Below, one piece after another: positions 1 through 64,000 of a stretch of 64,000 nucleotides of DNA. Source of the DNA: Aestuariibaculum sp. M13. Its GTDB lineage: Bacteria > Bacteroidota > Bacteroidia > Flavobacteriales > Flavobacteriaceae. Position 1 is the stretch's first letter, and each line of letters starts with the position of its first letter. The notes beneath the pieces are model-generated. The model saw nothing but the letters and a program-made list of their open reading frames with translations, made no database searches and was not told the origin of the DNA. Both the position numbers and the translations under genes were made by a program. The stretch is from positions 434,001 to 498,000 of the forward strand of contig NZ_JANIAC010000002.1 of assembly GCF_024723255.1 (NCBI RefSeq), written 5' to 3'.

Positions 1-734
1 CTGCGCATGTTAATTAATCCGGAGCCTTTTTCGGCTTCATCGACATCGAAACCTTTGCCGTCATCTGTTAAAGTAACGATTAGATTTTCTGGTTGATAGT
101 TCAATCGGACTTTAATATTATCGGCTTCCGAATATTTTACTGAATTTGATAAAAATTCCTGAATAATTCTGAATATAATGATTTCGTGTTTTCGGTTTTT
201 AAACTCAGTTTTATTTCCAATAATTTCCAGTTCCGCCGATTTGAATTTCAGTTTCTTCATTCGGTTTAACTCGTTGGTAATCGACTTTTCAAATCCTTGA
301 TTAAGCACCACTTCATTATTCAAGGTTTTTGAAAGTGCGCGAACTTCGGCTAGACTTTCTTTTAAAGCTTCGGTAGTGTCTTTAAATTTTTCTTTGGTTT
401 CATTATCTACCTGCATTTTTAAAATACTGAGCTGCATATTGGCAAAAGACAGTAATTGCCCGATATTATCGTGCAACTCCCACCCTACGTTTTTAAGGGT
501 TTGTTCCTGCGTTTCAGTTTGTGCCTGCACTATTTCTGCTTCAAAAGCCTGTTCCTGCTCGAGTTTTTCCAGCATCAGTTTGTTTTTTCGTTTTAAAAAC
601 ACGACAAAAAATATAACCACCAAAGCGGTAACGATAAATAATACCGACACGGAATAAATTAATAAATATCGTTCTGAAGCCGTACTGGCTAATCGTTCTG
701 TGGTTTGTAGCATATTAAAAAACGTTTTAAACAT
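1..734 (-). CDS. Sensor histidine kinase, HisKA_3 type (C-terminus cut by window edge)
   Basis: The protein reads from an ATG at 734 to the window edge, about 244 residues, and its last residues lie outside. A transmembrane helix spans about 23-46 and a charged coiled segment about 49-80. The phosphoacceptor region is ELHDNIGQLL with His88. The ATPase N-box is IIQEFLSNSVKY (about 190-201) and the G-box is DDGKGFD (about 224-230), followed by the GSGLINMR loop typical of NarL/LiaS/DesK-type kinases. There is no periplasmic sensor domain; only about 22 residues precede the helix. The gene starts 3 bp after the stop of a seven-helix protein, so sensing may come from those membrane partners (inference). 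A LuxR-type response regulator would be expected beyond the edge. Confidence 0.9.
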   Translation of the reverse strand, partial: MFKTFFNMLQTTERLASTASERYLLIYSVSVLFIVTALVVIFFVVFLKRKNKLMLEKLEQEQAFEAEIVQAQTETQEQTLKNVGWELHDNIGQLLSFANMQLSILKMQVDNETKEKFKDTTEALKESLAEVRALSKTLNNEVVLNQGFEKSITNELNRMKKLKFKSAELEIIGNKTEFKNRKHEIIIFRIIQEFLSNSVKYSEADNIKVRLNYQPENLIVTLTDDGKGFDVDEAEKGSGLINMR

Positions 735-737
735 AAA

Positions 738-1451
738 TTAAACTTCTGTTTCATTCTCCGGTCTACAACAGATTAAAGCAAAAGTAATGGTTAAATACAT
801 AACCATATTCGCGATTAAATATATTAGGCTTTGTAAATTTCTAAACACTATGTCTCCACCTCCAAAATAAATTCCATAAAACACAAAAGGCGTTGTAATG
901 ATCCACCAAATAAAAAACGAGAAACTGATGTAAAAATTTAATGACTTATAAAAGTTTAAAATTTTATCACTCAGCAACACTTCAATAAAATAAAACATGA
1001 TACACATGAACACAATAAAAGCACCATTTACACTAATAGCAGGAAAAAACATTTTGAAGAATGCATCCCAATGGGTAAAAATCCATATAAACGACATTAA
1101 TACAAAAATATAAGTCGCATATTTAATTGTGTTTTTAAATACGGTATGAATTAAAATTTTTCGAAAATAAAAAGACACAAAAAGAATAGCTCCAATATGC
1201 CAATACAATGTTCCAAACCAATAATTGTTTATAAAAACTGTGCCTTCCAAAAAGCTAAAAAGCCCTTCGTTTTTAATACAATAGGTATAATTACTGGCAA
1301 AATCACAGATGGATAAATACCATAAAAACCATATAAAATATTTAGCAGCTGTATGTTTATACTTTTTATAAAGTATTAAACCAGTTACAGCTGCTAAACA
1401 TTCAACAACAGTGGTTAATAAGAAATAATTTTTAAGTAAAAAATCTTCCAT
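738..1451 (-). CDS. Seven-helix membrane protein, paralogue of the adjacent upstream gene
   Basis: A 237-residue, strongly hydrophobic protein with about seven predicted helices and no signal peptide. It starts MEDFLLKNY and shares nearly all of its first 30 residues with the neighbour at 1462-2184, including VECLAAVTGLILY. The motifs KYFIWFL, YLSICDF and FSFLEGT also recur in both. The two genes are 10 bp apart, so this is a tandem duplication. A histidine kinase begins 3 bp downstream. I do not recognise a named family. Seven helices without a large soluble domain fit an intramembrane sensor or partner for the kinase, but that is inference from operon position only. Confidence 0.75.
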   Translation of the reverse strand: MEDFLLKNYFLLTTVVECLAAVTGLILYKKYKHTAAKYFIWFLWYLSICDFASNYTYCIKNEGLFSFLEGTVFINNYWFGTLYWHIGAILFVSFYFRKILIHTVFKNTIKYATYIFVLMSFIWIFTHWDAFFKMFFPAISVNGAFIVFMCIMFYFIEVLLSDKILNFYKSLNFYISFSFFIWWIITTPFVFYGIYFGGGDIVFRNLQSLIYLIANMVMYLTITFALICCRPENETEV

Positions 1452-1461
1452 TTGTTTAGAC

Positions 1462-2184
1462 CTAGCTTAATGAAGGTTTAACATCTCCTTTGGGTCTACA
1501 CCACATTAAAGCGAAAGTAAAAGTTAAATACATAAATACATTAGCTATTAAATACAATAACTTTCTTGTAATTCTAAAATTTTCATCACCATGAGAACCA
1601 TAAATTTCATAAAATACAATTGGAGTCACTATCAACCACCAAATAAAAATGGCTAAACTAATATAAAAATCCAGCGTCCTGTAAAATGTTAAAATTCTAT
1701 CGCTCAGCAAAATCTCAAGAAAATAAAAAATACTACACATAAAAATTACGATAGCTCCTAAGACACTTATTATTGGAAAAAAAACTTTAAAATAAGCTTG
1801 CCAGTGCGTTAAAATATATCCTATTGAAAACAGTAAAAAACTATAGGTACTGCTTTTAATAATTTTTTTGAAAATAGAATTGGTTAAAACTTGGTTGTAA
1901 TAAAAACCAAAAAACAGAATAGCCCCAATTTTCCAGTATAACGTGGTCCACCAATAGTTAGAAACCAAAGCTGTACCTTCTAAAAAGCTAAAGATCCCGT
2001 CATTTTTTATACAAAAAGTATAGAGACTAAAAAAATCGCAAATAGACAAATACACTAAAAACCAAATAAAATATTTAACAGCTGTATGTCTGTACTTTGC
2101 ATAAAGTATTAAACCTGTTACAGCTGCTAAACATTCTACTAAGCTAGTAATTAAAGAATAATTTTTAAGTAAGAAATCTTCCAA
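1462..2184 (-). CDS. Seven-helix membrane protein, first of a tandem pair
   Basis: A 240-residue polytopic protein. Helices are predicted at about 9-28, 35-55, 77-96, 110-128, 133-158, 170-193 and 206-228. It is a close paralogue of the protein encoded at 738-1451, with the highest similarity in the first 100 residues. The C-terminal tail differs: this copy ends in a basic/polar tail (CRPKGDVKPSLS), the other in an acidic one (CRPENETEV). It sits between a small anchored protein and its paralogue in a tight minus-strand operon that ends in a histidine kinase. No catalytic motif is visible and no family is recognised. Confidence 0.75.
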   Translation of the reverse strand: MEDFLLKNYSLITSLVECLAAVTGLILYAKYRHTAVKYFIWFLVYLSICDFFSLYTFCIKNDGIFSFLEGTALVSNYWWTTLYWKIGAILFFGFYYNQVLTNSIFKKIIKSSTYSFLLFSIGYILTHWQAYFKVFFPIISVLGAIVIFMCSIFYFLEILLSDRILTFYRTLDFYISLAIFIWWLIVTPIVFYEIYGSHGDENFRITRKLLYLIANVFMYLTFTFALMWCRPKGDVKPSLS

Positions 2185-2205
2185 TACGAGGCTATTTATA
2201 TCATG

Positions 2206-2712
2206 TTAAGGATAATCTCCATTACCTCCATTACCCTCATTAAGCGGGTCTACAGGAAGGTCTTCATCATCATCACCTCTTAAATTAAGAATACTAGCTT
2301 GTGCTTTGTTCACTTTACCAATAGGTGCAATAAACATGGTCGTTAAATCTTTTTTAGCCTGACCGGCATTTTTACCATACACCCCAAGATACACGCGAAT
2401 ACCTGTCATGGTATATCCTAAAGTATCTGCTTCCTGCTGTGCCCAGGCTAAATAGTCCTGAATATCACTCAAAGACCATTCTACAGAACGGGTATCATCT
2501 TTAGTAGCCCCTTGTGCTTTAGCTGCCGAATCGACTGCTTTTTTCCGGTACTTCGTCCAGTTATTATTCAGTTTAATAGCTTCCGCTTGCGGAATAACCC
2601 CTTTGGGTTTCATAACTATTGGTACGGCTTCTTTAATTGGTTTGGGCGTTAAAAAGAAGGTGAGCAACCCTCCTATAACGATACCAAGAAATACATAACT
2701 TAATTTTTTCAT
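2206..2712 (-). CDS. Single-helix anchored periplasmic protein, unknown function
   Basis: A 168-residue protein with a membrane anchor at about 5-24 (YVFLGIVIGGLLTFFLTP) and a soluble remainder facing the periplasm by the positive-inside rule. There is no lipobox. The middle contains SVEWSLSDIQDYLAWAQQEA and GIRVYLGVYG. The tail is acidic and low-complexity (GDDDEDLPVDPLNEGNGGNG). It is the first gene of the operon that continues through the two seven-helix proteins to the histidine kinase, 21 bp upstream of the first. It could be an accessory or sensory subunit of that system (inference). No named family is recognised. Confidence 0.7.
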   Translation of the reverse strand: MKKLSYVFLGIVIGGLLTFFLTPKPIKEAVPIVMKPKGVIPQAEAIKLNNNWTKYRKKAVDSAAKAQGATKDDTRSVEWSLSDIQDYLAWAQQEADTLGYTMTGIRVYLGVYGKNAGQAKKDLTTMFIAPIGKVNKAQASILNLRGDDDEDLPVDPLNEGNGGNGDYP

Positions 2713-2807
2713 ATGTAATTGGTTTGTGATTTTTTAAGTGTAATAAAAGTATAAAAAAGATTTCACTAAATAGGTATTTATTGATTACTCTAGTAATCCT
2801 TTTCATA

Positions 2808-3269
2808 TTATTCGAAGTTTATAACTGTACTATATTTCACTTCATTAATCACAAACATGCTGTGTGTACTCCCAATATGACTGATGCTCGTGAGTTTGGT
2901 TACCATGAATTCCCTGAAAGATGTCATGTCTTCAACCATAACTTTAAGCAGGTAATCGTACTCACCACTGATATGATGACATTCCAAAACTTCATTTAAT
3001 TTTGCCACTTCATTTTCAAATTTTATAACCACATCCTGCGCATGCTTTTCCAGTTTAATATGGCAAAATGCCACAAAGGCTTTATTTACCTGATGCTTAT
3101 TTACTAAAGCTACATATTTACTAATAAAGCCTTCTTTTTCAAGTTTCTTAATGCGCTCGTAAACGGCAGTAACCGATAAATTTAATTTATTAGCCAGTTC
3201 CTTGTTGGTTTGTTTACTATCGGTTTGTAAAAGCTCCAATAGCTTTTTATCTGTTTTATCAAAAATCAT
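2808..3269 (-). CDS. Lrp/AsnC family transcriptional regulator
   Basis: A 153-residue, full-length Lrp/AsnC protein. The N-terminal winged HTH covers about 5-55, with the recognition segment LANKLNLSVTAVYERIKKLEKEG split by the usual turn. The C-terminal RAM domain (about 65-150) carries HHISGEYDYLLKV, the conserved effector and oligomer region. These proteins bind amino acids and control nearby amino-acid genes. It is transcribed away from the PLP enzyme at 3430, with a 160-bp shared region holding a 15-bp palindrome. It probably regulates itself and that enzyme (inference). It closely resembles the second Lrp protein at 14831. Confidence 0.9.
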   Translation of the reverse strand: MIFDKTDKKLLELLQTDSKQTNKELANKLNLSVTAVYERIKKLEKEGFISKYVALVNKHQVNKAFVAFCHIKLEKHAQDVVIKFENEVAKLNEVLECHHISGEYDYLLKVMVEDMTSFREFMVTKLTSISHIGSTHSMFVINEVKYSTVINFE

Positions 3270-3343
3270 AACAGAAAATTTTTCATTAAAAATTCATTCG
3301 AGACTATAACACCTTTAAAATAATCTACATAAACACTAAATTA

Positions 3344-3358
3344 TAGATTTATAATCTA
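3344..3358. promoter_or_regulatory. Candidate Lrp/AsnC operator
   Basis: TAGATTTATAATCTA is a perfect inverted repeat (TAGATT / AATCTA, 3-bp centre). It sits in the intergenic region between the divergent lrp-like gene and the PLP enzyme. Its 15-bp length and YAG...CTR ends match the classical Lrp consensus format, although the centre deviates. Binding is inferred from position and symmetry. Confidence 0.5.
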
Positions 3359-3429
3359 ACATATCACAAAACTGTTGTAATTCCTTCTAAATACTTGTAA
3401 TTTAAAGTCTACTTTAAACACAAACCGCT

Positions 3430-4644
3430 ATGACTTTTAAACCCGCAAATAACATTCAGGATTTACAGTACTTTGGTGAATTTGGAGGTGTAAACCCATC
3501 CATTTCCGATTCATCAACCTATACGTTTTTATCGGCAAAAACCATGTTCGATACTTTTGAGGGCAATGCCGATGGTTGCTACCTGTACTCCAGACACTCC
3601 TCGCCTTCCAATTTATATTTAGGTGAAGCCCTTGCTGCCATGGAAGGCACTGAGACTGCCAATGTAACAGCTTCAGGAATGGGTGCGATAACTTCGGTGC
3701 TTTTGCAATTATGCGGAAGCGAAGATCATATTGTTTCAAGCCGTACGATTTACGGCGGAACCTATGCCTTTATGAAAAACTTCATGCCTCGATTTAATAT
3801 TTCAACTTCATTTATAGATATTACAGATTTAAATGCTGTTGAAGCTGCTATAACAAAACACACGAAAGTTATTTACTGTGAATCTGTAAGTAATCCGTTA
3901 TTAGAAGTTGCAGATATTAAATGCTTATCCAAACTCGCAAAAAAGCATAACCTGAAACTGGTGGTCGATAATACCTTTTCGCCCCTGTCTATTGCTCCAA
4001 AGACCTTAGGTGCCGATGTGGTAATTCATAGTTTAACAAAATTCATAAACGGCTCCAGCGATACCGTTGGCGGCGTAGTTTGTGGCACACAGGACTTTAT
4101 TAACGATTTACGAAATGTAAATAACGGAGCAGCTATGTTGCTGGGGCCAACCATGGATAGTCTGCGTTCGGCATCCATTTTAAAAAACTTAAGAACATTA
4201 CATATACGCATGCAGCAACATAGTAAAAATGCTTTCTTGTTGGCTAAAAAATTTGAAGCTGATGGTTTAAAAATTGTGTATCCGGGTTTAGAATCGCATC
4301 CGTCTCATGAATTATTTAAAAGCATGATGAATGAAACTTATGGGTTTGGAGGTATGCTTACCATAGATGTTGGTAATTTAGATACTGCCAACGCCCTAAT
4401 GGAACTCATGCAACATAAAAACTTAGGCTATTTAGCGGTTAGTTTAGGTTTTTACAAAACTTTATTTTCGGCACCAGGAACATCTACTTCTTCAGAAATT
4501 CCAATAGAAGAGCAACAAAAAATGGGCTTAAGCGATGGGTTAATAAGATTTTCCATTGGTTTAGATGCCGATATAGAACGCACATATTCGATAATGCGAA
4601 AATGCATGGAAGAACTAGGTGTTCTTCAACCGTCAATGGTTTAA
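3430..4644 (+). CDS. Cys/Met metabolism PLP-dependent enzyme (gamma-lyase-like)
   Basis: A 404-residue fold-type I PLP enzyme of the trans-sulfuration family (cystathionine gamma-synthase/lyase, methionine gamma-lyase). YSRHSSPS (about 53-60) matches the family YSRxxNPT phosphate/PLP element. VVDNTFSP has the pyridine-binding Asp180. HSLTKFINGSSD carries the Schiff-base Lys204. Length is normal. Methionine gamma-lyases have a Cys in YGCTFAF; here the motif is YGGTYAF, so Gly110 replaces it and methionine gamma-lyase identity is not secure. Divergent Lrp regulation and the following NhaC-family transporter suggest breakdown of methionine or another sulfur or hydroxy amino acid. Confidence 0.85.
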   Translation: MTFKPANNIQDLQYFGEFGGVNPSISDSSTYTFLSAKTMFDTFEGNADGCYLYSRHSSPSNLYLGEALAAMEGTETANVTASGMGAITSVLLQLCGSEDHIVSSRTIYGGTYAFMKNFMPRFNISTSFIDITDLNAVEAAITKHTKVIYCESVSNPLLEVADIKCLSKLAKKHNLKLVVDNTFSPLSIAPKTLGADVVIHSLTKFINGSSDTVGGVVCGTQDFINDLRNVNNGAAMLLGPTMDSLRSASILKNLRTLHIRMQQHSKNAFLLAKKFEADGLKIVYPGLESHPSHELFKSMMNETYGFGGMLTIDVGNLDTANALMELMQHKNLGYLAVSLGFYKTLFSAPGTSTSSEIPIEEQQKMGLSDGLIRFSIGLDADIERTYSIMRKCMEELGVLQPSMV

Positions 4645-4668
4645 AACCATTTTAAATAAAAAAACATT

Positions 4669-4698
4669 AAGACAACTTTTTTAGGTTGTCTTTTTTTA
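4669..4698 (+). terminator. Rho-independent terminator
   Basis: AAGACAAC pairs with GTTGTCTT around an 8-nt loop and is followed by a T run. It lies 25 bp after the PLP enzyme, so the following antiporter gene probably has its own promoter. Confidence 0.8.
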
Positions 4699-4768
4699 TT
4701 TTACCTACTGAAATTGAATTTGCGTAACTTCTTGCAAAATTGTAACATTACATTCTAATTCCTAAACA

Positions 4769-6238
4769 ATGCACGACAACAAAAATATTTCTGAATTTGA
4801 AGCCGGTAACATACATGTCATTAAAAACAAAGAATTAAGGATCCAGGAAGCTTTAATTCCTGTTCTTATTCTTATGAGTATGCTGGCTTATAACATCTTT
4901 TTTGTAGACGGTCAGGAATGGTTTGGAACATACACCAATCAAATTATTTTATTACTGGGTGGTGCCGTTGCGGCTATTGTAGGGTTTCTTAATAAAGTTA
5001 GCATCAAAATTATGCTAAAAGAAATCTGGGAAAACCTAAAAAGTGTTTTTACGCCTATCATCATTTTATTTTTAGTTGGTGCCTTAGCTGGAACCTGGTT
5101 AATCAGTGGTGTAATTCCTGCCATGGTTTATTACGGTTTACAAGTGCTAAACCCAACTATTTTCTTACCGGCATCGGTAATTATTTGTGCTATTATTTCG
5201 ATCGCAACCGGAAGTTCGTGGACTACCTCTGCTACCGTTGGTATCGCATTAGTTGGTATTGGTACAGCTTTAGGTATTGACACAGGTATGATTGCGGGTG
5301 CTGTAATTTCAGGTGCTTATTTTGGAGATAAAATGTCACCATTAAGTGATACGACTAACTTAGCTCCTGCCATGGCTGGAACAGATTTATTCACACATAT
5401 TCGCTATATGAGTATCACCACGGTGCCGACGCTAATTGTAACCCTTGTGTTTTTTACTGTTTTAAGTTTAAATATTGAAACCTCCGGGAATGCGGATTTG
5501 AGTGGCTTATTACTTACTATAGAACAAACATTCAAAATCACACCTTTACTTTTTATTGTACCTGTTGTGGTTATCGCATTAATCCTATTTAAGACCAAAC
5601 CAACCATAGCTTTAAGTGCCGGAGTTTTATTGGCAGCGGTATTTTCATTCATCTTTCAACCCGATATTTTAAATCAGTTATCAGACACAAAACTGAGTAG
5701 TATAATAAATGCCATTTTAACCGATACACAAATTACTACCGAAAATGAAAAGCTTAACGATTTATTTGCTTCAGGCGGTATGCAAGGCATGATCTGGACC
5801 ATACTTTTAATCGTTTCCGCAATGGTATTTGGAGGTATTATGGATGGTATAGGCGCTTTAGCGAAAATAACCACATCACTTCTTAAAGTTTTTCATAGCA
5901 CCTTTGGCCTGTTTGCAAGTACCGTTGGTAGTTGTTTGGCAATAAATATTAGTGCCAGCGATCAGTATCTGGCCATTGTTATCCCAGGAAAAATGTATGC
6001 TAACGCCTATAAAGAAAAAGGCCTTGCTCCTGAAAATTTAAGTCGTACGCTTGAAGATTCAGGAACTGTAACCTCAGTTCTTATTCCTTGGAATACTTGT
6101 GGTGCTTACCAAAGTGGCGTTTTAGGTGTAGATACTTTACATTATGCCGGGTATGCCATCTTCAATTGGTTAAGTCCGTTTACAACTTTATTATTTGCGG
6201 CATTATCAGTTAAAATAAGACAACTTACTGATAAATAA
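4769..6238 (+). CDS. Na+/H+ antiporter NhaC-family transporter
   Basis: A 489-residue inner-membrane protein with about 11-12 helices. It has NhaC-family signatures such as ATGSSWTTSATVGIALVGIG (about 148-167) and GAYFGDKMSPLSDTTNLAP (about 185-203). The second half has NISASDQYLAIVIPGKMY and the Gly/Thr-rich VTSVLIPWNTCGAYQSGVLG. NhaC members exchange protons for Na+, and some carry organic substrates (malate/lactate in MleN; methionine has been predicted for MetT). It follows a Cys/Met PLP enzyme and its Lrp regulator, so amino-acid transport is a fair alternative to plain sodium extrusion. The terminator between them argues for separate transcription. Confidence 0.85.
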   Translation: MHDNKNISEFEAGNIHVIKNKELRIQEALIPVLILMSMLAYNIFFVDGQEWFGTYTNQIILLLGGAVAAIVGFLNKVSIKIMLKEIWENLKSVFTPIIILFLVGALAGTWLISGVIPAMVYYGLQVLNPTIFLPASVIICAIISIATGSSWTTSATVGIALVGIGTALGIDTGMIAGAVISGAYFGDKMSPLSDTTNLAPAMAGTDLFTHIRYMSITTVPTLIVTLVFFTVLSLNIETSGNADLSGLLLTIEQTFKITPLLFIVPVVVIALILFKTKPTIALSAGVLLAAVFSFIFQPDILNQLSDTKLSSIINAILTDTQITTENEKLNDLFASGGMQGMIWTILLIVSAMVFGGIMDGIGALAKITTSLLKVFHSTFGLFASTVGSCLAINISASDQYLAIVIPGKMYANAYKEKGLAPENLSRTLEDSGTVTSVLIPWNTCGAYQSGVLGVDTLHYAGYAIFNWLSPFTTLLFAALSVKIRQLTDK

Positions 6239-6333
6239 CACCATACTATAACCATAATACGTTTCCATAATTAAAACCTATTACTCAATAGATTTTTAAG
6301 ATTTTATTAATCGAATAAATCCTGTCTCGTTTC

Positions 6334-6341
6334 TATATTTG
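6334..6341 (+). promoter_or_regulatory. Bacteroidota -7 promoter element for the peroxiredoxin operon
   Basis: TATATTTG matches TAnnTTTG and lies 36 bp before the peroxiredoxin start. No good -33 TTTG is seen at the expected distance, so this is a partial match. Confidence 0.5.
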
Positions 6342-6377
6342 CATCGTTAAAAACAAATAACCTTTAAATAAAAAAAC

Positions 6378-7019
6378 ATGGCATTAGTAGGAAAAAAATT
6401 CCCAAATTTAAATGTTAACGCAATGAACGACTTAGGAGATACTTTCCAAGTAAACGTTTTAGAAGAAGCAGTTAACAACAAGAAAAAAGTACTTTTATTC
6501 TGGTACCCAAAAGATTTTACTTTTGTATGTCCTACAGAATTACATGCTTTTCAAGCAGCTTTAGGTGAGTTCGAAAAACGTAACACTATTGTTATTGGTG
6601 CGTCTTGTGATACTCCAGAAGTACACTTTGCTTGGTTAAGCACTGCTAAAGATAATGGTGGTATTGAAGGTGTAACTTACCCATTATTAGCAGATAGCAA
6701 CAGAAACTTATCTAGCATTTTAGGTATTTTAGATATCACTAAAGAAACTTACGACGAAGAAACTGGTACAGTTCAAGTTGAAGGAGACAACGTAACTTAC
6801 CGTGCTACTTACTTAATCGACGAAGACGGTTTAGTACAACACGAGAGCATTAACAATATGCCATTAGGAAGAAACGTTAACGAATATTTACGTTTAATCG
6901 ACGCATTAACTCACGTTCAAGAAAAAGGTGAAGTTTGTCCTGCTAACTGGGAAGAAGGTAAGCAAGCTATGCAAGCTAACGCTAAAGGAACTGCAGAGTA
7001 CTTAGCACAATTAAACTAA
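6378..7019 (+). CDS. 2-Cys peroxiredoxin (AhpC/Prx1 type)
   Basis: A 213-residue cytoplasmic peroxidase that reduces H2O2 and organic peroxides. FYPKDFTFVCP-type motif: here WYPKDFTFVCPTEL with peroxidatic Cys51. The resolving Cys187 is in the C-terminal EVCPANW motif, as in typical 2-Cys enzymes. The C-terminal arm is intact. It heads a three-gene operon with a thioredoxin-like protein starting 7 bp downstream, a plausible dedicated reductant. Codon use is strongly biased to a few codons (TTA, GAA, AAC), consistent with high expression. The ATG is preceded by an A-rich leader and a TATATTTG box. Confidence 0.95.
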   Translation: MALVGKKFPNLNVNAMNDLGDTFQVNVLEEAVNNKKKVLLFWYPKDFTFVCPTELHAFQAALGEFEKRNTIVIGASCDTPEVHFAWLSTAKDNGGIEGVTYPLLADSNRNLSSILGILDITKETYDEETGTVQVEGDNVTYRATYLIDEDGLVQHESINNMPLGRNVNEYLRLIDALTHVQEKGEVCPANWEEGKQAMQANAKGTAEYLAQLN

Positions 7020-7026
7020 TTTAACC

Positions 7027-7341
7027 ATGGTTAAGGAATTAGAACAAGATAATTTAACAGAACTTGTATCATCAAACGATACTGTAGTTGTACAGTTTTC
7101 TGCTACATGGTGTGGTAACTGCCGCATTATGAAGCCTAAATTTAAAAAATTAGCAACAGAAAACGAAAACGTTACGTTTGTAATGGCTGACGCTGAAAAG
7201 TTCCCGGAATCAAGAAAATTAGCAACTGTAGATAACTTACCTACATTCGCAACTTTTAAAGCCGGTGCTTTTGTAAATCAAGTACAAACAAACAAATTCG
7301 AAGTTTTAAAAGATTTAGTAAATGAAGTTACCAGTAATTAA
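7027..7341 (+). CDS. Thioredoxin family protein
   Basis: A 104-residue thioredoxin fold protein. The active site is WCGNC (Trp28, Cys29, Cys32) instead of the usual WCGPC, and the cis-Pro loop is NLPTF (Pro72). It has no signal peptide and should act in the cytoplasm. It starts 7 bp after the peroxiredoxin gene and overlaps the next gene by 20 bp. The likely role is reduction of the neighbouring peroxiredoxin disulfide (inference from context). The Asn in place of Pro usually raises redox potential or alters partner choice in thioredoxins. Confidence 0.92.
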   Translation: MVKELEQDNLTELVSSNDTVVVQFSATWCGNCRIMKPKFKKLATENENVTFVMADAEKFPESRKLATVDNLPTFATFKAGAFVNQVQTNKFEVLKDLVNEVTSN

Positions 7342-7579
7342 GCATTTAACGCAGTTTATTGAAGAGAACGATGAAGATTTCGTAATCGAAACTATCGAAA
7401 CTCTTGAAGCATTAACCGAAGTTCCTTCGCTAAAAGACGAAGAATTAGACGTTATTGGAGAGCTAATCTCTAATATGTACGGTGCTGTTGAAGTTAATAA
7501 AATGATTAAAGACGGTACGCCTAAAAAAGAAGCCCTTAACAATTTTATGGGTCGCGTTTTAGGTTCGATTGACAAATAA
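7322..7579 (+). CDS. Small acidic conserved protein (DUF6952-like)
   Basis: An 85-residue acidic helical protein without Cys or membrane segments. Its start overlaps the last 20 bp of the thioredoxin gene in another frame, indicating translational coupling. It contains EENDEDFVIETIETLEALTE and ends NFMGRVLGSIDK. I associate this small family with peroxiredoxin-thioredoxin operons of Flavobacteriaceae, probably under the name DUF6952, from memory. Its function is unknown; it may be an adaptor or chaperone for the redox pair (inference). Confidence 0.8.
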   Translation: MKLPVIKHLTQFIEENDEDFVIETIETLEALTEVPSLKDEELDVIGELISNMYGAVEVNKMIKDGTPKKEALNNFMGRVLGSIDK

Positions 7580-7623
7580 ACAATGCTCTCGACTTACGAG
7601 TAATGTAGAAATTATTTAGTACT

Positions 7624-7662
7624 AAAAAAGCCATGATTCTTAATTGAATTGTGGCTTTTTTA
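7624..7662 (+). terminator. Terminator after the peroxiredoxin operon
   Basis: AAAAAAGCCA pairs with TGGCTTTTTT, and inner ATTC/GAAT pairs extend the stem. The loop and inner stem are nearly the same as in the terminator at 11181, which closes the next operon. Confidence 0.85.
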
Positions 7663-7750
7663 CATTAAAGAAATAACTTCTCTAAAAGTTATAGACTCTT
7701 TTTAAACTATAATAGACAAATTTCTCTACCATAACATTACTGTTTCCTGT

Positions 7751-7758
7751 TAAATTTG
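7751..7758 (+). promoter_or_regulatory. -7 promoter element of the AraC-family gene
   Basis: TAAATTTG fits TAnnTTTG. It overlaps an in-frame TTG at 7756, which therefore cannot be the translation start. The ATG at 7777 is the sensible choice, giving a leader of about a dozen bases. Confidence 0.55.
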
Positions 7759-7776
7759 CGGAAAAAAGTATTTAAT

Positions 7777-8595
7777 ATGCAACAGGCAGACATTCGTATT
7801 AACGATAAAATATCCTCTTCCGATTTCTTAAAAATCGAAGCTTTCGATATTAATAAACGTTATACAAAACCCCATAAGCATAATAAATACCTTGAGTTGG
7901 TATATTTTACTGAAGGTAGCGGATTTCACTATCTAGACACAACTCCACACCCTATTCTCCCACCCACCGTTTTTCTAATTCATCAAAATCAGGTGCATCA
8001 CTGGCATATAGACACGATTCCTAATGGCTATGTTATCATTATAAAAGAGAAGTTCTTAAACACCGTTTTAGATGCTTCTATCCCCATTCTATTAAACAGA
8101 CTATCCGCCTTTGATGCCATAAAATTAAATAATACCCCCATTTTAGATGCTTTGTTTAAGGCTTTATGTCTGGAAATGAAAAACCAAAAACCGGATAACA
8201 ATGTTATTGAAGGTGGCCTAAAGGCTTTATTCTCCAAAATATTGTCATACACCAATCAAATCCATAAAATAGTTTCAAGCGATATAGATAGCAGATTTAT
8301 TCAAATGTTATCTGAAACTCCTAAAAACAATGTTGCCTTTTATGCTGAAGCGCTGAATACAAGTGCTCAAAACCTCAATACCATTTGCCAGAAGACTTAT
8401 AAAAAATCGGCATCAGACATCATTGCAGAGCATTTAATAAGGGAGATAAAACGGCAGTTATTATATACTTCTAAAAACGTAAGTGATATTGCTTACAGTT
8501 TAGAATTTAAAGACACTTCTAACTTTACCAAATTTTTTAAACGTCATACATCCCTAACCCCTTTAAAGTATAGAAAACAAAAAATGACTTTGTAA
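7777..8595 (+). CDS. AraC family transcriptional regulator
   Basis: About 272 residues. The N-terminal cupin-like sensing domain carries PHKHNKYLELVYFTEGSG and HQNQVHHWH. The C-terminal AraC DNA-binding domain covers about the last 100 residues, with NVSDIAYSLEFKDTSNFTKF (second HTH) and FKRHTSLTPLKYR. The start was set at ATG 7777 because the upstream in-frame TTG lies within a promoter-like box. It lies directly upstream of a TonB-dependent receptor on the same strand and is probably its regulator. The two together are bracketed by near-identical terminators. Confidence 0.9.
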   Translation: MQQADIRINDKISSSDFLKIEAFDINKRYTKPHKHNKYLELVYFTEGSGFHYLDTTPHPILPPTVFLIHQNQVHHWHIDTIPNGYVIIIKEKFLNTVLDASIPILLNRLSAFDAIKLNNTPILDALFKALCLEMKNQKPDNNVIEGGLKALFSKILSYTNQIHKIVSSDIDSRFIQMLSETPKNNVAFYAEALNTSAQNLNTICQKTYKKSASDIIAEHLIREIKRQLLYTSKNVSDIAYSLEFKDTSNFTKFFKRHTSLTPLKYRKQKMTL

Positions 8596-8677
8596 ATTTT
8601 ACCATTAATTTTTCATTTAAACCAAAATGAATCAATTCATAATTGTAGCTTGCACGGCTTAATTGAAACATAAATTT

Positions 8678-11152
8678 ATGCTAAACCCCATTCGATTTTT
8701 ATTCTTATTAGCTTTCATGATGACCTGCCAGTTGAGCTATTCTCAGATCACAGGAATTATTCTAGATGAAACCGATACACCTTTAGAATATGCCACAGCT
8801 GTAATTCACAATCAAGACACTAACGACATGATTACCGGTGTGGTTACAGATGCCCATGGTCGTTTTGAAATTAAGCATCTAAAAAAAGGTAATTATTACC
8901 TTATAGCGTCATTTATCGGTTATGATGCTAAAACCATTAATAACATTAACGTTAAACATAGTAACCAAAACATAAATATTGGCAGTATTAAATTAAGCCC
9001 AGGAACCTCTCTAAACGAGGTTGTTGTAAAAGGAAAACAAGCTACGGTAACGAATAAAATTGACCGTCAGGTGTTTAGCGCTAATGAATTTAAAAGTGCT
9101 CAAGGTGGTTCTGGAATTGATGTTATTAGAAATCTGCCATCGGTAAGTATTGATGGCCAGGGTGATATTAGTGTTCGTGGTTCTAACGGTTTTGTTGTTT
9201 TACTAAACAGTAAACCGCTTCAAGGCAATGCTAGCAGTTTAATTGCTCAGCTACCAGCTAATGCCATCGAACGTGTTGAAGTTATTACAGCGCCTTCAGC
9301 AAAATACGACCCGGAAGGAAAAGCAGGTTTGCTAAACATCATCACTAAAAAAGGAGCTGCGAATGGTGCTTACGGACAAATTAATGTAAAAGGCGGGCTA
9401 CCTTCTATCGAAAATTATGGAAACGACAAAGCCCACCAGCGTTACGGAATTGACGGAACTTACAATTTTAGAACAGACATTTGGAATATATCGTTAAGTG
9501 CTAATTACCAGCGTAACGATTTGGGGGGGCGCCGCGAAGGTGATGTGTATACCATTATCGACGATGTAAAAACCCAGTTTCCTTCTACTGGAGAACGTAG
9601 TTTTGATGAAACCAATTATAGCGGACGCTTTACGGTGGAATTTACACCAGATACCACCAATGTGTTTTCTTTGGGATTCTTTGCAGGAAAACGCGATAAA
9701 GACCGTTTAGCCGATATTGTGTATTACGATAATCATGCCGTTTCTCCAGCCGATAGCGACAACCTATTGTACACCTTTCAGTATTACAATCACAATTTAA
9801 GAAATCGCAAAAGTGATTTTGCTTTAGGAAGTTTAGACTACGATCACACGTTTAAAAACACTTCTAAACTTTCAACTTCGGTGCTTTACGAATACACCTT
9901 GTTGGGAGGCCCGACAGTGAATCAAAATTTAGGTTACCCCGACAATTCAATCCTTTATCAGGATGAATACAATACAAATGACAATCCGTTACACGGTATT
10001 CGTGTGCAGGTTGATTATAGCTTTAAACCATTTAATTTCGGTCAGTTAGAAATAGGGTATCAATTCCGTAATTTAGACCATACCGGAGATTTTATTTATG
10101 AACGACGTACCGATTTTAACGATGATTTTACCTTAGTTCCAGAATTTTCAAGTGAAGTGAATTTAATTCGTAGGATCAACTCGTTTTATTCGCAATTAAA
10201 CGGAAAACAAGGTCATTGGAATTATTCAGCTGGGGTGCGTTTAGAAGTTATGGATCGTGAATTAACATTGAAAGATAAAGCTAATACCATTGATGAAACC
10301 TACAACTACGATTTCACGAAACTATATCCTTCGGCTTCGCTTCAATATGCTATAAACGAAAAAACTAATATAAAAGCAGCCTACAGTAAACGAGTGGAAC
10401 GTACCACCACTTTTAAAATGAATCCATTTCCTGAGCGTGAACACTCTGAAACTTTAGAGCAAGGAGACCCAGAACTAAAACCAGAATTTATTGATTTAGT
10501 TGAATTAGGAATCAACAAAAAAATGAAAGGCAGTAATTCTGTTTGTGCTACAGCCTATTACAGAAACACTAAAAATCTGGTAAACCGTGTAAATACCATT
10601 TACAACGACACCATTTTAAACCGAATTTATTCAAATGTTGGTAAAGCCAAAGCTATTGGTCTTGAATTGGGTACCGAACTAAAGCTGGCTAAAAACTGGA
10701 GTAATTTTATCGGTGCCAATATTTATAATTACGCAATTGACGGCAGTTTCGACAACAAACCTGTAGACTCAAAATCGACACAATATTCTATTAATCTGAA
10801 TTCTACATATACCTTTTGGCAGAATGCTTCTTTACAATTTACATTTAACTACCTGTCTGAACGCGTAACCGCTCAAGGTGAAGATTCCAGATTTTATTCA
10901 CCGAATTTAACTTTTCAAAAGTCTTTTTTTAATGATGCCCTAACCGCAACACTACAATGGCAAAACATCGATATGGGATTATTAAACACGAACGAGCAAC
11001 GGATCACCACATACAGACCAGGTGAATTTTATACAACAACCAACTACGTTTACGAGGTAGACATGGTATTTATCAACTTATCATACACCTTTAAAAATGG
11101 TAAAAACAAATCGAAGTTTATAGAAAGTGAATTCGGTAAACGCGAGTTTTAA
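8678..11152 (+). CDS. TonB-dependent outer membrane receptor (outer membrane beta-barrel family)
   Basis: About 824 residues. A signal peptide (MLNPIRFLFLLAFMMTCQLS) is followed by a carboxypeptidase-regulatory-like beta-sandwich (about 25-110), a plug with SIDGQGDISVRGSNGFVVLL, and a 22-strand-type barrel ending in aromatic strands (MVFINLSYTFKNG). An in-frame TTG at 8663 could add five residues; I prefer the ATG because the signal peptide then begins normally. This family lacks an obvious SusD partner, and none is adjacent. The substrate is unknown; siderophore or small-ligand uptake is possible. The AraC-family gene upstream is the likely regulator. Confidence 0.9.
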   Translation: MLNPIRFLFLLAFMMTCQLSYSQITGIILDETDTPLEYATAVIHNQDTNDMITGVVTDAHGRFEIKHLKKGNYYLIASFIGYDAKTINNINVKHSNQNINIGSIKLSPGTSLNEVVVKGKQATVTNKIDRQVFSANEFKSAQGGSGIDVIRNLPSVSIDGQGDISVRGSNGFVVLLNSKPLQGNASSLIAQLPANAIERVEVITAPSAKYDPEGKAGLLNIITKKGAANGAYGQINVKGGLPSIENYGNDKAHQRYGIDGTYNFRTDIWNISLSANYQRNDLGGRREGDVYTIIDDVKTQFPSTGERSFDETNYSGRFTVEFTPDTTNVFSLGFFAGKRDKDRLADIVYYDNHAVSPADSDNLLYTFQYYNHNLRNRKSDFALGSLDYDHTFKNTSKLSTSVLYEYTLLGGPTVNQNLGYPDNSILYQDEYNTNDNPLHGIRVQVDYSFKPFNFGQLEIGYQFRNLDHTGDFIYERRTDFNDDFTLVPEFSSEVNLIRRINSFYSQLNGKQGHWNYSAGVRLEVMDRELTLKDKANTIDETYNYDFTKLYPSASLQYAINEKTNIKAAYSKRVERTTTFKMNPFPEREHSETLEQGDPELKPEFIDLVELGINKKMKGSNSVCATAYYRNTKNLVNRVNTIYNDTILNRIYSNVGKAKAIGLELGTELKLAKNWSNFIGANIYNYAIDGSFDNKPVDSKSTQYSINLNSTYTFWQNASLQFTFNYLSERVTAQGEDSRFYSPNLTFQKSFFNDALTATLQWQNIDMGLLNTNEQRITTYRPGEFYTTTNYVYEVDMVFINLSYTFKNGKNKSKFIESEFGKREF

Positions 11153-11180
11153 CGGAGTCTAATCCTCAAAAACTTTTATT

Positions 11181-11217
11181 AAAACGCCACAATTCTTAGT
11201 TGAATTGTGGCGTTTTA
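11181..11217 (+). terminator. Strong terminator after the TonB-dependent receptor
   Basis: AAAACGCCACAATTC pairs perfectly over 15 bp with GAATTGTGGCGTTTT around the loop TTAGTT. The remaining bases to 11416 contain no supported gene. Confidence 0.9.
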
Positions 11218-11416
11218 TTTTGGGTTTCATTCGATATTCCTTCGGGATTTGTTCGAGTTTTCTTCATAAATACTGGCTTTTACCGAAGAATCCCCGAACA
11301 AATGTCGAACATGACTCGAAGGAAACCCCTAAATCACTTAGCAAAACCAACTAATTATAAAACCAAAATATTTACTATTTTTAAGAAGAATAAGTTTCTT
11401 TTAATTCTCTTTCATC

Positions 11417-11863
11417 ATGGCAACAAACAAAGTCACAATACACCGTGTTGTTAAAAGTACAGCTGAAAAAGTTTTTCGAGCCTTTACCGAACCCAACGCT
11501 TTATCTTCATGGAGTCCACCCTATGGTTTTTTGTGTACTGTTCATGAGTTTGAAGCTAACGTTGGTGGTAAATACAAAATGTCGTTTACCAACTTTACAA
11601 CAGGTAACAGTCATTCGTTTGGTGGTGAATTTTTAGAGTTGGAACCTAATTCATTTATTAAACACACCGATGGTTTTGACGACCCCAACCTTCCCGGCGT
11701 TATGATTACCAGCGTAAAGATTAACGAAGTTTCCTGTGGTGTAGAACTCACCATAACTCAGGAAAACATTCCAGAAGTTATTCCTGTTGAATTATGTTAT
11801 CTGGGCTGGCAGGAATCTTTAGATAAACTAACAAAACTGGTAGAACCCAATATTCCAGATTAA
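11417..11863 (+). CDS. SRPBCC/AHSA1-like START-domain protein
   Basis: A 148-residue helix-grip protein. It has the AHSA1-type opening VTIHRVVKSTAEKVFRAFTE, then WSPP, GGKYKMSF and the closing LGWQESLDKLTKLVE helix. Proteins of this group bind hydrophobic ligands or act as co-chaperone-like domains, and many have no assigned role. It stands alone between a strong terminator and a small membrane-protein gene. No ligand can be inferred. Confidence 0.88.
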   Translation: MATNKVTIHRVVKSTAEKVFRAFTEPNALSSWSPPYGFLCTVHEFEANVGGKYKMSFTNFTTGNSHSFGGEFLELEPNSFIKHTDGFDDPNLPGVMITSVKINEVSCGVELTITQENIPEVIPVELCYLGWQESLDKLTKLVEPNIPD

Positions 11864-11926
11864 ATAACTGAATATTACTTTAAAAGTATTAAGAAAAATA
11901 TAACAGGTCCAATTTTTAGCTTTGTG

Positions 11927-11934
11927 TATATTTG
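11927..11934 (+). promoter_or_regulatory. -7 promoter-like element abutting a start codon
   Basis: TATATTTG matches TAnnTTTG but ends only 5 bp before the ATG at 11940. If used, transcription would begin at or very near the start codon. Confidence 0.4.
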
Positions 11935-11939
11935 TTTCT

Positions 11940-12314
11940 ATGCTCGAAAAATCTAACCAGAACATCATAATAAAAGCAATCTCCTTGTTGGGATTAGCTT
12001 TGTTATTGATGCTTTCACCGTGTAAGGTTAGAAACTTTATTCAGGACGAGTTAGGCATTCCGCAAACCGAAATATCTAACAAGAACAAAACAACATTTAG
12101 TCAGTCTTGTAGTGACTCAGATACTTCAATTGAATTAACAGTAAAGGAAAAACAGACTAAGCAAAGGCTTTTTGCCGAATTTAAACCTTTTGAAGCTGTT
12201 CTTATCATTACAGATTTTCACGAAGAACCTTCATCATTAACCCAAACACTGTTTCACAGGGTTAATCATATTCCTTTTTATATTTTATATCAGAATTTTA
12301 AAGATTATCTGTAA
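11940..12314 (+). CDS. Small single-helix membrane protein, unknown function
   Basis: A 124-residue protein from the ATG at 11940. An in-frame TTG lies at 11922 but upstream of the promoter-like box. A hydrophobic helix (about 13-27) is followed directly by SPCKVRNFIQDELGIPQTE. The remainder is polar with a Ser/Cys-rich patch (SQSCSDSDTS) and ends FYILYQNFKDYL. No catalytic motif is seen. It precedes genes for a DsrE-like protein, DoxDA and a cation-transporter-like protein on the same strand, so a link to metal or sulfur handling is possible but unsupported. Confidence 0.6.
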   Translation: MLEKSNQNIIIKAISLLGLALLLMLSPCKVRNFIQDELGIPQTEISNKNKTTFSQSCSDSDTSIELTVKEKQTKQRLFAEFKPFEAVLIITDFHEEPSSLTQTLFHRVNHIPFYILYQNFKDYL

Positions 12315-12459
12315 TTTTTATCACCACTTTGCTGTTCGATAGCTAGTCATTTTTTCGAATAGCATTTCAACTTTAAGATTTATAAAATTACAATACTATA
12401 TGCTTTATAATAGACAAAAAGCATAAGACTTTGTATATCCATTTCTAAAATTCAAAAAC

Positions 12460-12882
12460 ATGAAAACCCCAATAAAACATATTACAATGTGGTGTTTCGT
12501 TCTATTTTCTGCCATAACATTACAGGCACAAAACGAAAACACCGAGACATTAAATTACTCAATCCTTTCAAAAAATATTCAACAACTTAAACCAGCATTA
12601 ATCACAGCTAATGCCTTAGCCAAAGAAGACGGCAAAACCTATGGTAATTTATATGTTGTGTTCTGCGGAAAAACAGTTCAGGATATTGCTGATAATTCTG
12701 AATTTAACGCGCTTTTAAAAGACATTATTTCAAATCAAGTAAAAATATTTATCTGCGGACTCTCATTAAAAAAATTTAATGTAAATCCCGTCGATTTACG
12801 AAAGAATATTCAAGTTGTAGAAAACGGTATACTATACGCATTTCAGCTAAAAAAACAAGGATTTATAAGTCTAACCATATAA
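12460..12882 (+). CDS. Periplasmic DsrE-family protein
   Basis: A 140-residue protein with a cleavable signal peptide (MKTPIKHITMWCFVLFSAIT...LQAQ) and a DsrE/F-like fold (about 40-140). The fold is seen in LITANALAKEDGKTYGNLYVVFCG, IFICGLSLKKFNV and GILYAFQLKKQGFISLTI. DsrE-like domains carry or transfer sulfur. There is a Cys in the FICG strand position common in the family. It lies 14 bp upstream of the fused DoxDA gene, so the two probably act together on reduced sulfur compounds in the envelope (inference). Confidence 0.82.
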   Translation: MKTPIKHITMWCFVLFSAITLQAQNENTETLNYSILSKNIQQLKPALITANALAKEDGKTYGNLYVVFCGKTVQDIADNSEFNALLKDIISNQVKIFICGLSLKKFNVNPVDLRKNIQVVENGILYAFQLKKQGFISLTI

Positions 12883-12896
12883 ACTAACGCTACATA

Positions 12897-13916
12897 ATGA
12901 ATACTTTTAAAATAAAAAACGATGCCGGTTTACTGACGCTTGCTCTTCGATTGGTTATTGGTTGGACTTATTTTTCAGCCTTTTGGAGGCGCACCATTTT
13001 AACCGATAAATTAGACCCGGACACAGCTAATTATATTGGTGAAAAATTCAATCACTTTTTACCGAATGCTATAGGCATAAAACCTTTAATTCAATACATG
13101 GTTGAAAACCCAGATGTGCTTTGGTGGAATATGGTTTTATTTACCATTATTGAAGGCATTGTTGGTCTGTTTATTATGATTGGATTATTTACCCGCCTGT
13201 CAAGTATTGGCGTTTTTGGTTTAGCTATGGGCATTTTATTAGGCTCTGGCTGGATTGGCACTACCTGCCTCGACGAATGGCAAATAGGCGTACTTGGTAT
13301 TGCTACCGGATTTGTATTATTCCTTACCGGAAGTGGTAAATATTCTTTAGATTATTATTTTATAACAAACCAATTTGCTTTTACCAAAAGAAAATGGTTT
13401 AGTTGGTTAGGTTCTGGTATTTTACCTATTAAAGAAGCTGTTTTTCCAAAAGTTATACTTACTGGTTCCCTATTTATTTTAGGAATTACGCTCATGACCA
13501 ATCAAATTTTTCATGGCGGTTTATGGGGAACGCTGCATAACAAATCTATAAAACCAAAACTTGAAATTACCAACGGAATGATTAAAAACGACACACTGTC
13601 TTTTGATGTTTACCGAACCGAGGGTGTCGATGTTTACGGATCATGGACCATTGCGATCGAGCTATTCAACGAAGCCAATCAATGTGTTTTGAGTTATAAT
13701 CAGGAAGATTTGACTCATTTAACCAATGAAAACATTTCGAATTATTACATCGCTAAAATCAAGCCTGGCAAGCATAGTTTAGTTATTCCGCTTGGTGGAA
13801 AAGCAAAATTAATATTTAAAAATGATGCTTTAACAAAACTTCCTTTGGGCAATTACACCTTGAAAATAACCGATATTAGCGGATTATACTGGGAGCACAA
13901 TATTGTTAAACATTAA
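12897..13916 (+). CDS. Fused DoxD-DoxA (thiosulfate:quinone oxidoreductase-like) membrane protein
   Basis: A 339-residue protein. The N-terminal DoxD/DoxX-like part has four to five helices (about 10-200), with LALRLVIGWTYFSAFWRR and the TIIEGIVGLFIMIGLFTR segment. A further anchor at about 182-202 is followed by a periplasmic DoxA-like domain (about 215-339). DoxD plus DoxA form the thiosulfate:quinone oxidoreductase of Acidianus, and Bacteroidota often have a fusion. The domain order and 14-bp spacing from a DsrE-like gene support a role in thiosulfate or sulfane oxidation into the quinone pool. Catalysis here is not proven by visible residues. Confidence 0.85.
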   Translation: MNTFKIKNDAGLLTLALRLVIGWTYFSAFWRRTILTDKLDPDTANYIGEKFNHFLPNAIGIKPLIQYMVENPDVLWWNMVLFTIIEGIVGLFIMIGLFTRLSSIGVFGLAMGILLGSGWIGTTCLDEWQIGVLGIATGFVLFLTGSGKYSLDYYFITNQFAFTKRKWFSWLGSGILPIKEAVFPKVILTGSLFILGITLMTNQIFHGGLWGTLHNKSIKPKLEITNGMIKNDTLSFDVYRTEGVDVYGSWTIAIELFNEANQCVLSYNQEDLTHLTNENISNYYIAKIKPGKHSLVIPLGGKAKLIFKNDALTKLPLGNYTLKITDISGLYWEHNIVKH

Positions 13917-13924
13917 AAACATTT

Positions 13925-13965
13925 AAAAGCGGTTTAGAAAACATATCTGAACCGCTTTTTATTTT
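13925..13965 (+). terminator. Terminator after DoxDA
   Basis: AAAAGCGGTT pairs with AACCGCTTTT around a 15-nt loop, followed by a T-rich tail. Confidence 0.8.
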
Positions 13966-14028
13966 TAAAGATTCATTTCATTCCAGAAGAAAGATTATTG
14001 TTATTTTTATAATGGAATAAATCTTTTA

Positions 14029-14826
14029 ATGATGAACAAAACCACTTTTGAAATTACTAAAATGGATTGCCCTTCGGAAGAAAATCTGATTCGTATGAAA
14101 TTAGAAGGATTCACAAACATTAACCATTTAGATTTCGATATTCCCAACCGAAAATTATTTGTTTATCATACCGAAACTTCAGATACCATTGAAACAGCAT
14201 TAACAGAGCTTAACTTAGGAAGTCAAAAAACTTTAACCGAAATTAGTGAGCAAACCCAATTTGAAGAACACAGCAACCAAAAACAACTGCTCTGGACGGT
14301 TCTTGCCATTAATTTTGCTTTTTTTATTATTGAAATACTTACCGGATGGATTTCAAAATCTATGGGATTAGTAGCCGATAGTTTAGATATGCTCGCCGAT
14401 AGTTTTGTATATGGCATTAGTCTTTTTGCTGTGGGCGGCACAGTCGTCAAAAAAAAACGAATAGCCAAAATTGCTGGATATTTTCAAATTACATTAGCAA
14501 TTATTGGATTTATTGAAGTAATCAGACGTTTTTTAAATGCCGAACAACTTCCTAATTTTTCAACCATGATTATCGTTTCAGTTTTTGCTCTTATCGCTAA
14601 TGGTATTTGTCTTTACATTTTACAAAAATCTAAAAGTAAAGAAGAAGCACATATGAAAGCGAGCATGATATTCACTTCAAACGATGTTATTATCAATCTT
14701 GGTGTAATCATCGCCGGACTCTTAGTGCTTTGGTTACAATCAAATAAACCCGATTTAATCATAGGAACAATAGTTTTTATTCTCGTTGTTCAAGGGGCTT
14801 TTAGAATTTTAAAACTCAGTAAATAA
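14029..14826 (+). CDS. Cation diffusion facilitator-like transporter with N-terminal HMA-like domain
   Basis: A 265-residue protein. The N-terminal ferredoxin-like domain (about 1-70) has KMDCPSEENLIRMKLEGF, which keeps one Cys of the usual CxxC. The membrane part has about six helices from about 88 onward. The first metal-site helix reads GLVADSLDMLADS, with DxxxD resembling FieF-type transporters. The second-site region reads FTSNDVIINLG, where the family usually has HxxxD; the His position is Phe. Metal specificity is therefore uncertain. It is preceded by a terminator and followed by an opposing Lrp gene. Confidence 0.82.
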   Translation: MMNKTTFEITKMDCPSEENLIRMKLEGFTNINHLDFDIPNRKLFVYHTETSDTIETALTELNLGSQKTLTEISEQTQFEEHSNQKQLLWTVLAINFAFFIIEILTGWISKSMGLVADSLDMLADSFVYGISLFAVGGTVVKKKRIAKIAGYFQITLAIIGFIEVIRRFLNAEQLPNFSTMIIVSVFALIANGICLYILQKSKSKEEAHMKASMIFTSNDVIINLGVIIAGLLVLWLQSNKPDLIIGTIVFILVVQGAFRILKLSK

Positions 14827-14830
14827 ACCT

Positions 14831-15283
14831 CTACAATTCATAAATCGTAGTCTCCTTAACGCTTTCCATAACAAACGAACTGTTAATAGTAGAAATACAA
14901 TCCAACAGCGATAATTTTTCATTTATAAATTGCTGGTACTGGCTAATATCGTTTACCACAATCTTTAATAAAAAATCGAAATTTCCGGAAATGTGATGAC
15001 ATTCCATAATTTCTGAAAACTGGAGTGTTTTCGTTTTAAAATCATCAATCAACTCCTTATGATGTCGAATTAAAGTTATTTGGCAATAGGCTACAAACTT
15101 TTTACCAATAACATCTCTGTCTAATAAAGCCACATAAGATTTAATAATGTTTGCCTGCTCCAGCTTCTTCACGCGTTCGTACGTTGGTGTAACACTCAAC
15201 CCTACTTTAGCAGCTATTTCCTTGATATTTTGCTTCGCATTAATTTGAAGTTGTTTCAGTATGTTTTTATCTATTTTATCCAT
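14831..15283 (-). CDS. Lrp/AsnC family transcriptional regulator
   Basis: About 150 residues from the ATG at 15283; an in-frame GTG at 15322 would add 13 atypical residues. The N-terminal HTH includes IKEIAAKVGLSVTPTYERVKKLEQ. The RAM domain has MECHHISGNFDFLLKIVV, strongly resembling the first Lrp protein at 2808. It diverges from a histidine-decarboxylase-like gene with a 180-bp shared region. It is probably an amino-acid-responsive regulator of that gene, possibly sensing histidine (inference). Its stop lies 5 bp from the end of the converging transporter gene. Confidence 0.9.
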   Translation of the reverse strand: MDKIDKNILKQLQINAKQNIKEIAAKVGLSVTPTYERVKKLEQANIIKSYVALLDRDVIGKKFVAYCQITLIRHHKELIDDFKTKTLQFSEIMECHHISGNFDFLLKIVVNDISQYQQFINEKLSLLDCISTINSSFVMESVKETTIYEL

Positions 15284-15410
15284 AGTAGATTTTATTTCTA
15301 AATTTTGATATCCGCACTTCACTTATCAATACAAAAATATTGAATAATTATTTTATATAGAATAATTTACCAATTAAATCATATTGTAAGAAACAAAACC
15401 TATTAAAATA

Positions 15411-15418
15411 TACTTTTG
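15411..15418 (+). promoter_or_regulatory. -7 promoter-like element before the decarboxylase gene
   Basis: TACTTTTG fits TAnnTTTG and lies 47 bp before the ATG at 15466. The nearest upstream TTG is about 24 bp away, longer than the usual 19-21. The region also holds short AT inverted repeats that could serve the divergent Lrp protein. Confidence 0.4.
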
Positions 15419-15465
15419 AAGAGTTTTAAACCAAAAATACACGACAAAATATAACCATTTTATTG

Positions 15466-16587
15466 ATGAATATACACACCCAACTTGAAGACACCTTAGA
15501 AAATATAAAAAAAGCCAGCAACCTGTTTTTAGGCTACCCTATTTCAAAAGATTTTGATTACACGCCACTTTTTGAATTCCTTAAATTCCCGATTAATAAC
15601 GTGGGAGACCCTTTTATTAATAGCACCTACAAAGTGCAAACGCACGACATGGAACGGGAGGTTATTGAATTTTTTGCTGATTTATTCAGAGCTAATCCAG
15701 AGGATTATTGGGGTTATATTACAAATGGCGGATCGGAAAGTAACCTATACGGATTATACATTGCCCGTGAATTATACCCAAAAGCGATGGTGTATTATTC
15801 AGAATCGACACACTATAGTGTGAAGAAAAACATTCATTTACTTAACATTCCTGGCATTGTTATTCGTTCTCAGGAAAATGGTGAGATTGATTATGAAGAT
15901 TTGCAAAACACTTTACAGTATAATCGTCATAAACCAGCCATCATTTTATCGAATTTTGGAACTACAATGACTGAAGCTAAAGATGATATTTCAAAAATTA
16001 AAGGCATTTTACGAAAATTGGCTATTCAGGATCATTACATTCATTGCGACGGTGCCCTCTCAGGAACTTATGGAGCTTTCTTGAATGAAAAGATTCCTTT
16101 TGATATCGCCGATGGTGCAGACAGCATTTCTATAAGCGGACATAAATTCATTGGCTCACCTATTCCAAGTGGTGTGGTTATAACAAAGCGATCATTAAGA
16201 GATCGTGTTTCTAAAGGCGTCAGTTATATCGGTTCTTTAGACACGACTATTACTGGCTCAAGAAATGGGCACAGCGTTTTATTTTTATGGTACGCCATTA
16301 AAAATATGGGAGTCGACGGATTAAAAGCACGCTACAACCATAGCTTAGAAATCGCCGAGTACTGTAAAACTAAATTAAACGCTATAGGCATTAACGCATG
16401 GAGCAATCAAGGGGCCATAACAGTTGTATTACCTAAAACTTCTGATGCTATTAAAAACAAATGGCAATTAGCTACTGAAGGAGATGTTACGCATCTTATC
16501 TGCATGCCAAATGTTAACAAACAACAAATTGATGCCTTTATTGAAGATTTGATTATAGAGAAAGAAGCTGAGACCGTCTTAGTCTAA
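15466..16587 (+). CDS. hdc: Histidine decarboxylase-like group II PLP decarboxylase
   Basis: About 373 residues from ATG 15466; the preceding in-frame TTG adds one residue. This is a short PLP decarboxylase of the bacterial histidine decarboxylase type. NGGSESNLYGLY (about 87-98) and STHYSV with His116 stack on the cofactor. HCDGALSG has Asp195 at the pyridine nitrogen. SGHKFIGSPIPSG carries the Schiff-base Lys227. FGTTMTEAKDD matches Hdc better than glutamate or aromatic decarboxylases. The expected reaction is histidine to histamine and CO2. No antiporter is adjacent, so a role in acid resistance is not shown. It lies divergent from an Lrp regulator. Confidence 0.82.
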   Translation: MNIHTQLEDTLENIKKASNLFLGYPISKDFDYTPLFEFLKFPINNVGDPFINSTYKVQTHDMEREVIEFFADLFRANPEDYWGYITNGGSESNLYGLYIARELYPKAMVYYSESTHYSVKKNIHLLNIPGIVIRSQENGEIDYEDLQNTLQYNRHKPAIILSNFGTTMTEAKDDISKIKGILRKLAIQDHYIHCDGALSGTYGAFLNEKIPFDIADGADSISISGHKFIGSPIPSGVVITKRSLRDRVSKGVSYIGSLDTTITGSRNGHSVLFLWYAIKNMGVDGLKARYNHSLEIAEYCKTKLNAIGINAWSNQGAITVVLPKTSDAIKNKWQLATEGDVTHLICMPNVNKQQIDAFIEDLIIEKEAETVLV

Positions 16588-16608
16588 AAAAATTAATATT
16601 AAGAAGAT

Positions 16609-16640
16609 AAAGGCCACTTTAAATTGAAGTGACCTTTTGT
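16609..16640 (+). terminator. Terminator after the decarboxylase gene
   Basis: AAAGGCCACTT pairs with AAGTGACCTTT, with one mismatch, and is followed by T-rich sequence. It resembles the terminator at 17167 on the other side of the next gene. Confidence 0.75.
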
Positions 16641-16702
16641 TATACAGTTAAAAAAACATTCTATTTTCCTACATTTACGTTTCAATTTTTCAAATATAAC
16701 CA

Positions 16703-17158
16703 ATGACAACTAAATACTCTTTAACCGTATTACTTCTAATTATATTGTCCTGTGGTCAGGAACAAAACGCTAAACAGCCTGAGCCTGTACCAATAGTAGG
16801 AACTTGGAAACTAATTTCAGCGACAACCATTAAAGAAGACAGTACTATATCAAGCGATTTATCTAATAGAAGTATGATTAAAATTATAAATGCTTCTCAC
16901 TTTGCGTTCCTAAATCATGACCTTAACGAAGGAAAAGATTCTCTCGCTTTTTTTGCTTCTGGCGGAGGTAAATATAATTTAGAAAACAACAAATACACGG
17001 AATATTTAGAATATTGCAATTTTAGAAATTGGGAGGGCAACACCTTTGAATTTACAGTTGAAGTTCGTGGTGACACTTTAATACAAAGTGGTATAGAAAA
17101 AGTAGATGAAGCCGACGTTGATCATAAAATTATTGAAACATACATACGCTTCAAATAA
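16703..17158 (+). CDS. Lipocalin-like lipoprotein
   Basis: A 151-residue protein with a lipoprotein signal (LTVLLLIILSCGQ, lipid Cys at about 17). The mature part begins after a Pro-rich linker with VGTWKLISATTIKED, the typical opening of lipocalin-like barrels in Bacteroidota. It is a single-gene unit with a terminator on each side. The ligand is unknown. It probably sits in the outer membrane or periplasm as a lipid-anchored protein. Confidence 0.8.
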   Translation: MTTKYSLTVLLLIILSCGQEQNAKQPEPVPIVGTWKLISATTIKEDSTISSDLSNRSMIKIINASHFAFLNHDLNEGKDSLAFFASGGGKYNLENNKYTEYLEYCNFRNWEGNTFEFTVEVRGDTLIQSGIEKVDEADVDHKIIETYIRFK

Positions 17159-17166
17159 TTGAAAAT

Positions 17167-17198
17167 AAAAAGCCACTTCAGTTTGAAGTGGCTTTTTA
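17167..17198. terminator. Bidirectional terminator between converging genes
   Basis: AAAAAGCCACTTCA pairs over 14 bp with TGAAGTGGCTTTTT around a 3-base loop. A and T runs on both sides let it serve the lipoprotein gene (plus) and katG (minus). Confidence 0.9.
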
Positions 17199-17215
17199 TC
17201 TATAAATATAAATGA

Positions 17216-19408
<2,193 letters not shown>

Positions 19409-19620
19409 TTATAGGTTATTTCTTTCCCCTAAAGTTATGAAATATGATTTAAAAAACCATTAACTCATATTTATATTAACTATACAATTATTACGAAAAT
19501 TTATTGAAGGATTCATAATTACCTTCAGAACCAATCTCAGGTCAAGTAATCAAAAAGGTTTTATTAAATTCCAAGTTGATAACCTTTAGTTAAAGATTTC
19601 AAAAACCCAAACCGGTTTAC

Positions 19621-19650
19621 TTTGATATTCTTATTTAATTACTACTTTTA
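19621..19650 (+). promoter_or_regulatory. Candidate promoter of tpx
   Basis: TTTG at 19621-19624 and TACTTTTA at 19643-19650 are 18 bp apart, close to the Bacteroidota TTTG / TAnnTTTG pattern. The last base of the -7 box is A instead of G. Confidence 0.45.
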
Positions 19651-19672
19651 AAAAAAATTAAAACAGGAAAAA

Positions 19673-20173
19673 ATGGCAACAGTAACATTAAAAGGAAATG
19701 CAATACACACTTCTGGAGAACTTCCAAAAATTGGCACAAAAGCTCCGGATTTTAAATTAACAAATACAGATTTAGCTACCGTTAGCTTAAGTGATTTTGC
19801 AGGAAGTAAAGTCGTTTTAAATATATTTCCAAGTATAGATACAGGAACCTGTGCTGCTTCAGTTAGAGCCTTTAATAAAGAAGCAAGCGAATTAGAAAAC
19901 ACTAAAGTACTTTGTATTTCTCATGATTTACCTTTTGCTATGGCACGATTTTGTGGAGCTGAAGGCTTAGATAATGTTGTAAATTTATCGGATTATAAAG
20001 ACGGAAGTTTTGGTAAAGCTTATGGTCTAGATTTTACCGATGGCCCTTTAGAAACCTTACATTCTAGATGTGTTGTTGTTCTTGACGAAACAGGAACTGT
20101 GCTTTACAACGAACAAGTATCAGAAATTGTTGACGAGCCAAATTACAAAGCTGCTTTAGAAGCTTTGGTTTAA
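19673..20173 (+). CDS. tpx: Thiol peroxidase Tpx
   Basis: A 166-residue atypical 2-Cys peroxiredoxin reducing H2O2 and alkyl peroxides with thioredoxin. Peroxidatic Cys60 lies in PSIDTGTC and resolving Cys94 in ARFCGAEG, at the same spacing as in E. coli Tpx (61/95). The N-terminal [15 protein letters not shown] hairpin is typical. In many Tpx proteins the motif reads DTPVC; here it is DTGTC. The ATG follows an A-rich leader. The diacylglycerol kinase gene starts 18 bp downstream and is probably cotranscribed. Confidence 0.96.
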
Positions 20174-20191
20174 TATATACCTTCAATTTAA

Positions 20192-20560
20192 GTGACAAAA
20201 AAAGAATCCTTCTTTACAAACCGTTTAAAAAGTGTAGGCTATGCTTTTAAAGGTGCAATTTTACTTTTACAACGAGAAGCCAGCATAAAAATTCAATTTG
20301 TAATCGCTTTAAGTGTTTGTGCAGCAGGATTCTTTTTCAATATATCTGCTACCGAATGGATTTTGCAACTTTTTGCTATTGGTTTGGTTATGAGTATTGA
20401 AGGTATTAACACCGCCATTGAAGAAATTGCAAATTTTGTTCACCCCGAGCATCATGCTAAAATAGGCTATATTAAAGATATAGCAGCAGGAGCCGTTTTT
20501 ATAGCCTCTGTTTTCGCCTCTATTATTGGATTAATCATATATCTTCCGAAGATTTTTTAA
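20192..20560 (+). CDS. Diacylglycerol/undecaprenol kinase family protein
   Basis: A 122-residue inner-membrane kinase of the DgkA family starting at GTG 20192. It has an N-terminal amphipathic segment (RLKSVGYAFKGAILLLQREA) and three helices. The active-site motif is EGINTAIEEIANF, followed by HAKIGYIKDIAAGAVF. It phosphorylates diacylglycerol or undecaprenol using ATP for lipid recycling. It lies 18 bp after tpx and before ftsK, so the operon link to Tpx is positional. Confidence 0.9.
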   Translation: MTKKESFFTNRLKSVGYAFKGAILLLQREASIKIQFVIALSVCAAGFFFNISATEWILQLFAIGLVMSIEGINTAIEEIANFVHPEHHAKIGYIKDIAAGAVFIASVFASIIGLIIYLPKIF

Positions 20561-20595
20561 AATAATATATCGTTAGGATAAACGTTAGTAATTTG

Positions 20596-20603
20596 TATTT
20601 TTG
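20596..20603 (+). promoter_or_regulatory. -7 promoter-like element before ftsK
   Basis: TATTTTTG fits TAnnTTTG and lies 21 bp before the ftsK ATG. No clear TTTG is seen at the -33 position. Confidence 0.4.
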
Positions 20604-20624
20604 TTTTAACCTAAACGTGCATGA

Positions 20625-23069
20625 ATGGCGAAGAAAAAAACCAACTCAAAAACATCTACTAAAAAAAAATTAAAACTACCTAGCTTTCAATTATCAAGCC
20701 AACAAAAACTGGTTTTCGGAAGTTTTCTGGTTATTTTCGGTATCGTACTTTGCATTGCATTTGTGTCTTTTCTTTTCACAGGTGAAGCAGACCAAAGCAC
20801 GCTTTCTGACTTTGCTTCAAGGGAAGTAAAACCAAAAAACTGGCTAAGTAAAACCGGAGCCTGGTTAAGCGATTTATTCATTCAGCGCGGTTTTGGTATT
20901 TCATCATTTATTTTCTCTGGCCTTTGTTGCTTATCGGGCGTTTATATTTTAACCGACAGTAACAAAACGAAATTAAGAAAGCACTGGTTCTGGGGAATTT
21001 TAATCATCATCTGGCTATCAGTATTCTTTGGATTTTTCGGGTCTAAAATAGATATTCTTGGAGGTACTGTTGGTTTTGAAATTAACACATATTTACAGGA
21101 CTATATTGGTAAAATAGGTGTGTCGCTTTTATTGTTATTCGGAGTGATTACTTATTTAGCTATTCGTTTCAGATTAACTTTTGAAAGCTTTGCGAATCTT
21201 TTCCATTCTGCTAAAAAAGACATTAAGGATGAATTTGCAATGGCAAATGATGAGCTTATCGTTCCTGTAGACAATAATCTAACAGAAGAAGCCGAAGCTT
21301 TTAAGTCGGCATTCGATATTAAAGAAAAAGAAACAATCGACACGTCATTCGATGACGATTTAAACGATGATATTCTTGGTGATAACATGACGTTAAACAC
21401 CATTGATACTGAAGAGAAAGAAGTTTCAACCAACACGGCTCTTGAGGTTAACATTGCTGAAGAAGAAACTGAAGAGGAAGATTTATCTATAGAAGTTGAA
21501 AAGGTTGCCGAAGAACAATCTGAAACCGATAACCTTTCTGATAAACTAGTTGCCGATTTTGGATTATTCGACCCAACCCTTGAACTGGCAAAATACCAGT
21601 TCCCTACTCTCGATTTACTAAGAAAATACGATTCTGAAGGCATAACCATTAACCAGGAGGAATTAGAAGAAAATAAAAACCGAATTGTAGATACACTTAA
21701 AAACTACAACATTGGTATTGCAAATATTAAAGCAACTATTGGTCCGACGGTAACCCTTTATGAAATTGTTCCTGAAGCAGGTATTCGTATTTCGAAAATT
21801 AAAAACTTGGAAGACGATATTGCCTTATCGCTTTCGGCATTAGGTATTCGTATTATCGCGCCTATCCCAGGGAAAGGAACTATTGGTATCGAGGTTCCTA
21901 ATAAAAATTCAACCATCGTTTCCATGCGTTCAGTGATTGCTTCGAAGAAATTCCAGAGTTCCGATATGCAATTACCAATAGCATTAGGAAAAACCATCAG
22001 TAACGAAACCTTTGTAGTCGATTTGGCTAAAATGCCTCACTTACTTATGGCGGGTGCTACGGGACAAGGTAAATCGGTTGGATTAAATGCCGTATTAACC
22101 TCTTTACTATATAAAAAACACCCTGCCGAAGTTAAATTCGTTTTAGTTGACCCTAAGAAAGTAGAACTTACGCTATTCAATAAAATTGAGCGTCACTATC
22201 TGGCAAAATTACCTGACAGCGAAGATGCTATTATTACAGACAATACAAAAGTGATTAACACACTTAACTCTTTATGTATTGAAATGGATAACCGATACGA
22301 GTTGCTTAAATCGGCGATGTGTCGAAATATAGCCGAATACAACGCCAAGTTTAAAGAACGTAAACTTAATCCTAACGAAGGGCATCAGTTTTTACCATAC
22401 ATCGTTTTAGTTGTCGACGAGTTCGCCGATCTTATTATGACGGCTGGTAAAGAAGTTGAAACGCCTATTGCTCGTTTAGCCCAGTTAGCCCGTGCCATTG
22501 GGATTCACCTGATTATTGCAACGCAACGGCCGTCGGTGAATGTTATCACGGGTATTATTAAAGCTAACTTCCCCGCACGTATCGCATTTAGAGTAACTTC
22601 TAAAATTGACTCGAGAACCATTTTAGATGGTGCCGGAGCCGATCAGTTAATTGGTCGTGGTGATATGCTTTACACCCAAGGAAACGACTTAATTCGTGTA
22701 CAATGTGCCTTTGTTGATACCCCTGAAGTAGAAAACATAACAGACTTTATTGGCTCGCAAAAAGCTTACCCTGAAGCATATATGCTACCGGAGTTTGTAG
22801 GCGAAGAAAGTGGCACAAGTCTTGATATAGATATCTCAGATCGCGATAGTTTATTTAAAGATGCAGCCATTGTTATTGTAACCGCTCAACAAGGATCTGC
22901 ATCCCTATTACAACGAAAATTAAAATTAGGTTATAACAGAGCCGGTAGGTTAATTGATCAATTGGAAGCCGCAGGTATTGTTGGTCCTTTTGAAGGTAGT
23001 AAAGCCAGACAGGTTTTAATACCAGATTTAACCGCTTTAGATAACCACTTAGAAAATGAAATACAATAA
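20625..23069 (+). CDS. ftsK: DNA translocase FtsK/SpoIIIE
   Basis: An 814-residue septal DNA pump. A basic N-terminus precedes four helices (about 30-185) that anchor it to the membrane. An acidic linker (about 205-300, rich in Glu and Asp) is followed by the motor domain. Walker A is GATGQGKSVG (about 475-484) and Walker B is LVVDEFADLIM (about 597-607). IATQRPSVNVITG and GAGADQLIGRGDM are classic FtsK signatures. The C-terminal gamma winged helix (about 745-805, LLQRKLKLGYNRAGRLIDQL) binds the polar orientation sequences. The end overlaps or abuts the LolA-like gene. Confidence 0.96.
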   Translation: MAKKKTNSKTSTKKKLKLPSFQLSSQQKLVFGSFLVIFGIVLCIAFVSFLFTGEADQSTLSDFASREVKPKNWLSKTGAWLSDLFIQRGFGISSFIFSGLCCLSGVYILTDSNKTKLRKHWFWGILIIIWLSVFFGFFGSKIDILGGTVGFEINTYLQDYIGKIGVSLLLLFGVITYLAIRFRLTFESFANLFHSAKKDIKDEFAMANDELIVPVDNNLTEEAEAFKSAFDIKEKETIDTSFDDDLNDDILGDNMTLNTIDTEEKEVSTNTALEVNIAEEETEEEDLSIEVEKVAEEQSETDNLSDKLVADFGLFDPTLELAKYQFPTLDLLRKYDSEGITINQEELEENKNRIVDTLKNYNIGIANIKATIGPTVTLYEIVPEAGIRISKIKNLEDDIALSLSALGIRIIAPIPGKGTIGIEVPNKNSTIVSMRSVIASKKFQSSDMQLPIALGKTISNETFVVDLAKMPHLLMAGATGQGKSVGLNAVLTSLLYKKHPAEVKFVLVDPKKVELTLFNKIERHYLAKLPDSEDAIITDNTKVINTLNSLCIEMDNRYELLKSAMCRNIAEYNAKFKERKLNPNEGHQFLPYIVLVVDEFADLIMTAGKEVETPIARLAQLARAIGIHLIIATQRPSVNVITGIIKANFPARIAFRVTSKIDSRTILDGAGADQLIGRGDMLYTQGNDLIRVQCAFVDTPEVENITDFIGSQKAYPEAYMLPEFVGEESGTSLDIDISDRDSLFKDAAIVIVTAQQGSASLLQRKLKLGYNRAGRLIDQLEAAGIVGPFEGSKARQVLIPDLTALDNHLENEIQ

Positions 23070-23076
23070 TTTAAAA

Positions 23077-23718
23077 ATGAAAATGAAGAAGATTATCACT
23101 GTTTTACTGTTAACATTATCAGTTACGGCATTTGCTCAAAACAAAGCTAAAACCCTTTTAAATGAAGTTTCAGCTAAAGTTAAGAGTTATAGTAACATTT
23201 CTATTGACTTTAAATATGTTTTAGAAAACACAGCCGAAAACATTAAACAACAAACCAAAGGTGATGTGGTGATGGAAGGTGAAAAATACCGTCTAAACAT
23301 TCTTGGTGTAACACGTCTTTTCGATGGTAAAAAATTATACAGCATCAGTTTAGAAGATGAAGAAGTTACTGTAACTTCAGATAGTGATAGTGAAGAAGAT
23401 TCAGTAACCCCAAGTAAAATGTTATCGTTTTACGAAGATGGTTACACTTATGCTACGGATATTGAGCAAAACATCAATGGCAGAAAAATTCAGTATGTAA
23501 AATTAACACCTATCGATTCTAACTCCGAAATAAAAAGTATTTTGTTAGGTATCGATAAGCAAACCAAACACATTTATAACTTAATTCAGGTTGGTAAAAA
23601 CGGCACCAAAACAACGCTTACTGTTAATTCTTTTAAAACAAACGAGCCTTTATCGAAAAGCTTATTTACCTTTGACGCCAACAAATACAAAGATTTTTAC
23701 ATCAACAATCTAGATTAA
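23077..23718 (+). CDS. LolA-like outer membrane lipoprotein carrier protein
   Basis: About 213 residues, with signal peptide MKMKKIITVLLLTLSVTAFA. An ATG at 23056 inside ftsK is in frame but would give an unusual hydrophilic extension; 23077 or 23083 is more likely. The mature part follows the LolA fold: KAKTLLNEVSAKVKSYSNIS, KQQTKGDVVMEGEKYRL and the closing TLTVNSFKTNEPLSKSLFTF. LolA chaperones lipoproteins across the periplasm. The genome context (ftsK-lolA-permease) is common in flavobacteria. An acidic insert (SDSDSEED) lies mid-protein. Confidence 0.85.
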   Translation: MKMKKIITVLLLTLSVTAFAQNKAKTLLNEVSAKVKSYSNISIDFKYVLENTAENIKQQTKGDVVMEGEKYRLNILGVTRLFDGKKLYSISLEDEEVTVTSDSDSEEDSVTPSKMLSFYEDGYTYATDIEQNINGRKIQYVKLTPIDSNSEIKSILLGIDKQTKHIYNLIQVGKNGTKTTLTVNSFKTNEPLSKSLFTFDANKYKDFYINNLD

Positions 23719-23729
23719 GCCACCTACAC

Positions 23730-25697
23730 TTGAAAATACTAGACCGATATATCCTTACGTCTTACCTCAAGACTTTTTTGAGCGTGTTTATTATACTCAT
23801 GCTCATTTTTGTATTACAAACCATCTGGTTATACATTAAAGAACTTGCAGGGAAAGATCTTGACATAGAAGTAATTTTTAAATTTCTGTTTTATTTCACA
23901 CCTAAGCTAATTCCATTAGTTTTACCATTAACCATTCTTCTGGCCTCTATTATGGTTTTTGGAAGTTTTGCAGAAAACTACGAGTTTGCTGCCATGAAAT
24001 CGACTGGAATTTCATTACAACGTGCCATGTCGGGACTAAGTGTTTTTATAGTAATCTTAGGGGTTACAACGTTTTTCTTTTCTAATAACGTTATTCCCTG
24101 GGCGGAGCTAAAGTCTTATAACCTGCGTAAAAATATAGCGAAGTTAAAACCAGCTATGGTTTTAGCTGAAGGACAATTCAATCCTGTTGGCACTTACAAT
24201 ATAAAGTTTGACAAGAAACATGGCGATCGCGGACAGTATTTAGACAGTGTTACCATTCATATTAAAGGTAATGATGGTCGTAAAAATGCTACGGTTATTC
24301 GCTCTAAAACTGGTGAATTAGCCAGTAGAGAAGATTCAAATGTTATCAAACTTATTTTAAAAGATGGTAATTATTACAGCGATATTTACTCGAAAGATCC
24401 GAAAGAACGAAACAAAAAGCCATTCGCAAAAAGTTCTTTCGAAACGTACACCATAAATATAGACATCTCGCAAATGAACGAGGTTGATATGGACGACGAA
24501 TCACAAACCGATAAGCACAGCATGCTGGATGTGATTGATTTAAACAAGGCTATAGATTCGCTTGAAATTAAACGTAAGGAAGACCACGAAACGTTTTCAA
24601 AAAGTATTTTCCAACGAACCAGTATCATGGCTAATAACCACAGAATATCTAAAGTTAAAGAGCGTGATTCTGTAAACTTAGGCCCCTTATTAGATAGTCT
24701 GGAATTAAAACGACAAATAGAATTAGTTGATATGGCTCAAAAAACAATGGGAAGCGCCAATCAGCTCCTCATTTCCAGAGAAACTCCAATTAAAGCTACC
24801 AATTCCATCATCAACAGACATTATATTTCTCTGCATGAAAAATTCGCTTTAGGTTTTGCTTGTATCGTTCTGTTCTTTGTTGGGGCACCATTAGGAGCTT
24901 TAATACGTAAAGGAGGAATTGGTTTGCCAATGGTTATCGCTATTTTATTATTCCTAACCTATCACTTTATTGGAATTTTTGCTACAAACAGTGCTAAAAA
25001 CGGAGGCTTCAACCCTATTCTTGCCAGCTGGTTTTCTACTCTGGTTATGTTACCTCTTGGTGTATTTTTAACCAAACGAGCCACAGCAGATAAAGGCCTA
25101 TTTGAATTCGATCATTTAATTGAACCAATTAAGAAAGCTCTAAATATTAAAGAAAAAGAAACCGTAGACTACACGTTTATGCATTCGTATAAAAACGATA
25201 GAATTCTTGATGTTATAGCCAACTATGAAGCTTTGGGTCATGACGAGAACACACGATACGAAGCTTTAAAACTGCTTAATTTTCGGGGGTATTCAACACG
25301 ATCTTTGCGTAGTCAAGGTCTGGAGATAGATGAAGCCTTTGATACTTCTGAAGATATTTATGCTGATTATAAAGACCACACCAAATTTGCAATTACACTA
25401 TATACAACAGGAGCTATTTTACTTATCCTACACTTTGTCTTTGCAAATAATAAATTACCATCGGTTGCAACGGCTTCCATTCAGTTAAGTATTGTGTCGT
25501 TTACCATGTATATTATTTATTATTTCAAAACGATTATAAATATCAATCAGTTTTATAAACATATCAATAAACCAGAAAAAAAACCACATCTCATTTTAAT
25601 CATTATTGGTTTACCTCTTTATTTTATTGGATATGTTTTTCTAAATTCTAAAATGAAGGAAGACCTAAAACAAAATTGTTTAAATTCCTTAAAATAG
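23730..25697 (+). CDS. LptF/LptG (YjgP/YjgQ) family permease
   Basis: A 655-residue protein from TTG 23730, 11 bp after the LolA-like gene. The N-terminus MKILDRYILTSYLKTFLSVF is diagnostic of the family. Three helices precede a long periplasmic region with the beta-jellyroll (about 130-370). Three more helices (about 370-450) follow, with GAPLGALIRKGGIGLPM. LptF/G form the LPS-export ABC permease with LptB. E. coli members are about 360 residues; here a C-terminal extension of about 200 residues adds further helices and a Tyr/Arg-rich soluble part. The long periplasmic section also contains charged coiled stretches. Confidence 0.9.
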   Translation: MKILDRYILTSYLKTFLSVFIILMLIFVLQTIWLYIKELAGKDLDIEVIFKFLFYFTPKLIPLVLPLTILLASIMVFGSFAENYEFAAMKSTGISLQRAMSGLSVFIVILGVTTFFFSNNVIPWAELKSYNLRKNIAKLKPAMVLAEGQFNPVGTYNIKFDKKHGDRGQYLDSVTIHIKGNDGRKNATVIRSKTGELASREDSNVIKLILKDGNYYSDIYSKDPKERNKKPFAKSSFETYTINIDISQMNEVDMDDESQTDKHSMLDVIDLNKAIDSLEIKRKEDHETFSKSIFQRTSIMANNHRISKVKERDSVNLGPLLDSLELKRQIELVDMAQKTMGSANQLLISRETPIKATNSIINRHYISLHEKFALGFACIVLFFVGAPLGALIRKGGIGLPMVIAILLFLTYHFIGIFATNSAKNGGFNPILASWFSTLVMLPLGVFLTKRATADKGLFEFDHLIEPIKKALNIKEKETVDYTFMHSYKNDRILDVIANYEALGHDENTRYEALKLLNFRGYSTRSLRSQGLEIDEAFDTSEDIYADYKDHTKFAITLYTTGAILLILHFVFANNKLPSVATASIQLSIVSFTMYIIYYFKTIININQFYKHINKPEKKPHLILIIIGLPLYFIGYVFLNSKMKEDLKQNCLNSLK

Positions 25698-25712
25698 CAA
25701 TATCTTTGCATC

Positions 25713-26885
25713 ATGATACTTGAAGCCATGACACATAGCACAACAAATATAACAACGCCAAAATTTAAATTAGATCGCATACAAGACGCCATTGAAGATA
25801 TAAGACATGGCAAAGTGATTATTGTTGTTGATGATGAAAACCGTGAAAATGAAGGTGATTTTTTAGCTGCTGCCGATAAAGTAACACCAGAAATGATCAA
25901 CTTTATGGCAACTCATGGTCGTGGACTTATTTGTGCGCCCCTTACCGAAAAACGTTGTAAAGAGTTAGATTTACACATGATGGTAACCAACAATACCGAT
26001 CATATGGAGACCGCTTTTACCGTATCTGTAGATTTACGTGGTAATGGAGTAACAACAGGGATTTCTGCAAGCGATAGAGCTAAAACCATAAAAGCCTTAA
26101 TAGACCCTTCAACTAAACCATTTGAATTAGCAAGACCTGGACATATTTTCCCTTTAGTTGCTAAAGAAGGGGGAGTTTTAAGACGTACCGGACATACCGA
26201 AGCTGCCATTGATTTTGCGCGTCTGGCTGGCTTACAACCTGCTGGTGTTATCGTTGAAATTATGAATGAAGACGGTACCATGGCACGTTTACCACAACTA
26301 ATGGAAGTGGCTAAAAAACTGGATTTAAAAATCGTTTCTATTGAAGATTTAGTGGCATACAGAATGCAACACGATTCTTTAATTGAGAAAAAAGAAGATT
26401 TTGAAATTGAAACCCGTTTTGGAAGTTTCAGATTAAGAGCTTACAAACAAACTACTAATAATCAAATACATTTAGCATTAACTAAAGGCATCTGGAATGA
26501 AGAAGATGCCGTACTTACCAGGATTAATTCAACGTTAATTAATAACGATATCTTAGGTACATTAACCAATAACGTTGATGAACAATTAGAGAATATGTTT
26601 AACGTAATTAATGATGAAGGTAAAGGTGCCATCATCTTTATCAATCAGGAAGTACAGTCTATGGATATTTTAAGCCGATTGAGTTTCTTAAAGGAAAACC
26701 AAAAACCTAATGCAGTATCTAAGGCACCAAGAATTAGTATGGATGCGAGAGACTTTGGTATTGGTGCCCAAATACTACACGACTTAGATATTCATAAAAT
26801 GCGCTTAATCTCGAACAGTGCTCAAACTAAGCGCATAGGTATGGTTGGTTACGGTTTAGAAATTGTAGATTACGTAAACTACTAA
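25713..26885 (+). CDS. ribB: 3,4-dihydroxy-2-butanone-4-phosphate synthase with degenerate GTP cyclohydrolase II-like domain
   Basis: A 390-residue RibBA-like protein for riboflavin synthesis. The N-terminal RibB half is intact: VVDDENRENEGDFLAAAD, THGRGLICAPL and GHTEAAIDFARLAGL. It makes the four-carbon precursor from ribulose 5-phosphate. The C-terminal half (about 225-390) aligns with GTP cyclohydrolase II but lacks its catalytic parts. The zinc motif SECLTGDVFGSLRCDCG is replaced by NSTLINNDILGTLTNNV (about 272-288), with no Cys. The RQEGRG loop reads NQEVQS (about 309-314). The YGLEIV end is kept. Hence only RibB activity is expected. Its stop overlaps the converging lipoprotein gene by 4 bp. 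Confidence 0.92.
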   Translation: MILEAMTHSTTNITTPKFKLDRIQDAIEDIRHGKVIIVVDDENRENEGDFLAAADKVTPEMINFMATHGRGLICAPLTEKRCKELDLHMMVTNNTDHMETAFTVSVDLRGNGVTTGISASDRAKTIKALIDPSTKPFELARPGHIFPLVAKEGGVLRRTGHTEAAIDFARLAGLQPAGVIVEIMNEDGTMARLPQLMEVAKKLDLKIVSIEDLVAYRMQHDSLIEKKEDFEIETRFGSFRLRAYKQTTNNQIHLALTKGIWNEEDAVLTRINSTLINNDILGTLTNNVDEQLENMFNVINDEGKGAIIFINQEVQSMDILSRLSFLKENQKPNAVSKAPRISMDARDFGIGAQILHDLDIHKMRLISNSAQTKRIGMVGYGLEIVDYVNY

Positions 26886-27847
26886 TCAGATACGTTAAAT
26901 ACTTTAAGTAAGTTTTTACTTTTTGAAGCAGGAACTTCCGATATTAAAACATAACGGCCGGGTCTTAAATCGGCCGTAAAATATCCATGTTTTCCGGCTA
27001 GCATTTCCTGGATGCCTCCCAAAAACTTAACCCCTTCCGGAACTGGTGTTATTAATCCTTTTGGATTGGCCCAATCCATCCAGCTTTCTAAAGCATCTAA
27101 ATTTACGCTATCAGATATTTCAGCCAAATGTATATCGGTTTGTACAAAATTTTCGTGTAATTTTTGATCTTTAAACGTCACTTTAAATACCGTTTGTCCT
27201 TTTGGTAAACTATCTGCAATAACAATTCCTTCATCATTAGAAATTGCTATTTCAACATCCTCCTTTGGCTCAATATTTCCTGAATCCTCATCAATTACAA
27301 TAAGTTCTTTTATCATGCCTATTGCGTTATGAAATTTACCATTAGGCATTTTTACATAACACTCCATCACATAATAGCCGGGTTCTAAATACAAGGTCGT
27401 AATACTCGTTTCTCCTCCTGCAATTAATCCGGAACCTCCTGTAAATACAATTTGAGGAAACCATTCCGGAAGTTTACCAAATTCGGCAAAGCCAGCCTCG
27501 GCATTGCCTTCATTTATTAAATCCATGCCTTTATCGAAAACAGGAATTATCTCCTTTTCACCATCTTCAACAGTTTTTCCTTGTGGGTATTTATCCAATA
27601 ATATAAAATGCGTTTCATTGGCCCTATTCATGTATTTAAACGTATTCCATCCAGACAGAATCGTATCCGGACCTATAAACTCCATAGATAAGGTTTTAAA
27701 AACAATGGCGTCTTTATAAGTGTTATAGGGCTTTACCGGAACCTTTTCTTCAACAGTAATTTCTGTTTCCGATTTGGTTTTAGATTTACATCCTACATAA
27801 AGAAAAATGAATAATAAGAAAGAAAAATAAATAAAAAATCTCTTCAT
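26882..27847 (-). CDS. Lipoprotein with two cupredoxin-like repeats
   Basis: A 321-residue protein with a lipoprotein signal (FIYFSFLLFIFLYVGCKS, lipid Cys at about 20). Two similar halves are visible. The first ends LYLEPGYYVMECYVKMPNGK...NAIGMIKELIV (about 160-195) and the second ends ADLRPGRYVLISEVPASKSK...LLKVFNV (about 290-320). The 'LxPGxYVxxC...GKxHxxxGM' pattern is seen in many beta-sandwich, cupredoxin-like envelope proteins. The first copy keeps Cys, His and Met, as a type I copper site might; the second does not. Function is unknown. It converges on ribB and is probably envelope-located. Confidence 0.75.
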   Translation of the reverse strand: MKRFFIYFSFLLFIFLYVGCKSKTKSETEITVEEKVPVKPYNTYKDAIVFKTLSMEFIGPDTILSGWNTFKYMNRANETHFILLDKYPQGKTVEDGEKEIIPVFDKGMDLINEGNAEAGFAEFGKLPEWFPQIVFTGGSGLIAGGETSITTLYLEPGYYVMECYVKMPNGKFHNAIGMIKELIVIDEDSGNIEPKEDVEIAISNDEGIVIADSLPKGQTVFKVTFKDQKLHENFVQTDIHLAEISDSVNLDALESWMDWANPKGLITPVPEGVKFLGGIQEMLAGKHGYFTADLRPGRYVLISEVPASKSKNLLKVFNVSD

Positions 27848-27967
27848 AATTGAAACTTTAATGTTTTATTGATTAATAGCTTAACCAAAGTTAAAATTTC
27901 AACTATGAAGAGTATAAAAGATATGTAACAAATGATAGAAGATATATAACACGAATATGTGTTACGC

Positions 27968-29167
27968 CTAATATTTTAAGGCCTCTTGAATAACCTGAAC
28001 CATTTTAGAAGCTCTGGCTTTTACCTCCTCTTCAGTCCATGATAACTTGATTAAACTCGAAATATTTCGCCCGATAAAATGATCAGATTCTGTAAATTCT
28101 GCGTCTTTTAAATAGGCTAATCCTGCTTTTACTTCCTCCGAAATTGGATATAAAGATTTTAGTTCTTTTAAATGTTCCCACTTGCGAACATAATGCCAGT
28201 TGTTGTCGTAATAATGAAAACAAGCATCAACACCATTGGTTTTAAATCCTTCTGAAACTTTACGAGCCACTTCTAAATTTGGTAAAAAGAAATTTAAGAA
28301 GCCGTAGCTTTCCTCTCCACCTTCCGGAACAGTTCTAAAAGTAACTTCTGGAATTGCAGATAAAGCCTCTCGTAGAATGTTAAAGTTCCTTTTTTGAGTC
28401 TCTATAATCTCCGGTAAACGTTTCAACTGACCTAAACCAACGGCAGCATGTAATTCTGAAATTCTGAAATTATATCCTAAAAAAGGATGAGATTCTGCTC
28501 CCCTATCGTTGCCAACATGGTCATGCCCATGATCGCTGTAATGATCGGAATACAGGTAATATTTTTCATTATTGGTAATAACTGCTCCACCTTCGCCACA
28601 GGTAATGGTTTTTACAAAGTCGAATGAAAAACAACCTAAATCTCCAATGCTTCCTAAAGCTTTACCTTTGTAGGTTCCGCCAATAGCCTGACAAGCATCC
28701 TCAACTAATATCAAATTATGCTTATCGCAAACAGTCTGTAAAGCTTCTAAATCGCCCATACTTCCACACATATGGACAACCATAACGGCTTTAGTTTTTG
28801 AAGTAATAGCGGCTTCTACTGCTTTTGGATTTAAGGTTAAGGTATCGTCTATATCGACTAAAATCGGGGTTGCCCCCAGTATCATAACAGCTTCAAAACT
28901 GGCAACAAACGTAAAGGTTGGTAAAATAACCTCGTCTCCTGCACCTACTCCTGCGGCTGCTAAAGCAACTGAAATGGCTGCTGTTCCGCTTGAAACCAGC
29001 TGAACGTGATTCGCTTTAAACGTATTTTCTAATTCTTTTTCTAATTTTTTGGCTTTCCAGTGTCCGTTGCGCATACCGTCGAAACCATAGCGCATAAGCA
29101 CACCATTATCTAAAACATCGTTTACTTCTTTACGTTCTAAATCTCCAAATAATTCAAATCCTGGCAT
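27968..29167 (-). CDS. DegT/DnrJ/EryC1/StrS family aminotransferase
   Basis: A 399-residue PLP sugar aminotransferase-like enzyme. SSGTAAISVAL (about 59-69) binds the cofactor phosphate. VEDACQAIGG has Asp157 at the pyridine nitrogen. SFDFVKTITCGEGG places Lys186 for the Schiff base. These enzymes transaminate keto-sugars for cell-surface glycans or antibiotics. No nucleotide-sugar genes are adjacent, so the substrate is open. The nearby converging lipoprotein is not obviously related. There is a stretch of 120 bp before the next minus gene upstream (27848-27967) with no feature. Confidence 0.92.
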   Translation of the reverse strand: MPGFELFGDLERKEVNDVLDNGVLMRYGFDGMRNGHWKAKKLEKELENTFKANHVQLVSSGTAAISVALAAAGVGAGDEVILPTFTFVASFEAVMILGATPILVDIDDTLTLNPKAVEAAITSKTKAVMVVHMCGSMGDLEALQTVCDKHNLILVEDACQAIGGTYKGKALGSIGDLGCFSFDFVKTITCGEGGAVITNNEKYYLYSDHYSDHGHDHVGNDRGAESHPFLGYNFRISELHAAVGLGQLKRLPEIIETQKRNFNILREALSAIPEVTFRTVPEGGEESYGFLNFFLPNLEVARKVSEGFKTNGVDACFHYYDNNWHYVRKWEHLKELKSLYPISEEVKAGLAYLKDAEFTESDHFIGRNISSLIKLSWTEEEVKARASKMVQVIQEALKY

Positions 29168-29182
29168 ATTTTTTTTGTTTTT

Positions 29183-29267
29183 GCGTTAGGGATTGAGGTT
29201 TTGTTGAAGCTCCTCGCAGAGAGCGACTACCGAAAGCCCGACCCCAAAGGTATTTTGGGGTAACGCC
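29183..29267 (+). ncRNA. Putative structured RNA (flavobacterial recurrent element, possibly Flavo-1-like)
   Basis: The outer stem GCGTTA (29183-29188) pairs with TAACGC (29261-29266). An inner hairpin pairs ACCCCAAA (29241-29248) with TTTGGGGT (29254-29261). GGGATTGA (29189-29196) and AAGCCCGA (29234-29241) form the conserved-looking core, with GGG able to pair with CCC. I recall the GCGTTAGGGATTGA...AAGCCCGACC...AACGCC pattern as widespread in intergenic regions of Flavobacteriia, and link it loosely to the Flavo-1 RNA. This was not verified. It is antisense in direction to both flanking genes. Confidence 0.5.
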
Positions 29268-29281
29268 ATTAATTGTATTTT

Positions 29282-29911
29282 TTATAATTCTATGATTGCT
29301 TCTTCAAGCGGTTTTCTAACCTTAGCGAAGTCTGAAAACATATCGTCGTCTGAACGGTATCCTACAGGAAGTAATAAAACCGATTTTAAGCCTTTTTCCT
29401 GAAGGCTTAAGATTTTATCGTATTCTGAAGCTTTAAAGCCTTCCATTGGGCAGGAATCGATATTTTCAACCGCACAAACAGTCATTAAGTTTCCTAATGC
29501 AATATATGCCTGATGTTTTGACCACTGCTGGCGTTCTTCGACAGACATTTTACCCATCATTTTAATGAGGTCTTCACGATAAGGTTTCAAAATATCTTCA
29601 GACGTTTTCCTAATATCCTTTATGTTTTCGTAATAGTTAACCACGTCGTGCTCTAAAACATTTTCCTGAATACAAATAACAAGAAGATGGGAAGCATCGG
29701 TAACCTGACGTTGATTGTACGCATGCGGCAATAACGACTGACGTAAACTCTCGGTTTCTACAATAAGTAGTTTTATGGTTTGTAATCCGAATGAGGTTGC
29801 TGTAAGATTAAAAGCTTGTTTTAAAGTATCCAGTTTGGCAGGCGATAATTTTTTATTTACATCAAACTTTTTAGTGGCATAGCGCCACTTGAGCTGTTTT
29901 ATGATATCCAT
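29282..29911 (-). CDS. Nitroreductase family NAD(P)H-dependent oxidoreductase
   Basis: A 209-residue FMN-dependent oxidoreductase of the NfsB/YdgI-like group. It has the N-terminal KQLKWRYATKKFD (flavin phosphate Arg/Thr), the helix SATSFGLQTIKLLIV-like segment, IALGNLMTVCAVENIDSCPMEGF and LLPVGYRSDDD near the C-terminus. It is a cytoplasmic dimer by family. A substrate (quinone, nitro compound or dihydropteridine) cannot be assigned. It lies on the minus strand next to the tRNA-Ser promoter region. Confidence 0.9.
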   Translation of the reverse strand: MDIIKQLKWRYATKKFDVNKKLSPAKLDTLKQAFNLTATSFGLQTIKLLIVETESLRQSLLPHAYNQRQVTDASHLLVICIQENVLEHDVVNYYENIKDIRKTSEDILKPYREDLIKMMGKMSVEERQQWSKHQAYIALGNLMTVCAVENIDSCPMEGFKASEYDKILSLQEKGLKSVLLLPVGYRSDDDMFSDFAKVRKPLEEAIIEL

Positions 29912-30037
29912 TTTTCAATATTATGTTACACAAAAGTAAGGTTTGCATTTTTATTTTACATCACTATTTTTAAAATTACTCATAATGAATGGATTAAAAA
30001 TTATTTACAAAAAAGTCGAAAAAAAGCCGAAAAAACT

Positions 30038-30068
30038 TTGATAGAATTGAAAAAGGATTCTATATTTG
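30038..30068 (+). promoter_or_regulatory. Bacteroidota consensus promoter of tRNA-Ser
   Basis: TTTG (30038-30041), a 19-bp spacer and TATATTTG (30061-30068) match the -33/-7 consensus completely. Transcription should start near 30075, leaving a leader of about 30 nt before the tRNA. Confidence 0.85.
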
Positions 30069-30104
30069 CACCCGCAATCAGGGAATACCTGATGAGACAC
30101 TCAA

Positions 30105-30189
30105 GGAGAAATGGCAGAGTGGTCGAATGCGGCGGTCTTGAAAACCGTTGAGGGTCACACCTCCGGGGGTTCGAATCCCTCTTTCTCCG
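30105..30189 (+). tRNA. tRNA-Ser (anticodon UGA)
   Basis: This is an 85-nt class II tRNA. The acceptor stem GGAGAAA (30105-30111) pairs with TTTCTCC (30182-30188), and the discriminator base is G. The anticodon loop CTTGAAA reads TGA. A long variable arm (TTGAGGGTCACACCTCC region) is typical of serine tRNA. The T loop is TTCGAAT. The CCA end is not encoded. Confidence 0.96.
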
Positions 30190-30193
30190 CAAC

Positions 30194-30230
30194 AAAAGCT
30201 CGTAACAGTAATGTTTACGGGCTTTTTTAT
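30194..30230 (+). terminator. Terminator of the tRNA-Ser unit
   Basis: AAAAGCTCGTAA pairs with TTACGGGCTTTT (12 bp including one G-T pair), followed by T-rich sequence. Confidence 0.8.
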
Positions 30231-30443
30231 TTTTGGTTGACAATATAGTTGACAGTTCTTTTTATTAAATTTCTTTAGCGATAGGACTTTTTCTTTAAAA
30301 GGTTTCACCTCCTATCAATCGTTTAGATAAAATTTAATTTTATCGCTTCAAGCTAAACTATTCCTATAAATTTATTTAATATTTTCTCCTTGATCATTCA
30401 TCTGTAAGAATAATATTTATATTTATCATAATAAATATAATGT

Positions 30444-30484
30444 GGATAAACACAATAGTGTTTATCCAATTGTTAGCAACAATT
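30444..30484. repeat. Two adjacent perfect hairpins before a small lipoprotein gene
   Basis: GGATAAACAC (30444-30453) pairs perfectly with GTGTTTATCC (30458-30467) around AATA. Directly after it, AATTGTT (30468-30474) pairs with AACAATT (30478-30484) around AGC. The GTTAGCAACA boundary resembles GTTATAGCACA at 31108, just before the next small gene. The 30231-30443 stretch holds only AT-rich sequence without a supported gene. Confidence 0.65.
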
Positions 30485-30495
30485 TGAGAACTACA

Positions 30496-30978
30496 ATGAG
30501 AAAACCAATATTTTTAGTTTTAATTTTAACAATTCTTTCTTGCCATAGTAAGAAATCTGAAAAACCTCAAAATGCGGAATTGAATACTGAAAAGGAAATT
30601 ATCCAACCTGAAAAATTAGTTCTTAACGACACAGTTTTTTATTTAAGTGGAGATAATGACTTGGCTCTTATAAAACTAACTTTAATTCCAAATGGAACTT
30701 TTGATTTTTATATGAGCATTTATCCTGAACCAATGCAAGACGCGGAACCTGAATCTGACATAATAAACTCGAACGGAACTTGGAGCGTAAATGCGAAAAC
30801 TGTATCGCTAAACTTTGCGGAACGAAAAAAAGACACACTGAATTTAAATGACCTTTTTGACTCAAACTTTAAAGAAGGAAATGAATTTAAAGTTATTAAT
30901 AAAAATACGGTTGAGATAGACTATTCTTTAGACAAACTAAACATTTGGGGAATTAGTTGTCATAAATCGGAAAAATAA
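30496..30978 (+). CDS. Small lipoprotein, unknown function
   Basis: About 160 residues from the ATG at 30496. An in-frame GTG at 30442 lies in the hairpin region and would destroy the signal peptide. The signal FLVLILTILSCHSKK has a lipobox with the lipid Cys at about 16. The mature part is polar, with NPNGTFDFYMSIYPEP-like beta segments, NSNGTWSVNAKTVSLNF and ends WGISCHKSEK. The pattern resembles small lipocalin-like or META-like beta proteins, but I do not recognise a family. It lies in a low-density region between hairpin repeats and looks like accessory, cassette-type content. Confidence 0.7.
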   Translation: MRKPIFLVLILTILSCHSKKSEKPQNAELNTEKEIIQPEKLVLNDTVFYLSGDNDLALIKLTLIPNGTFDFYMSIYPEPMQDAEPESDIINSNGTWSVNAKTVSLNFAERKKDTLNLNDLFDSNFKEGNEFKVINKNTVEIDYSLDKLNIWGISCHKSEK

Positions 30979-30983
30979 AAACT

Positions 30984-31120
30984 GGTGCTAACACCGTAAA
31001 AATTGCTATTTTGGTGTTAAACCGATGGAGGTTGCTTGTTTTGCTACTTCTGATTTTCCTACGGAAAATCCTCGCACACAAAACCGCAACTTTCCATATA
31101 CAAACCGTTATAGCACATAC
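30984..31120. repeat. Large imperfect hairpin element (cassette-boundary-like)
   Basis: Nested inverted repeats are visible. TAACACC (30989-30995) pairs with GGTGTTA (31013-31019). GTTGC..GTTTTG (31031-31043) pairs with CAAAAC..GCAAC (31079-31090). GATTTTCC (31052-31059) pairs with GGAAAATC (31063-31070). GGTGCTA at the left and TAGCAC at the right end (31111-31116) are also complementary. The core CTTCTGATTT...CTCGCA recurs at 31866-31894. No protein is encoded. Confidence 0.75.
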
Positions 31121-31135
31121 CTCTAAATCAACTGA

Positions 31136-31603
31136 ATGATTGAATTAATCTTATCTACTTTAGCTGAATTCGGACTTATCCATGAAGATTATAAACATCG
31201 TAAACGGATTAGTAAAAAAGAGAACGAAGACGGAATAAAAAGACCTTTTCAAAAATATTTTTTACCACCTAGCTCTATAGTGGTAATTTCTATTTTTGTA
31301 ATTGGACTTTTAAGTGCATTCATATTTTTTATTTATCAGCATAAATCCATTTTTCCTGAAACAACGGAAAAAGAAATTGTGGAAATGACTGCAAGAATGG
31401 AAAAATGGAAAGAAAAATACGGGCAATATCCAACTAACTTAAAAGAACTGATTGGAAATGACCCAATGAGACAAGATTGGAATAAAGATTCCTGGAATAG
31501 ACCTTATCATTATTTTGTGAACGAAAATGGAACAAAATTTTTAATTATTTCAGCGGGCTCAGACGGAAATTTCAAAACGGAAGATGACATTAAATCGAAA
31601 TAA
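31136..31603 (+). CDS. Single-helix protein with GspG-like C-terminal domain
   Basis: A 155-residue protein. The cytoplasmic N-terminus (about 1-48) is followed by a helix (about 49-70, VVISIFVIGLLSAFIFFIY). The C-terminal domain (about 85-155) resembles the globular part of type II secretion major pseudopilin GspG: KYGQYPTNLKELIGNDPM, DSWNRPYHYFV and ISAGSDGNFKTEDDI, the calcium-loop-like ending. It lacks the prepilin N-terminal motif, so it is not a standard pseudopilin. It overlaps the next gene by 20 bp and follows the hairpin element by 15 bp. Confidence 0.75.
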   Translation: MIELILSTLAEFGLIHEDYKHRKRISKKENEDGIKRPFQKYFLPPSSIVVISIFVIGLLSAFIFFIYQHKSIFPETTEKEIVEMTARMEKWKEKYGQYPTNLKELIGNDPMRQDWNKDSWNRPYHYFVNENGTKFLIISAGSDGNFKTEDDIKSK

Positions 31604-31835
31604 AATAAATTTAAAAATTATAAAACTTTACATCCTTAGTCTGATTTGTATTGTCTTTTTCTTTTTACTTGAAAATACCATTATCATATCTGAATTAATT
31701 GAAAAATCAAGCAAATTACGATATAATGGATTTGTTACATTTTTACTGGCTGGATTACTCAAATACGGATTGTTAATAATCGGAATAGGGCTTATCGTAA
31801 TTTTAAGTTTTATTCTAATTAGAAAAAAATTATAA
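31584..31835 (+). CDS. Small two-helix membrane protein
   Basis: An 83-residue protein whose start overlaps the end of the GspG-like gene by 20 bp. It has two hydrophobic helices (about 13-35 and 50-78) and basic ends (NRNKINLKIIK and IRKKL). No motif is recognised. The overlap suggests coupled expression with the upstream protein, perhaps as a membrane partner. It may be part of an accessory cassette. Confidence 0.6.
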   Translation: MTLNRNKINLKIIKLYILSLICIVFFFLLENTIIISELIEKSSKLRYNGFVTFLLAGLLKYGLLIIGIGLIVILSFILIRKKL

Positions 31836-31865
31836 ACTTACTACAACACTATATAAAGCTCATCG

Positions 31866-31945
31866 CTTCTGATTTCCATTCGAAAATTCTCGCAAACGTG
31901 CTATCTTGATTTCACAATCTGAAAATCCTCTCGGATTTTTATACA
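31866..31945. repeat. Degenerate second copy of the hairpin element
   Basis: CTTCTGATTTCCATTCGAAA and following bases to CTCGCA (31866-31894) match the core of the element at 31046-31076, with a few changes. A separate hairpin, AAAATCC (31922-31928) / GGATTTT (31933-31939), follows and ends in T's, so it may terminate the preceding gene. The rest of 31836-32100 is AT-rich without a gene. Confidence 0.6.
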
Positions 31946-32100
31946 ATACCTCCAGGGTCAAATTCCTTACTCTTATTCATTCTCTACCAATTTATTATTA
32001 ATTTAGATATCGAATATTTTTACCGATTATAATTATCAATTCCACAAAAATATTCACATATTTTTAATATATAATAACACAATTTTAAAAGTATTACTAT

Positions 32101-32108
32101 TAAATTTG
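32101..32108 (+). promoter_or_regulatory. -7 promoter-like element of the exporter operon
   Basis: TAAATTTG fits TAnnTTTG and lies 21 bp before the TetR-family ATG. A matching -33 TTTG is not clear. Confidence 0.45.
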
Positions 32109-32129
32109 TGAGATAGACAATTATACACT

Positions 32130-32810
32130 ATGATTAATTTACTACAAAGCTTTAAAATAGAAGTACCTAAGGGTATTTTCATTAAAGACCCTGAAACCTC
32201 AGACTTGGGTAAACGTATCATTAAACATAGCATTTTGCTTATTGATGAATTAGGATTTGAACTTTTCACATTCAAAAAACTTGGGGTAGCAATTAATTCA
32301 AACGAAAGTTCTATTTATCGATATTTCGAAAGCAAACATCATTTGCTCATGTATTTAACCTCGTGGTACTGGGTTTGGATTGAGTATCAATTAGTTTTAG
32401 AAACTTTTGCATTAAAACATCCTGAAGAAAAACTTAAAAAAAGCATTGAGGTACTAACCAGAACTACTGAAGAGGATAGTAATTTTGAGCATATTAACGA
32501 AGTTGTGCTAAACAAAATCATTATTAGTGAAAATGCTAAGGCCTACTTAACCTGTGATGTAGACTCAGAAAACGAAGAAGGCTTTTTTAAACCCTTTAAA
32601 CGTGTTGTGACAAGATTTTCTGAAATTATTCAGGAATATAATAAAAACTATACTTACTCGATTAGTTTGGCCAGTTCTACAATTGAAGGCGCTTTACATC
32701 AGCACTTTTTTCAACAGCACATAAAAAGTATTACAAACTGTAATAAAACAACATCTGTAACCGAATTTTATACCAACTTAATATTTAATACACTAAAGCA
32801 TGGAGAATAA
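32130..32810 (+). CDS. TetR/AcrR family transcriptional regulator
   Basis: A 226-residue regulator. The N-terminal HTH covers about 28-75. It begins with KRIIKHSILLIDELGFELFT and holds FKKLGVAINSNESSIYRYFESKHHLLMYL, the classic TetR recognition helix region. The C-terminal ligand/dimer domain is helical and not diagnostic. It is the first gene of an exporter operon. The ABC gene starts inside its last codons (11-bp overlap), so regulator and transporter levels are coupled. It is probably a repressor of its own operon, released by an exporter substrate (inference). Confidence 0.88.
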   Translation: MINLLQSFKIEVPKGIFIKDPETSDLGKRIIKHSILLIDELGFELFTFKKLGVAINSNESSIYRYFESKHHLLMYLTSWYWVWIEYQLVLETFALKHPEEKLKKSIEVLTRTTEEDSNFEHINEVVLNKIIISENAKAYLTCDVDSENEEGFFKPFKRVVTRFSEIIQEYNKNYTYSISLASSTIEGALHQHFFQQHIKSITNCNKTTSVTEFYTNLIFNTLKHGE

Positions 32811-34464
32811 CAACGTTTTATCACCTTGGAAACGTTTTCTAGGTCTTGTTCAACTTGAAAAAAAAGACATATTCAGAGTCGCTTACTTTGCCATTTTTGA
32901 GGGGATTTTAGCTTTAACCTTACCCTTAGGAATTCAAGCTATTATTACACTTTTACAGGGCGGACAGGTTTCTACTTCCTGGATTGTTTTAGTGGTTTTA
33001 GTAACCTCGGGCGTGGCGTTTACAGGTATCTTAAAACTTATACAAATTAGAATTATTGAAAGTATACAGCAGCGTATTTTCACAAGAGCTTCATTCGATT
33101 TAGCTTATAGATTTCCTAAAATTAAAATGGACGAAATGCGCAATTACTACCTGCCCGAATTAGCCAATCGTTTTTTCGATACCTTGAGTATTCAAAAGGG
33201 ACTTTCTAAAATACTTATCGATATTCCATCAGCTTTTTTACAGGTTATCTTTGCCTTAATCCTGTTATCATTTTATCATCCATTCTTTATTGTATTCGGA
33301 ATTCTTTTATTAGGACTCATTTTTATCGTATTTAAATACACCGCAAAAAAAGGTTTGGACACCAGTTTAAAAGAATCTAAATACAAGTATAAAATGGCGC
33401 ACTGGCTTGAAGAAATTGCCCGTACCGTTATAAGCTTTAAACTATCAGGAAAAACCAGTTTGGCTCTTGACAAAACCGACGATTTAGTTTTCGATTATGT
33501 AAGCGGGCGTGAAAGTCACTTTAAAGTTTTAATGCTTCAGTTTAAACAAATGATTGGTTTTAAGGTTATTGTAACTGCAAGTTTATTATTGGTTGGAGGA
33601 TCTTTAGTACTTCATCAACAAATGAATATTGGTCAGTTTGTTGCTGCCGAAATCATCATCATCTTAATTATTGCTTCAGTTGAAAAACTTATTTTAAGTT
33701 TAGAATCTATTTACGATGTCCTTACAGCTATTGAAAAATTAGGTCAAGTAGTAGATAAACCTATTGAAAATCAATTCGGAGAAGAAGTATCTGATGCAAG
33801 ACCGTTTACTATAGAACTTAAAAATGCTGGATATCGGGTTTACAACCGTAACAAGCCAATTTTAGAACGCATTTCTTTTACTATAGAGCCAAGTGATCGT
33901 GTTTTAATTCAAGGAGAAAGTGGTTCCGGTAAATCAAGTTTATTGCAGCTTATCTCAGGCGTCGTTGCCCCTACCGATGGTTATATTTATATCGACAACT
34001 TATCTATTGAAAGTTTACACATTAACAAATACCGTTCGCATTTAGGGATGGTGCTTTCGGAAGAATCGCCTTTTGAAGGAACCATTCGAGAAAATGTGAC
34101 GTTTGGAAATCGTGACATTAGTGACGAAGACATTTTTAGTGTGTTTGAAAAAGTAGGTCTAACCAGTTTTTTAAAGCGACAACAACACGGTTTAAACACC
34201 TTAATAAAACCAGAAGGAAAACAGATTCCGTACTTTATTTCCAGTAAACTACTACTGGCAAGAGCCATTTTAAAACAACCTAAAGTTTTAATTTTAGAAG
34301 AGCCTTTAAAGCAATTTAATTTTGAAGAATCTGAAAAAATATTTGAATACTTATGCGACAAATCCAATCCTTGGAGTGTTATTGTAGTTAGTAACCTTAA
34401 CTACTGGAAACACAAGTGCAACAAGCACATCACTTTAGAAGATGGTCACATGATTAATTCGTAA
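32800..34464 (+). CDS. ABC exporter half-transporter with degenerate ATPase domain
   Basis: A 554-residue protein with an N-terminal six-helix exporter domain (about 20-310) and a C-terminal nucleotide-binding domain (about 330-554). There is no C39 peptidase domain. Walker A is intact (GESGSGKSS, about 372-380) and Walker B reads VLILEEP (about 494-500), with Glu for the usual Asp. The Q-loop Gln is replaced (LGMVLSEESPF), the LSGGQ signature is absent (IPYFISSK before LLLARAIL), the D-loop is not SALD, and the H-loop His is missing (VVSNLNYW). ATP hydrolysis is therefore doubtful. HlyD-like and TolC-like genes follow, as in type I secretion. Confidence 0.88.
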   Translation: MENNNVLSPWKRFLGLVQLEKKDIFRVAYFAIFEGILALTLPLGIQAIITLLQGGQVSTSWIVLVVLVTSGVAFTGILKLIQIRIIESIQQRIFTRASFDLAYRFPKIKMDEMRNYYLPELANRFFDTLSIQKGLSKILIDIPSAFLQVIFALILLSFYHPFFIVFGILLLGLIFIVFKYTAKKGLDTSLKESKYKYKMAHWLEEIARTVISFKLSGKTSLALDKTDDLVFDYVSGRESHFKVLMLQFKQMIGFKVIVTASLLLVGGSLVLHQQMNIGQFVAAEIIIILIIASVEKLILSLESIYDVLTAIEKLGQVVDKPIENQFGEEVSDARPFTIELKNAGYRVYNRNKPILERISFTIEPSDRVLIQGESGSGKSSLLQLISGVVAPTDGYIYIDNLSIESLHINKYRSHLGMVLSEESPFEGTIRENVTFGNRDISDEDIFSVFEKVGLTSFLKRQQHGLNTLIKPEGKQIPYFISSKLLLARAILKQPKVLILEEPLKQFNFEESEKIFEYLCDKSNPWSVIVVSNLNYWKHKCNKHITLEDGHMINS

Positions 34465-34469
34465 TTACT

Positions 34470-35831
34470 ATGCTAAATATATCTCATAATAAAGTTTCAG
34501 AACTACTTGATTTAAACAAATACAAATCAGGTCAGGCAACACAACATACCAATCAGCATAACCTGTTTAGACGTGTTTTGCTAATCAGTACCATATTGGT
34601 TGTTATCATTTTGTTTTTACCCTGGACACAGAATGTAACCAGTAAAGGTTTAGTAACTACACTAAAGCCTAACCAACGTCCGCAAACGTTACAATCGCCT
34701 ATTCCGGGACGTATTGATTCTTGGTTTGTTCAGGAAGGTGATTTTGTTAAACAAGGCGATACCATTCTTAAAATATCGGAAATTAAAAGTGAATATTTCG
34801 ACGACTTACTAACCGAACGTACAGGTGACCAGATTAAGGCAAAATCGGCTTCTGTTGATGCATACCGTTCAAAAGTTCAAGCGTTGAAAAATCAGTATGC
34901 AGCATTACAACAGGAGCAACAGTTAAAGTTGGAGCAAGCTAAAAACAAATACATCCAGTCTAAATTAAAAGTAGAATCAGATAGCATTGATTTAGAAGCT
35001 GCTAAAACCAAAGCCAAAATTGCCGAAACTCAGTTTGAGCGTACTTTATCGTTACAAGAGCAAGGGTTAAAAGCTGTTAAGGATGTTGAAGAATACCGAA
35101 ATAAACTTCAGGAAGCCAATGCCAAATACGTATCTCAGGAAAACAAATGGCTGGTGTCAAAAAACGAGGTGATAAATACCAAACTGAACATCTCAACCAT
35201 CAAGGCCACTTACGGCGACAAACTATCTAAAGCACAAAGTGATTTATACACTGCCGAATCGAGTGCTTTAGACAGTGAGGCTCAAGTTTCAAAATTAGAA
35301 AACAGTTTGGCTAACTACGAAAAAAGAAACAGTTTACTTTATATAACGGCTCCGCAGGATGGTTATATCAATAAAGCCATAAAATCAGGAATTGGAGAAA
35401 CTTTTAAAGAAGGAGAACCATTAGTTGGTATTATGCCGGCAAACTACGAATTAGCTGTCGAAATGTGGGTTAGACCAATAGATTTACCTCTTTTACATAA
35501 AGGAGAGCACGTGCAAGTGCAATTTGAAGGTTGGCCTGCAATCGTATTTAGTGGCTGGCCTAATGTCTCTTACGGTACTTATGGCGCAACCATTGTTGCT
35601 ATCGAAAACTTTGCCAGCAAAAATGGTATGTATCGTGTGCTAATAAACAGAGATCCAGATTATGGTCCGTGGCCAGAAGCTTTACGTGTTGGTTCTGGGG
35701 CACAAACTATTACACTTTTAGAAGATGTGCCTATTTGGTTTGAAATCTGGCGACAAATAAACAGCTTCCCTCCTAACTTTTATGTTCCAGAAGGTGAAGA
35801 TGATTCTAAAAAAGGTGAAGAAAAGAAATAA
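34470..35831 (+). CDS. HlyD-family membrane fusion protein
   Basis: A 453-residue periplasmic adaptor. The cytoplasmic N-terminus (about 1-32) is followed by an anchor helix (about 33-52, RVLLISTILVVIILFLPW). The first half of the lipoyl-like domain is LQSPIPGRIDSWFVQEGDFVKQG (split around Pro). A long coiled-coil hairpin (about 110-290) contains many Gln, Lys and Glu. The second lipoyl half is YITAPQDGYINKAI. The beta-barrel region follows. It starts 5 bp after the ABC gene. It should bridge the inner-membrane transporter and the TolC-like channel. Confidence 0.9.
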   Translation: MLNISHNKVSELLDLNKYKSGQATQHTNQHNLFRRVLLISTILVVIILFLPWTQNVTSKGLVTTLKPNQRPQTLQSPIPGRIDSWFVQEGDFVKQGDTILKISEIKSEYFDDLLTERTGDQIKAKSASVDAYRSKVQALKNQYAALQQEQQLKLEQAKNKYIQSKLKVESDSIDLEAAKTKAKIAETQFERTLSLQEQGLKAVKDVEEYRNKLQEANAKYVSQENKWLVSKNEVINTKLNISTIKATYGDKLSKAQSDLYTAESSALDSEAQVSKLENSLANYEKRNSLLYITAPQDGYINKAIKSGIGETFKEGEPLVGIMPANYELAVEMWVRPIDLPLLHKGEHVQVQFEGWPAIVFSGWPNVSYGTYGATIVAIENFASKNGMYRVLINRDPDYGPWPEALRVGSGAQTITLLEDVPIWFEIWRQINSFPPNFYVPEGEDDSKKGEEKK

Positions 35832-35854
35832 ATCCAATCATTTAATTCTACATA

Positions 35855-37285
35855 ATGATTTTGAAAAACATACATTTTACAAAACTTAAAACATTATCAC
35901 TTCTGTTATGCATGTTTGGTTTGTTCTTTTCAGTTCAGGCGCAAACATCAACTGATAGTATTTTTAGCCTGGAAGAGTATTTAGGTTATGTAAAACAATA
36001 CCATCCTATTGTGAAACAGGCACAGCTAATCGCTTCCGAGGGAGAAATAAAACTTCTTAAAGCACGTGGTGCTTTCGACCCTAAAATAGAAGTCGATTAT
36101 AGTAAAAAGAAATTCACAGGAACTGAATATTACGATAAGTTAAACGCTGCCTTTAAAATTCCTACCTGGTACGGGATTGAACTTAAAGCTAATTACGAAA
36201 ATAATGAAGGCTACTACCTCAATCCGGAATCAAAAGTTCCTGAGGACGGACTGTACAGTGCAGGTGTTTCCATGTCGTTAGCCAAAGGATTTTTAGCTAA
36301 TGAACGTATGGCAACCCTAAAACAAGCCAAGCTTTACAAAGATATTAGTCTTAACAAACAAAGTCTGACTACTAATGAGGTACTTTATAATGCCATTGAA
36401 ACCTATTTTAACTGGTTGAAATGCTATCAGGAATTTAAAGTTTATACCGATTACCAAACCAATGCTGACGAACGCTTAAAAAATGTGATTACCAGCTTTG
36501 AAGCAGGCGACAAACCTGCTGTAGATACTTTAGAAGCCAGCATCAATTTTAAAAACAGAGCACTGGATGTTGAAAAATCGCGTATTAAATACATTAAATC
36601 TCAACTGGAATTATCCAATTACCTGTGGTTAGAAGATAATACTCCTGTTGAACTTGACTATAGCTTAATCCCCGATGTAAATTCACCATTTATAGCAGAT
36701 AGAGTTTTAAATAGTAGTCTCCTTGAAATTTCAGATGATCTTCTTGAAAATCATCCTAAAATACAAGCTTTAGCTTTGCAAAGGCAACAATTAATTTTTG
36801 AAAAACGTTTAAACAATAATAATCTGCTTCCGAAAATAGATGTACAATACAACTTTTTAACCAGCGATTACGAAAAATTAAACACCTTAAACACGCAAAA
36901 CTATAAAGCCGGACTAAATATTAGTATGCCTCTGTTTCTGCGTAAAGAACGTGCTGATTTAAAACTTACGAAACTAAAATTGCAGGATATCGATTTTAAT
37001 TTATCGTCAACCAAAGTCACTTTACTAAACAAAATCAATGCAGTACAACAGGAAATCGAATCATACGAAAAACAAAGTGATATTGTGCAAAATCTGGTTA
37101 ATGATTACAAACAATTGGTTATAGCTGAAGAGAAGAAATTTGAACTTGGGGAAGGCTCTTTATTTCTAATTAATTATAGAGAAGCCAAACTTATTGAAAC
37201 CGAATTAAAAAATATTGAAGTCACAAATAAGGTCTTAACGACTAAAGCTAATTTTGCGCAAATATTAAATACCTTAGAAGATTAA
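35855..37285 (+). CDS. TolC-family outer membrane efflux protein
   Basis: A 476-residue protein with signal peptide (LLCMFGLFFSVQAQ). It shows the TolC double repeat of long helices: SLEEYLGYVKQYHPIVKQAQLIASEGEIKLLKARGAFDP near the N-terminus and a second helical half after about residue 300. It forms the outer-membrane channel of the tripartite exporter. It lies 23 bp after the adaptor gene and ends the operon at a strong terminator. An exported substrate is not encoded nearby. Confidence 0.9.
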   Translation: MILKNIHFTKLKTLSLLLCMFGLFFSVQAQTSTDSIFSLEEYLGYVKQYHPIVKQAQLIASEGEIKLLKARGAFDPKIEVDYSKKKFTGTEYYDKLNAAFKIPTWYGIELKANYENNEGYYLNPESKVPEDGLYSAGVSMSLAKGFLANERMATLKQAKLYKDISLNKQSLTTNEVLYNAIETYFNWLKCYQEFKVYTDYQTNADERLKNVITSFEAGDKPAVDTLEASINFKNRALDVEKSRIKYIKSQLELSNYLWLEDNTPVELDYSLIPDVNSPFIADRVLNSSLLEISDDLLENHPKIQALALQRQQLIFEKRLNNNNLLPKIDVQYNFLTSDYEKLNTLNTQNYKAGLNISMPLFLRKERADLKLTKLKLQDIDFNLSSTKVTLLNKINAVQQEIESYEKQSDIVQNLVNDYKQLVIAEEKKFELGEGSLFLINYREAKLIETELKNIEVTNKVLTTKANFAQILNTLED

Positions 37286-37305
37286 AAATTCAATTTTATA
37301 AAAAT

Positions 37306-37346
37306 AAAAAAAAGCCTTTCAATAAAAACTGAAAGGCTTTTTTATT
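37306..37346 (+). terminator. Terminator of the exporter operon
   Basis: AAAAAGCCTTTCA pairs with TGAAAGGCTTTTT around ATAAAAAC and is followed by T's. A near-copy lies at 41753-41791 on the other side of the GH2 gene. Confidence 0.9.
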
Positions 37347-37688
37347 TAGTAAACTTCATGTCAGCTTAAACAGTTTAGCTCACTTACCACAATTAATAGA
37401 GCCTCTTAGATATTTAGAAAAACAAATTTGAGAACCTTTTAATGTTGTTTTATTTTTAAATCTTAAAAATTAAGATTAGAGCCAATTCTTTTCATCTATA
37501 CATCCATTTCACTGGAGAATAAAAAATAAACAAAACAATAGTGTGCTCGAACACAATTTATTATTATCTTCATCCCGCAAAAATAATATTTGTTAATTAC
37601 ATGGTTATAAAAGCCGCATTAGATGAACTATTTCAGCAATGAAATCAACTATAATTTTATACTAATCATTTTGAAAATATAATAATTA
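37347..37688. promoter_or_regulatory. Regulatory region upstream of the GH2 gene, with CRP-like palindrome
   Basis: This 342-bp AT-rich gap contains TGTGCTCGAACACA (37542-37555), which has the TGTG-N6-CACA layout of CRP/FNR-family sites. A clear TAnnTTTG box at a fitting distance is not seen. No gene is supported here. Confidence 0.35.
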
Positions 37689-40600
37689 ATGAAAAAATCT
37701 GCTCTTGGATTAATGCTGTGTTTCGTTGCACATTGTTATGTAGCTTCGGCACAACTTAAAGGATTTACTTATGGCGACAGAGAAGCTCCAACTGGTAAAG
37801 AATGGGAATCACCTTCTCACATAGCTCATAATAAAGAACAACCTCGTGCTACTTTTTTCTCTTTTAAAGAAGTTAATACGGCTCGTAAAGTTTTACCTGA
37901 ACATTCTGAATATTGGAAATCATTAGACGGTACATGGAAATTTAACTGGGTAAAACACCCCGATTTACGTCCTATCGAGTTCTTTAAACCTCAGTTTGAT
38001 GTTAGTAACTGGGATGATATTTCTGTTCCTTCCAACTGGAATATTTATGGACTTAATAAAGATGGAAAACAAAAATATGGAACCCCTATTTACTGTAATC
38101 AGCCTGTAATTTTTCAACATACTGTCGCCTTAGATGACTGGAGAGGTGGCGTTATGCGAGAGCCAGCCAAAGACTGGGTAACCTATGATGCGCGCAATGA
38201 AGTTGGTTCTTATCGTCGGAATTTTGAAATCCCTGAACATTGGGATGGACGCGAAATTTTTATTCAATTTGATGGTGTAGACTCTTTCTTCTACCTATGG
38301 ATAAATGGCGAATACATTGGTTTCTCTAAAAACTCCCGAAATGCCGCAGCATTTAATATTAGTAAATACATAAAAAAGGGTAATAATATAATTGCTGCCG
38401 AAGTGTATCGTAATTCTGATGGTTCTTTCCTTGAAGCACAAGATATGTTCAGACTGCCTGGAATATTCAGAACTGTACAATTGTATGCTACACCTAAAGT
38501 TCAAATTCGTGATCTTTTCGTACTTCCAGAACTTGATGATAGCTTTAAAACTGGTTCCTTGAAGATTTCAGCTGATATTCGAAACTTTAATAAAAAGACA
38601 GCTAAAGGCTACAAAGTAGACTATTCGTTATTCGAAAACACACTTTATTCTGACGAAAACAGCCATGTTAAAGACGCAATTGCAAGGGCAACTATACCTA
38701 TTGTAGAAGGAAACGAACAAGCAAATACTTCCGCCATAATGCATATTACCTCTCCAAAATTGTGGTCTGCTGAGAAACCTTATCGCTATACGCTTGTAGC
38801 TCAGCTAAAAGATAAAACAGGTAAAGTCGTTGAAACGATTTCTACATATACGGGATTCCGGGAAGTGGTAATTAAAGATACGGCAGCAGAAGATGACGAA
38901 TTTGGTTTAGCTGGTCGTTACTACTATATAAATGGTAATACAGTAAAACTTAAAGGTGTTAATCGACATGAAACAAACCCTAAAACGGGACATACACTTT
39001 CTCGTGAACAAATGGAACAAGAAGTAATGTTAATGAAGCGCGCTAACATTAATCATGTTCGTAACTCTCACTACCCTCCCGATCCTTACTGGTACTACCT
39101 TTGTAATAAATACGGAATTTATCTTGAGGACGAAGCTAACATTGAATCACATCAGTATTATTATGGCGAAGCATCACTATCGCATCCACCTGAGTGGCAA
39201 AATGCCCATGTTGGACGTGTGGTTGAAATGACGCATCAAAACAAAAACCACCCTTCCATTGTTATTTGGTCTCTTGGTAACGAAGCCGGGCCTGGTAAAA
39301 ATTTTGAACATGCCTACGATGCCTTAAAACAAATTGATATCTCACGACCGGTTCAGTATGAACGCAACAACAGCATTGTCGATATGGGATCCAATCAATA
39401 CCCTTCAATTGGCTGGATGAAAAGTGCGGTTACCGGCACCATGGGAATTAAATATCCGTTTCACATTTCAGAATATGCCCACTCTATGGGTAATGCCTGC
39501 GGTAACTTAATTGATTATTGGGAAGCTATAGAATCTACCAATTTCTTTTGTGGAGGAGCTATTTGGGACTGGATTGACCAGGCCATATACAATTATAAAG
39601 CTGATGGTACTTCATATCTAGCATATGGTGGCGACTTTGGAGACAAACCTAATAGCGGACAGTTTGTGATGAACGGAATCCTTTTTGCCGAACGCGACCC
39701 AAAACCTCAATATTTTGAAGTAAAAAAAGTATATCAGAACATTGGAGTTAAGGCTTTGGATTTAAAAAATGGAACATTCGAAGTTTTCAATAAATATTAT
39801 TTCAAATCACTCTCAGATTATAATTTAGAATGGTCTCTATGGGAAAACGGTTCAAAAATAGAAGATGGTCAATTAATCCTTGCTCCAATGGATGCAAGAA
39901 CAAAATCCGCAATATCCATCCCTTATAACTTTTCAGATTTTAAAACTCAGTCTGAATACTTTATAAAACTTCAGTTTACACTGAAAGAAAATCAACCATG
40001 GGCTAAAAAAAGTTATGTTCAGGCTGAGGATCAGTTTTTACTGAAAACAAAAACAGACATTCCTTCCATTGCCAAAATGACTAAAGCTGAGGGAGGTGAA
40101 AATGTTGAAATTATAGATTCTGAAAACAACATTAAAATTGTAAAAGGAAAAGGATTCATTGCTAAATTCAACATGCTTGACGGGTCGCTATTTGGACTAA
40201 ACTATGATGGCAATACAATTATTACTGATGGCTATGGTCCAAAACTCGATGCTTTCCGTGCCTTTGTTAATAACGATACATGGGGCTACCAAAGTTGGTA
40301 CGAAAAAGGTCTTCATAATTTAAAACACAAAACTATAAGTTCTAAAATTAAAACTAATGAAGATGGTACAGCTACGTTAGCTTTTACAGTTATTTCTCAA
40401 GCACCAAATGCCGCTCGGGAGCATGGTGGAACAAGTGGTAACGTTTTAAGTATTGAAAAACTTACAAATCGTAAATTCGATGAAAATGACTTTCGTTTTA
40501 TTACAAACCAAATTTGGACGGTTTATCAGGATGGTTCTATAGAATTGCAATCCAACATCAGTTCCAATGAACCCAAATTCGTACTACCACGACTTGGGTA

Positions 40601-41711
40601 TTCTATGACAATTCCAAAAAAATATAATAATTTCACTTATTATGGTCGCGGACCTATTGGTAACTATAACGATCGTAAAACGTCTCAAAATATTGAAAAA
40701 TATAACACCACGGTTAACGAAGAATTTATAAACTTTCCGAAACCTCAGGATATGGGGAATCACGAAGAAACACGCTGGTGTGCTTTGACTAACAACAATA
40801 CAGGTGCTGTATTTATATCGAATAACAGCATGTCTGTTAGTGCATTGCCTTATACTGCTCAGGCCATGGCGACATCTGCTCATATATACGAATTACCTAA
40901 AACTGGAGATACCACACTCCATCTCGATGTAAAAGTATCTGGTCTCGGAGGTGCCAGTTGCGGACAAGGAGGGCCTTTAACATACGATCGTGTTTATGCC
41001 GACCAATATGACTTTGGATTTATTATTCGTCCGGCTGGCGAGGATATAAATAGTATAGTTCATGTTGCGCCTGCAGGAGAAGTACCTATTGGGATGACAA
41101 GATCTACTACCGGAGCCGTAAGCCTTTCTTCTAGAAATAAGAGTTCCCAAATATGTTATTCTTTAAATGGAGGTAAGACTCATAACTACATAGAACCTAT
41201 ACCCCTTCGTACTGGAGGTACTGTGAAAGCCTGGTTTAAAGACAATAAAGATTCTGAAATTTCAATAACCTTTAATAAAATTGAAACCATTAAAACCACA
41301 GTGGCATTCGTTAGTAGTGAAGAACCAGGTAGCGGTAATACTGCCAAAAATTTAGTTGATGGTGACCCTGCTACTATCTGGCACACGATGTACTCGGTTA
41401 CGGTTGCACAGTTTCCGCACTGGGTGGACTTTGATTGTGGTGAAGCTAAATCCATTAAAGGATTCTCGTATATGCCGCGCCAGGACGGAGGTAATAATGG
41501 GAATATAAAAGATTATACCATTCATACTAGTCTTGATGGAAAAAACTGGGGCGAACCATTACACACTGGTAAATTTTCAAGTGATAGCAAAGCAAAACGC
41601 ATCGTATTTAAAGTTCCTATAAAGGCGCGTTTCATTCGCTTAACGGGAAAAAGTTCACATAACGGCCAGGATTTTGCCAGTGGTGCAAGCTTTGATGTTC
41701 TTGCTGAATAA
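37689..41711 (+). CDS. GH2 beta-galactosidase with C-terminal F5/8 type C (CBM32-like) domain
   Basis: A 1340-residue exported enzyme with signal peptide MKKSALGLMLCFVAHCYVASA. Domains in order: GH2 sugar-binding jelly roll (about 90-270), Ig-like domain, TIM barrel (about 410-700), DUF4981-like domain, and LacZ small-chain domain 5 (about 830-1110). A chitobiase/Fn3-like module (about 1130-1205) precedes a discoidin F5/8C module (about 1205-1340). Acid/base Glu532 is in IWSLGNEAGPG; nucleophile Glu595 is in HISEYAHSMGN. It should release terminal beta-galactose from a polysaccharide or glycoside. It is a single-gene unit converging on the glucan locus; substrate linkage to that locus is not shown. 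Confidence 0.93.
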   Translation: MKKSALGLMLCFVAHCYVASAQLKGFTYGDREAPTGKEWESPSHIAHNKEQPRATFFSFKEVNTARKVLPEHSEYWKSLDGTWKFNWVKHPDLRPIEFFKPQFDVSNWDDISVPSNWNIYGLNKDGKQKYGTPIYCNQPVIFQHTVALDDWRGGVMREPAKDWVTYDARNEVGSYRRNFEIPEHWDGREIFIQFDGVDSFFYLWINGEYIGFSKNSRNAAAFNISKYIKKGNNIIAAEVYRNSDGSFLEAQDMFRLPGIFRTVQLYATPKVQIRDLFVLPELDDSFKTGSLKISADIRNFNKKTAKGYKVDYSLFENTLYSDENSHVKDAIARATIPIVEGNEQANTSAIMHITSPKLWSAEKPYRYTLVAQLKDKTGKVVETISTYTGFREVVIKDTAAEDDEFGLAGRYYYINGNTVKLKGVNRHETNPKTGHTLSREQMEQEVMLMKRANINHVRNSHYPPDPYWYYLCNKYGIYLEDEANIESHQYYYGEASLSHPPEWQNAHVGRVVEMTHQNKNHPSIVIWSLGNEAGPGKNFEHAYDALKQIDISRPVQYERNNSIVDMGSNQYPSIGWMKSAVTGTMGIKYPFHISEYAHSMGNACGNLIDYWEAIESTNFFCGGAIWDWIDQAIYNYKADGTSYLAYGGDFGDKPNSGQFVMNGILFAERDPKPQYFEVKKVYQNIGVKALDLKNGTFEVFNKYYFKSLSDYNLEWSLWENGSKIEDGQLILAPMDARTKSAISIPYNFSDFKTQSEYFIKLQFTLKENQPWAKKSYVQAEDQFLLKTKTDIPSIAKMTKAEGGENVEIIDSENNIKIVKGKGFIAKFNMLDGSLFGLNYDGNTIITDGYGPKLDAFRAFVNNDTWGYQSWYEKGLHNLKHKTISSKIKTNEDGTATLAFTVISQAPNAAREHGGTSGNVLSIEKLTNRKFDENDFRFITNQIWTVYQDGSIELQSNISSNEPKFVLPRLGYSMTIPKKYNNFTYYGRGPIGNYNDRKTSQNIEKYNTTVNEEFINFPKPQDMGNHEETRWCALTNNNTGAVFISNNSMSVSALPYTAQAMATSAHIYELPKTGDTTLHLDVKVSGLGGASCGQGGPLTYDRVYADQYDFGFIIRPAGEDINSIVHVAPAGEVPIGMTRSTTGAVSLSSRNKSSQICYSLNGGKTHNYIEPIPLRTGGTVKAWFKDNKDSEISITFNKIETIKTTVAFVSSEEPGSGNTAKNLVDGDPATIWHTMYSVTVAQFPHWVDFDCGEAKSIKGFSYMPRQDGGNNGNIKDYTIHTSLDGKNWGEPLHTGKFSSDSKAKRIVFKVPIKARFIRLTGKSSHNGQDFASGASFDVLAE

Positions 41712-41752
41712 TCTAACACAAATAAATTTGACACTTTTAAAAGCTCGAACAT

Positions 41753-41791
41753 AAAAAAAAGCCTTTCAATAAAATTTGAAAGGCTTTTTAC
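41753..41791. terminator. Bidirectional terminator between GH2 and GH3 genes
   Basis: AAAAAGCCTTTCAA pairs with TTGAAAGGCTTTTT around TAAAAT, with A and T runs on both sides. It can serve both converging units. Confidence 0.9.
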
Positions 41792-41804
41792 CAACTAAAC
41801 TAGA

Positions 41805-44084
41805 TTAAAGTTCAAAATCCTGTTCTAAAACAGTTTCAGAACTTCCACCAACAAAAACTTTAAAATCACCTGACTCGAAAACAAACACTCCAGAGTTATC
41901 AAAGAAGCCTAATTCATTTTTAGTTAAAACAAAGTTTATCGTTTTTTTCTCATCAGGATCTAAGTCTATTAACTCAAATCCTTTTAACTCTTTTACAGGT
42001 CGGGTAATACTAGCTACTAAATCTCTTATATAGAGTTGAACAACTTCCTTCCCCTGAACATCTCCTGTATTTGTAATATCAACCGAAACTTTTACCTCTT
42101 CTTCATTTACTTTACTGATTTTAAGATTAGAATACGAAAATGTAGTATAACTTAACCCATGACCAAACGCATATAAAGGTTTATTACTTTCATCCGTATA
42201 ATGCGACCAAAACACTTCGTTTGGTGCTGGAATAACTGGTCGCCCGGTATTTTTATAATTGTAATAAATTGGCACCTGCCCCACATGTCTTGGGAAAGAC
42301 ATAGGTAACTTTCCACTTGGGTTATAATCCCCATACAACACCTGTGCTATGGCGTGACCGCTCTGTGTTCCCAACTGCCAAGCCTCTACAATTGCCGGAA
42401 TATGTTTGTCTGCCCAGGTAATAGCCAATGGTCTTCCATTGTTTAATACCAAAACAATATTCTTGTTTACAGCATATACAGCTTCTAATAATTCCTGTTG
42501 TACACCTGGTAAATCTAAATCAACTCTACTTCTTGCCTCTCCACTTTGAAAACCATGCTCCCCTAGAACCATGACCACAACGTCAGCATTTTTAGCAACA
42601 GAGATAGCTTCTAAAAACCCACTTTTATCAGACATATTAATATTTAATTCCTTTGCAAAAGTAGTTTCTCCATAAACTAAATCGGCTCCTTTAGCATACG
42701 TTAGTTTATTTTCTGAATACTGCTGCATCCCTTCTAAAACTGAAACCGCAGTACTATCTTTCGCTGCAATGCGCCAGCTTCCTAGCGGACTTGTCTTATC
42801 GGCAGCCAAGGCTCCTATTAAAGCTATATTCTGACCACGTTTCTTTAATGGTAATAACTGATTCTCATTCTTTAAAAGCACAATTGATTTCTTAGCGACA
42901 TCTAAAACAGCATCATTAATTTCTTTGCTACCTATTACTTCCTTTTCGGTTTCGCTGTCACAATATTTGTAAGGATCATCGAACAGTCCTAATTCAAACT
43001 TTACTCTTAGAATGCGCTTTACCGCATCATCAATTAAAGCTTCATCTACCTGCCCTTCTCTAACAAGGTTTGCTAATTCATCAACATAGGCATAGGATTC
43101 CATATCCATATCGGAACCGGCAGTAACTGCTAATCTTGCGGCTCCCTTTTTATCTTCAGCAAAACCGTGTGCCATCATTTCATTTATTGAACCCCAATCG
43201 GAAACTACAAAACCATCATAATTCCATTTTCCTTTTAAAATGTCACGCTGCAAAAAAGCATTTCCAGTTGCCGGAATACCGTTTAATTCATTAAACGAAT
43301 TCATAAAAGTTTTCACGCCGGCATCGGCTGCAGCCTTAAACGGTGGAAAAATGATGTTATTCAATGTCGAGGTTCCTATATCGACGGTATTATAATCTCT
43401 TCCTGATTCTGAAAAACCATAACCCGCCCAATGTTTGGCACAGGCTGCAATGGTTTCTGAAGATGATAAATCATCACCTTGAAATCCTTCTACACGAGCT
43501 ACGGCTATTTTACTACCCAAAAACGGATCTTCACCTGCGCCTTCCATAACACGTCCCCAACGGGCATCTCTGGAAATATCAACCATGGGTGCAAATGTCC
43601 AGTTTATACCTGCCGCTGCAGCTTCCTTTGCAGCCACCTCAGCCGATTTTTTTATAGCTTTCAGATCCCAACTAGCAGCTTCTGCTAATGGAATAGGACT
43701 TAAAGTTTCATAACCGTGAATCACGTCGAAACCAATAATTAACGGAATTCCTAAACGGGTTTCTTCAACCGCTATTTTCTGAACGGCTTTAACCTCTTTT
43801 ACACCGCGAACATTTAACATCGAGCCAACGTAACCTTTCTTTAAATGCTCGTACTTTTTAGCAGCATCGCCCGAAGACGGCGTTGGACCCGTAACATCCC
43901 AAAATCCGTTGTACTGATTCATCTGGCCAATTTTTTCTTCCAACGTCATTTTAGCTAATAAACTGGTTACTTTTTGTTCAATACCATCTGCTTTTATTTC
44001 AGTATTTACTTTTGCATTTTCTTTACATGAACTGTTAAAAATGAAAAGCAATATAAGTATCTTATATATGCGTTTTGTTTTCAT
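41805..44084 (-). CDS. GH3 beta-glucosidase (lipoprotein)
   Basis: A 759-residue GH3 enzyme with a lipoprotein signal (ILILLFIFNSSCKE, lipid Cys20). The N-terminal barrel has EKIGQMNQ, GFDVIHGY, FAPMVDISRDARWGR, KHWAGYG (about 217-223) and nucleophile Asp296 in GFVVSDWGSI. The second domain holds the general-acid region and ends in the Fn3-like C-terminal domain (about 660-755, GKEVVQLYIRDL). It should cleave beta-gluco-oligosaccharides from the non-reducing end. It starts 1 bp after the GH16 gene, so it is the last gene of the glucan locus. Confidence 0.95.
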   Translation of the reverse strand: MKTKRIYKILILLFIFNSSCKENAKVNTEIKADGIEQKVTSLLAKMTLEEKIGQMNQYNGFWDVTGPTPSSGDAAKKYEHLKKGYVGSMLNVRGVKEVKAVQKIAVEETRLGIPLIIGFDVIHGYETLSPIPLAEAASWDLKAIKKSAEVAAKEAAAAGINWTFAPMVDISRDARWGRVMEGAGEDPFLGSKIAVARVEGFQGDDLSSSETIAACAKHWAGYGFSESGRDYNTVDIGTSTLNNIIFPPFKAAADAGVKTFMNSFNELNGIPATGNAFLQRDILKGKWNYDGFVVSDWGSINEMMAHGFAEDKKGAARLAVTAGSDMDMESYAYVDELANLVREGQVDEALIDDAVKRILRVKFELGLFDDPYKYCDSETEKEVIGSKEINDAVLDVAKKSIVLLKNENQLLPLKKRGQNIALIGALAADKTSPLGSWRIAAKDSTAVSVLEGMQQYSENKLTYAKGADLVYGETTFAKELNINMSDKSGFLEAISVAKNADVVVMVLGEHGFQSGEARSRVDLDLPGVQQELLEAVYAVNKNIVLVLNNGRPLAITWADKHIPAIVEAWQLGTQSGHAIAQVLYGDYNPSGKLPMSFPRHVGQVPIYYNYKNTGRPVIPAPNEVFWSHYTDESNKPLYAFGHGLSYTTFSYSNLKISKVNEEEVKVSVDITNTGDVQGKEVVQLYIRDLVASITRPVKELKGFELIDLDPDEKKTINFVLTKNELGFFDNSGVFVFESGDFKVFVGGSSETVLEQDFEL

Positions 44085-44085
44085 A

Positions 44086-45195
44086 TTATTGGTATACTTT
44101 TACGTAATCAATCTCCATAACAGCCTCAGTAAAGTTGGGATCAATGGTAAACCAACTTCCACCAAGTGCTACATTTAAAATCAAAAACTGTGGTTTATCA
44201 TACGGCCAGGTAGTCACATTCTTAGTGGCTGGATTATAAGTGTATTTTAAATCGCCATCAATCAAAAACTGTAGTTCGTCTTCGTTCCAAATTAAGGAAT
44301 ATATGTGAAACGATGTCGCGTAGTCGGTCACTGTGGTTTCTCCTACTTTTACATTTTCGCAACCCCCGGAACAAGACAAGGTATGTGTGGCACTTGAAAC
44401 CACAGTTGCATTATGCCCCCAGTGTTCCATAATATCTATTTCACCGCACTCAGGCCAACCAACTTCATCAATGTTGGCTCCTAGCATCCAAATGGCTGGC
44501 CATGTTCCCTGTCCGCTTGGTAACTTCGCTCTTACGTCGATTCGTCCATAAGTAAACTCATATTTATCTTTAGTCAATAATCTTGCGGAGGTATAAGCCG
44601 AGCCCTGATAATCTTCCTTTTTAGCAATAATTTTCAACAGACCGTTTTCAACCTTCACATTATCTGAACGGTTGGTATAATATTGTTTTTCGCCATTTCC
44701 CCAGCCACAAATATCGGGACAACCATTACCTATATCGTACCCCCATTTTGAAGCGTCGGGAACACCATTTGTATTAAATTCATCAGACCAAACTAACTGT
44801 AAATCATTTGAAGCCACGTAAACCATCACCTTTTTAAATGTACTAATCTCATGGCCTGTTTTGGAATATGCAAATGCAGTGATTACATATTCATTAGTGC
44901 CTTCATTAATAAATGTATATTCAAAAACACCGGTTGTATTTTTAACTTCCTGTTGAGATTCTACTTTAAAACCATAGGAATCGGCATTATCTGCATGTAT
45001 CGAGACAGTAATTACTCCAGAGCCATCTCCATTAGGATTATTAGTGTCTGTTCCCAAAACATCAACCATTAAGGTTAAATTAGTAGGTATAATATCTTTT
45101 GGGGTATCTGGTGGGCTTAAATCATCGCTACCTCCTGAACAAGACAATAGCAGCCATAAGCCTATATTTAGAATATAAAGCATCTTTTTTATCAT
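44086..45195 (-). CDS. GH16 endo-beta-glucanase (laminarinase-like) lipoprotein with PKD-like domain
   Basis: A 369-residue protein with lipoprotein signal (LNIGLWLLLSCSGG, lipid Cys19). A PKD-like beta-sandwich follows (about 38-128). The GH16 domain (about 132-369) has the catalytic signature GEIDIMEHWG with Glu252, Asp254 and Glu257. The beta-bulge form ExDxME is that of laminarinases and other GH16_3-type enzymes. It should cut beta-1,3 or mixed-linked glucans at the cell surface. The PKD module is shared in sequence with the next two lipoproteins upstream. Confidence 0.93.
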   Translation of the reverse strand: MIKKMLYILNIGLWLLLSCSGGSDDLSPPDTPKDIIPTNLTLMVDVLGTDTNNPNGDGSGVITVSIHADNADSYGFKVESQQEVKNTTGVFEYTFINEGTNEYVITAFAYSKTGHEISTFKKVMVYVASNDLQLVWSDEFNTNGVPDASKWGYDIGNGCPDICGWGNGEKQYYTNRSDNVKVENGLLKIIAKKEDYQGSAYTSARLLTKDKYEFTYGRIDVRAKLPSGQGTWPAIWMLGANIDEVGWPECGEIDIMEHWGHNATVVSSATHTLSCSGGCENVKVGETTVTDYATSFHIYSLIWNEDELQFLIDGDLKYTYNPATKNVTTWPYDKPQFLILNVALGGSWFTIDPNFTEAVMEIDYVKVYQ

Positions 45196-45266
45196 TATAT
45201 TTTGTTTGAAATTTTCTAAATGCAGGAGATTAATTAAATAACCTCCTGCTATAGCTATATATCAAA

Positions 45267-46223
45267 TTACGGTTGAACTGGTTTTTCTGTTTGAAATAAG
45301 CAATACCAGGCATAACCGGGTTCAGTAACCCGAACTTCCAGCGTGCTATCTGTAATTTCTATGATTTCAAAACTACTACTACCCACATACCAGCTCATAA
45401 AACCACCATCTGAAAAATTAATGGTTGTTCCTCGATAAGGTTCATTATCAGGGTCATTTTGATCGATAGTGGCAATAGATGTAGAAGGTACAAGCTGCAC
45501 ATTTTTAACGCCAGCTAAAGACGGTACTACATCTGCACCATGACACGTATCACCAGTGACACCTAAATTACCAGCATAGGTGCCCGGAACATAAGCATCC
45601 CCGACAGTTTGTTCAAAAGTTAAAGTCCCATCAGCGGCCTGGGTAAAGACCATTTCGGCATCGTACATACATAATTTATCAGGGTGCCAGGCATTAGACT
45701 GAAACCAGGCCGGATATCTATGTTCTCCTCCACTTGAAACTTCATTAGGGCCTAAACCTATATTTGATGGCTTATCGGCTGCCCAATACCAGGTTTTACT
45801 GGTCCCAGGGCCTCCACTTAAGAAATCTTTAGCCTCCTGGTCTTCGAACGAACTATAGACTTCTACAATCATAGACTTCGAACTTTGTGCGCCTCCTGTA
45901 CCTGATGCAATCACTGTTACGGTATAAGCATTAACGCCAACTTGAGTAAAACGGTGTATTGCCTCTCCTGTTGAAACTACGTTATCGGTATCGTCTCCAA
46001 AATTGAAAATATAAGTAAAGGCATTATCGGCTTTAGCGGAAAATTTCACAAAACCAGTACCATCACCATTGGGATTACTGGCATCTACTCCAATAATCTC
46101 GACATCCATCTGAATATTAGTAGGTGTTATTATATCACCTATTTCTAAATCTTCATCCTGACAGCTCATCGTAAAGAATAAAACTGCACAAAGCGGAATT
46201 AATATATATTTTAGTGTTTTCAT
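45267..46223 (-). CDS. PKD-domain surface lipoprotein of the glucan locus
   Basis: A 318-residue protein with lipoprotein signal (PLCAVLFFTMSCQDED, lipid Cys21). A PKD domain (about 35-125) has FNFGDDTDNVVSTGEAIHRF. The C-terminal half (about 130-318) is a beta-rich domain with SKTWYWAADKP, GGFMSWYVGSSSFEI and GYAWYCLFQ. I recall similar proteins annotated as glucan endo-1,3-beta-glucosidases, yet no GH signature is visible, so a glycan-binding role is more likely. It sits between the GH16 gene and a larger surface protein. Confidence 0.8.
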   Translation of the reverse strand: MKTLKYILIPLCAVLFFTMSCQDEDLEIGDIITPTNIQMDVEIIGVDASNPNGDGTGFVKFSAKADNAFTYIFNFGDDTDNVVSTGEAIHRFTQVGVNAYTVTVIASGTGGAQSSKSMIVEVYSSFEDQEAKDFLSGGPGTSKTWYWAADKPSNIGLGPNEVSSGGEHRYPAWFQSNAWHPDKLCMYDAEMVFTQAADGTLTFEQTVGDAYVPGTYAGNLGVTGDTCHGADVVPSLAGVKNVQLVPSTSIATIDQNDPDNEPYRGTTINFSDGGFMSWYVGSSSFEIIEITDSTLEVRVTEPGYAWYCLFQTEKPVQP

Positions 46224-46241
46224 CTTTCTGTTTTTTTATTC

Positions 46242-48377
46242 TTAATTATGAAAATAAATATTGTCGACATACACCGTTGAACTGCCTCCAGAAGTGTCCC
46301 ATATTAACTGCGTAATATTCGAAAAATCAAGATTGTATTTTGACAACGGAATAGTGACGCTTATCCAAGTTCCGGTAATAACTTTAGGCAAAAACACAAT
46401 ATCTTCCATTGCAGGATCGAAAGTCGTATTAACTATTTTAAACCCTAAGGTCGTAGCATCAGGTGTATAATAATCAAAATGCAGATATTTCACTCCTGTT
46501 AAATCTGTAGGATTCCCATAATCGGTTACAATTCCAGAATAGTTTAAAGATTCGTACAGCCATATATTATCACCTGAAACACTGTAATCAGTCAAGGTTG
46601 TTGTTTGTCCCCACCCTGGATTTACCTCATTTAATGTCACTCCTGTGTAAGCATCGCTGTAAATAGAAACCACATCGGCCTGAGCAATAGTAGGCACAGG
46701 GGCTGTTACTTCTGGTTGACTTGTACTATCTGAATAAAAATAAAGATTATCTATATACACTTTGGCACTTCCTCCTGCCGTATCAAACAACAGTTGCGTT
46801 ACCGCTGAAGCATCAATATTGAATTCAGACATTGGAATGGTTACACTTACCCAGGTACCTCGAACAATTTCATCAACGAATACAATATCTTCCTGATTAA
46901 CTACAGTATTTACTATTTTTAAGCCTAAAGCTTCTGCGTCTGGCGTAAAATAATCGAAATGCACATAATCCATACTTGCCAGATTGGTTGGATTTCCATA
47001 ATCGGTAACGATGCCCGTATAATTTAAAGCTTCATACAACCAGATATTATTTCCGTTAAGGTTCACTTCTGTCAACGTTGTGGTTTGTCCCCAATTCGGA
47101 TTTAACTCACTTATTCCAACACTTGTGTAAGCATCACTGTAAATAGACACCACATTCGATGCATTTTGAGTAGGTGTAGGTGCATTATATTCTGGTGTTT
47201 CTGCTACCGTTGAAGGTTTATAGAAATAGATATTATCAATAAACACCGTGCCAGTCGCCCAAGGATCTCCAACAAATTTCATTTGAAATATTTCGGTTAC
47301 CGTAAGCCCTTGATCTGTGTATTCTGAAATTGGAATATCAAGACTTGTCCATTCACCTGATGTTAAATCGCGCCAAACTGGTTTTTCAGTTACTGTTCCA
47401 GAAGCATTATTAATTAAAGAGGTCTCTATTTTTAAACCTTCAGAAGCCGTCCAAACATCAAGGTGTAAGTATTTCATTCCTGAAACATCAACAGTCGTTC
47501 CGTCGGCCAGAGCAATTCCCTGATAACTTAGATTAATGTATTGTAACATTTCATCACCGTTTAAATCAAAGGTAGCCCATCCACTACCCTGACCTGCTTG
47601 TCCCCAGTCTGGAAAATAATTAGTCCCTGCCACATCGTTATATTTCGCACTGTAAATTGAAATCACATCCTGGTCTTCTCTATTAGGCGGTGTGGGAGCC
47701 GATTCTATAGGTTGTAAAATCTCGGTGACTTCAAAATCGAAAGTACATTCTGTAGTTTGAGAAGAAGCACTCATAGCTACAATTTTAATACTATAAGTTC
47801 CCGGTTCCTGATAAACATAGAATACTGGGTCACCAATATTAGCTACCAAAGGTTCGTCATTGCCTTCTTCCCCAAAATACACCTCATAACTCAATCCGTA
47901 TTTTGCACTTACCTGAACATCAACTTGTTTTGAAATGGCTTCATTATTTGAGATTTTAATATCGGAAGCATTAACAATATCACAACTTAATTCTGGTGCT
48001 TTAAATACAACCTCAAGATTTTCTGTTGCCGAAGTTTTTAATCCTGACAATCCCACAGCTTCAATAGTTACCGTATAAAATTCACCTTCAGGTTTTTCGG
48101 CATATTTATGTACTACACTTTCCCCCTGCATTACTTTTGCCTTTTCTGTTGTACCATCACCAAAATCGATATTATACGATGAAGCTCCCACGGCATTTGG
48201 TGTAATGGTTATTAAACCTAAATCTCCATTAGCTTCATCTAACACTGGAAGAAAGGTTGCCGTAACACCTGAAGGCGCCACGATATCGTCTAAATACTCG
48301 AAGCTATCGTCGTCGCTACAATTAAAAACAATTAGTAGCATTAGACATAAACTGTATATATATTTTAATGTTTTCAT
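46242..48377 (-). CDS. Surface glycan-binding-like lipoprotein with PKD domains and three carbohydrate-binding-like repeats
   Basis: A 711-residue protein from ATG 48377. An in-frame ATG at 48413 would overlap susD and hide the signal. The lipobox is LMLLIVFNCSDD (lipid Cys20). Two PKD-like modules (about 35-125 and 130-220) are followed by three repeats of about 145 residues (about 238-388, 408-548, 568-711). Each starts VVSIYSDAYT or similar, contains WGQ and YxHxDxxT, and ends VYIDNIYFY. Repeats 2 and 3 are very similar, also in DNA. The repeats look like beta-sandwich carbohydrate-binding modules. It takes the SusE/F-like position after susD. Confidence 0.82.
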   Translation of the reverse strand: MKTLKYIYSLCLMLLIVFNCSDDDSFEYLDDIVAPSGVTATFLPVLDEANGDLGLITITPNAVGASSYNIDFGDGTTEKAKVMQGESVVHKYAEKPEGEFYTVTIEAVGLSGLKTSATENLEVVFKAPELSCDIVNASDIKISNNEAISKQVDVQVSAKYGLSYEVYFGEEGNDEPLVANIGDPVFYVYQEPGTYSIKIVAMSASSQTTECTFDFEVTEILQPIESAPTPPNREDQDVISIYSAKYNDVAGTNYFPDWGQAGQGSGWATFDLNGDEMLQYINLSYQGIALADGTTVDVSGMKYLHLDVWTASEGLKIETSLINNASGTVTEKPVWRDLTSGEWTSLDIPISEYTDQGLTVTEIFQMKFVGDPWATGTVFIDNIYFYKPSTVAETPEYNAPTPTQNASNVVSIYSDAYTSVGISELNPNWGQTTTLTEVNLNGNNIWLYEALNYTGIVTDYGNPTNLASMDYVHFDYFTPDAEALGLKIVNTVVNQEDIVFVDEIVRGTWVSVTIPMSEFNIDASAVTQLLFDTAGGSAKVYIDNLYFYSDSTSQPEVTAPVPTIAQADVVSIYSDAYTGVTLNEVNPGWGQTTTLTDYSVSGDNIWLYESLNYSGIVTDYGNPTDLTGVKYLHFDYYTPDATTLGFKIVNTTFDPAMEDIVFLPKVITGTWISVTIPLSKYNLDFSNITQLIWDTSGGSSTVYVDNIYFHN

Positions 48378-48388
48378 AATGTCGTTTT

Positions 48389-49849
48389 TTAGTATCCTGG
48401 GTTTTGGTTCCATCTGCCTCCAGACAATTCAATCTCCTCTACTGGTATTGGGAATACCTCATGTTTACCAGAAACAAACCCTTCAATTTCTTGAGCTGCT
48501 CGTCCTGTTCTTACTAAATCGAAGAAACGATGCCCTTCTCCCACCAATTCTACACGACGTTCCTTATAAATAGCATTGGTTAAATTAGACCCTGATACAT
48601 TTACAGGAGCCAATGTCGCTCTGATTCTAACCATGTTTAAATATTCGGCTGCACGCGTATCACTAATACTACCCCTATTTAAAGCTTCAGCAGCCATTAA
48701 TAAAACATCGGCAAAACGAATGGATCTATAATTATTAGGATTGGTTAACGCAGCATCTGGTTGATTTAAATCTCCCTTTCTGGCGATATACTTTAAATTG
48801 AAATACCCAGTATGCTCATAACCTGTCGTATAAGTCGCTCCTGTTTCTTCTGCCCAGGCTTCTATATCTAAAATAGAATAGCCTAATCGAATATCTCCAT
48901 CTTCGAAAGCATCAACGACCTCTTGAGTTGGCACATTAAAACTATATCCGAAGTCGTAAAGTGGTCCATCATAACTTCTAACCCCATTAAACCCAACTGC
49001 ATAATTCCCTTCCAAACACTGAAAACAATCATAACTACCACCATCAACATCGGAATACTGGATTTCAAATACCGATTCAATATTGTTTTCATATTCATTT
49101 TCAAACATTAACGGCGCTTCTTCTGAAGACAACAATCTATGCGGCCCATTGTTTATCAAATCTTCCAAAACCGTTGCTGATTCAGAAAATTTATTTTGAT
49201 ACAAGTACGCTTTACCTAATAAAGCCTGTGCAGCACCTTTGGTCACGCGACCGGTTTCACTTTGTGTATATGGCAGATTAGCAGATGCAAAGATTAAATC
49301 TTGTTCAATCAAATCATAAACATCTGATGCTGGCGCGCGATCGATATTAAATTGTTCTCCAAACTGAATACGCTTATCGATGGCTAAAGGCACATCTCCA
49401 AACCATTTTACCAGTTCGAAATAATAATATGCTCTTAAAAATCTAGTTTGCGCAATTACACTGGTCTTATTAGGAAAATCTAACTTATCCTGAAATTCCA
49501 TAATGTAATTTGCACGATTCACCCCCGTATACATCCAAGTCCAGATTTCTCTTAAATTAGCATTAATAGGGGTATGAATCATATCGTCTATTTCCTGAAA
49601 ACCTATCACATCGGTAGCACTTTCACCACCACACAACGTATTATCTGAAGCAATTTCACCAAGCTGAACATTTCTAGCTGTTGCCTGTAAATAATCGTAA
49701 GCGGCAACCAAGGCATCCTGATAATCTTTTTCAGAATTAAAAAAGTCTTCTGAATTCGTATCTTCTGAGTCTACATCAACAAAGCTATCACTGCATGACC
49801 AAGTGATAAGTACCATCAGTAAGATTATATTTAGTTTTATATTTTTCAT
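48389..49849 (-). CDS. susD: SusD/RagB-family outer membrane nutrient-binding lipoprotein
   Basis: A 486-residue protein with lipoprotein signal (NIILLMVLITWSCSD, lipid Cys19). The N-terminal SusD-like part has VDSEDTNSEDFFNSEKDYQ and LQATARNVQLGEIASDNT; TPR helices follow with AQTRFLRAYYYFELVKWFGDVPL. The C-terminal RagB part has RSIRFADVLLMAAEALNR, YKERRVELVGEGHRFFDLVR and the EVFPIPVEEIELS-type ending. It caps the SusC barrel and captures the glycan. It lies 7 bp after susC. The presumed ligand is beta-1,3-glucan, from the neighbouring enzymes. Confidence 0.95.
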   Translation of the reverse strand: MKNIKLNIILLMVLITWSCSDSFVDVDSEDTNSEDFFNSEKDYQDALVAAYDYLQATARNVQLGEIASDNTLCGGESATDVIGFQEIDDMIHTPINANLREIWTWMYTGVNRANYIMEFQDKLDFPNKTSVIAQTRFLRAYYYFELVKWFGDVPLAIDKRIQFGEQFNIDRAPASDVYDLIEQDLIFASANLPYTQSETGRVTKGAAQALLGKAYLYQNKFSESATVLEDLINNGPHRLLSSEEAPLMFENEYENNIESVFEIQYSDVDGGSYDCFQCLEGNYAVGFNGVRSYDGPLYDFGYSFNVPTQEVVDAFEDGDIRLGYSILDIEAWAEETGATYTTGYEHTGYFNLKYIARKGDLNQPDAALTNPNNYRSIRFADVLLMAAEALNRGSISDTRAAEYLNMVRIRATLAPVNVSGSNLTNAIYKERRVELVGEGHRFFDLVRTGRAAQEIEGFVSGKHEVFPIPVEEIELSGGRWNQNPGY

Positions 49850-49856
49850 GATGAGA

Positions 49857-52800
49857 TTAGAATTTTAAGTTAACACCGAATAAATACGTTCTGGCACTCG
49901 GGTAGAATCCCTGATCGATTCCGCCTCCAATTGGAGCGCCACTAGACGCTGTTGGGTCGTAGCCAGAATACTTAGTAAGTGTAAACAAATTACTTGCCGA
50001 CACATATAAACGAAGCTTATTGATTTTGGAATTACCAAAAACCTTGTCACCAAATGTGTAGCCTAACTGTACATTTTGAAGTCTTACAAATGAGCCATCT
50101 TCAACATAAAAATCTGAAAACAGAATATTAGAAGTCGCTCCCGTTGTTACTCGAGGGGTTGTATTTGTTGAGCCTTCACCCGTCCAACGGTCCAGATAAT
50201 AAACCGTCTTGTTTGTCAGCGCCTGATTTCGCTCAAAATTTCTAACAATCTCATTACCGACAGATGCAAAAGCGTAAGCTGAAAAATCGAAGTTTTTAAA
50301 GTCCATAGACAAGTTAAGCCCCATAGTTGCATCCGGAATCGGGTCTCCGATGTTCGTCTTATCATCATCGTTAATAACACCGTCGTCGTTAATATCTACA
50401 AATCTTAAGTCGCCCGACTGAACACGTTCATCAATTGTTGGATAATTATCAACTTCATCTTGATTTTGAAAAATACCATCGGTTTTATAACCTCTAAAAT
50501 ACCCAATTGGATAACCTGCTTCCATTCTTGATGGTGTTGGCTGACCTATGCCAAAAGAACCACCTGTTAGAAAGTCGCCATCGGTATTTACCGAAATCAC
50601 TTCGTTTTTAAGAGTTGTTAAGTTGTATCGCACACTGAATTTAAAATCGTCGCTGAAATTATCGGTATATCCAATAGCAAATTCAAATCCTGTATTCTCG
50701 ATAATACCACCATTTATTACTGGCGCACCACCAGTTCCCAGCAATCCGGAAACTTGAGGAATAACTAATAAATCTTCAGTACGTTTTTTAAAATAATCGG
50801 CAGTAATGTCAATTTTATTACCAGCAAAACGCATATCGACACCAACATCTAAAGTCTTTTGTTTTTCCCACTTAATGCCTGGGTTTGAAATCGCTCCACT
50901 GGCAACACCAAACACCTCGTTATCATTAAAGATGTAAGTTCCTTCACCATTTAAAAGGGATACAAATCGATAATCGGGAATTCTATCATTACCTAAAATA
51001 CCATAAGAAGCTCTGAATTTAAGTAAATCGAAAAACTTACTTTCTGAAAGAAACGATTCATCTGAAGCTACCCAACCAATTGATCCTGAAGGGAAAAATC
51101 CAAATTTATTTTCCGGTCCGAATTTGGTTGAACCATCACGACGCAATACCGCTGAAAACAAATACTTGCCTTTATAGTCATACTGAAGTCTTGTGAAATA
51201 TGATAATAATCGAGAATCGAATGTAGGGTTTCTACCCTGAGCCTCGTAACGATCTTCAATATCGGATGCCACATCCATTGATGGATTTGCAATGGTAACA
51301 TCATATCCTGTTAACCCTGAAAACTCCCCGGTAGTTTTAAATACCGATGTTCCTAAAAGCACATTAATGTTATGAGTGTCATTAATTGAATTTTGATACT
51401 TAACAAAAGCATCAAATGTATAATCTCTGTAATGGTCTAAAGTGGTTACAATAGAACTCCTGTCTACATTACTATTTTTACCACTACCAAAATAAGCAAC
51501 CGGATTAAAGATATTAGAACTCACTTCGGAATAATTCCACTGAATATTGGTTTGAGCTGTAAAATGATCTAAAAAGTTATAAGATAATCCGGCGTTACCG
51601 CTAAGTTTTAGAACCTTTCCTCGGTCGTGAGTGTCATCGATTTGAGCTAAAGGATTAATAACCTCTCCTCCTAACCCTTCGGCTAAAGTATAAGCCCCAT
51701 CTTCATCTCTAACTGTAAATGTTGGTGCCATATTTAAGGCATTAAATAAAACAGATGAATTAGAATTTTCCGGAAGGTTTCGTTTACTCGTTCTTATCAA
51801 CATCAACCCTGAAGTAAATTTAAAATTCTTCAGAAAGTCCACATTATAACTGATGTTATTTGTAAAACGTGTGAAGTTTGATCTTGGTCCGCCAACAATA
51901 CCATCTTGAGTTAAAAATGATCCACTATAAGAATAATAAGAATTCTTTGTTCCGCCTTTAAACAAAATATTATGGTTGGTAATAAAAGCATTACTAAACA
52001 CTTTATCTTGCCAATCTGTACCCGAGCCTAAATTTGATACATCCGGAAAAGGAATGGCACTCCCTCCGGCAGCATGCGCCTCATTAACGATTAAAGAATA
52101 CTCTGTGGCATTGAGCACCGGAATTTCTCTTGTTGTTTGCTGAAAACCGCCATAAGCATTGTACTCCACCTGAAGCGGCATTTCTTTACGACCTGTTTTG
52201 GTTTTAATAAGAATAACCCCATTTGCAGCTCTAACACCATAAATACCGGCGGTTGCATCTTTAAGAATATTGATACTTTCAATATCGTTAGGGTTAATAA
52301 CGCTCAAATCTTCAATAACGTTACCATCAACCAGAATTAGAGGCCTGCTATCTCCGTTGGTAGACACCCCACGAATACTTATTGTTGCTCCCGCACCCGG
52401 CGACCCGGACTGCGAAGTAATATTAACACCAGCAACCTGCCCCTGCAGCGCCTGCTCAATTCGGGTGGGTTTTAATTCCTCGATGGTTTCAGCTCCTAAT
52501 ACACTTACCGCACCGGTAATTTCCTTTTTGGTTTGGGTACCATATCCAATAACTACGACTTCGTCTAGTTTAGCCAAGTCTTCCTGTAACTGAATATTTA
52601 AAAAGGAATCGTTTGCAACAACAATATCCTGAGTTATGTAACCTACATAACTAAAGGTTAATGTTGAACCTATTTCAATGTTAGAAATGGTAAAATTTCC
52701 ATCAAAATCGGAAACTGTTCCATTTGCTGTATTCTTTTGCAAGATATTAACTCCGGGAATAGGCACACCGGATCCATCTTTTACATTACCTTTTATTTCA

Positions 52801-52865
52801 ATGCTTTGAGCATTCGCATAGGAAACAAAGAATAATGTTAAAATCATAAAGAGATAATGTCTCAT
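49857..52865 (-). CDS. susC: SusC/RagA-family TonB-linked outer membrane transporter
   Basis: A 1002-residue protein with signal peptide (MILTLFFVSYANAQ). A carboxypeptidase-regulatory-like domain (about 20-95, IEIKGNVKDGSGVPIPGVNI) is followed by the SusC plug with LDEVVVIGYGTQTKKEITGA and IRGVSTNGDSRPLILVDGN. The barrel ends with YPSARTYLFGVNLKF. It imports oligosaccharides together with SusD and TonB. It is the first gene of the operon, and the 230 bp upstream (52866-53095) hold no gene. Regulation by the adjacent sensor protein is likely. Confidence 0.96.
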   Translation of the reverse strand: MRHYLFMILTLFFVSYANAQSIEIKGNVKDGSGVPIPGVNILQKNTANGTVSDFDGNFTISNIEIGSTLTFSYVGYITQDIVVANDSFLNIQLQEDLAKLDEVVVIGYGTQTKKEITGAVSVLGAETIEELKPTRIEQALQGQVAGVNITSQSGSPGAGATISIRGVSTNGDSRPLILVDGNVIEDLSVINPNDIESINILKDATAGIYGVRAANGVILIKTKTGRKEMPLQVEYNAYGGFQQTTREIPVLNATEYSLIVNEAHAAGGSAIPFPDVSNLGSGTDWQDKVFSNAFITNHNILFKGGTKNSYYSYSGSFLTQDGIVGGPRSNFTRFTNNISYNVDFLKNFKFTSGLMLIRTSKRNLPENSNSSVLFNALNMAPTFTVRDEDGAYTLAEGLGGEVINPLAQIDDTHDRGKVLKLSGNAGLSYNFLDHFTAQTNIQWNYSEVSSNIFNPVAYFGSGKNSNVDRSSIVTTLDHYRDYTFDAFVKYQNSINDTHNINVLLGTSVFKTTGEFSGLTGYDVTIANPSMDVASDIEDRYEAQGRNPTFDSRLLSYFTRLQYDYKGKYLFSAVLRRDGSTKFGPENKFGFFPSGSIGWVASDESFLSESKFFDLLKFRASYGILGNDRIPDYRFVSLLNGEGTYIFNDNEVFGVASGAISNPGIKWEKQKTLDVGVDMRFAGNKIDITADYFKKRTEDLLVIPQVSGLLGTGGAPVINGGIIENTGFEFAIGYTDNFSDDFKFSVRYNLTTLKNEVISVNTDGDFLTGGSFGIGQPTPSRMEAGYPIGYFRGYKTDGIFQNQDEVDNYPTIDERVQSGDLRFVDINDDGVINDDDKTNIGDPIPDATMGLNLSMDFKNFDFSAYAFASVGNEIVRNFERNQALTNKTVYYLDRWTGEGSTNTTPRVTTGATSNILFSDFYVEDGSFVRLQNVQLGYTFGDKVFGNSKINKLRLYVSASNLFTLTKYSGYDPTASSGAPIGGGIDQGFYPSARTYLFGVNLKF

Positions 52866-53095
52866 GTGAATTTAGTTTATTTAGTTTCCATAAAATTATG
52901 TTTACACTTTGATGTATTCTAATTTTCAACCACTACAAAAAACATACATCTTAAAAAAGAATGAAAAATATTACTAAAACCTCAATATTAATGCGTTTTA
53001 CTAATAATTTACAAAAGCCATAGAAGTTACTTAAAATCCTAAAATTCAGCAAATGTTGTGGTGTTGTATAGGTGAAAAAACTAGATGTTGTGGAT

Positions 53096-55909
53096 TTAAA
53101 TTTTCAAAATGTAATCTGTTAAGCTATCATCGTGTGGTAAATCGATTTTTTTTCGAAGTCGATAACGTTTTACTTCCACACTTCTAGGAGAAATATTTAA
53201 TAACGGAGCAATTTCCTTTGAGGATAAATTCAGCCTTAAATACGTACATAATCGTAAATCGTTTGAAGTTAATGATGGATGAAGTTCTTTAATCTTTTTA
53301 AGAAAATCTTTATCAGCATTATTAAAGGCTTCTTCAAAGGTTTGCCAGTCATCAGTGTTGTTTAGATTTTTATCAATGATTCTAACCACATTTTTCAAGT
53401 TTTTATCATCCGGAATCTTCTTTAGTTCCTTTTTAAGATTATTTAAAAACTCGTTCTTCTTAATTAAGTTCATGGTCGACAAACTAAGTTCCCTATTCTT
53501 ACTTTCAATATCCTGCTTAAGCTTTTCATTATTATGACGCATGGCCTGCTCCTTATTCTCCAATTCTTTGAGTTCTAATTCACGTTTCGTTTTAAATAAG
53601 AGTTTTTCACGTTGTCTTTTATAATGACGTTTGTATGCATGATGCATAAAAATTGAAAATAAAGCTACAAGAATAGCGTAACCTAAAATTGCGATATTAG
53701 ATAAATACCATGGCCTTGCAATGGAAAAACTGTAGTCCTCTATATTTTCTGAGGTTTCATTCCCCAACCTGGATCTTACTGAAAACTTATAATTTCCAAA
53801 TGGTAAATTTTCGAAAAACACTTCTGAATTTGTAGACCAAGTGCTCCAATCGTTATAAATACCTTCTAATCTGTATTGGTATTCAGGAACAGAAAATTTC
53901 TCATAAACTGGAACACTAAAATGAAATTCCAGATTATTATCGTTGTTTTTAAACACCCCTTTTTCGGTAGCATCCACAAAAATATTTTCATGGCTACTTT
54001 TGAGATTTCTGTTAGCTATTAAATTTAAGTGAACTTTATGAGGACTGTTCTTTAGCATATTTAAATCTATTACAATATAGCCTGTAGTTGTTCCATACAA
54101 ATATTTACTATTCCCCAAATAGGCCATATTTTCGTAACCTGAAACATCATTTCTAACATAACTAGGTAGAAAAACATTATTTACTTTAAGCGAATTACTT
54201 AACTGACCCGTCGATAAATAACTAAGTCCTTGCTCGGAAAATCCCCAAAGTTTATCAGTTTCCTTAGTGTAAACTAATTTACCCGAAGTGTAGTCCTCTG
54301 AATTATATAATTTACTAATTATAGTATCTTTTTCAAACCTCCCTAATTTTATTTCATATTTAAAAACACCCTTACTTTGTGAATACAGTATGCTGTTTTT
54401 ATATTTTATTAAGCTTGTTTTTACATCTTTATTTACCGAGGTATCACGTTGTACAACTACCGCTTTTTTATAACTCGTGTCTAACGTAATTATAAAAACG
54501 CCTTTGTATTCATGACTAACAAATACTTCGGATTCGTTTAACATTTCCAAATACCGACTTGAGATATCAAAATTTTCAATAGTGTTTCGCCATTCCCATC
54601 TACCGTTATTCTTCTGCAATATGTTTAAGCCGTTGTAATTTCCTTGAATAAGCAAATTTTCATGTGTAGCAATTGGTTTAATATCCCAGGTTCCTAAAAC
54701 ATCCGCTACTAAAGACGCCTTACTACCTTCTATAACAAAGGTTCCTGAATTATGACCACAAAACAAAGTATCATTAATATTTCTTAAACACCAAACCGCA
54801 CCTTGCGTTCCGGAAATAAATTGAAATTTTTCATTACTATTAAAAGTCTTGCAAAACAACCCTTGATTTGTTCCGATGTATAATTTATTATCTAAGACTA
54901 TAGACGTGTTTACTGAACCTATTTTGCCCTTTTCATCGTTATAAATCCGGAATGGCGATTTTATATTAACACAGTTAATTCCGTTTTCCAATCCTAACCA
55001 GATGTTATTATCGGCATCCTCAAAAACCGATAAAACCGTATTGTTACTTAGTCCATTATTTTGATTAATTTGATAATTAATGACTCCAGAAGCTGTTAAA
55101 TGAATTATTCCATTAGAAATACTTCCTAATACAAAAGAATCATCCGTAAGCTTTATGCTGCTATAAATTCTATCGTTTAAAAGTGTTTGATTTGCTGGAA
55201 TTTCCCATTGACTTAATTCTTTACCCATTAACTTAAAAAAGCCTTTATCTTCTGTTTGAAAAAGAATTCCTCCTTGGTGATTAAAAATATTAACCAAAAG
55301 ATTATCCTTTAAAATAGAATGAAATGTAACGAGCTTGGCTTGTCCATTTACAATTTGAAAAACACCCTCCTTAGGCTTTTGAAAATAAACACCTTCCTTT
55401 ATCCTGAAAATTTTATAAATCCCAGAATTAGAATTAATAATACTTACGCTATCCTTCTTTTTATTATAAACATAAATCCTTTTTAATGTTTGGAACAAAA
55501 TAAAATCTTCAACATCCATAATATTCCAAACCTCTTCATCTTCTAAAAAATCGATGCTAAGTTTTGAGGACAGGGAGACATATTCCAAAAGTCCGTTTTT
55601 TAAATGGTGCCAATAACCAAACTCTCTATAAGAACCCGTATAGATAAAATCGTCTATAACCTTAACAGATCTTACAATAGCTCTGTTAGGGGATTCATAT
55701 ACCGTCCATTTCGCGCCATTAAACTCTAGTAGTCCTTTGTTATTGGCAACATAAATATATTTCTCTTTAGACTGAGAAATCGACCAATTTTGATTCTCAG
55801 CACCATAGTCGGTTGGCGTATAAATTTGAATTGGTGGATGTTCCTGTGCTGTTAGTACAAAGCACAAAAACATTATAAAAATTTGTGGTAGTGATTTAGT
55901 TGGTATCAA
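53096..55909 (-). CDS. Hybrid sensor-regulator: beta-propeller/Y_Y_Y sensor with LuxR-type HTH
   Basis: A 937-residue membrane protein. A signal peptide is followed by a periplasmic two-component-regulator propeller (about 25-660, with motifs such as VFEDADNNIWLGLENG). The Y_Y_Y domain (about 670-735) contains YQYRLEGIYNDWSTWS and LPFGNYKFSVRSR. A helix (about 745-765) and a long coiled coil (about 770-850) lead to a GerE/LuxR-like HTH (about 870-930, LSSKEIAPLLNISPRSVEVKRYRLRKK). There is no histidine kinase or receiver, so it is a one-component SusR-like regulator. It lies just upstream of susC and probably senses a glucan oligosaccharide. Confidence 0.92.
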   Translation of the reverse strand: MIPTKSLPQIFIMFLCFVLTAQEHPPIQIYTPTDYGAENQNWSISQSKEKYIYVANNKGLLEFNGAKWTVYESPNRAIVRSVKVIDDFIYTGSYREFGYWHHLKNGLLEYVSLSSKLSIDFLEDEEVWNIMDVEDFILFQTLKRIYVYNKKKDSVSIINSNSGIYKIFRIKEGVYFQKPKEGVFQIVNGQAKLVTFHSILKDNLLVNIFNHQGGILFQTEDKGFFKLMGKELSQWEIPANQTLLNDRIYSSIKLTDDSFVLGSISNGIIHLTASGVINYQINQNNGLSNNTVLSVFEDADNNIWLGLENGINCVNIKSPFRIYNDEKGKIGSVNTSIVLDNKLYIGTNQGLFCKTFNSNEKFQFISGTQGAVWCLRNINDTLFCGHNSGTFVIEGSKASLVADVLGTWDIKPIATHENLLIQGNYNGLNILQKNNGRWEWRNTIENFDISSRYLEMLNESEVFVSHEYKGVFIITLDTSYKKAVVVQRDTSVNKDVKTSLIKYKNSILYSQSKGVFKYEIKLGRFEKDTIISKLYNSEDYTSGKLVYTKETDKLWGFSEQGLSYLSTGQLSNSLKVNNVFLPSYVRNDVSGYENMAYLGNSKYLYGTTTGYIVIDLNMLKNSPHKVHLNLIANRNLKSSHENIFVDATEKGVFKNNDNNLEFHFSVPVYEKFSVPEYQYRLEGIYNDWSTWSTNSEVFFENLPFGNYKFSVRSRLGNETSENIEDYSFSIARPWYLSNIAILGYAILVALFSIFMHHAYKRHYKRQREKLLFKTKRELELKELENKEQAMRHNNEKLKQDIESKNRELSLSTMNLIKKNEFLNNLKKELKKIPDDKNLKNVVRIIDKNLNNTDDWQTFEEAFNNADKDFLKKIKELHPSLTSNDLRLCTYLRLNLSSKEIAPLLNISPRSVEVKRYRLRKKIDLPHDDSLTDYILKI

Positions 55910-56507
55910 AATACAATGCTTTACTTACTAATGTACTAAAATTAATAGTAATTTGGCAACAGTCCTGCTACAATCGACTTCATTTCCAGCAGGATACAAA
56001 AAAGTTATTCCATTCCCTACTCCTGAAATGTTTAGTAAATAAAATCTTAACAAAATCGTAGAATGAAAATAGAAATTAATTATCTTTATAGTAAGTCAAT
56101 AATGCAGTTACCATTTTGAATGATTTAAATAAATTGAAAAATATTATTTAATTCCCCTAATCTCTAGAAATTATACTAGCTTTTTTTAAGTACATTCCCC
56201 AAAATTTATCAAATTTTAGATGTGTTAACTATTTACTTGGTGGCCAAACTAATATTACGAAAAGTATTGAGTCATTTAACAATAGTACAATAAAAAGTCT
56301 TTAACTAAGACATCTTTTAATCAACATTTATAAGATTTATCCAAATTTAAAATTGAAAAACCAAACGAATTTGGATTTTGCACGACATGTTGAACGACTA
56401 GTTAACCAATCAACTTTTACACAAGCCTTTTAATTTTATAGTAAAGTCTCTAAATTCTAAATTTTCTTAGAATAATTTAAGCTGAATAATTAATTAACTT
56501 TTTAATT
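55910..56507. other. Intergenic gap, no supported gene
   Basis: This 598-bp AT-rich gap separates the divergent sensor-regulator and a small secreted-protein gene. I see stop codons in all frames, no clear promoter pair, and no notable hairpin. Confidence 0.6.
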
Positions 56508-57002
56508 ATGAATAAACACGCTTTACTCTTATGCTTTTGTCTGATAATTATTGAATGTCAAGGCCAAAATGGAATTTCAATTTCTGGTTCTACTAATAAT
56601 ACCTATAGTATAGACCTTTTTGCAATTGAAGGAAACAATAGATTTCATACTGGATATTCACACCAATTTAATGGACAGCATGGCAATGTTGAAAAGGAAA
56701 AAATGAATGAATCAATAGAAACAGGAAAAGGAAAATATTTTTGGGCATGCGATTTTGGATATAGTTGGATTTTCTTTAACCATTTAGCGATCGAAACTGA
56801 AGTTAGTATTGGAGCCACTAAAAAGTATACCAATTATAAAGATAATAGAGATTACATTGATGATTATTCGGTTATCACTTGTAGAAATTTAGCAGCCGGA
56901 GTTGGGGTAAAACTCGGATACTCATTTAAAATTGGTTTTGAACCTTTCATAGGATTTAATACACTGAAAAACGTAGATTTTGGAGCAAGATTTTTTTGGT
57001 GA
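56508..57002 (+). CDS. Small secreted outer-membrane-barrel-like protein
   Basis: A 164-residue protein with signal peptide (MNKHALLLCFCLIIIECQGQ). The mature part alternates polar and aromatic residues (FWACDFGYSWIFFNHLAIETEVSIG is the longest such run) and ends in the barrel-like strand VDFGARFFW with a C-terminal aromatic residue. This suggests a small eight-strand outer-membrane barrel. No family is recognised. It is the first of four plus-strand genes for exported proteins. Confidence 0.65.
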   Translation: MNKHALLLCFCLIIIECQGQNGISISGSTNNTYSIDLFAIEGNNRFHTGYSHQFNGQHGNVEKEKMNESIETGKGKYFWACDFGYSWIFFNHLAIETEVSIGATKKYTNYKDNRDYIDDYSVITCRNLAAGVGVKLGYSFKIGFEPFIGFNTLKNVDFGARFFW

Positions 57003-57084
57003 GTAATGAAATGCAGTATCGAATATTTCGAATAATTAAATTCTAATTTTTAAAAAAATAAACTAAAACAAATCCTTTAATCAA

Positions 57085-57840
57085 ATGATGAGTGCAATTA
57101 TTTTTAGCCCCCTTTTTAGAATGACACTAATCTTCGCAACTAGCATTGTTTTTGCTCAAGATTCCATTAAGGATTTTGAACCATTACCCGCAAATTCAAA
57201 AAAATTGAATATTGTCTATCCTAATGTATATTGGTTTAATTCATACAAGATAAAGATACCCGGTTATGGTGTAGCTAAAATAAAGGAAAATGCCTCAGAT
57301 ACCGATGCCATAAAAAAACAAAAGATAACAATTAGTTTAACCGATTTAAAAAATAATGTGGTTAAACTGGAAGCAAATTCTATTCAAGAATACGTGTATT
57401 CCGTAAAAACACATTATTTAGAAAACGACGTTTTGAGAATTTTAAAAACTGGTTTAGAGGTTGATACTGAAGAACTCATGATAGACTCTATTGGTCTTAA
57501 AATAATTGAAGGAAAGGTTGTTACAAATCTGGAAAATTTAAAAAACTGGAAGCTTAGTTTAGTTAAAACTAAAAATACAACACCTTTTTCAGAACTGGGG
57601 AATCTTACTTTTGGAGATCGAACTATAAAAATGATACAATCCACCTTAGAAAGCAATCAAAATTTAAATCAGGAAGGAAATATTTATCAACATGCCCTTT
57701 TTTATGAATTAATAGAAGATGGTATTTCGTTAGGAGCTATGGCATTTCATGGAGAAACTGGAATATGGTTAAAACCAGATTTAGACACATCAACTAAACT
57801 TGTTTTATGTTCAACTTTATTGTTATTAACTAATTTTTAA
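57085..57840 (+). CDS. Secreted protein, unknown function
   Basis: A 251-residue protein with an N-terminal hydrophobic signal; MTLIFATSIVFAQ at residues 13-25 suggests cleavage after FAQ. The ATG at 57121 is an alternative start. The body is Lys- and Leu-rich, with repeated beta/helix stretches (VVTNLENLKNWKLSLVKTK). It ends in a hydrophobic stretch LVLCSTLLLLTNF, a possible C-terminal anchor. No domain is recognised. Its position between two other exported-protein genes suggests a common envelope role. Confidence 0.55.
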   Translation: MMSAIIFSPLFRMTLIFATSIVFAQDSIKDFEPLPANSKKLNIVYPNVYWFNSYKIKIPGYGVAKIKENASDTDAIKKQKITISLTDLKNNVVKLEANSIQEYVYSVKTHYLENDVLRILKTGLEVDTEELMIDSIGLKIIEGKVVTNLENLKNWKLSLVKTKNTTPFSELGNLTFGDRTIKMIQSTLESNQNLNQEGNIYQHALFYELIEDGISLGAMAFHGETGIWLKPDLDTSTKLVLCSTLLLLTNF

Positions 57841-57903
57841 GGTGGTTTCACATTAAAAATAAGGTCCTTTTACAATTATATAACCAACCAATCGCTTAGA
57901 ATC

Positions 57904-58380
57904 ATGTTAAAAACAGTCATTTTAATCCTTAGTTTATTAATTATTTCAAGCTTATATGCTCAAGAAAAAGTACTCAACATTTTTAACGAGCAAAAGTTTA
58001 AAGGGACTTTGATTAAGGAAAATAGAAAAATTAGAATTAAAACCAATGATGGGTTGAAATTAACCGGAAGGTTTAAAATAGTTGATGATGAAACTATTTA
58101 CATAAAGAATAGAGAAATAAAACTGAACCAAATAAAAAAAATAAAAAAACACCCTTTAGTAATGTCTGTTATCATAGATGGATTTTTTTATTATTTGGGA
58201 ACCACTTTTATTCTTGGAAGTCTTGCTCTTTATGCGCTTTCCAGCGGCGATGCTTCTGTTTTATTACTCATGATACCTTCTCCTTTATTTCTTTACGCAG
58301 CAGTAAAATCGCCTAACATCTTAAGAAGCTACAATACTGCCGACCAATGGCAATTTGAGATTATTAACCTATCTGATTAA
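57904..58380 (+). CDS. Exported membrane protein, unknown function
   Basis: A 158-residue protein with signal peptide (ILILSLLIISSLYAQ). A basic beta-rich part (about 25-80) resembles a small SH3- or OB-like barrel: KGTLIKENRKIRIKTNDG, GRFKIVDDETIYIKNREIKL. Two hydrophobic segments follow (about 95-115 and 120-138). The order suggests a membrane protein whose N-terminal half faces the periplasm. No family is recognised. It lies 63 bp after the previous gene. Confidence 0.6.
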   Translation: MLKTVILILSLLIISSLYAQEKVLNIFNEQKFKGTLIKENRKIRIKTNDGLKLTGRFKIVDDETIYIKNREIKLNQIKKIKKHPLVMSVIIDGFFYYLGTTFILGSLALYALSSGDASVLLLMIPSPLFLYAAVKSPNILRSYNTADQWQFEIINLSD

Positions 58381-58479
58381 TAAACGCCCCGTGAATGATT
58401 GAAAACTTTAATTATTGCAATAGACCACTAAAAAGAAACACAAAATAAATTTTCATTATTAACCATAAACTAAATGCAT

Positions 58480-60036
58480 ATGAAAACCTTAGTAATAGTA
58501 CTTTCATTTTTAAGCTCATTAATAGGTTTTGGTCAAAAAAATCAAATTTCAGTTATAAAAAGCGAAAAAATATTAGGTAAAAACTTTTTAGACAGTTCAG
58601 ATATCAAGGGATTTGAATATGCCTTTTCTGATAGAATTGAAGAAACGTTTCTTGATACAACTACAGGCTTTTTAACGACAAAATTAAGAGGCCTTACTAA
58701 AAATGGAAAATGGCTTAATAGTACAGGTTATATTGTACAATACGACATTAAAAATGAAACTGTCTTGTGGAATAAAAAGTTTTCTTATCAAACAAGTGAT
58801 TTAAAACAATTTAATAACACAATGATTTATACCATTTCCAATAAAAGTTATTGTCTTGATGTGCATACTGGGTCCGAAATCTGGGAGGTTAAAAATAACA
58901 TCTATTTAGTCGATCCAATTGATCAAATTGGCATTGGTTATAAATTTAAAACTATGGATGGTTATTCCGATGAACTAGAAGGTATTGATTTAAAAAACGG
59001 ACAGGTAGTCTGGAAAAGAAATCTAAACAGAGAATACGGTTGGAATGATGTTTTTTATGCAAACGATTCAATTTTGGTTGTAGTGGCCTCTGGTTTGCAT
59101 GCTCTAAATATAAAAACAGGTCAAGGATGGGATTACAACACAATAACAGGAAAAAAAGATTATAAAGGAACGGCTGTTAAAAATGCTTTTGGCGTTGGAC
59201 TAGGATTGCTCACTGGTACATCTGTTTTATCTATTGGACATGATGTGGTAAGAGATCTCGTCTCTAATAAGTTAACAGACAGCTCTCACATATACATCGC
59301 TTCAAAAGAGCAAGTTGCAAAAATTAACAAAACCACGGGAGAAATGGTTTGGAGCTACCCTTTTTCAAAAAACGAGGCTAGCAAATCATCAATTTTTATG
59401 AATGACAGTTTAGTATTTATGATTAACAAAGGCATGGCATTCATGGGGAACAAACAATTAAACTTTGGTAAACCATTTTTTGCCGCATTTAACAAACAGT
59501 CGGGTGAAAAGCATTTTTTAACCATAATAAACACTACAGATGATCCTATTTTAAGTTATCACCGACAAAATACTTTTACGTATTTAATATTTAAAAACAG
59601 AATTGAAAAATATGAAACGACCACTGGAAATTTAATTTGTAAAAAAGACTTTCCGGAAGAAAACTATGGGGATTTAAAATATTTCATTGGAGACCAAGTG
59701 TATATTAAGAACCCAAATGGTGATTTAACCTGTCTTAAACAATCTGATTCTACAAATGTATATGTTTACACTAGTCAAAAGAAAACATTAGCTCTTGATT
59801 CTGAATTAAATATTTCTAAAACTATAGATTATAATGATTTAAATATTTATTATTTAAGCACAAAAAATTATAAGTTTTTTGCAAAAGACAATAAAACTTT
59901 GGTGGTTAACAATAATGGGCATCAAATTGCTGAAATCTATACCTCATCCAGTGCTTTTACTAAAGGAAATACATTATACGACACACAGGACAATAAATTA
60001 ATAGCCATAGATTTGATTGATAATCTAAAGAATTAA
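58480..60036 (+). CDS. Secreted PQQ-like beta-propeller repeat protein
   Basis: About 518 residues from ATG 58480, with signal peptide MKTLVIVLSFLSSLIGFGQ; an ATG two codons upstream is possible. Repeats of the PQQ-binding-like propeller type are visible: YCLDVHTGSEIWEVKNN (about 125-141), IDLKNGQVVWKRNL, ALNIKTGQGW, INKTTGEMVWSYPF and YETTTGNLICKKDF. The dehydrogenase catalytic Asp/Glu-Asn cluster is not recognisable, so it may be a scaffold or binding propeller. A Gly-rich insert (FGVGLGLLTGTSVLSIG) lies mid-protein. It ends the four-gene run. Confidence 0.78.
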   Translation: MKTLVIVLSFLSSLIGFGQKNQISVIKSEKILGKNFLDSSDIKGFEYAFSDRIEETFLDTTTGFLTTKLRGLTKNGKWLNSTGYIVQYDIKNETVLWNKKFSYQTSDLKQFNNTMIYTISNKSYCLDVHTGSEIWEVKNNIYLVDPIDQIGIGYKFKTMDGYSDELEGIDLKNGQVVWKRNLNREYGWNDVFYANDSILVVVASGLHALNIKTGQGWDYNTITGKKDYKGTAVKNAFGVGLGLLTGTSVLSIGHDVVRDLVSNKLTDSSHIYIASKEQVAKINKTTGEMVWSYPFSKNEASKSSIFMNDSLVFMINKGMAFMGNKQLNFGKPFFAAFNKQSGEKHFLTIINTTDDPILSYHRQNTFTYLIFKNRIEKYETTTGNLICKKDFPEENYGDLKYFIGDQVYIKNPNGDLTCLKQSDSTNVYVYTSQKKTLALDSELNISKTIDYNDLNIYYLSTKNYKFFAKDNKTLVVNNNGHQIAEIYTSSSAFTKGNTLYDTQDNKLIAIDLIDNLKN

Positions 60037-60569
60037 CACCCATAACAATGTTAGTTACTATTTAATGAGGTGGGTAACTACTAATAATTAGCAAAAAAAA
60101 GATTATATCTAAAACAAAAACGTTTACTTCCCGATACAAAAAGTAATCAATATTGATTATCAATTATTTAAAAATAAAAGATACAAATAAGGTACAAATC
60201 AACACAAAATAAACAGATAACAAACCATTAGTTGAGACTATGAATTAAAAATTTCTTACTTGTTAATAACCTAATCTTCTCTTGTGTTTTAAGAATTTAA
60301 AAATAAAAAAATTATTTGTCCGAAAGCTACATAAACTACATTATCTACATTCATGTATATAATAGTTTCCAAAAATTTAAATATAGTTACTCAGGATTAC
60401 ACCCCACCCCCTAAAAAAAAGTGATTTTCTAATTAGCCCCTCCATCATTATATACCCATAGAGAAGCACACCTAATATCAGATCAAATTTTTCAAAAATC
60501 TAATGCTATATTATTTAAACAAATTTGATTTTTATTACTAACCAAATCCGTCCTTAATACATAAAATCA
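60037..60569. other. Intergenic gap between converging genes
   Basis: This 533-bp AT-rich gap has no supported gene. A weak hairpin AGTTAC/GTAACT lies near 60050-60085. No strong terminator with a T run is seen for either converging gene. Confidence 0.55.
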
Positions 60570-61505
60570 CTATTTTAAAATTCTTATTCCTAAATTAAAA
60601 AACATTCTATTTTTGAAAGTAAATTCTAGTTTCTTATTTTGCTGTCTATCTTCTACTTCAAAAACGTTTCTAACAGTAAATCCACCCCCTGCATTCACAT
60701 ATAAATCCCCGATGAGTTTAAATACAAACTCTGGCCCTAACGTCACCCTAGAATATGAAAACTTGTTTAAATTTAGAGGAGAATTAATTTCGTCAAAATT
60801 CACATTATACAAATCTCCGCCTACAGCTGCCTTAACACCCACTTTGTATTTGTCATTAAACTTAAAATATTGCCCAATATAGGCCGGAATTACGGCCATA
60901 GTAAGCCATTTGTCTCTTTTATACGTTAGACTAAAAAGTGGAATGATTGTTAAATTTCCAAACCGACTGGTATAGGCTAACCCAAACCCATATTGAACAT
61001 TTTGACTTGATCTTTTAGTTGCCAAAGCAGAAATCTGGAAAGTAAAATCTTCGGAACTTAAATTATTGTGGAAATCCGATGCCAGTGTAGGTGTTATATT
61101 AAAAATTAATTTCCATTGTTTTGGTAAAATTTTAATCAAACCCAAAGAATACTGAATTGAATGGTAGCTTTCATTAATCGTCAATGAATTTTGATCAAAA
61201 ACAGTATTATAATGGAATAACGTATAATTTAAACTGCTAAACAGATACGTTTTTTTACCTTTTAATGGAATAGCCGCTTGCATGGACAGTCGTTGCTCAT
61301 TAACTTCAATCTCACCCTGACCAATATTGGTATTAAAAGTTGTATTTGGGTAATAAAATTGATCTAAGGTGAGCAAAGGAAACTTATGAAGTCTATTATA
61401 TGTTATTGTGTCTTTTAATTCTTGTGCACATAAAGAAATAGACATAATAAAAAGTATAAATATTGTAAGAAGAAATTTTAATATATGCATAAGTATTTGC
61501 TTCAT
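60570..61505 (-). CDS. Outer membrane beta-barrel protein, DUF6268-like
   Basis: A 311-residue protein with signal peptide (TIFILFIMSISLCAQ). The mature part shows alternating beta strands and turns, e.g. YQFGFGLAYTSRFGN-like segments, LAYTSRFGNLTIIPLFSLTY and FFNLGIRILK at the end. I recall this family as DUF6268, with low certainty. It is a single gene on the minus strand. Role unknown; a porin-like or assembly role is possible. Confidence 0.7.
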   Translation of the reverse strand: MKQILMHILKFLLTIFILFIMSISLCAQELKDTITYNRLHKFPLLTLDQFYYPNTTFNTNIGQGEIEVNEQRLSMQAAIPLKGKKTYLFSSLNYTLFHYNTVFDQNSLTINESYHSIQYSLGLIKILPKQWKLIFNITPTLASDFHNNLSSEDFTFQISALATKRSSQNVQYGFGLAYTSRFGNLTIIPLFSLTYKRDKWLTMAVIPAYIGQYFKFNDKYKVGVKAAVGGDLYNVNFDEINSPLNLNKFSYSRVTLGPEFVFKLIGDLYVNAGGGFTVRNVFEVEDRQQNKKLEFTFKNRMFFNLGIRILK

Positions 61506-61574
61506 TTAATGGTATTTAAAACTTGATAGCACCTGTAGATTTTAATAAAATTATTAGTCTTAATACTTTCTTTA

Positions 61575-61733
61575 TTAAAAAAAATTTGAATGCAGGTCAT
61601 TTATAGCCTCTACAAGAGTTTTCCCATATCCCCGAACAATAGGAAACCCAGAATTATCTATCAATGAAACACAGTGCTCTTCATTTTTAAATTCAAACCT
61701 CAAACTTTTTAATTCTTCAACTTCTATAACCAT
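61575..61733 (-). CDS. Small HicB-like protein
   Basis: A 52-residue open frame from ATG 61733 to TAA 61575. It reads MVIEVEELKSLRFEF near the start and DNSGFPIVRGYGKTLVEAIN near the middle. The 'GxPIVxGYGxTxxEAINDL' pattern resembles the HicB-type partial RNase-H-like fold. No HicA-type toxin is adjacent. It lies in a gap between a barrel-protein gene and the GH39-like gene, both minus. It may be functional or a remnant; expression is unproven. Confidence 0.5.
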   Translation of the reverse strand: MVIEVEELKSLRFEFKNEEHCVSLIDNSGFPIVRGYGKTLVEAINDLHSNFF

Positions 61734-61850
61734 CTTGTCTCTCCAACTTAATTAGACCTAAACTTTTTTCTTAAAAAATAAGGTTGAAAATATCTAGACA
61801 TAAGGAATAACTCTAGTATCTCCAACCTTAACAACTAAACTGCAATATTT

Positions 61851-63713
61851 TTATTCTGACTCTAATACAACCAAATAAAGTGCATTAGGCTGTAATGAAA
61901 GTTTGGTTTTAAAAACTCCTTCTTTTAAAGGCTTTATGGTAGTTTCAACCATGCTTAAATTACAATTATCTAAATCGTATTGATAATTACTGTGTTCAGA
62001 ATCAATTAACCCTGTTTTAACCTTAACACTCTTATTCTTAAAAGATTTTGGAAGATTTTCAACAAGTAAATCTAAATTATAACCCACAGTATTTTTACTT
62101 TGATAGTTCCATATCATAATAGAAACTCCCGATTCATCTGAACTTGCAATGGAATAAACACCTTTTCCTTCATCTAATTCTGATGAGCTTGATACTTCTA
62201 ACCTGTTTTTCTTCATCTTTGACACCATAAGTACAGAATTACCATATGGCGTAAATTTTCTAGTATGAATCATATCTCCTCCAGTTGAATCCCTAGTAAC
62301 TAATTGATCTTTCCTTCCTTCTGTTTGATGTCTTAAAACCCAATTAAAAGGATATGAATTCTTACTATTAAGATACCAATAGTTGATAGACATAACGCCC
62401 GCTGCTTGACGCAAACGATCATTTTTCATATTACCATAGTCGTCAAACAGTGGTCCTGGATACACCCCCATTTCTGTAATAAAGGTTGGTATCTCTGTGG
62501 ATATACCTCTACTTGTCATTTCCTTTTCTAAGATTGATCTTTGATCTTTAACTAAACTCGGATTGTCTTTATAAAACTTGTATTCCTTTCCTGGTTTTGT
62601 AAAATATCCGTGATATGAAATAAAGTCTAATCGCTTATCTTTAGATGAATCCTTACTATATTCCTCTAAAAATGTAGTAATCCAATTTAAATCAAACTGA
62701 GCTGTTGAAGGACCTCCAACTTGTAATGGATATTTAGGGTTAAGGTTTTTATTTACTTCATTAACTGCCTGATAAAACACCTTATAAACACCATAGTATT
62801 GTGTTGGAGTTAATCTCTTTTCGTAATCTGGTTCATTTAATACTTCGATGTAAGTGAAAGCAGGGTACTTTGATTTTAAATCCGTTAGTATGTTTACCAA
62901 AATCTTTTTACTCTCATCTACCGAAACACCCCAATCACCTGTAATTCCTCGTCCATTCATATTAAACATTAAGTGATCAGATAGCTTACTTGTATCCTCA
63001 ATGTAGTCGGCATACTTACTATAATCGTAGGTTTTAGTTTCTGGATTATAGAAGTCTGCGTCATAAATCCACAATTTATAGATTTTACCATGCAATCCCT
63101 GATCATTATAAAATGCCACGTCTGCATCTCTCTGTTCTGTAAATAAGTGGTGATCTGTTAAATTATTATAGCGCTCTGTTCTTATTAATTCGCCTATATT
63201 TTTACCGGCATCTACTTTAATAGTTGAATTAACAAAATTGGTTGCTACCGCTGTTGCTACTTCACCTGATCCAGACGCTCCCTGAGCCATTAAATTTCTA
63301 CGAATTTCTTCTGGTGGACCTCCGACACTAGGATCAGGTATTTCAAAATCAAAATCACTGCCTAGCGCTAGTCTTTCTGCTTTTAAGTTAAATCTACCAA
63401 GCAATTTTGCCTTCATGTGATTTTCATCTCCTTCAACCTTGGTTAGTATAATATTTGCTGGAGTACCTGCTGTTGTAAAGTATACTGTTAAAGTTGAATC
63501 TGTAGATTCCTTTTTATAAATTAAATCCGGATCACCATCGTCATTTTTAAATGCTCCAACCAACTCTTCCCCTTCATATTTAAATTTCAAATACATTTTG
63601 CTATGCGCAAATGATCCTTCTCCTTTAAGATGCCACAGACCTTCATAATCCTGACTTTGAGCAAAAGCATTGCATGCAAAAACAAGTAATATAATTGTAT
63701 ATAATCGTTTCAT
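61851..63713 (-). CDS. Clan GH-A glycoside hydrolase, GH39-like
   Basis: A 620-residue exported enzyme with signal peptide (YTIILLVFACNAFAQ). A beta-rich N-terminal part (about 20-120) precedes a (beta/alpha)8 barrel (about 165-500). Acid/base Glu294 is in YIEVLNEPD; nucleophile Glu414 is in TFITEMGVYPG. The C-terminal beta-sandwich (about 520-620) ends NALYLVVLESE. The layout resembles GH39 (beta-xylosidase/iduronidase-type), although subfamily and substrate are uncertain. It lies 19 bp after a GH3 gene, so they form a degradative pair. Confidence 0.82.
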   Translation of the reverse strand: MKRLYTIILLVFACNAFAQSQDYEGLWHLKGEGSFAHSKMYLKFKYEGEELVGAFKNDDGDPDLIYKKESTDSTLTVYFTTAGTPANIILTKVEGDENHMKAKLLGRFNLKAERLALGSDFDFEIPDPSVGGPPEEIRRNLMAQGASGSGEVATAVATNFVNSTIKVDAGKNIGELIRTERYNNLTDHHLFTEQRDADVAFYNDQGLHGKIYKLWIYDADFYNPETKTYDYSKYADYIEDTSKLSDHLMFNMNGRGITGDWGVSVDESKKILVNILTDLKSKYPAFTYIEVLNEPDYEKRLTPTQYYGVYKVFYQAVNEVNKNLNPKYPLQVGGPSTAQFDLNWITTFLEEYSKDSSKDKRLDFISYHGYFTKPGKEYKFYKDNPSLVKDQRSILEKEMTSRGISTEIPTFITEMGVYPGPLFDDYGNMKNDRLRQAAGVMSINYWYLNSKNSYPFNWVLRHQTEGRKDQLVTRDSTGGDMIHTRKFTPYGNSVLMVSKMKKNRLEVSSSSELDEGKGVYSIASSDESGVSIMIWNYQSKNTVGYNLDLLVENLPKSFKNKSVKVKTGLIDSEHSNYQYDLDNCNLSMVETTIKPLKEGVFKTKLSLQPNALYLVVLESE

Positions 63714-63732
63714 TTTGTCTTTACTTAATTAT

Positions 63733-64000
63733 TTATTGTTTAGCTGATAATTCATTAATCTTTACTTGTGGAACAAGCGCCTTATTTACCTTTTGCACAA
63801 CTCTATCTTTGCCTAGATTAAAAGTTTTCTCTGTTTTAATATCTTCACTAGACGCACCAACTTTCACTATATATTGGCCAGCTTCAGCAACCCAAGCAGA
63901 TGCTTCTGAGTCAAAAGATGTTAAACTTGTAATATCAATTTTAAAGGTTATGGTTTCTGATTCTTTGGGTGCTAAATTTTTAGTTTTAGCAAAAGCTTTC
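63733..64000 (-). CDS. GH3 beta-glucosidase/xylosidase, C-terminal fragment (cut by window edge)
   Basis: The last 88 residues of a protein whose start lies beyond the window. They match the Fn3-like C-terminal domain of GH3 enzymes: KESETITFKIDITSLTSFD and SAWVAEAGQYIVKVGASSED. The stop TAA is at 63733, 19 bp before the GH39-like start. The full enzyme is presumably a beta-glucosidase or beta-xylosidase acting with the GH39-like protein. The family call rests on the Fn3-like domain alone. Confidence 0.75.
   Translation of the reverse strand, partial: KAFAKTKNLAPKESETITFKIDITSLTSFDSEASAWVAEAGQYIVKVGASSEDIKTEKTFNLGKDRVVQKVNKALVPQVKINELSAKQ

Follow-up and report, generated by a model that had tools for sequence, protein, structure and literature searches.

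The window, a stretch of 64,000 nucleotides from Aestuariibaculum sp. M13, contains a tight operon in the order TetR-ABC-HlyD-OEP, with all four open reading frames (ORFs) on the + strand (Table 1). The TetR regulator gene and the ABC gene share an 11 nt overlap, which fits the original prediction that the system is regulated as a real exporter, and 5 nt separate the ABC gene from the HlyD gene. The 226-aa product appears to be a TetR regulator although its own TetR_N score falls under the cut-off, since a TetR_N match was obtained for 12/12 aligned orthologous regulators (E <= 0.01, best 2.4e-10).

Table 1. Genes and protein features of the exporter operon (positions in the window)
Feature	Position	Strand	Evidence
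TetR-family regulator, 226 aa	32130..32810	+	ORF; TetR_N 22.5 bits (Pfam cut-off 24)
ABC exporter subunit, degenerate ATPase domain, 554 aa	32800..34464	+	ORF, Pfam, motif alignment, AF2, structure matches
Transmembrane domain (TMD), residues 1-325 (boundary chosen by us), conserved	32800..33774	+	
Glu284 in TM6, candidate coupling residue	33649..33651	+	Helix 277-318 in AF2 model
Nucleotide-binding domain (NBD), residues 326-554, degenerate	33775..34461	+	Pfam, motif alignment
P-loop GESGSGKSS, residues 372-380, intact	33913..33939	+	Alignment
Q-loop position 420, Ser instead of Gln	34057..34059	+	Alignment
Signature position 476-480, IPYFI instead of LSGGQ	34225..34239	+	Alignment
Walker B VLILEE, residues 496-501, Asp500 to Glu, catalytic Glu501 retained	34285..34302	+	Alignment
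H-loop position 532, Asn instead of His	34393..34395	+	Alignment
HlyD/EmrA-type periplasmic adaptor, 453 aa	34470..35831	+	HlyD_3 47.6 bits (Pfam)
TolC-like outer-membrane channel, 476 aa	35855..37285	+	OEP 101.1 bits (Pfam)

An operon with an HlyD adaptor and a TolC-like channel, as in type I secretion, was found in the window and in relatives. The ABC protein shares this gene company and its fold with the type I secretion ABC proteins (HlyB, PrtD and LssB) and PCAT1. Unlike them, it scores far under the curated cut-offs and has lost ATPase motifs, and its relatives in a derived clade have no NBD. Its best NCBIfam model was type_I_sec_LssB (TIGR03375; 185.4 bits, cut-off 693.1), followed by TIGR01846 (141.1 bits, cut-off 725.55) and TIGR01842 (129.6 bits, cut-off 510.15). 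The adaptor scored 86.3 bits against type_I_hlyD (cut-off 208.65) and 63.8 bits against EmrA/EmrK, and the channel 31.6 bits against type_I_sec_TolC (cut-off 225.15). In Pfam, the ABC protein matched ABC_tran with 74.5 bits and ABC_membrane with 25.3 bits, the latter under the cut-off of 28.

Degeneration of the ATPase domain

The motif residues of ABC proteins have defined roles in ATP hydrolysis. Alignment of the window protein confirmed the original prediction that the P-loop is intact, that the Walker B Asp has become Glu, and that the Q-loop Gln, the signature and the H-loop His are missing (S420, IPYFI and N532). Of the elements of a competent NBD (P-loop, Q-loop, LSGGQ, Walker B Asp/Glu and H-loop), the P-loop and the catalytic Glu alone are left. 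The prediction was therefore right on motif loss, and it understates the case.

A relative of the window ABC protein was present in 118/199 genomes of the host's family, one in each at E <= 1e-60, and the motif losses recur in relatives down to ~44% identity. After identical sequences were collapsed, the full motif set was found in none of 141 distinct NBD-bearing relatives: the P-loop was intact in 112, and the Q-loop Gln was present in 7, the Walker B Asp in 10, the catalytic Glu in 22, the His in 5 and LSGGQ in 0. Q, D, E and H were present in 20/20 canonical controls, which were the 20 best TIGR03375 matches, unthinned and including the near-duplicates L267-L269 and L271-L275. Two near-canonical sequences, L068 and L069, were set apart in these tallies; both retain LSTGQ, DE and His. 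The set of 216 sequences excluded L002-L005 (canonical paralogues), L180, L181, L240 and L261; G714 (cut by a contig end) and G719 (broken frame), both apparent short members, were dropped, and G615 and G846 were omitted because they lie at a contig end or match only partly. Alteration or loss of the P-loop was seen in 29/141 NBD-bearing relatives, at several separate places of the tree, and those read with their flanks (L078 and L108-L111) keep HlyD and OEP genes alongside. Pfam (E 0.01) gave no match to the N-terminal extension of the 700- to 780-aa members in the four scanned (L244, L074, L080 and L101), and Peptidase C39 was rejected as its identity on these grounds.

Across four pairs, TMD/NBD identity of the window protein was 0.945/0.908, 0.886/0.790, 0.920/0.873 and 0.880/0.821, compared with 0.935/0.944, 0.683/0.817, 0.586/0.734 and 0.479/0.718 for a canonical exporter in the same genomes. 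Thus, the selection pattern is reversed relative to the canonical exporter, with the TMD of the window protein more conserved than the NBD. The dN/dS of the NBD (NG86) was 0.054, 0.075 and 0.079 in the 3/4 pairs with finite dS, which at 1.2-2.0 was near saturation; these ratios indicate strong purifying selection on the NBD of the window lineage. Positions G372, G394, F425, G427, N432, R488 and P494 were conserved in at least 95% of NBD-bearing members. Given this selection and the P-loop retained in 112/141 relatives, nucleotide binding may matter in the window lineage.

Deletion of the ATPase domain in one clade

The ATPase domain was wholly deleted in 93 distinct sequences. These sequences form one clade (support 1.0), nested in a clade of 112 (support 0.999), of which the remaining 19 still carry a degenerate NBD. 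Some tallies of NBD-less genes were hand counts of open frames of <430 aa, confirmed for the loci fetched and read. A Ser/Thr after the P-loop Lys was found in 0/19 of these nearest NBD-bearing relatives versus 115/122 others. Both nodes are firm; L291 is placed as sister to the NBD-less clade with a support of only 0.468, and the family root node has 0.79. NBD-less members occur in Hymenobacter, Pedobacter, Mucilaginibacter, Spirosoma, Dyadobacter, Larkinella, Sphingobacterium and Chitinophaga, culturable genera of soil and water.

In 61/61 named NBD-less loci, the HlyD gene directly follows the NBD-less gene with a gap of -53 to +118 nt, which leaves no room for an NBD. An OEP gene was present in 59/61, and the remaining two loci stop at a contig end. 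The dN/dS of NBD-less genes was 0.015-0.041 in 4/5 finite pairs and 0.179 in the fifth, with 2/7 pairs saturated, indicating that purifying selection acts on them. Clustering of 466 neighbours of the 61 loci revealed no general linked substrate gene, the widest cluster spanning 10 loci and 6 genera. By eye, that cluster resembles an RND pump.

The TMD is the sole part retained in NBD-less relatives, and it contains all 16 columns that are invariant in an alignment of 42 members. By Foldseek, the AF2 model of the window protein (pLDDT 84.6) matched PCAT1 (8vox, TMq 0.91), HlyB (8dck, 0.90) and 5l22 (0.83). The model of an NBD-less relative from Pedobacter matched the TmrB chain 6rai_B (Z 26.5, 320 residues) and HlyB 8dck_A (Z 25.9, 324 residues). 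The models predict the membrane fold of a type I exporter (type IV fold). The original prediction had called the membrane domain normal, which is not simply so: position 284 is Glu in 94/96 thinned family sequences, and the domain bears a polar set typical of the family, of which K133, K137, K196, Y197, H240, F241 and E284 were found in 0/20 canonical controls. This set is also carried by L068 and L069 with their near-canonical ATPase motifs, so its origin does not lie in replacing ATP. The set may serve substrate recognition or gating.

Source of energy for transport

Because the ATP-burning half of the protein is worn out, and deleted in many relatives, the pump is probably not run on ATP. 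Transport is very likely independent of ATP hydrolysis by the protein's own NBD, and we favor, as the best and a reasonably probable explanation, a type I-like tripartite exporter in which ATP hydrolysis stopped being the engine.

The original prediction had offered three readings of the motif losses, which overall were partly supported. Use of nucleotide binding only stands as a possibility for the window protein and for 112/141 relatives, but it fails as a general engine, because the 19 members nearest to the NBD-less clade have lost the P-loop Ser/Thr and 93 sequences have no NBD at all. We consider it unlikely that the NBD-bearing exporters are gated or regulated by ATP that is bound but not hydrolyzed, with the NBD-less clade a derived, differently powered offshoot. 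The P-loop conservation and the low NBD dN/dS (0.054-0.079) are consistent with such a switch; however, HlyD and OEP were kept in the P-loop-altered relatives wherever flanks were read, and binding without hydrolysis would yield no net energy for repeated cycles.

The two other readings were a partner encoded elsewhere and a heterodimer. The former was not supported, as the operon lacks a second ABC gene and each positive genome holds one relative. No further match to the window ABC protein was found inside the window, so that the operon offers no adjacent partner gene, and the usual anatomy of heterodimeric exporters is absent here. Heterodimers with one degenerate site, such as TM287/288, TmrAB and TAP, share the fold and the degenerate ATP-site motifs in a subunit, but a homodimer of the window protein would have two degenerate sites.

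It is also quite improbable that the membrane domain borrows an ATPase encoded elsewhere, whether a free-standing NBD or a canonical half-exporter, its own NBD having become redundant and then lost. The genomes are rich in ABC ATPases (23 matches in that of the window and 16-26 in each of the NBD-less genomes searched), free-standing ones of 230-350 aa among them, and the intracellular helix extensions are highly conserved in NBD-less proteins (TM3cyt 0.53 bits, TM2cyt 0.76 bits). However, no orphan copy of the family NBD was found among the matches listed for 10 NBD-less genomes; the best listed matches were canonical exporters of ~583-643 aa with 28-32% identity (E 7e-29 to 2e-25), versus 44% and 7e-60 for the control G745 in the same search. 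Gene splitting with relocation of the NBD was rejected on the same matches. Further, another ABC ATPase ORF was seen in just 7/121 NBD-less loci, whose flanks are uneven and where some positives are the same place twice, and in 4/61 named loci. In NBD-less proteins, few stretches vary as much as coupling helix 2, where the NBD classically docks (2.38 bits; 9/299 windows as variable). Two further observations count against the favored exporter without hydrolysis: the variability of coupling helix 1 in the NBD-less clade is unexceptional (48/301 TMD windows as variable or more), and coupling helix 2 was not relaxed in the N-domain group (69/299 windows), though the NBD is degenerate there. For the entropies, sequences were thinned at 80% identity, which left 31 NBD-less, 16 N-domain and 49 short ones.

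One lineage (L062, L162 and L223) has a same-strand gene for a 282-aa ABC ATPase downstream; in L162 it matches ABC_tran and adjoins a gene without a Pfam match. A linked partner ATPase was rejected as a general feature, given 7/121 loci and the confinement of the 282-aa case to this lineage.

That the membrane domain is a passive conduit or docking platform, merely anchoring HlyD/OEP or leaking substrate down its gradient, we regard as very doubtful. The adaptor is at least as conserved as the ABC protein in several genomes (56% versus 43% in L108), and the energy source for transport is itself inferred; however, the near-invariant intracellular-helix and TM6 residues would exceed the needs of a mere anchor. 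A pseudogene, a sequencing error or a decaying gene, suggested by the motif losses and nothing further, is ruled out for practical purposes, because the losses are common to orthologues rather than restored in them, purifying selection acts on the NBD and on NBD-less genes, and the operon is kept in relatives.

In the favored exporter without hydrolysis as its engine, the inner-membrane subunit would be an ABC-derived membrane domain working with the HlyD adaptor and TolC-like channel under TetR. This domain, as a dimer, would still alternate between inward-open and outward-open states and hand substrate to HlyD/OEP. On precedent and conserved charges, we prefer an ion gradient as the candidate drive, as in SbmA, with chances about even; it would most likely be one of protons acting via conserved polar residues such as Glu284. 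The leftover NBD of the window lineage may be a fold-keeping or an ATP-binding regulatory appendage. The motif decay is inherited across the family; in one clade it was followed by P-loop Ser/Thr loss and then by deletion of the whole NBD, with membrane domain, adaptor and channel staying together. Tentatively, and with slightly less than even confidence, we propose a natural, phylum-wide conversion of an ATP-driven type I-like tripartite exporter to a secondary ion-driven one, with steps readable in relatives; the order would be Q-loop, signature, Walker B Asp and H-loop, P-loop Ser/Thr and, last, the whole ATPase domain.

Precedents and implications

No description of this exporter type was found in open PMC papers. 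EmrAB-TolC combines an ion-driven inner-membrane MFS pump with an HlyD-family adaptor, whereas the window inner-membrane protein is of ABC descent. MsbA without its NBD, an engineered truncation, reportedly leaves a membrane domain that acts as a secondary-active translocator. A study on LmrA describes the same for the membrane domain alone (LmrA-MD), with a TM6 glutamate, E314, essential for proton-coupled transport and, as expected, no current response of LmrA-MD to Mg-ATP (PMC6155054). The LmrA precedent therefore covers gradient-driven flux only. Glu284 and E314 are both TM6 glutamates, likened here by the helix in which they lie. LmrA-MD and the MsbA construct are laboratory truncations, whereas the deletion here is natural and spans many genera.

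SbmA/BacA (SLiPT) provides a works-like precedent for the NBD-less relatives. It is reported to be a proton-driven, exporter-type membrane domain without an NBD, and the ancestor proposed for it is a full-length ABC transporter from which this domain was lost (PMC13316013). The window protein has an NBD, and its absence, as in SLiPTs, is confined to the NBD-less relatives. Conserved Glu/Asp/His residues are present in the family alignment; SLiPTs are defined by proton coupling via a glutamate ladder. SbmA/BacA is an importer with a YddA-like ancestor, whereas the window system is of HlyD/OEP exporter type and related to type I secretion; coupling helices, absent from SLiPTs, persist as short helices in our models. 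PF05992 (SbmA/BacA) was found in 0/9 genomes tested, with a positive E. coli control, and none of the scanned proteins matched it in Pfam. No SbmA structure was among the 50 matches listed in structure searches, which carries no weight either way.

A three-part export pump of this kind is common in Bacteroidota, and the label "ABC transporter ATP-binding protein" is misleading on such genes. The debate over whether the membrane domain of an ABC exporter can pump by itself has so far drawn on LmrA-MD, MsbA truncations and SbmA. Nature appears to have made such a truncation in culturable genera from soil and water with intermediates still alive, so that a comparison among members of one operon with an NBD, with a lost P-loop and without an NBD can address the question directly. 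If the proposed conversion is true, NBD-free ABC-type transporters would have arisen independently of SbmA/BacA, and the energized tripartite pumps would include a further kind beside the ABC, RND and MFS ones.

Motif losses in the ABC subunit and its relatives

The operon consists of four plus-strand genes in one run, encoding TetR-type, ABC, HlyD-type and TolC-like proteins. Alignment of the ABC protein, which lacks an N-terminal peptidase-like domain, revealed a P-loop of GESGSGKSS and a Walker B of VLILEE; Ser occupies the Q-loop Gln position, IPYFI that of the signature and Asn that of the H-loop His. These results confirmed the motif losses of the original prediction. The AF2 model of the protein (pLDDT 84.6) displayed a type I exporter fold, and the nearest solved structures were PCAT1, TM287/288, HlyB and PrtD.

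Features of the exporter operon and its neighbourhood
Feature	Position	Strand	Remarks
FtsK	20625-23069	+	ordinary core gene upstream of the operon
LptF/LptG permease	23730-25697	+	ordinary core gene upstream of the operon
tRNA-Ser	30105-30190
TetR-type regulator	32130-32810	+	ORF and Pfam
ABC protein	32800-34464	+	ORF and Pfam
HlyD-type adaptor	34470-35831	+	ORF and Pfam
TolC-like channel	35855-37285	+	ORF and Pfam
GH2 beta-galactosidase-like protein with F5/F8 domain	37689-41711		adjoins the beta-glucan-type locus
Beta-glucan-type utilisation locus	41805-55909	-	GH3, GH16, PKD protein, SusD, SusC-like receptor (Plug), Y_Y_Y sensor-type protein

Of 199 genomes sampled from the same family, 118 contained one relative each at E <= 1e-60. 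In a phylum sample, relatives occurred in 97 of 395 genomes, a result obtained again with a query lacking the ATPase domain (NBD). Motifs were tallied in 141 distinct NBD-bearing relatives, leaving aside two near-canonical sequences, L068 and L069. Of the 141, 112 had an intact P-loop pattern, 22 kept the catalytic Glu, 10 the Walker B Asp, 7 the Q-loop Gln and 5 the H-loop His, and LSGGQ occurred in none. The losses predicted for the window protein were common to its orthologues: the full set was present in 0/141, as compared with Q, D, E and H all present in 20/20 canonical type I-like exporters of the phylum. The degenerate motifs are inherited.

Relatives lacking the ATPase domain

A 332-339-aa version without the NBD was detected in 6 of the 97 positive phylum genomes. 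Hand counts yielded 24 NBD-less places in one family (151 genomes searched, 66 positive) and 51, from 49 genomes, in another (150 searched, 138 positive); the short gene was followed by HlyD in 40/40 loci read from these searches. In a named collection, 61 of the best 80 loci were NBD-less, a proportion that is no frequency, since these 80 were the top matches to an NBD-less query. Genera included Hymenobacter, Pedobacter, Mucilaginibacter, Spirosoma, Dyadobacter, Larkinella, Sphingobacterium and Chitinophaga, among others. HlyD directly followed the NBD-less gene in all 61 loci (spacing -53 to +118 nt), OEP was present in 59, the remaining two stopping at a contig end, and a TetR relative adjoined 11. 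In a Spirosoma operon (L225), the OEP gene (8257-9800) comprised two overlapping frames, a possible frameshift. Two genomes, G848 and G782, each carried two NBD-less operons (L166/L167 and L172/L173). The AF2 model of an NBD-less Pedobacter protein (pLDDT 84.0) also displayed a type I exporter fold, nearest to the membrane domains of TM287/288, TmrAB, HlyB and PCAT1.

A partner ABC protein encoded elsewhere, as originally proposed, found no support. A search of the window's genome returned 22 other matches to the window protein (best E 1.3e-27), none of them inside the window. Among the matches listed, no family NBD copy was found in 10 NBD-less genomes, and two control genomes gave matches of 100% (the query's source) and 44%. 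Another ABC ATPase ORF lay within reach of 7/121 NBD-less loci.

Order of decay and selection

In a membrane-domain tree, 93 NBD-less sequences formed a single clade (support 1.0) nested in a 112-member node (support 0.999), the remaining 19 members of which bear an NBD. After the P-loop Lys, all 19 carried Asn (8), Asp (4), Glu (4) or His (3); outside the node, Ser or Thr followed in 115 of 122 NBD-bearing relatives. At the tree base, L068 and L069 had lost only the Q-loop Gln and kept LSTGQ, DE and His, and L079, L080 and L101 had lost Gln and signature and kept DE and His. Because the P-loop-altered NBD-bearing members group with the NBD-less clade, and partial losses lie at the tree base, decay came before NBD deletion. 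It is possible that L068 and L069 picture the ancestor. Elsewhere in the tree the P-loop was lost separately (L078, L108-L110, L111 and L304), with an NBD-sized domain kept. The gene immediately upstream of the ABC gene in L068 encodes a 646-aa protein with an OmpA domain. Members of 700-780 aa (L071-L075, L079, L080, L098, L101 and L243-L260; the N-domain group) are extended at the N-terminus by ~160 residues, and in the four that were scanned the added portion matched no Pfam family. Could this extension be a degenerate peptidase-like domain?

In a 42-member alignment including NBD-less proteins, all 16 invariant columns fell within residues 39-313. In a thinned set of short-form proteins, which bear an NBD and lack the extension, the NBD varied more than the membrane domain did (2.22 versus 1.39 bits); canonical controls showed the opposite (1.58 versus 2.03 bits). 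Pairwise identities in one set of genomes gave the same reversal. In the window lineage, the NBD was constrained despite its degeneracy (dN/dS 0.054-0.079; membrane domain 0.030-0.046; four pairs, one saturated). Coupling helix 2, at about 209-220 in the window protein model, was highly variable in NBD-less (2.38 bits; 9/299 overlapping windows as variable) and short-form proteins (2.30 bits; 4/299), but not very variable in the N-domain group (1.36 bits; 69/299). Coupling helix 1 was variable in both NBD-bearing groups (6/301 and 7/301 windows) and unremarkable in the NBD-less group (48/301), in which the TM3 intracellular extension was the most conserved stretch (0.53 bits). Collectively, the ATPase motifs have been lost, the ATPase itself has been lost in relatives, and the rest of the tripartite exporter is kept under selection.

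Energy source and precedents

The membrane domain would operate as a dimer by alternating access, driven in the preferred reading by an ion gradient, and would pass substrate to HlyD and then to the OEP channel. Passages of two reports provide precedents: SbmA is described as proton-driven and descended from a full-length ABC transporter via loss of the NBD and coupling helices (PMC13316013), and proton-coupled transport by LmrA-MD as needing a TM6 Glu (PMC6155054). Identity with SbmA itself was rejected, as PF05992 matched in 0/9 genomes. The family marks K133, K137, K196, Y197, H240, F241 and E284 were absent from 20/20 canonical controls. However, the near-canonical L068 and L069 also carry them, and the presence of this polar set in these two counts against ion drive. 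ATP binding without hydrolysis, in NBD-bearing members, is our second choice after an ion gradient. No description of such an exporter was found in the open PMC literature. We regard this system as a tripartite ABC exporter that is naturally changing into a form without an ATPase.
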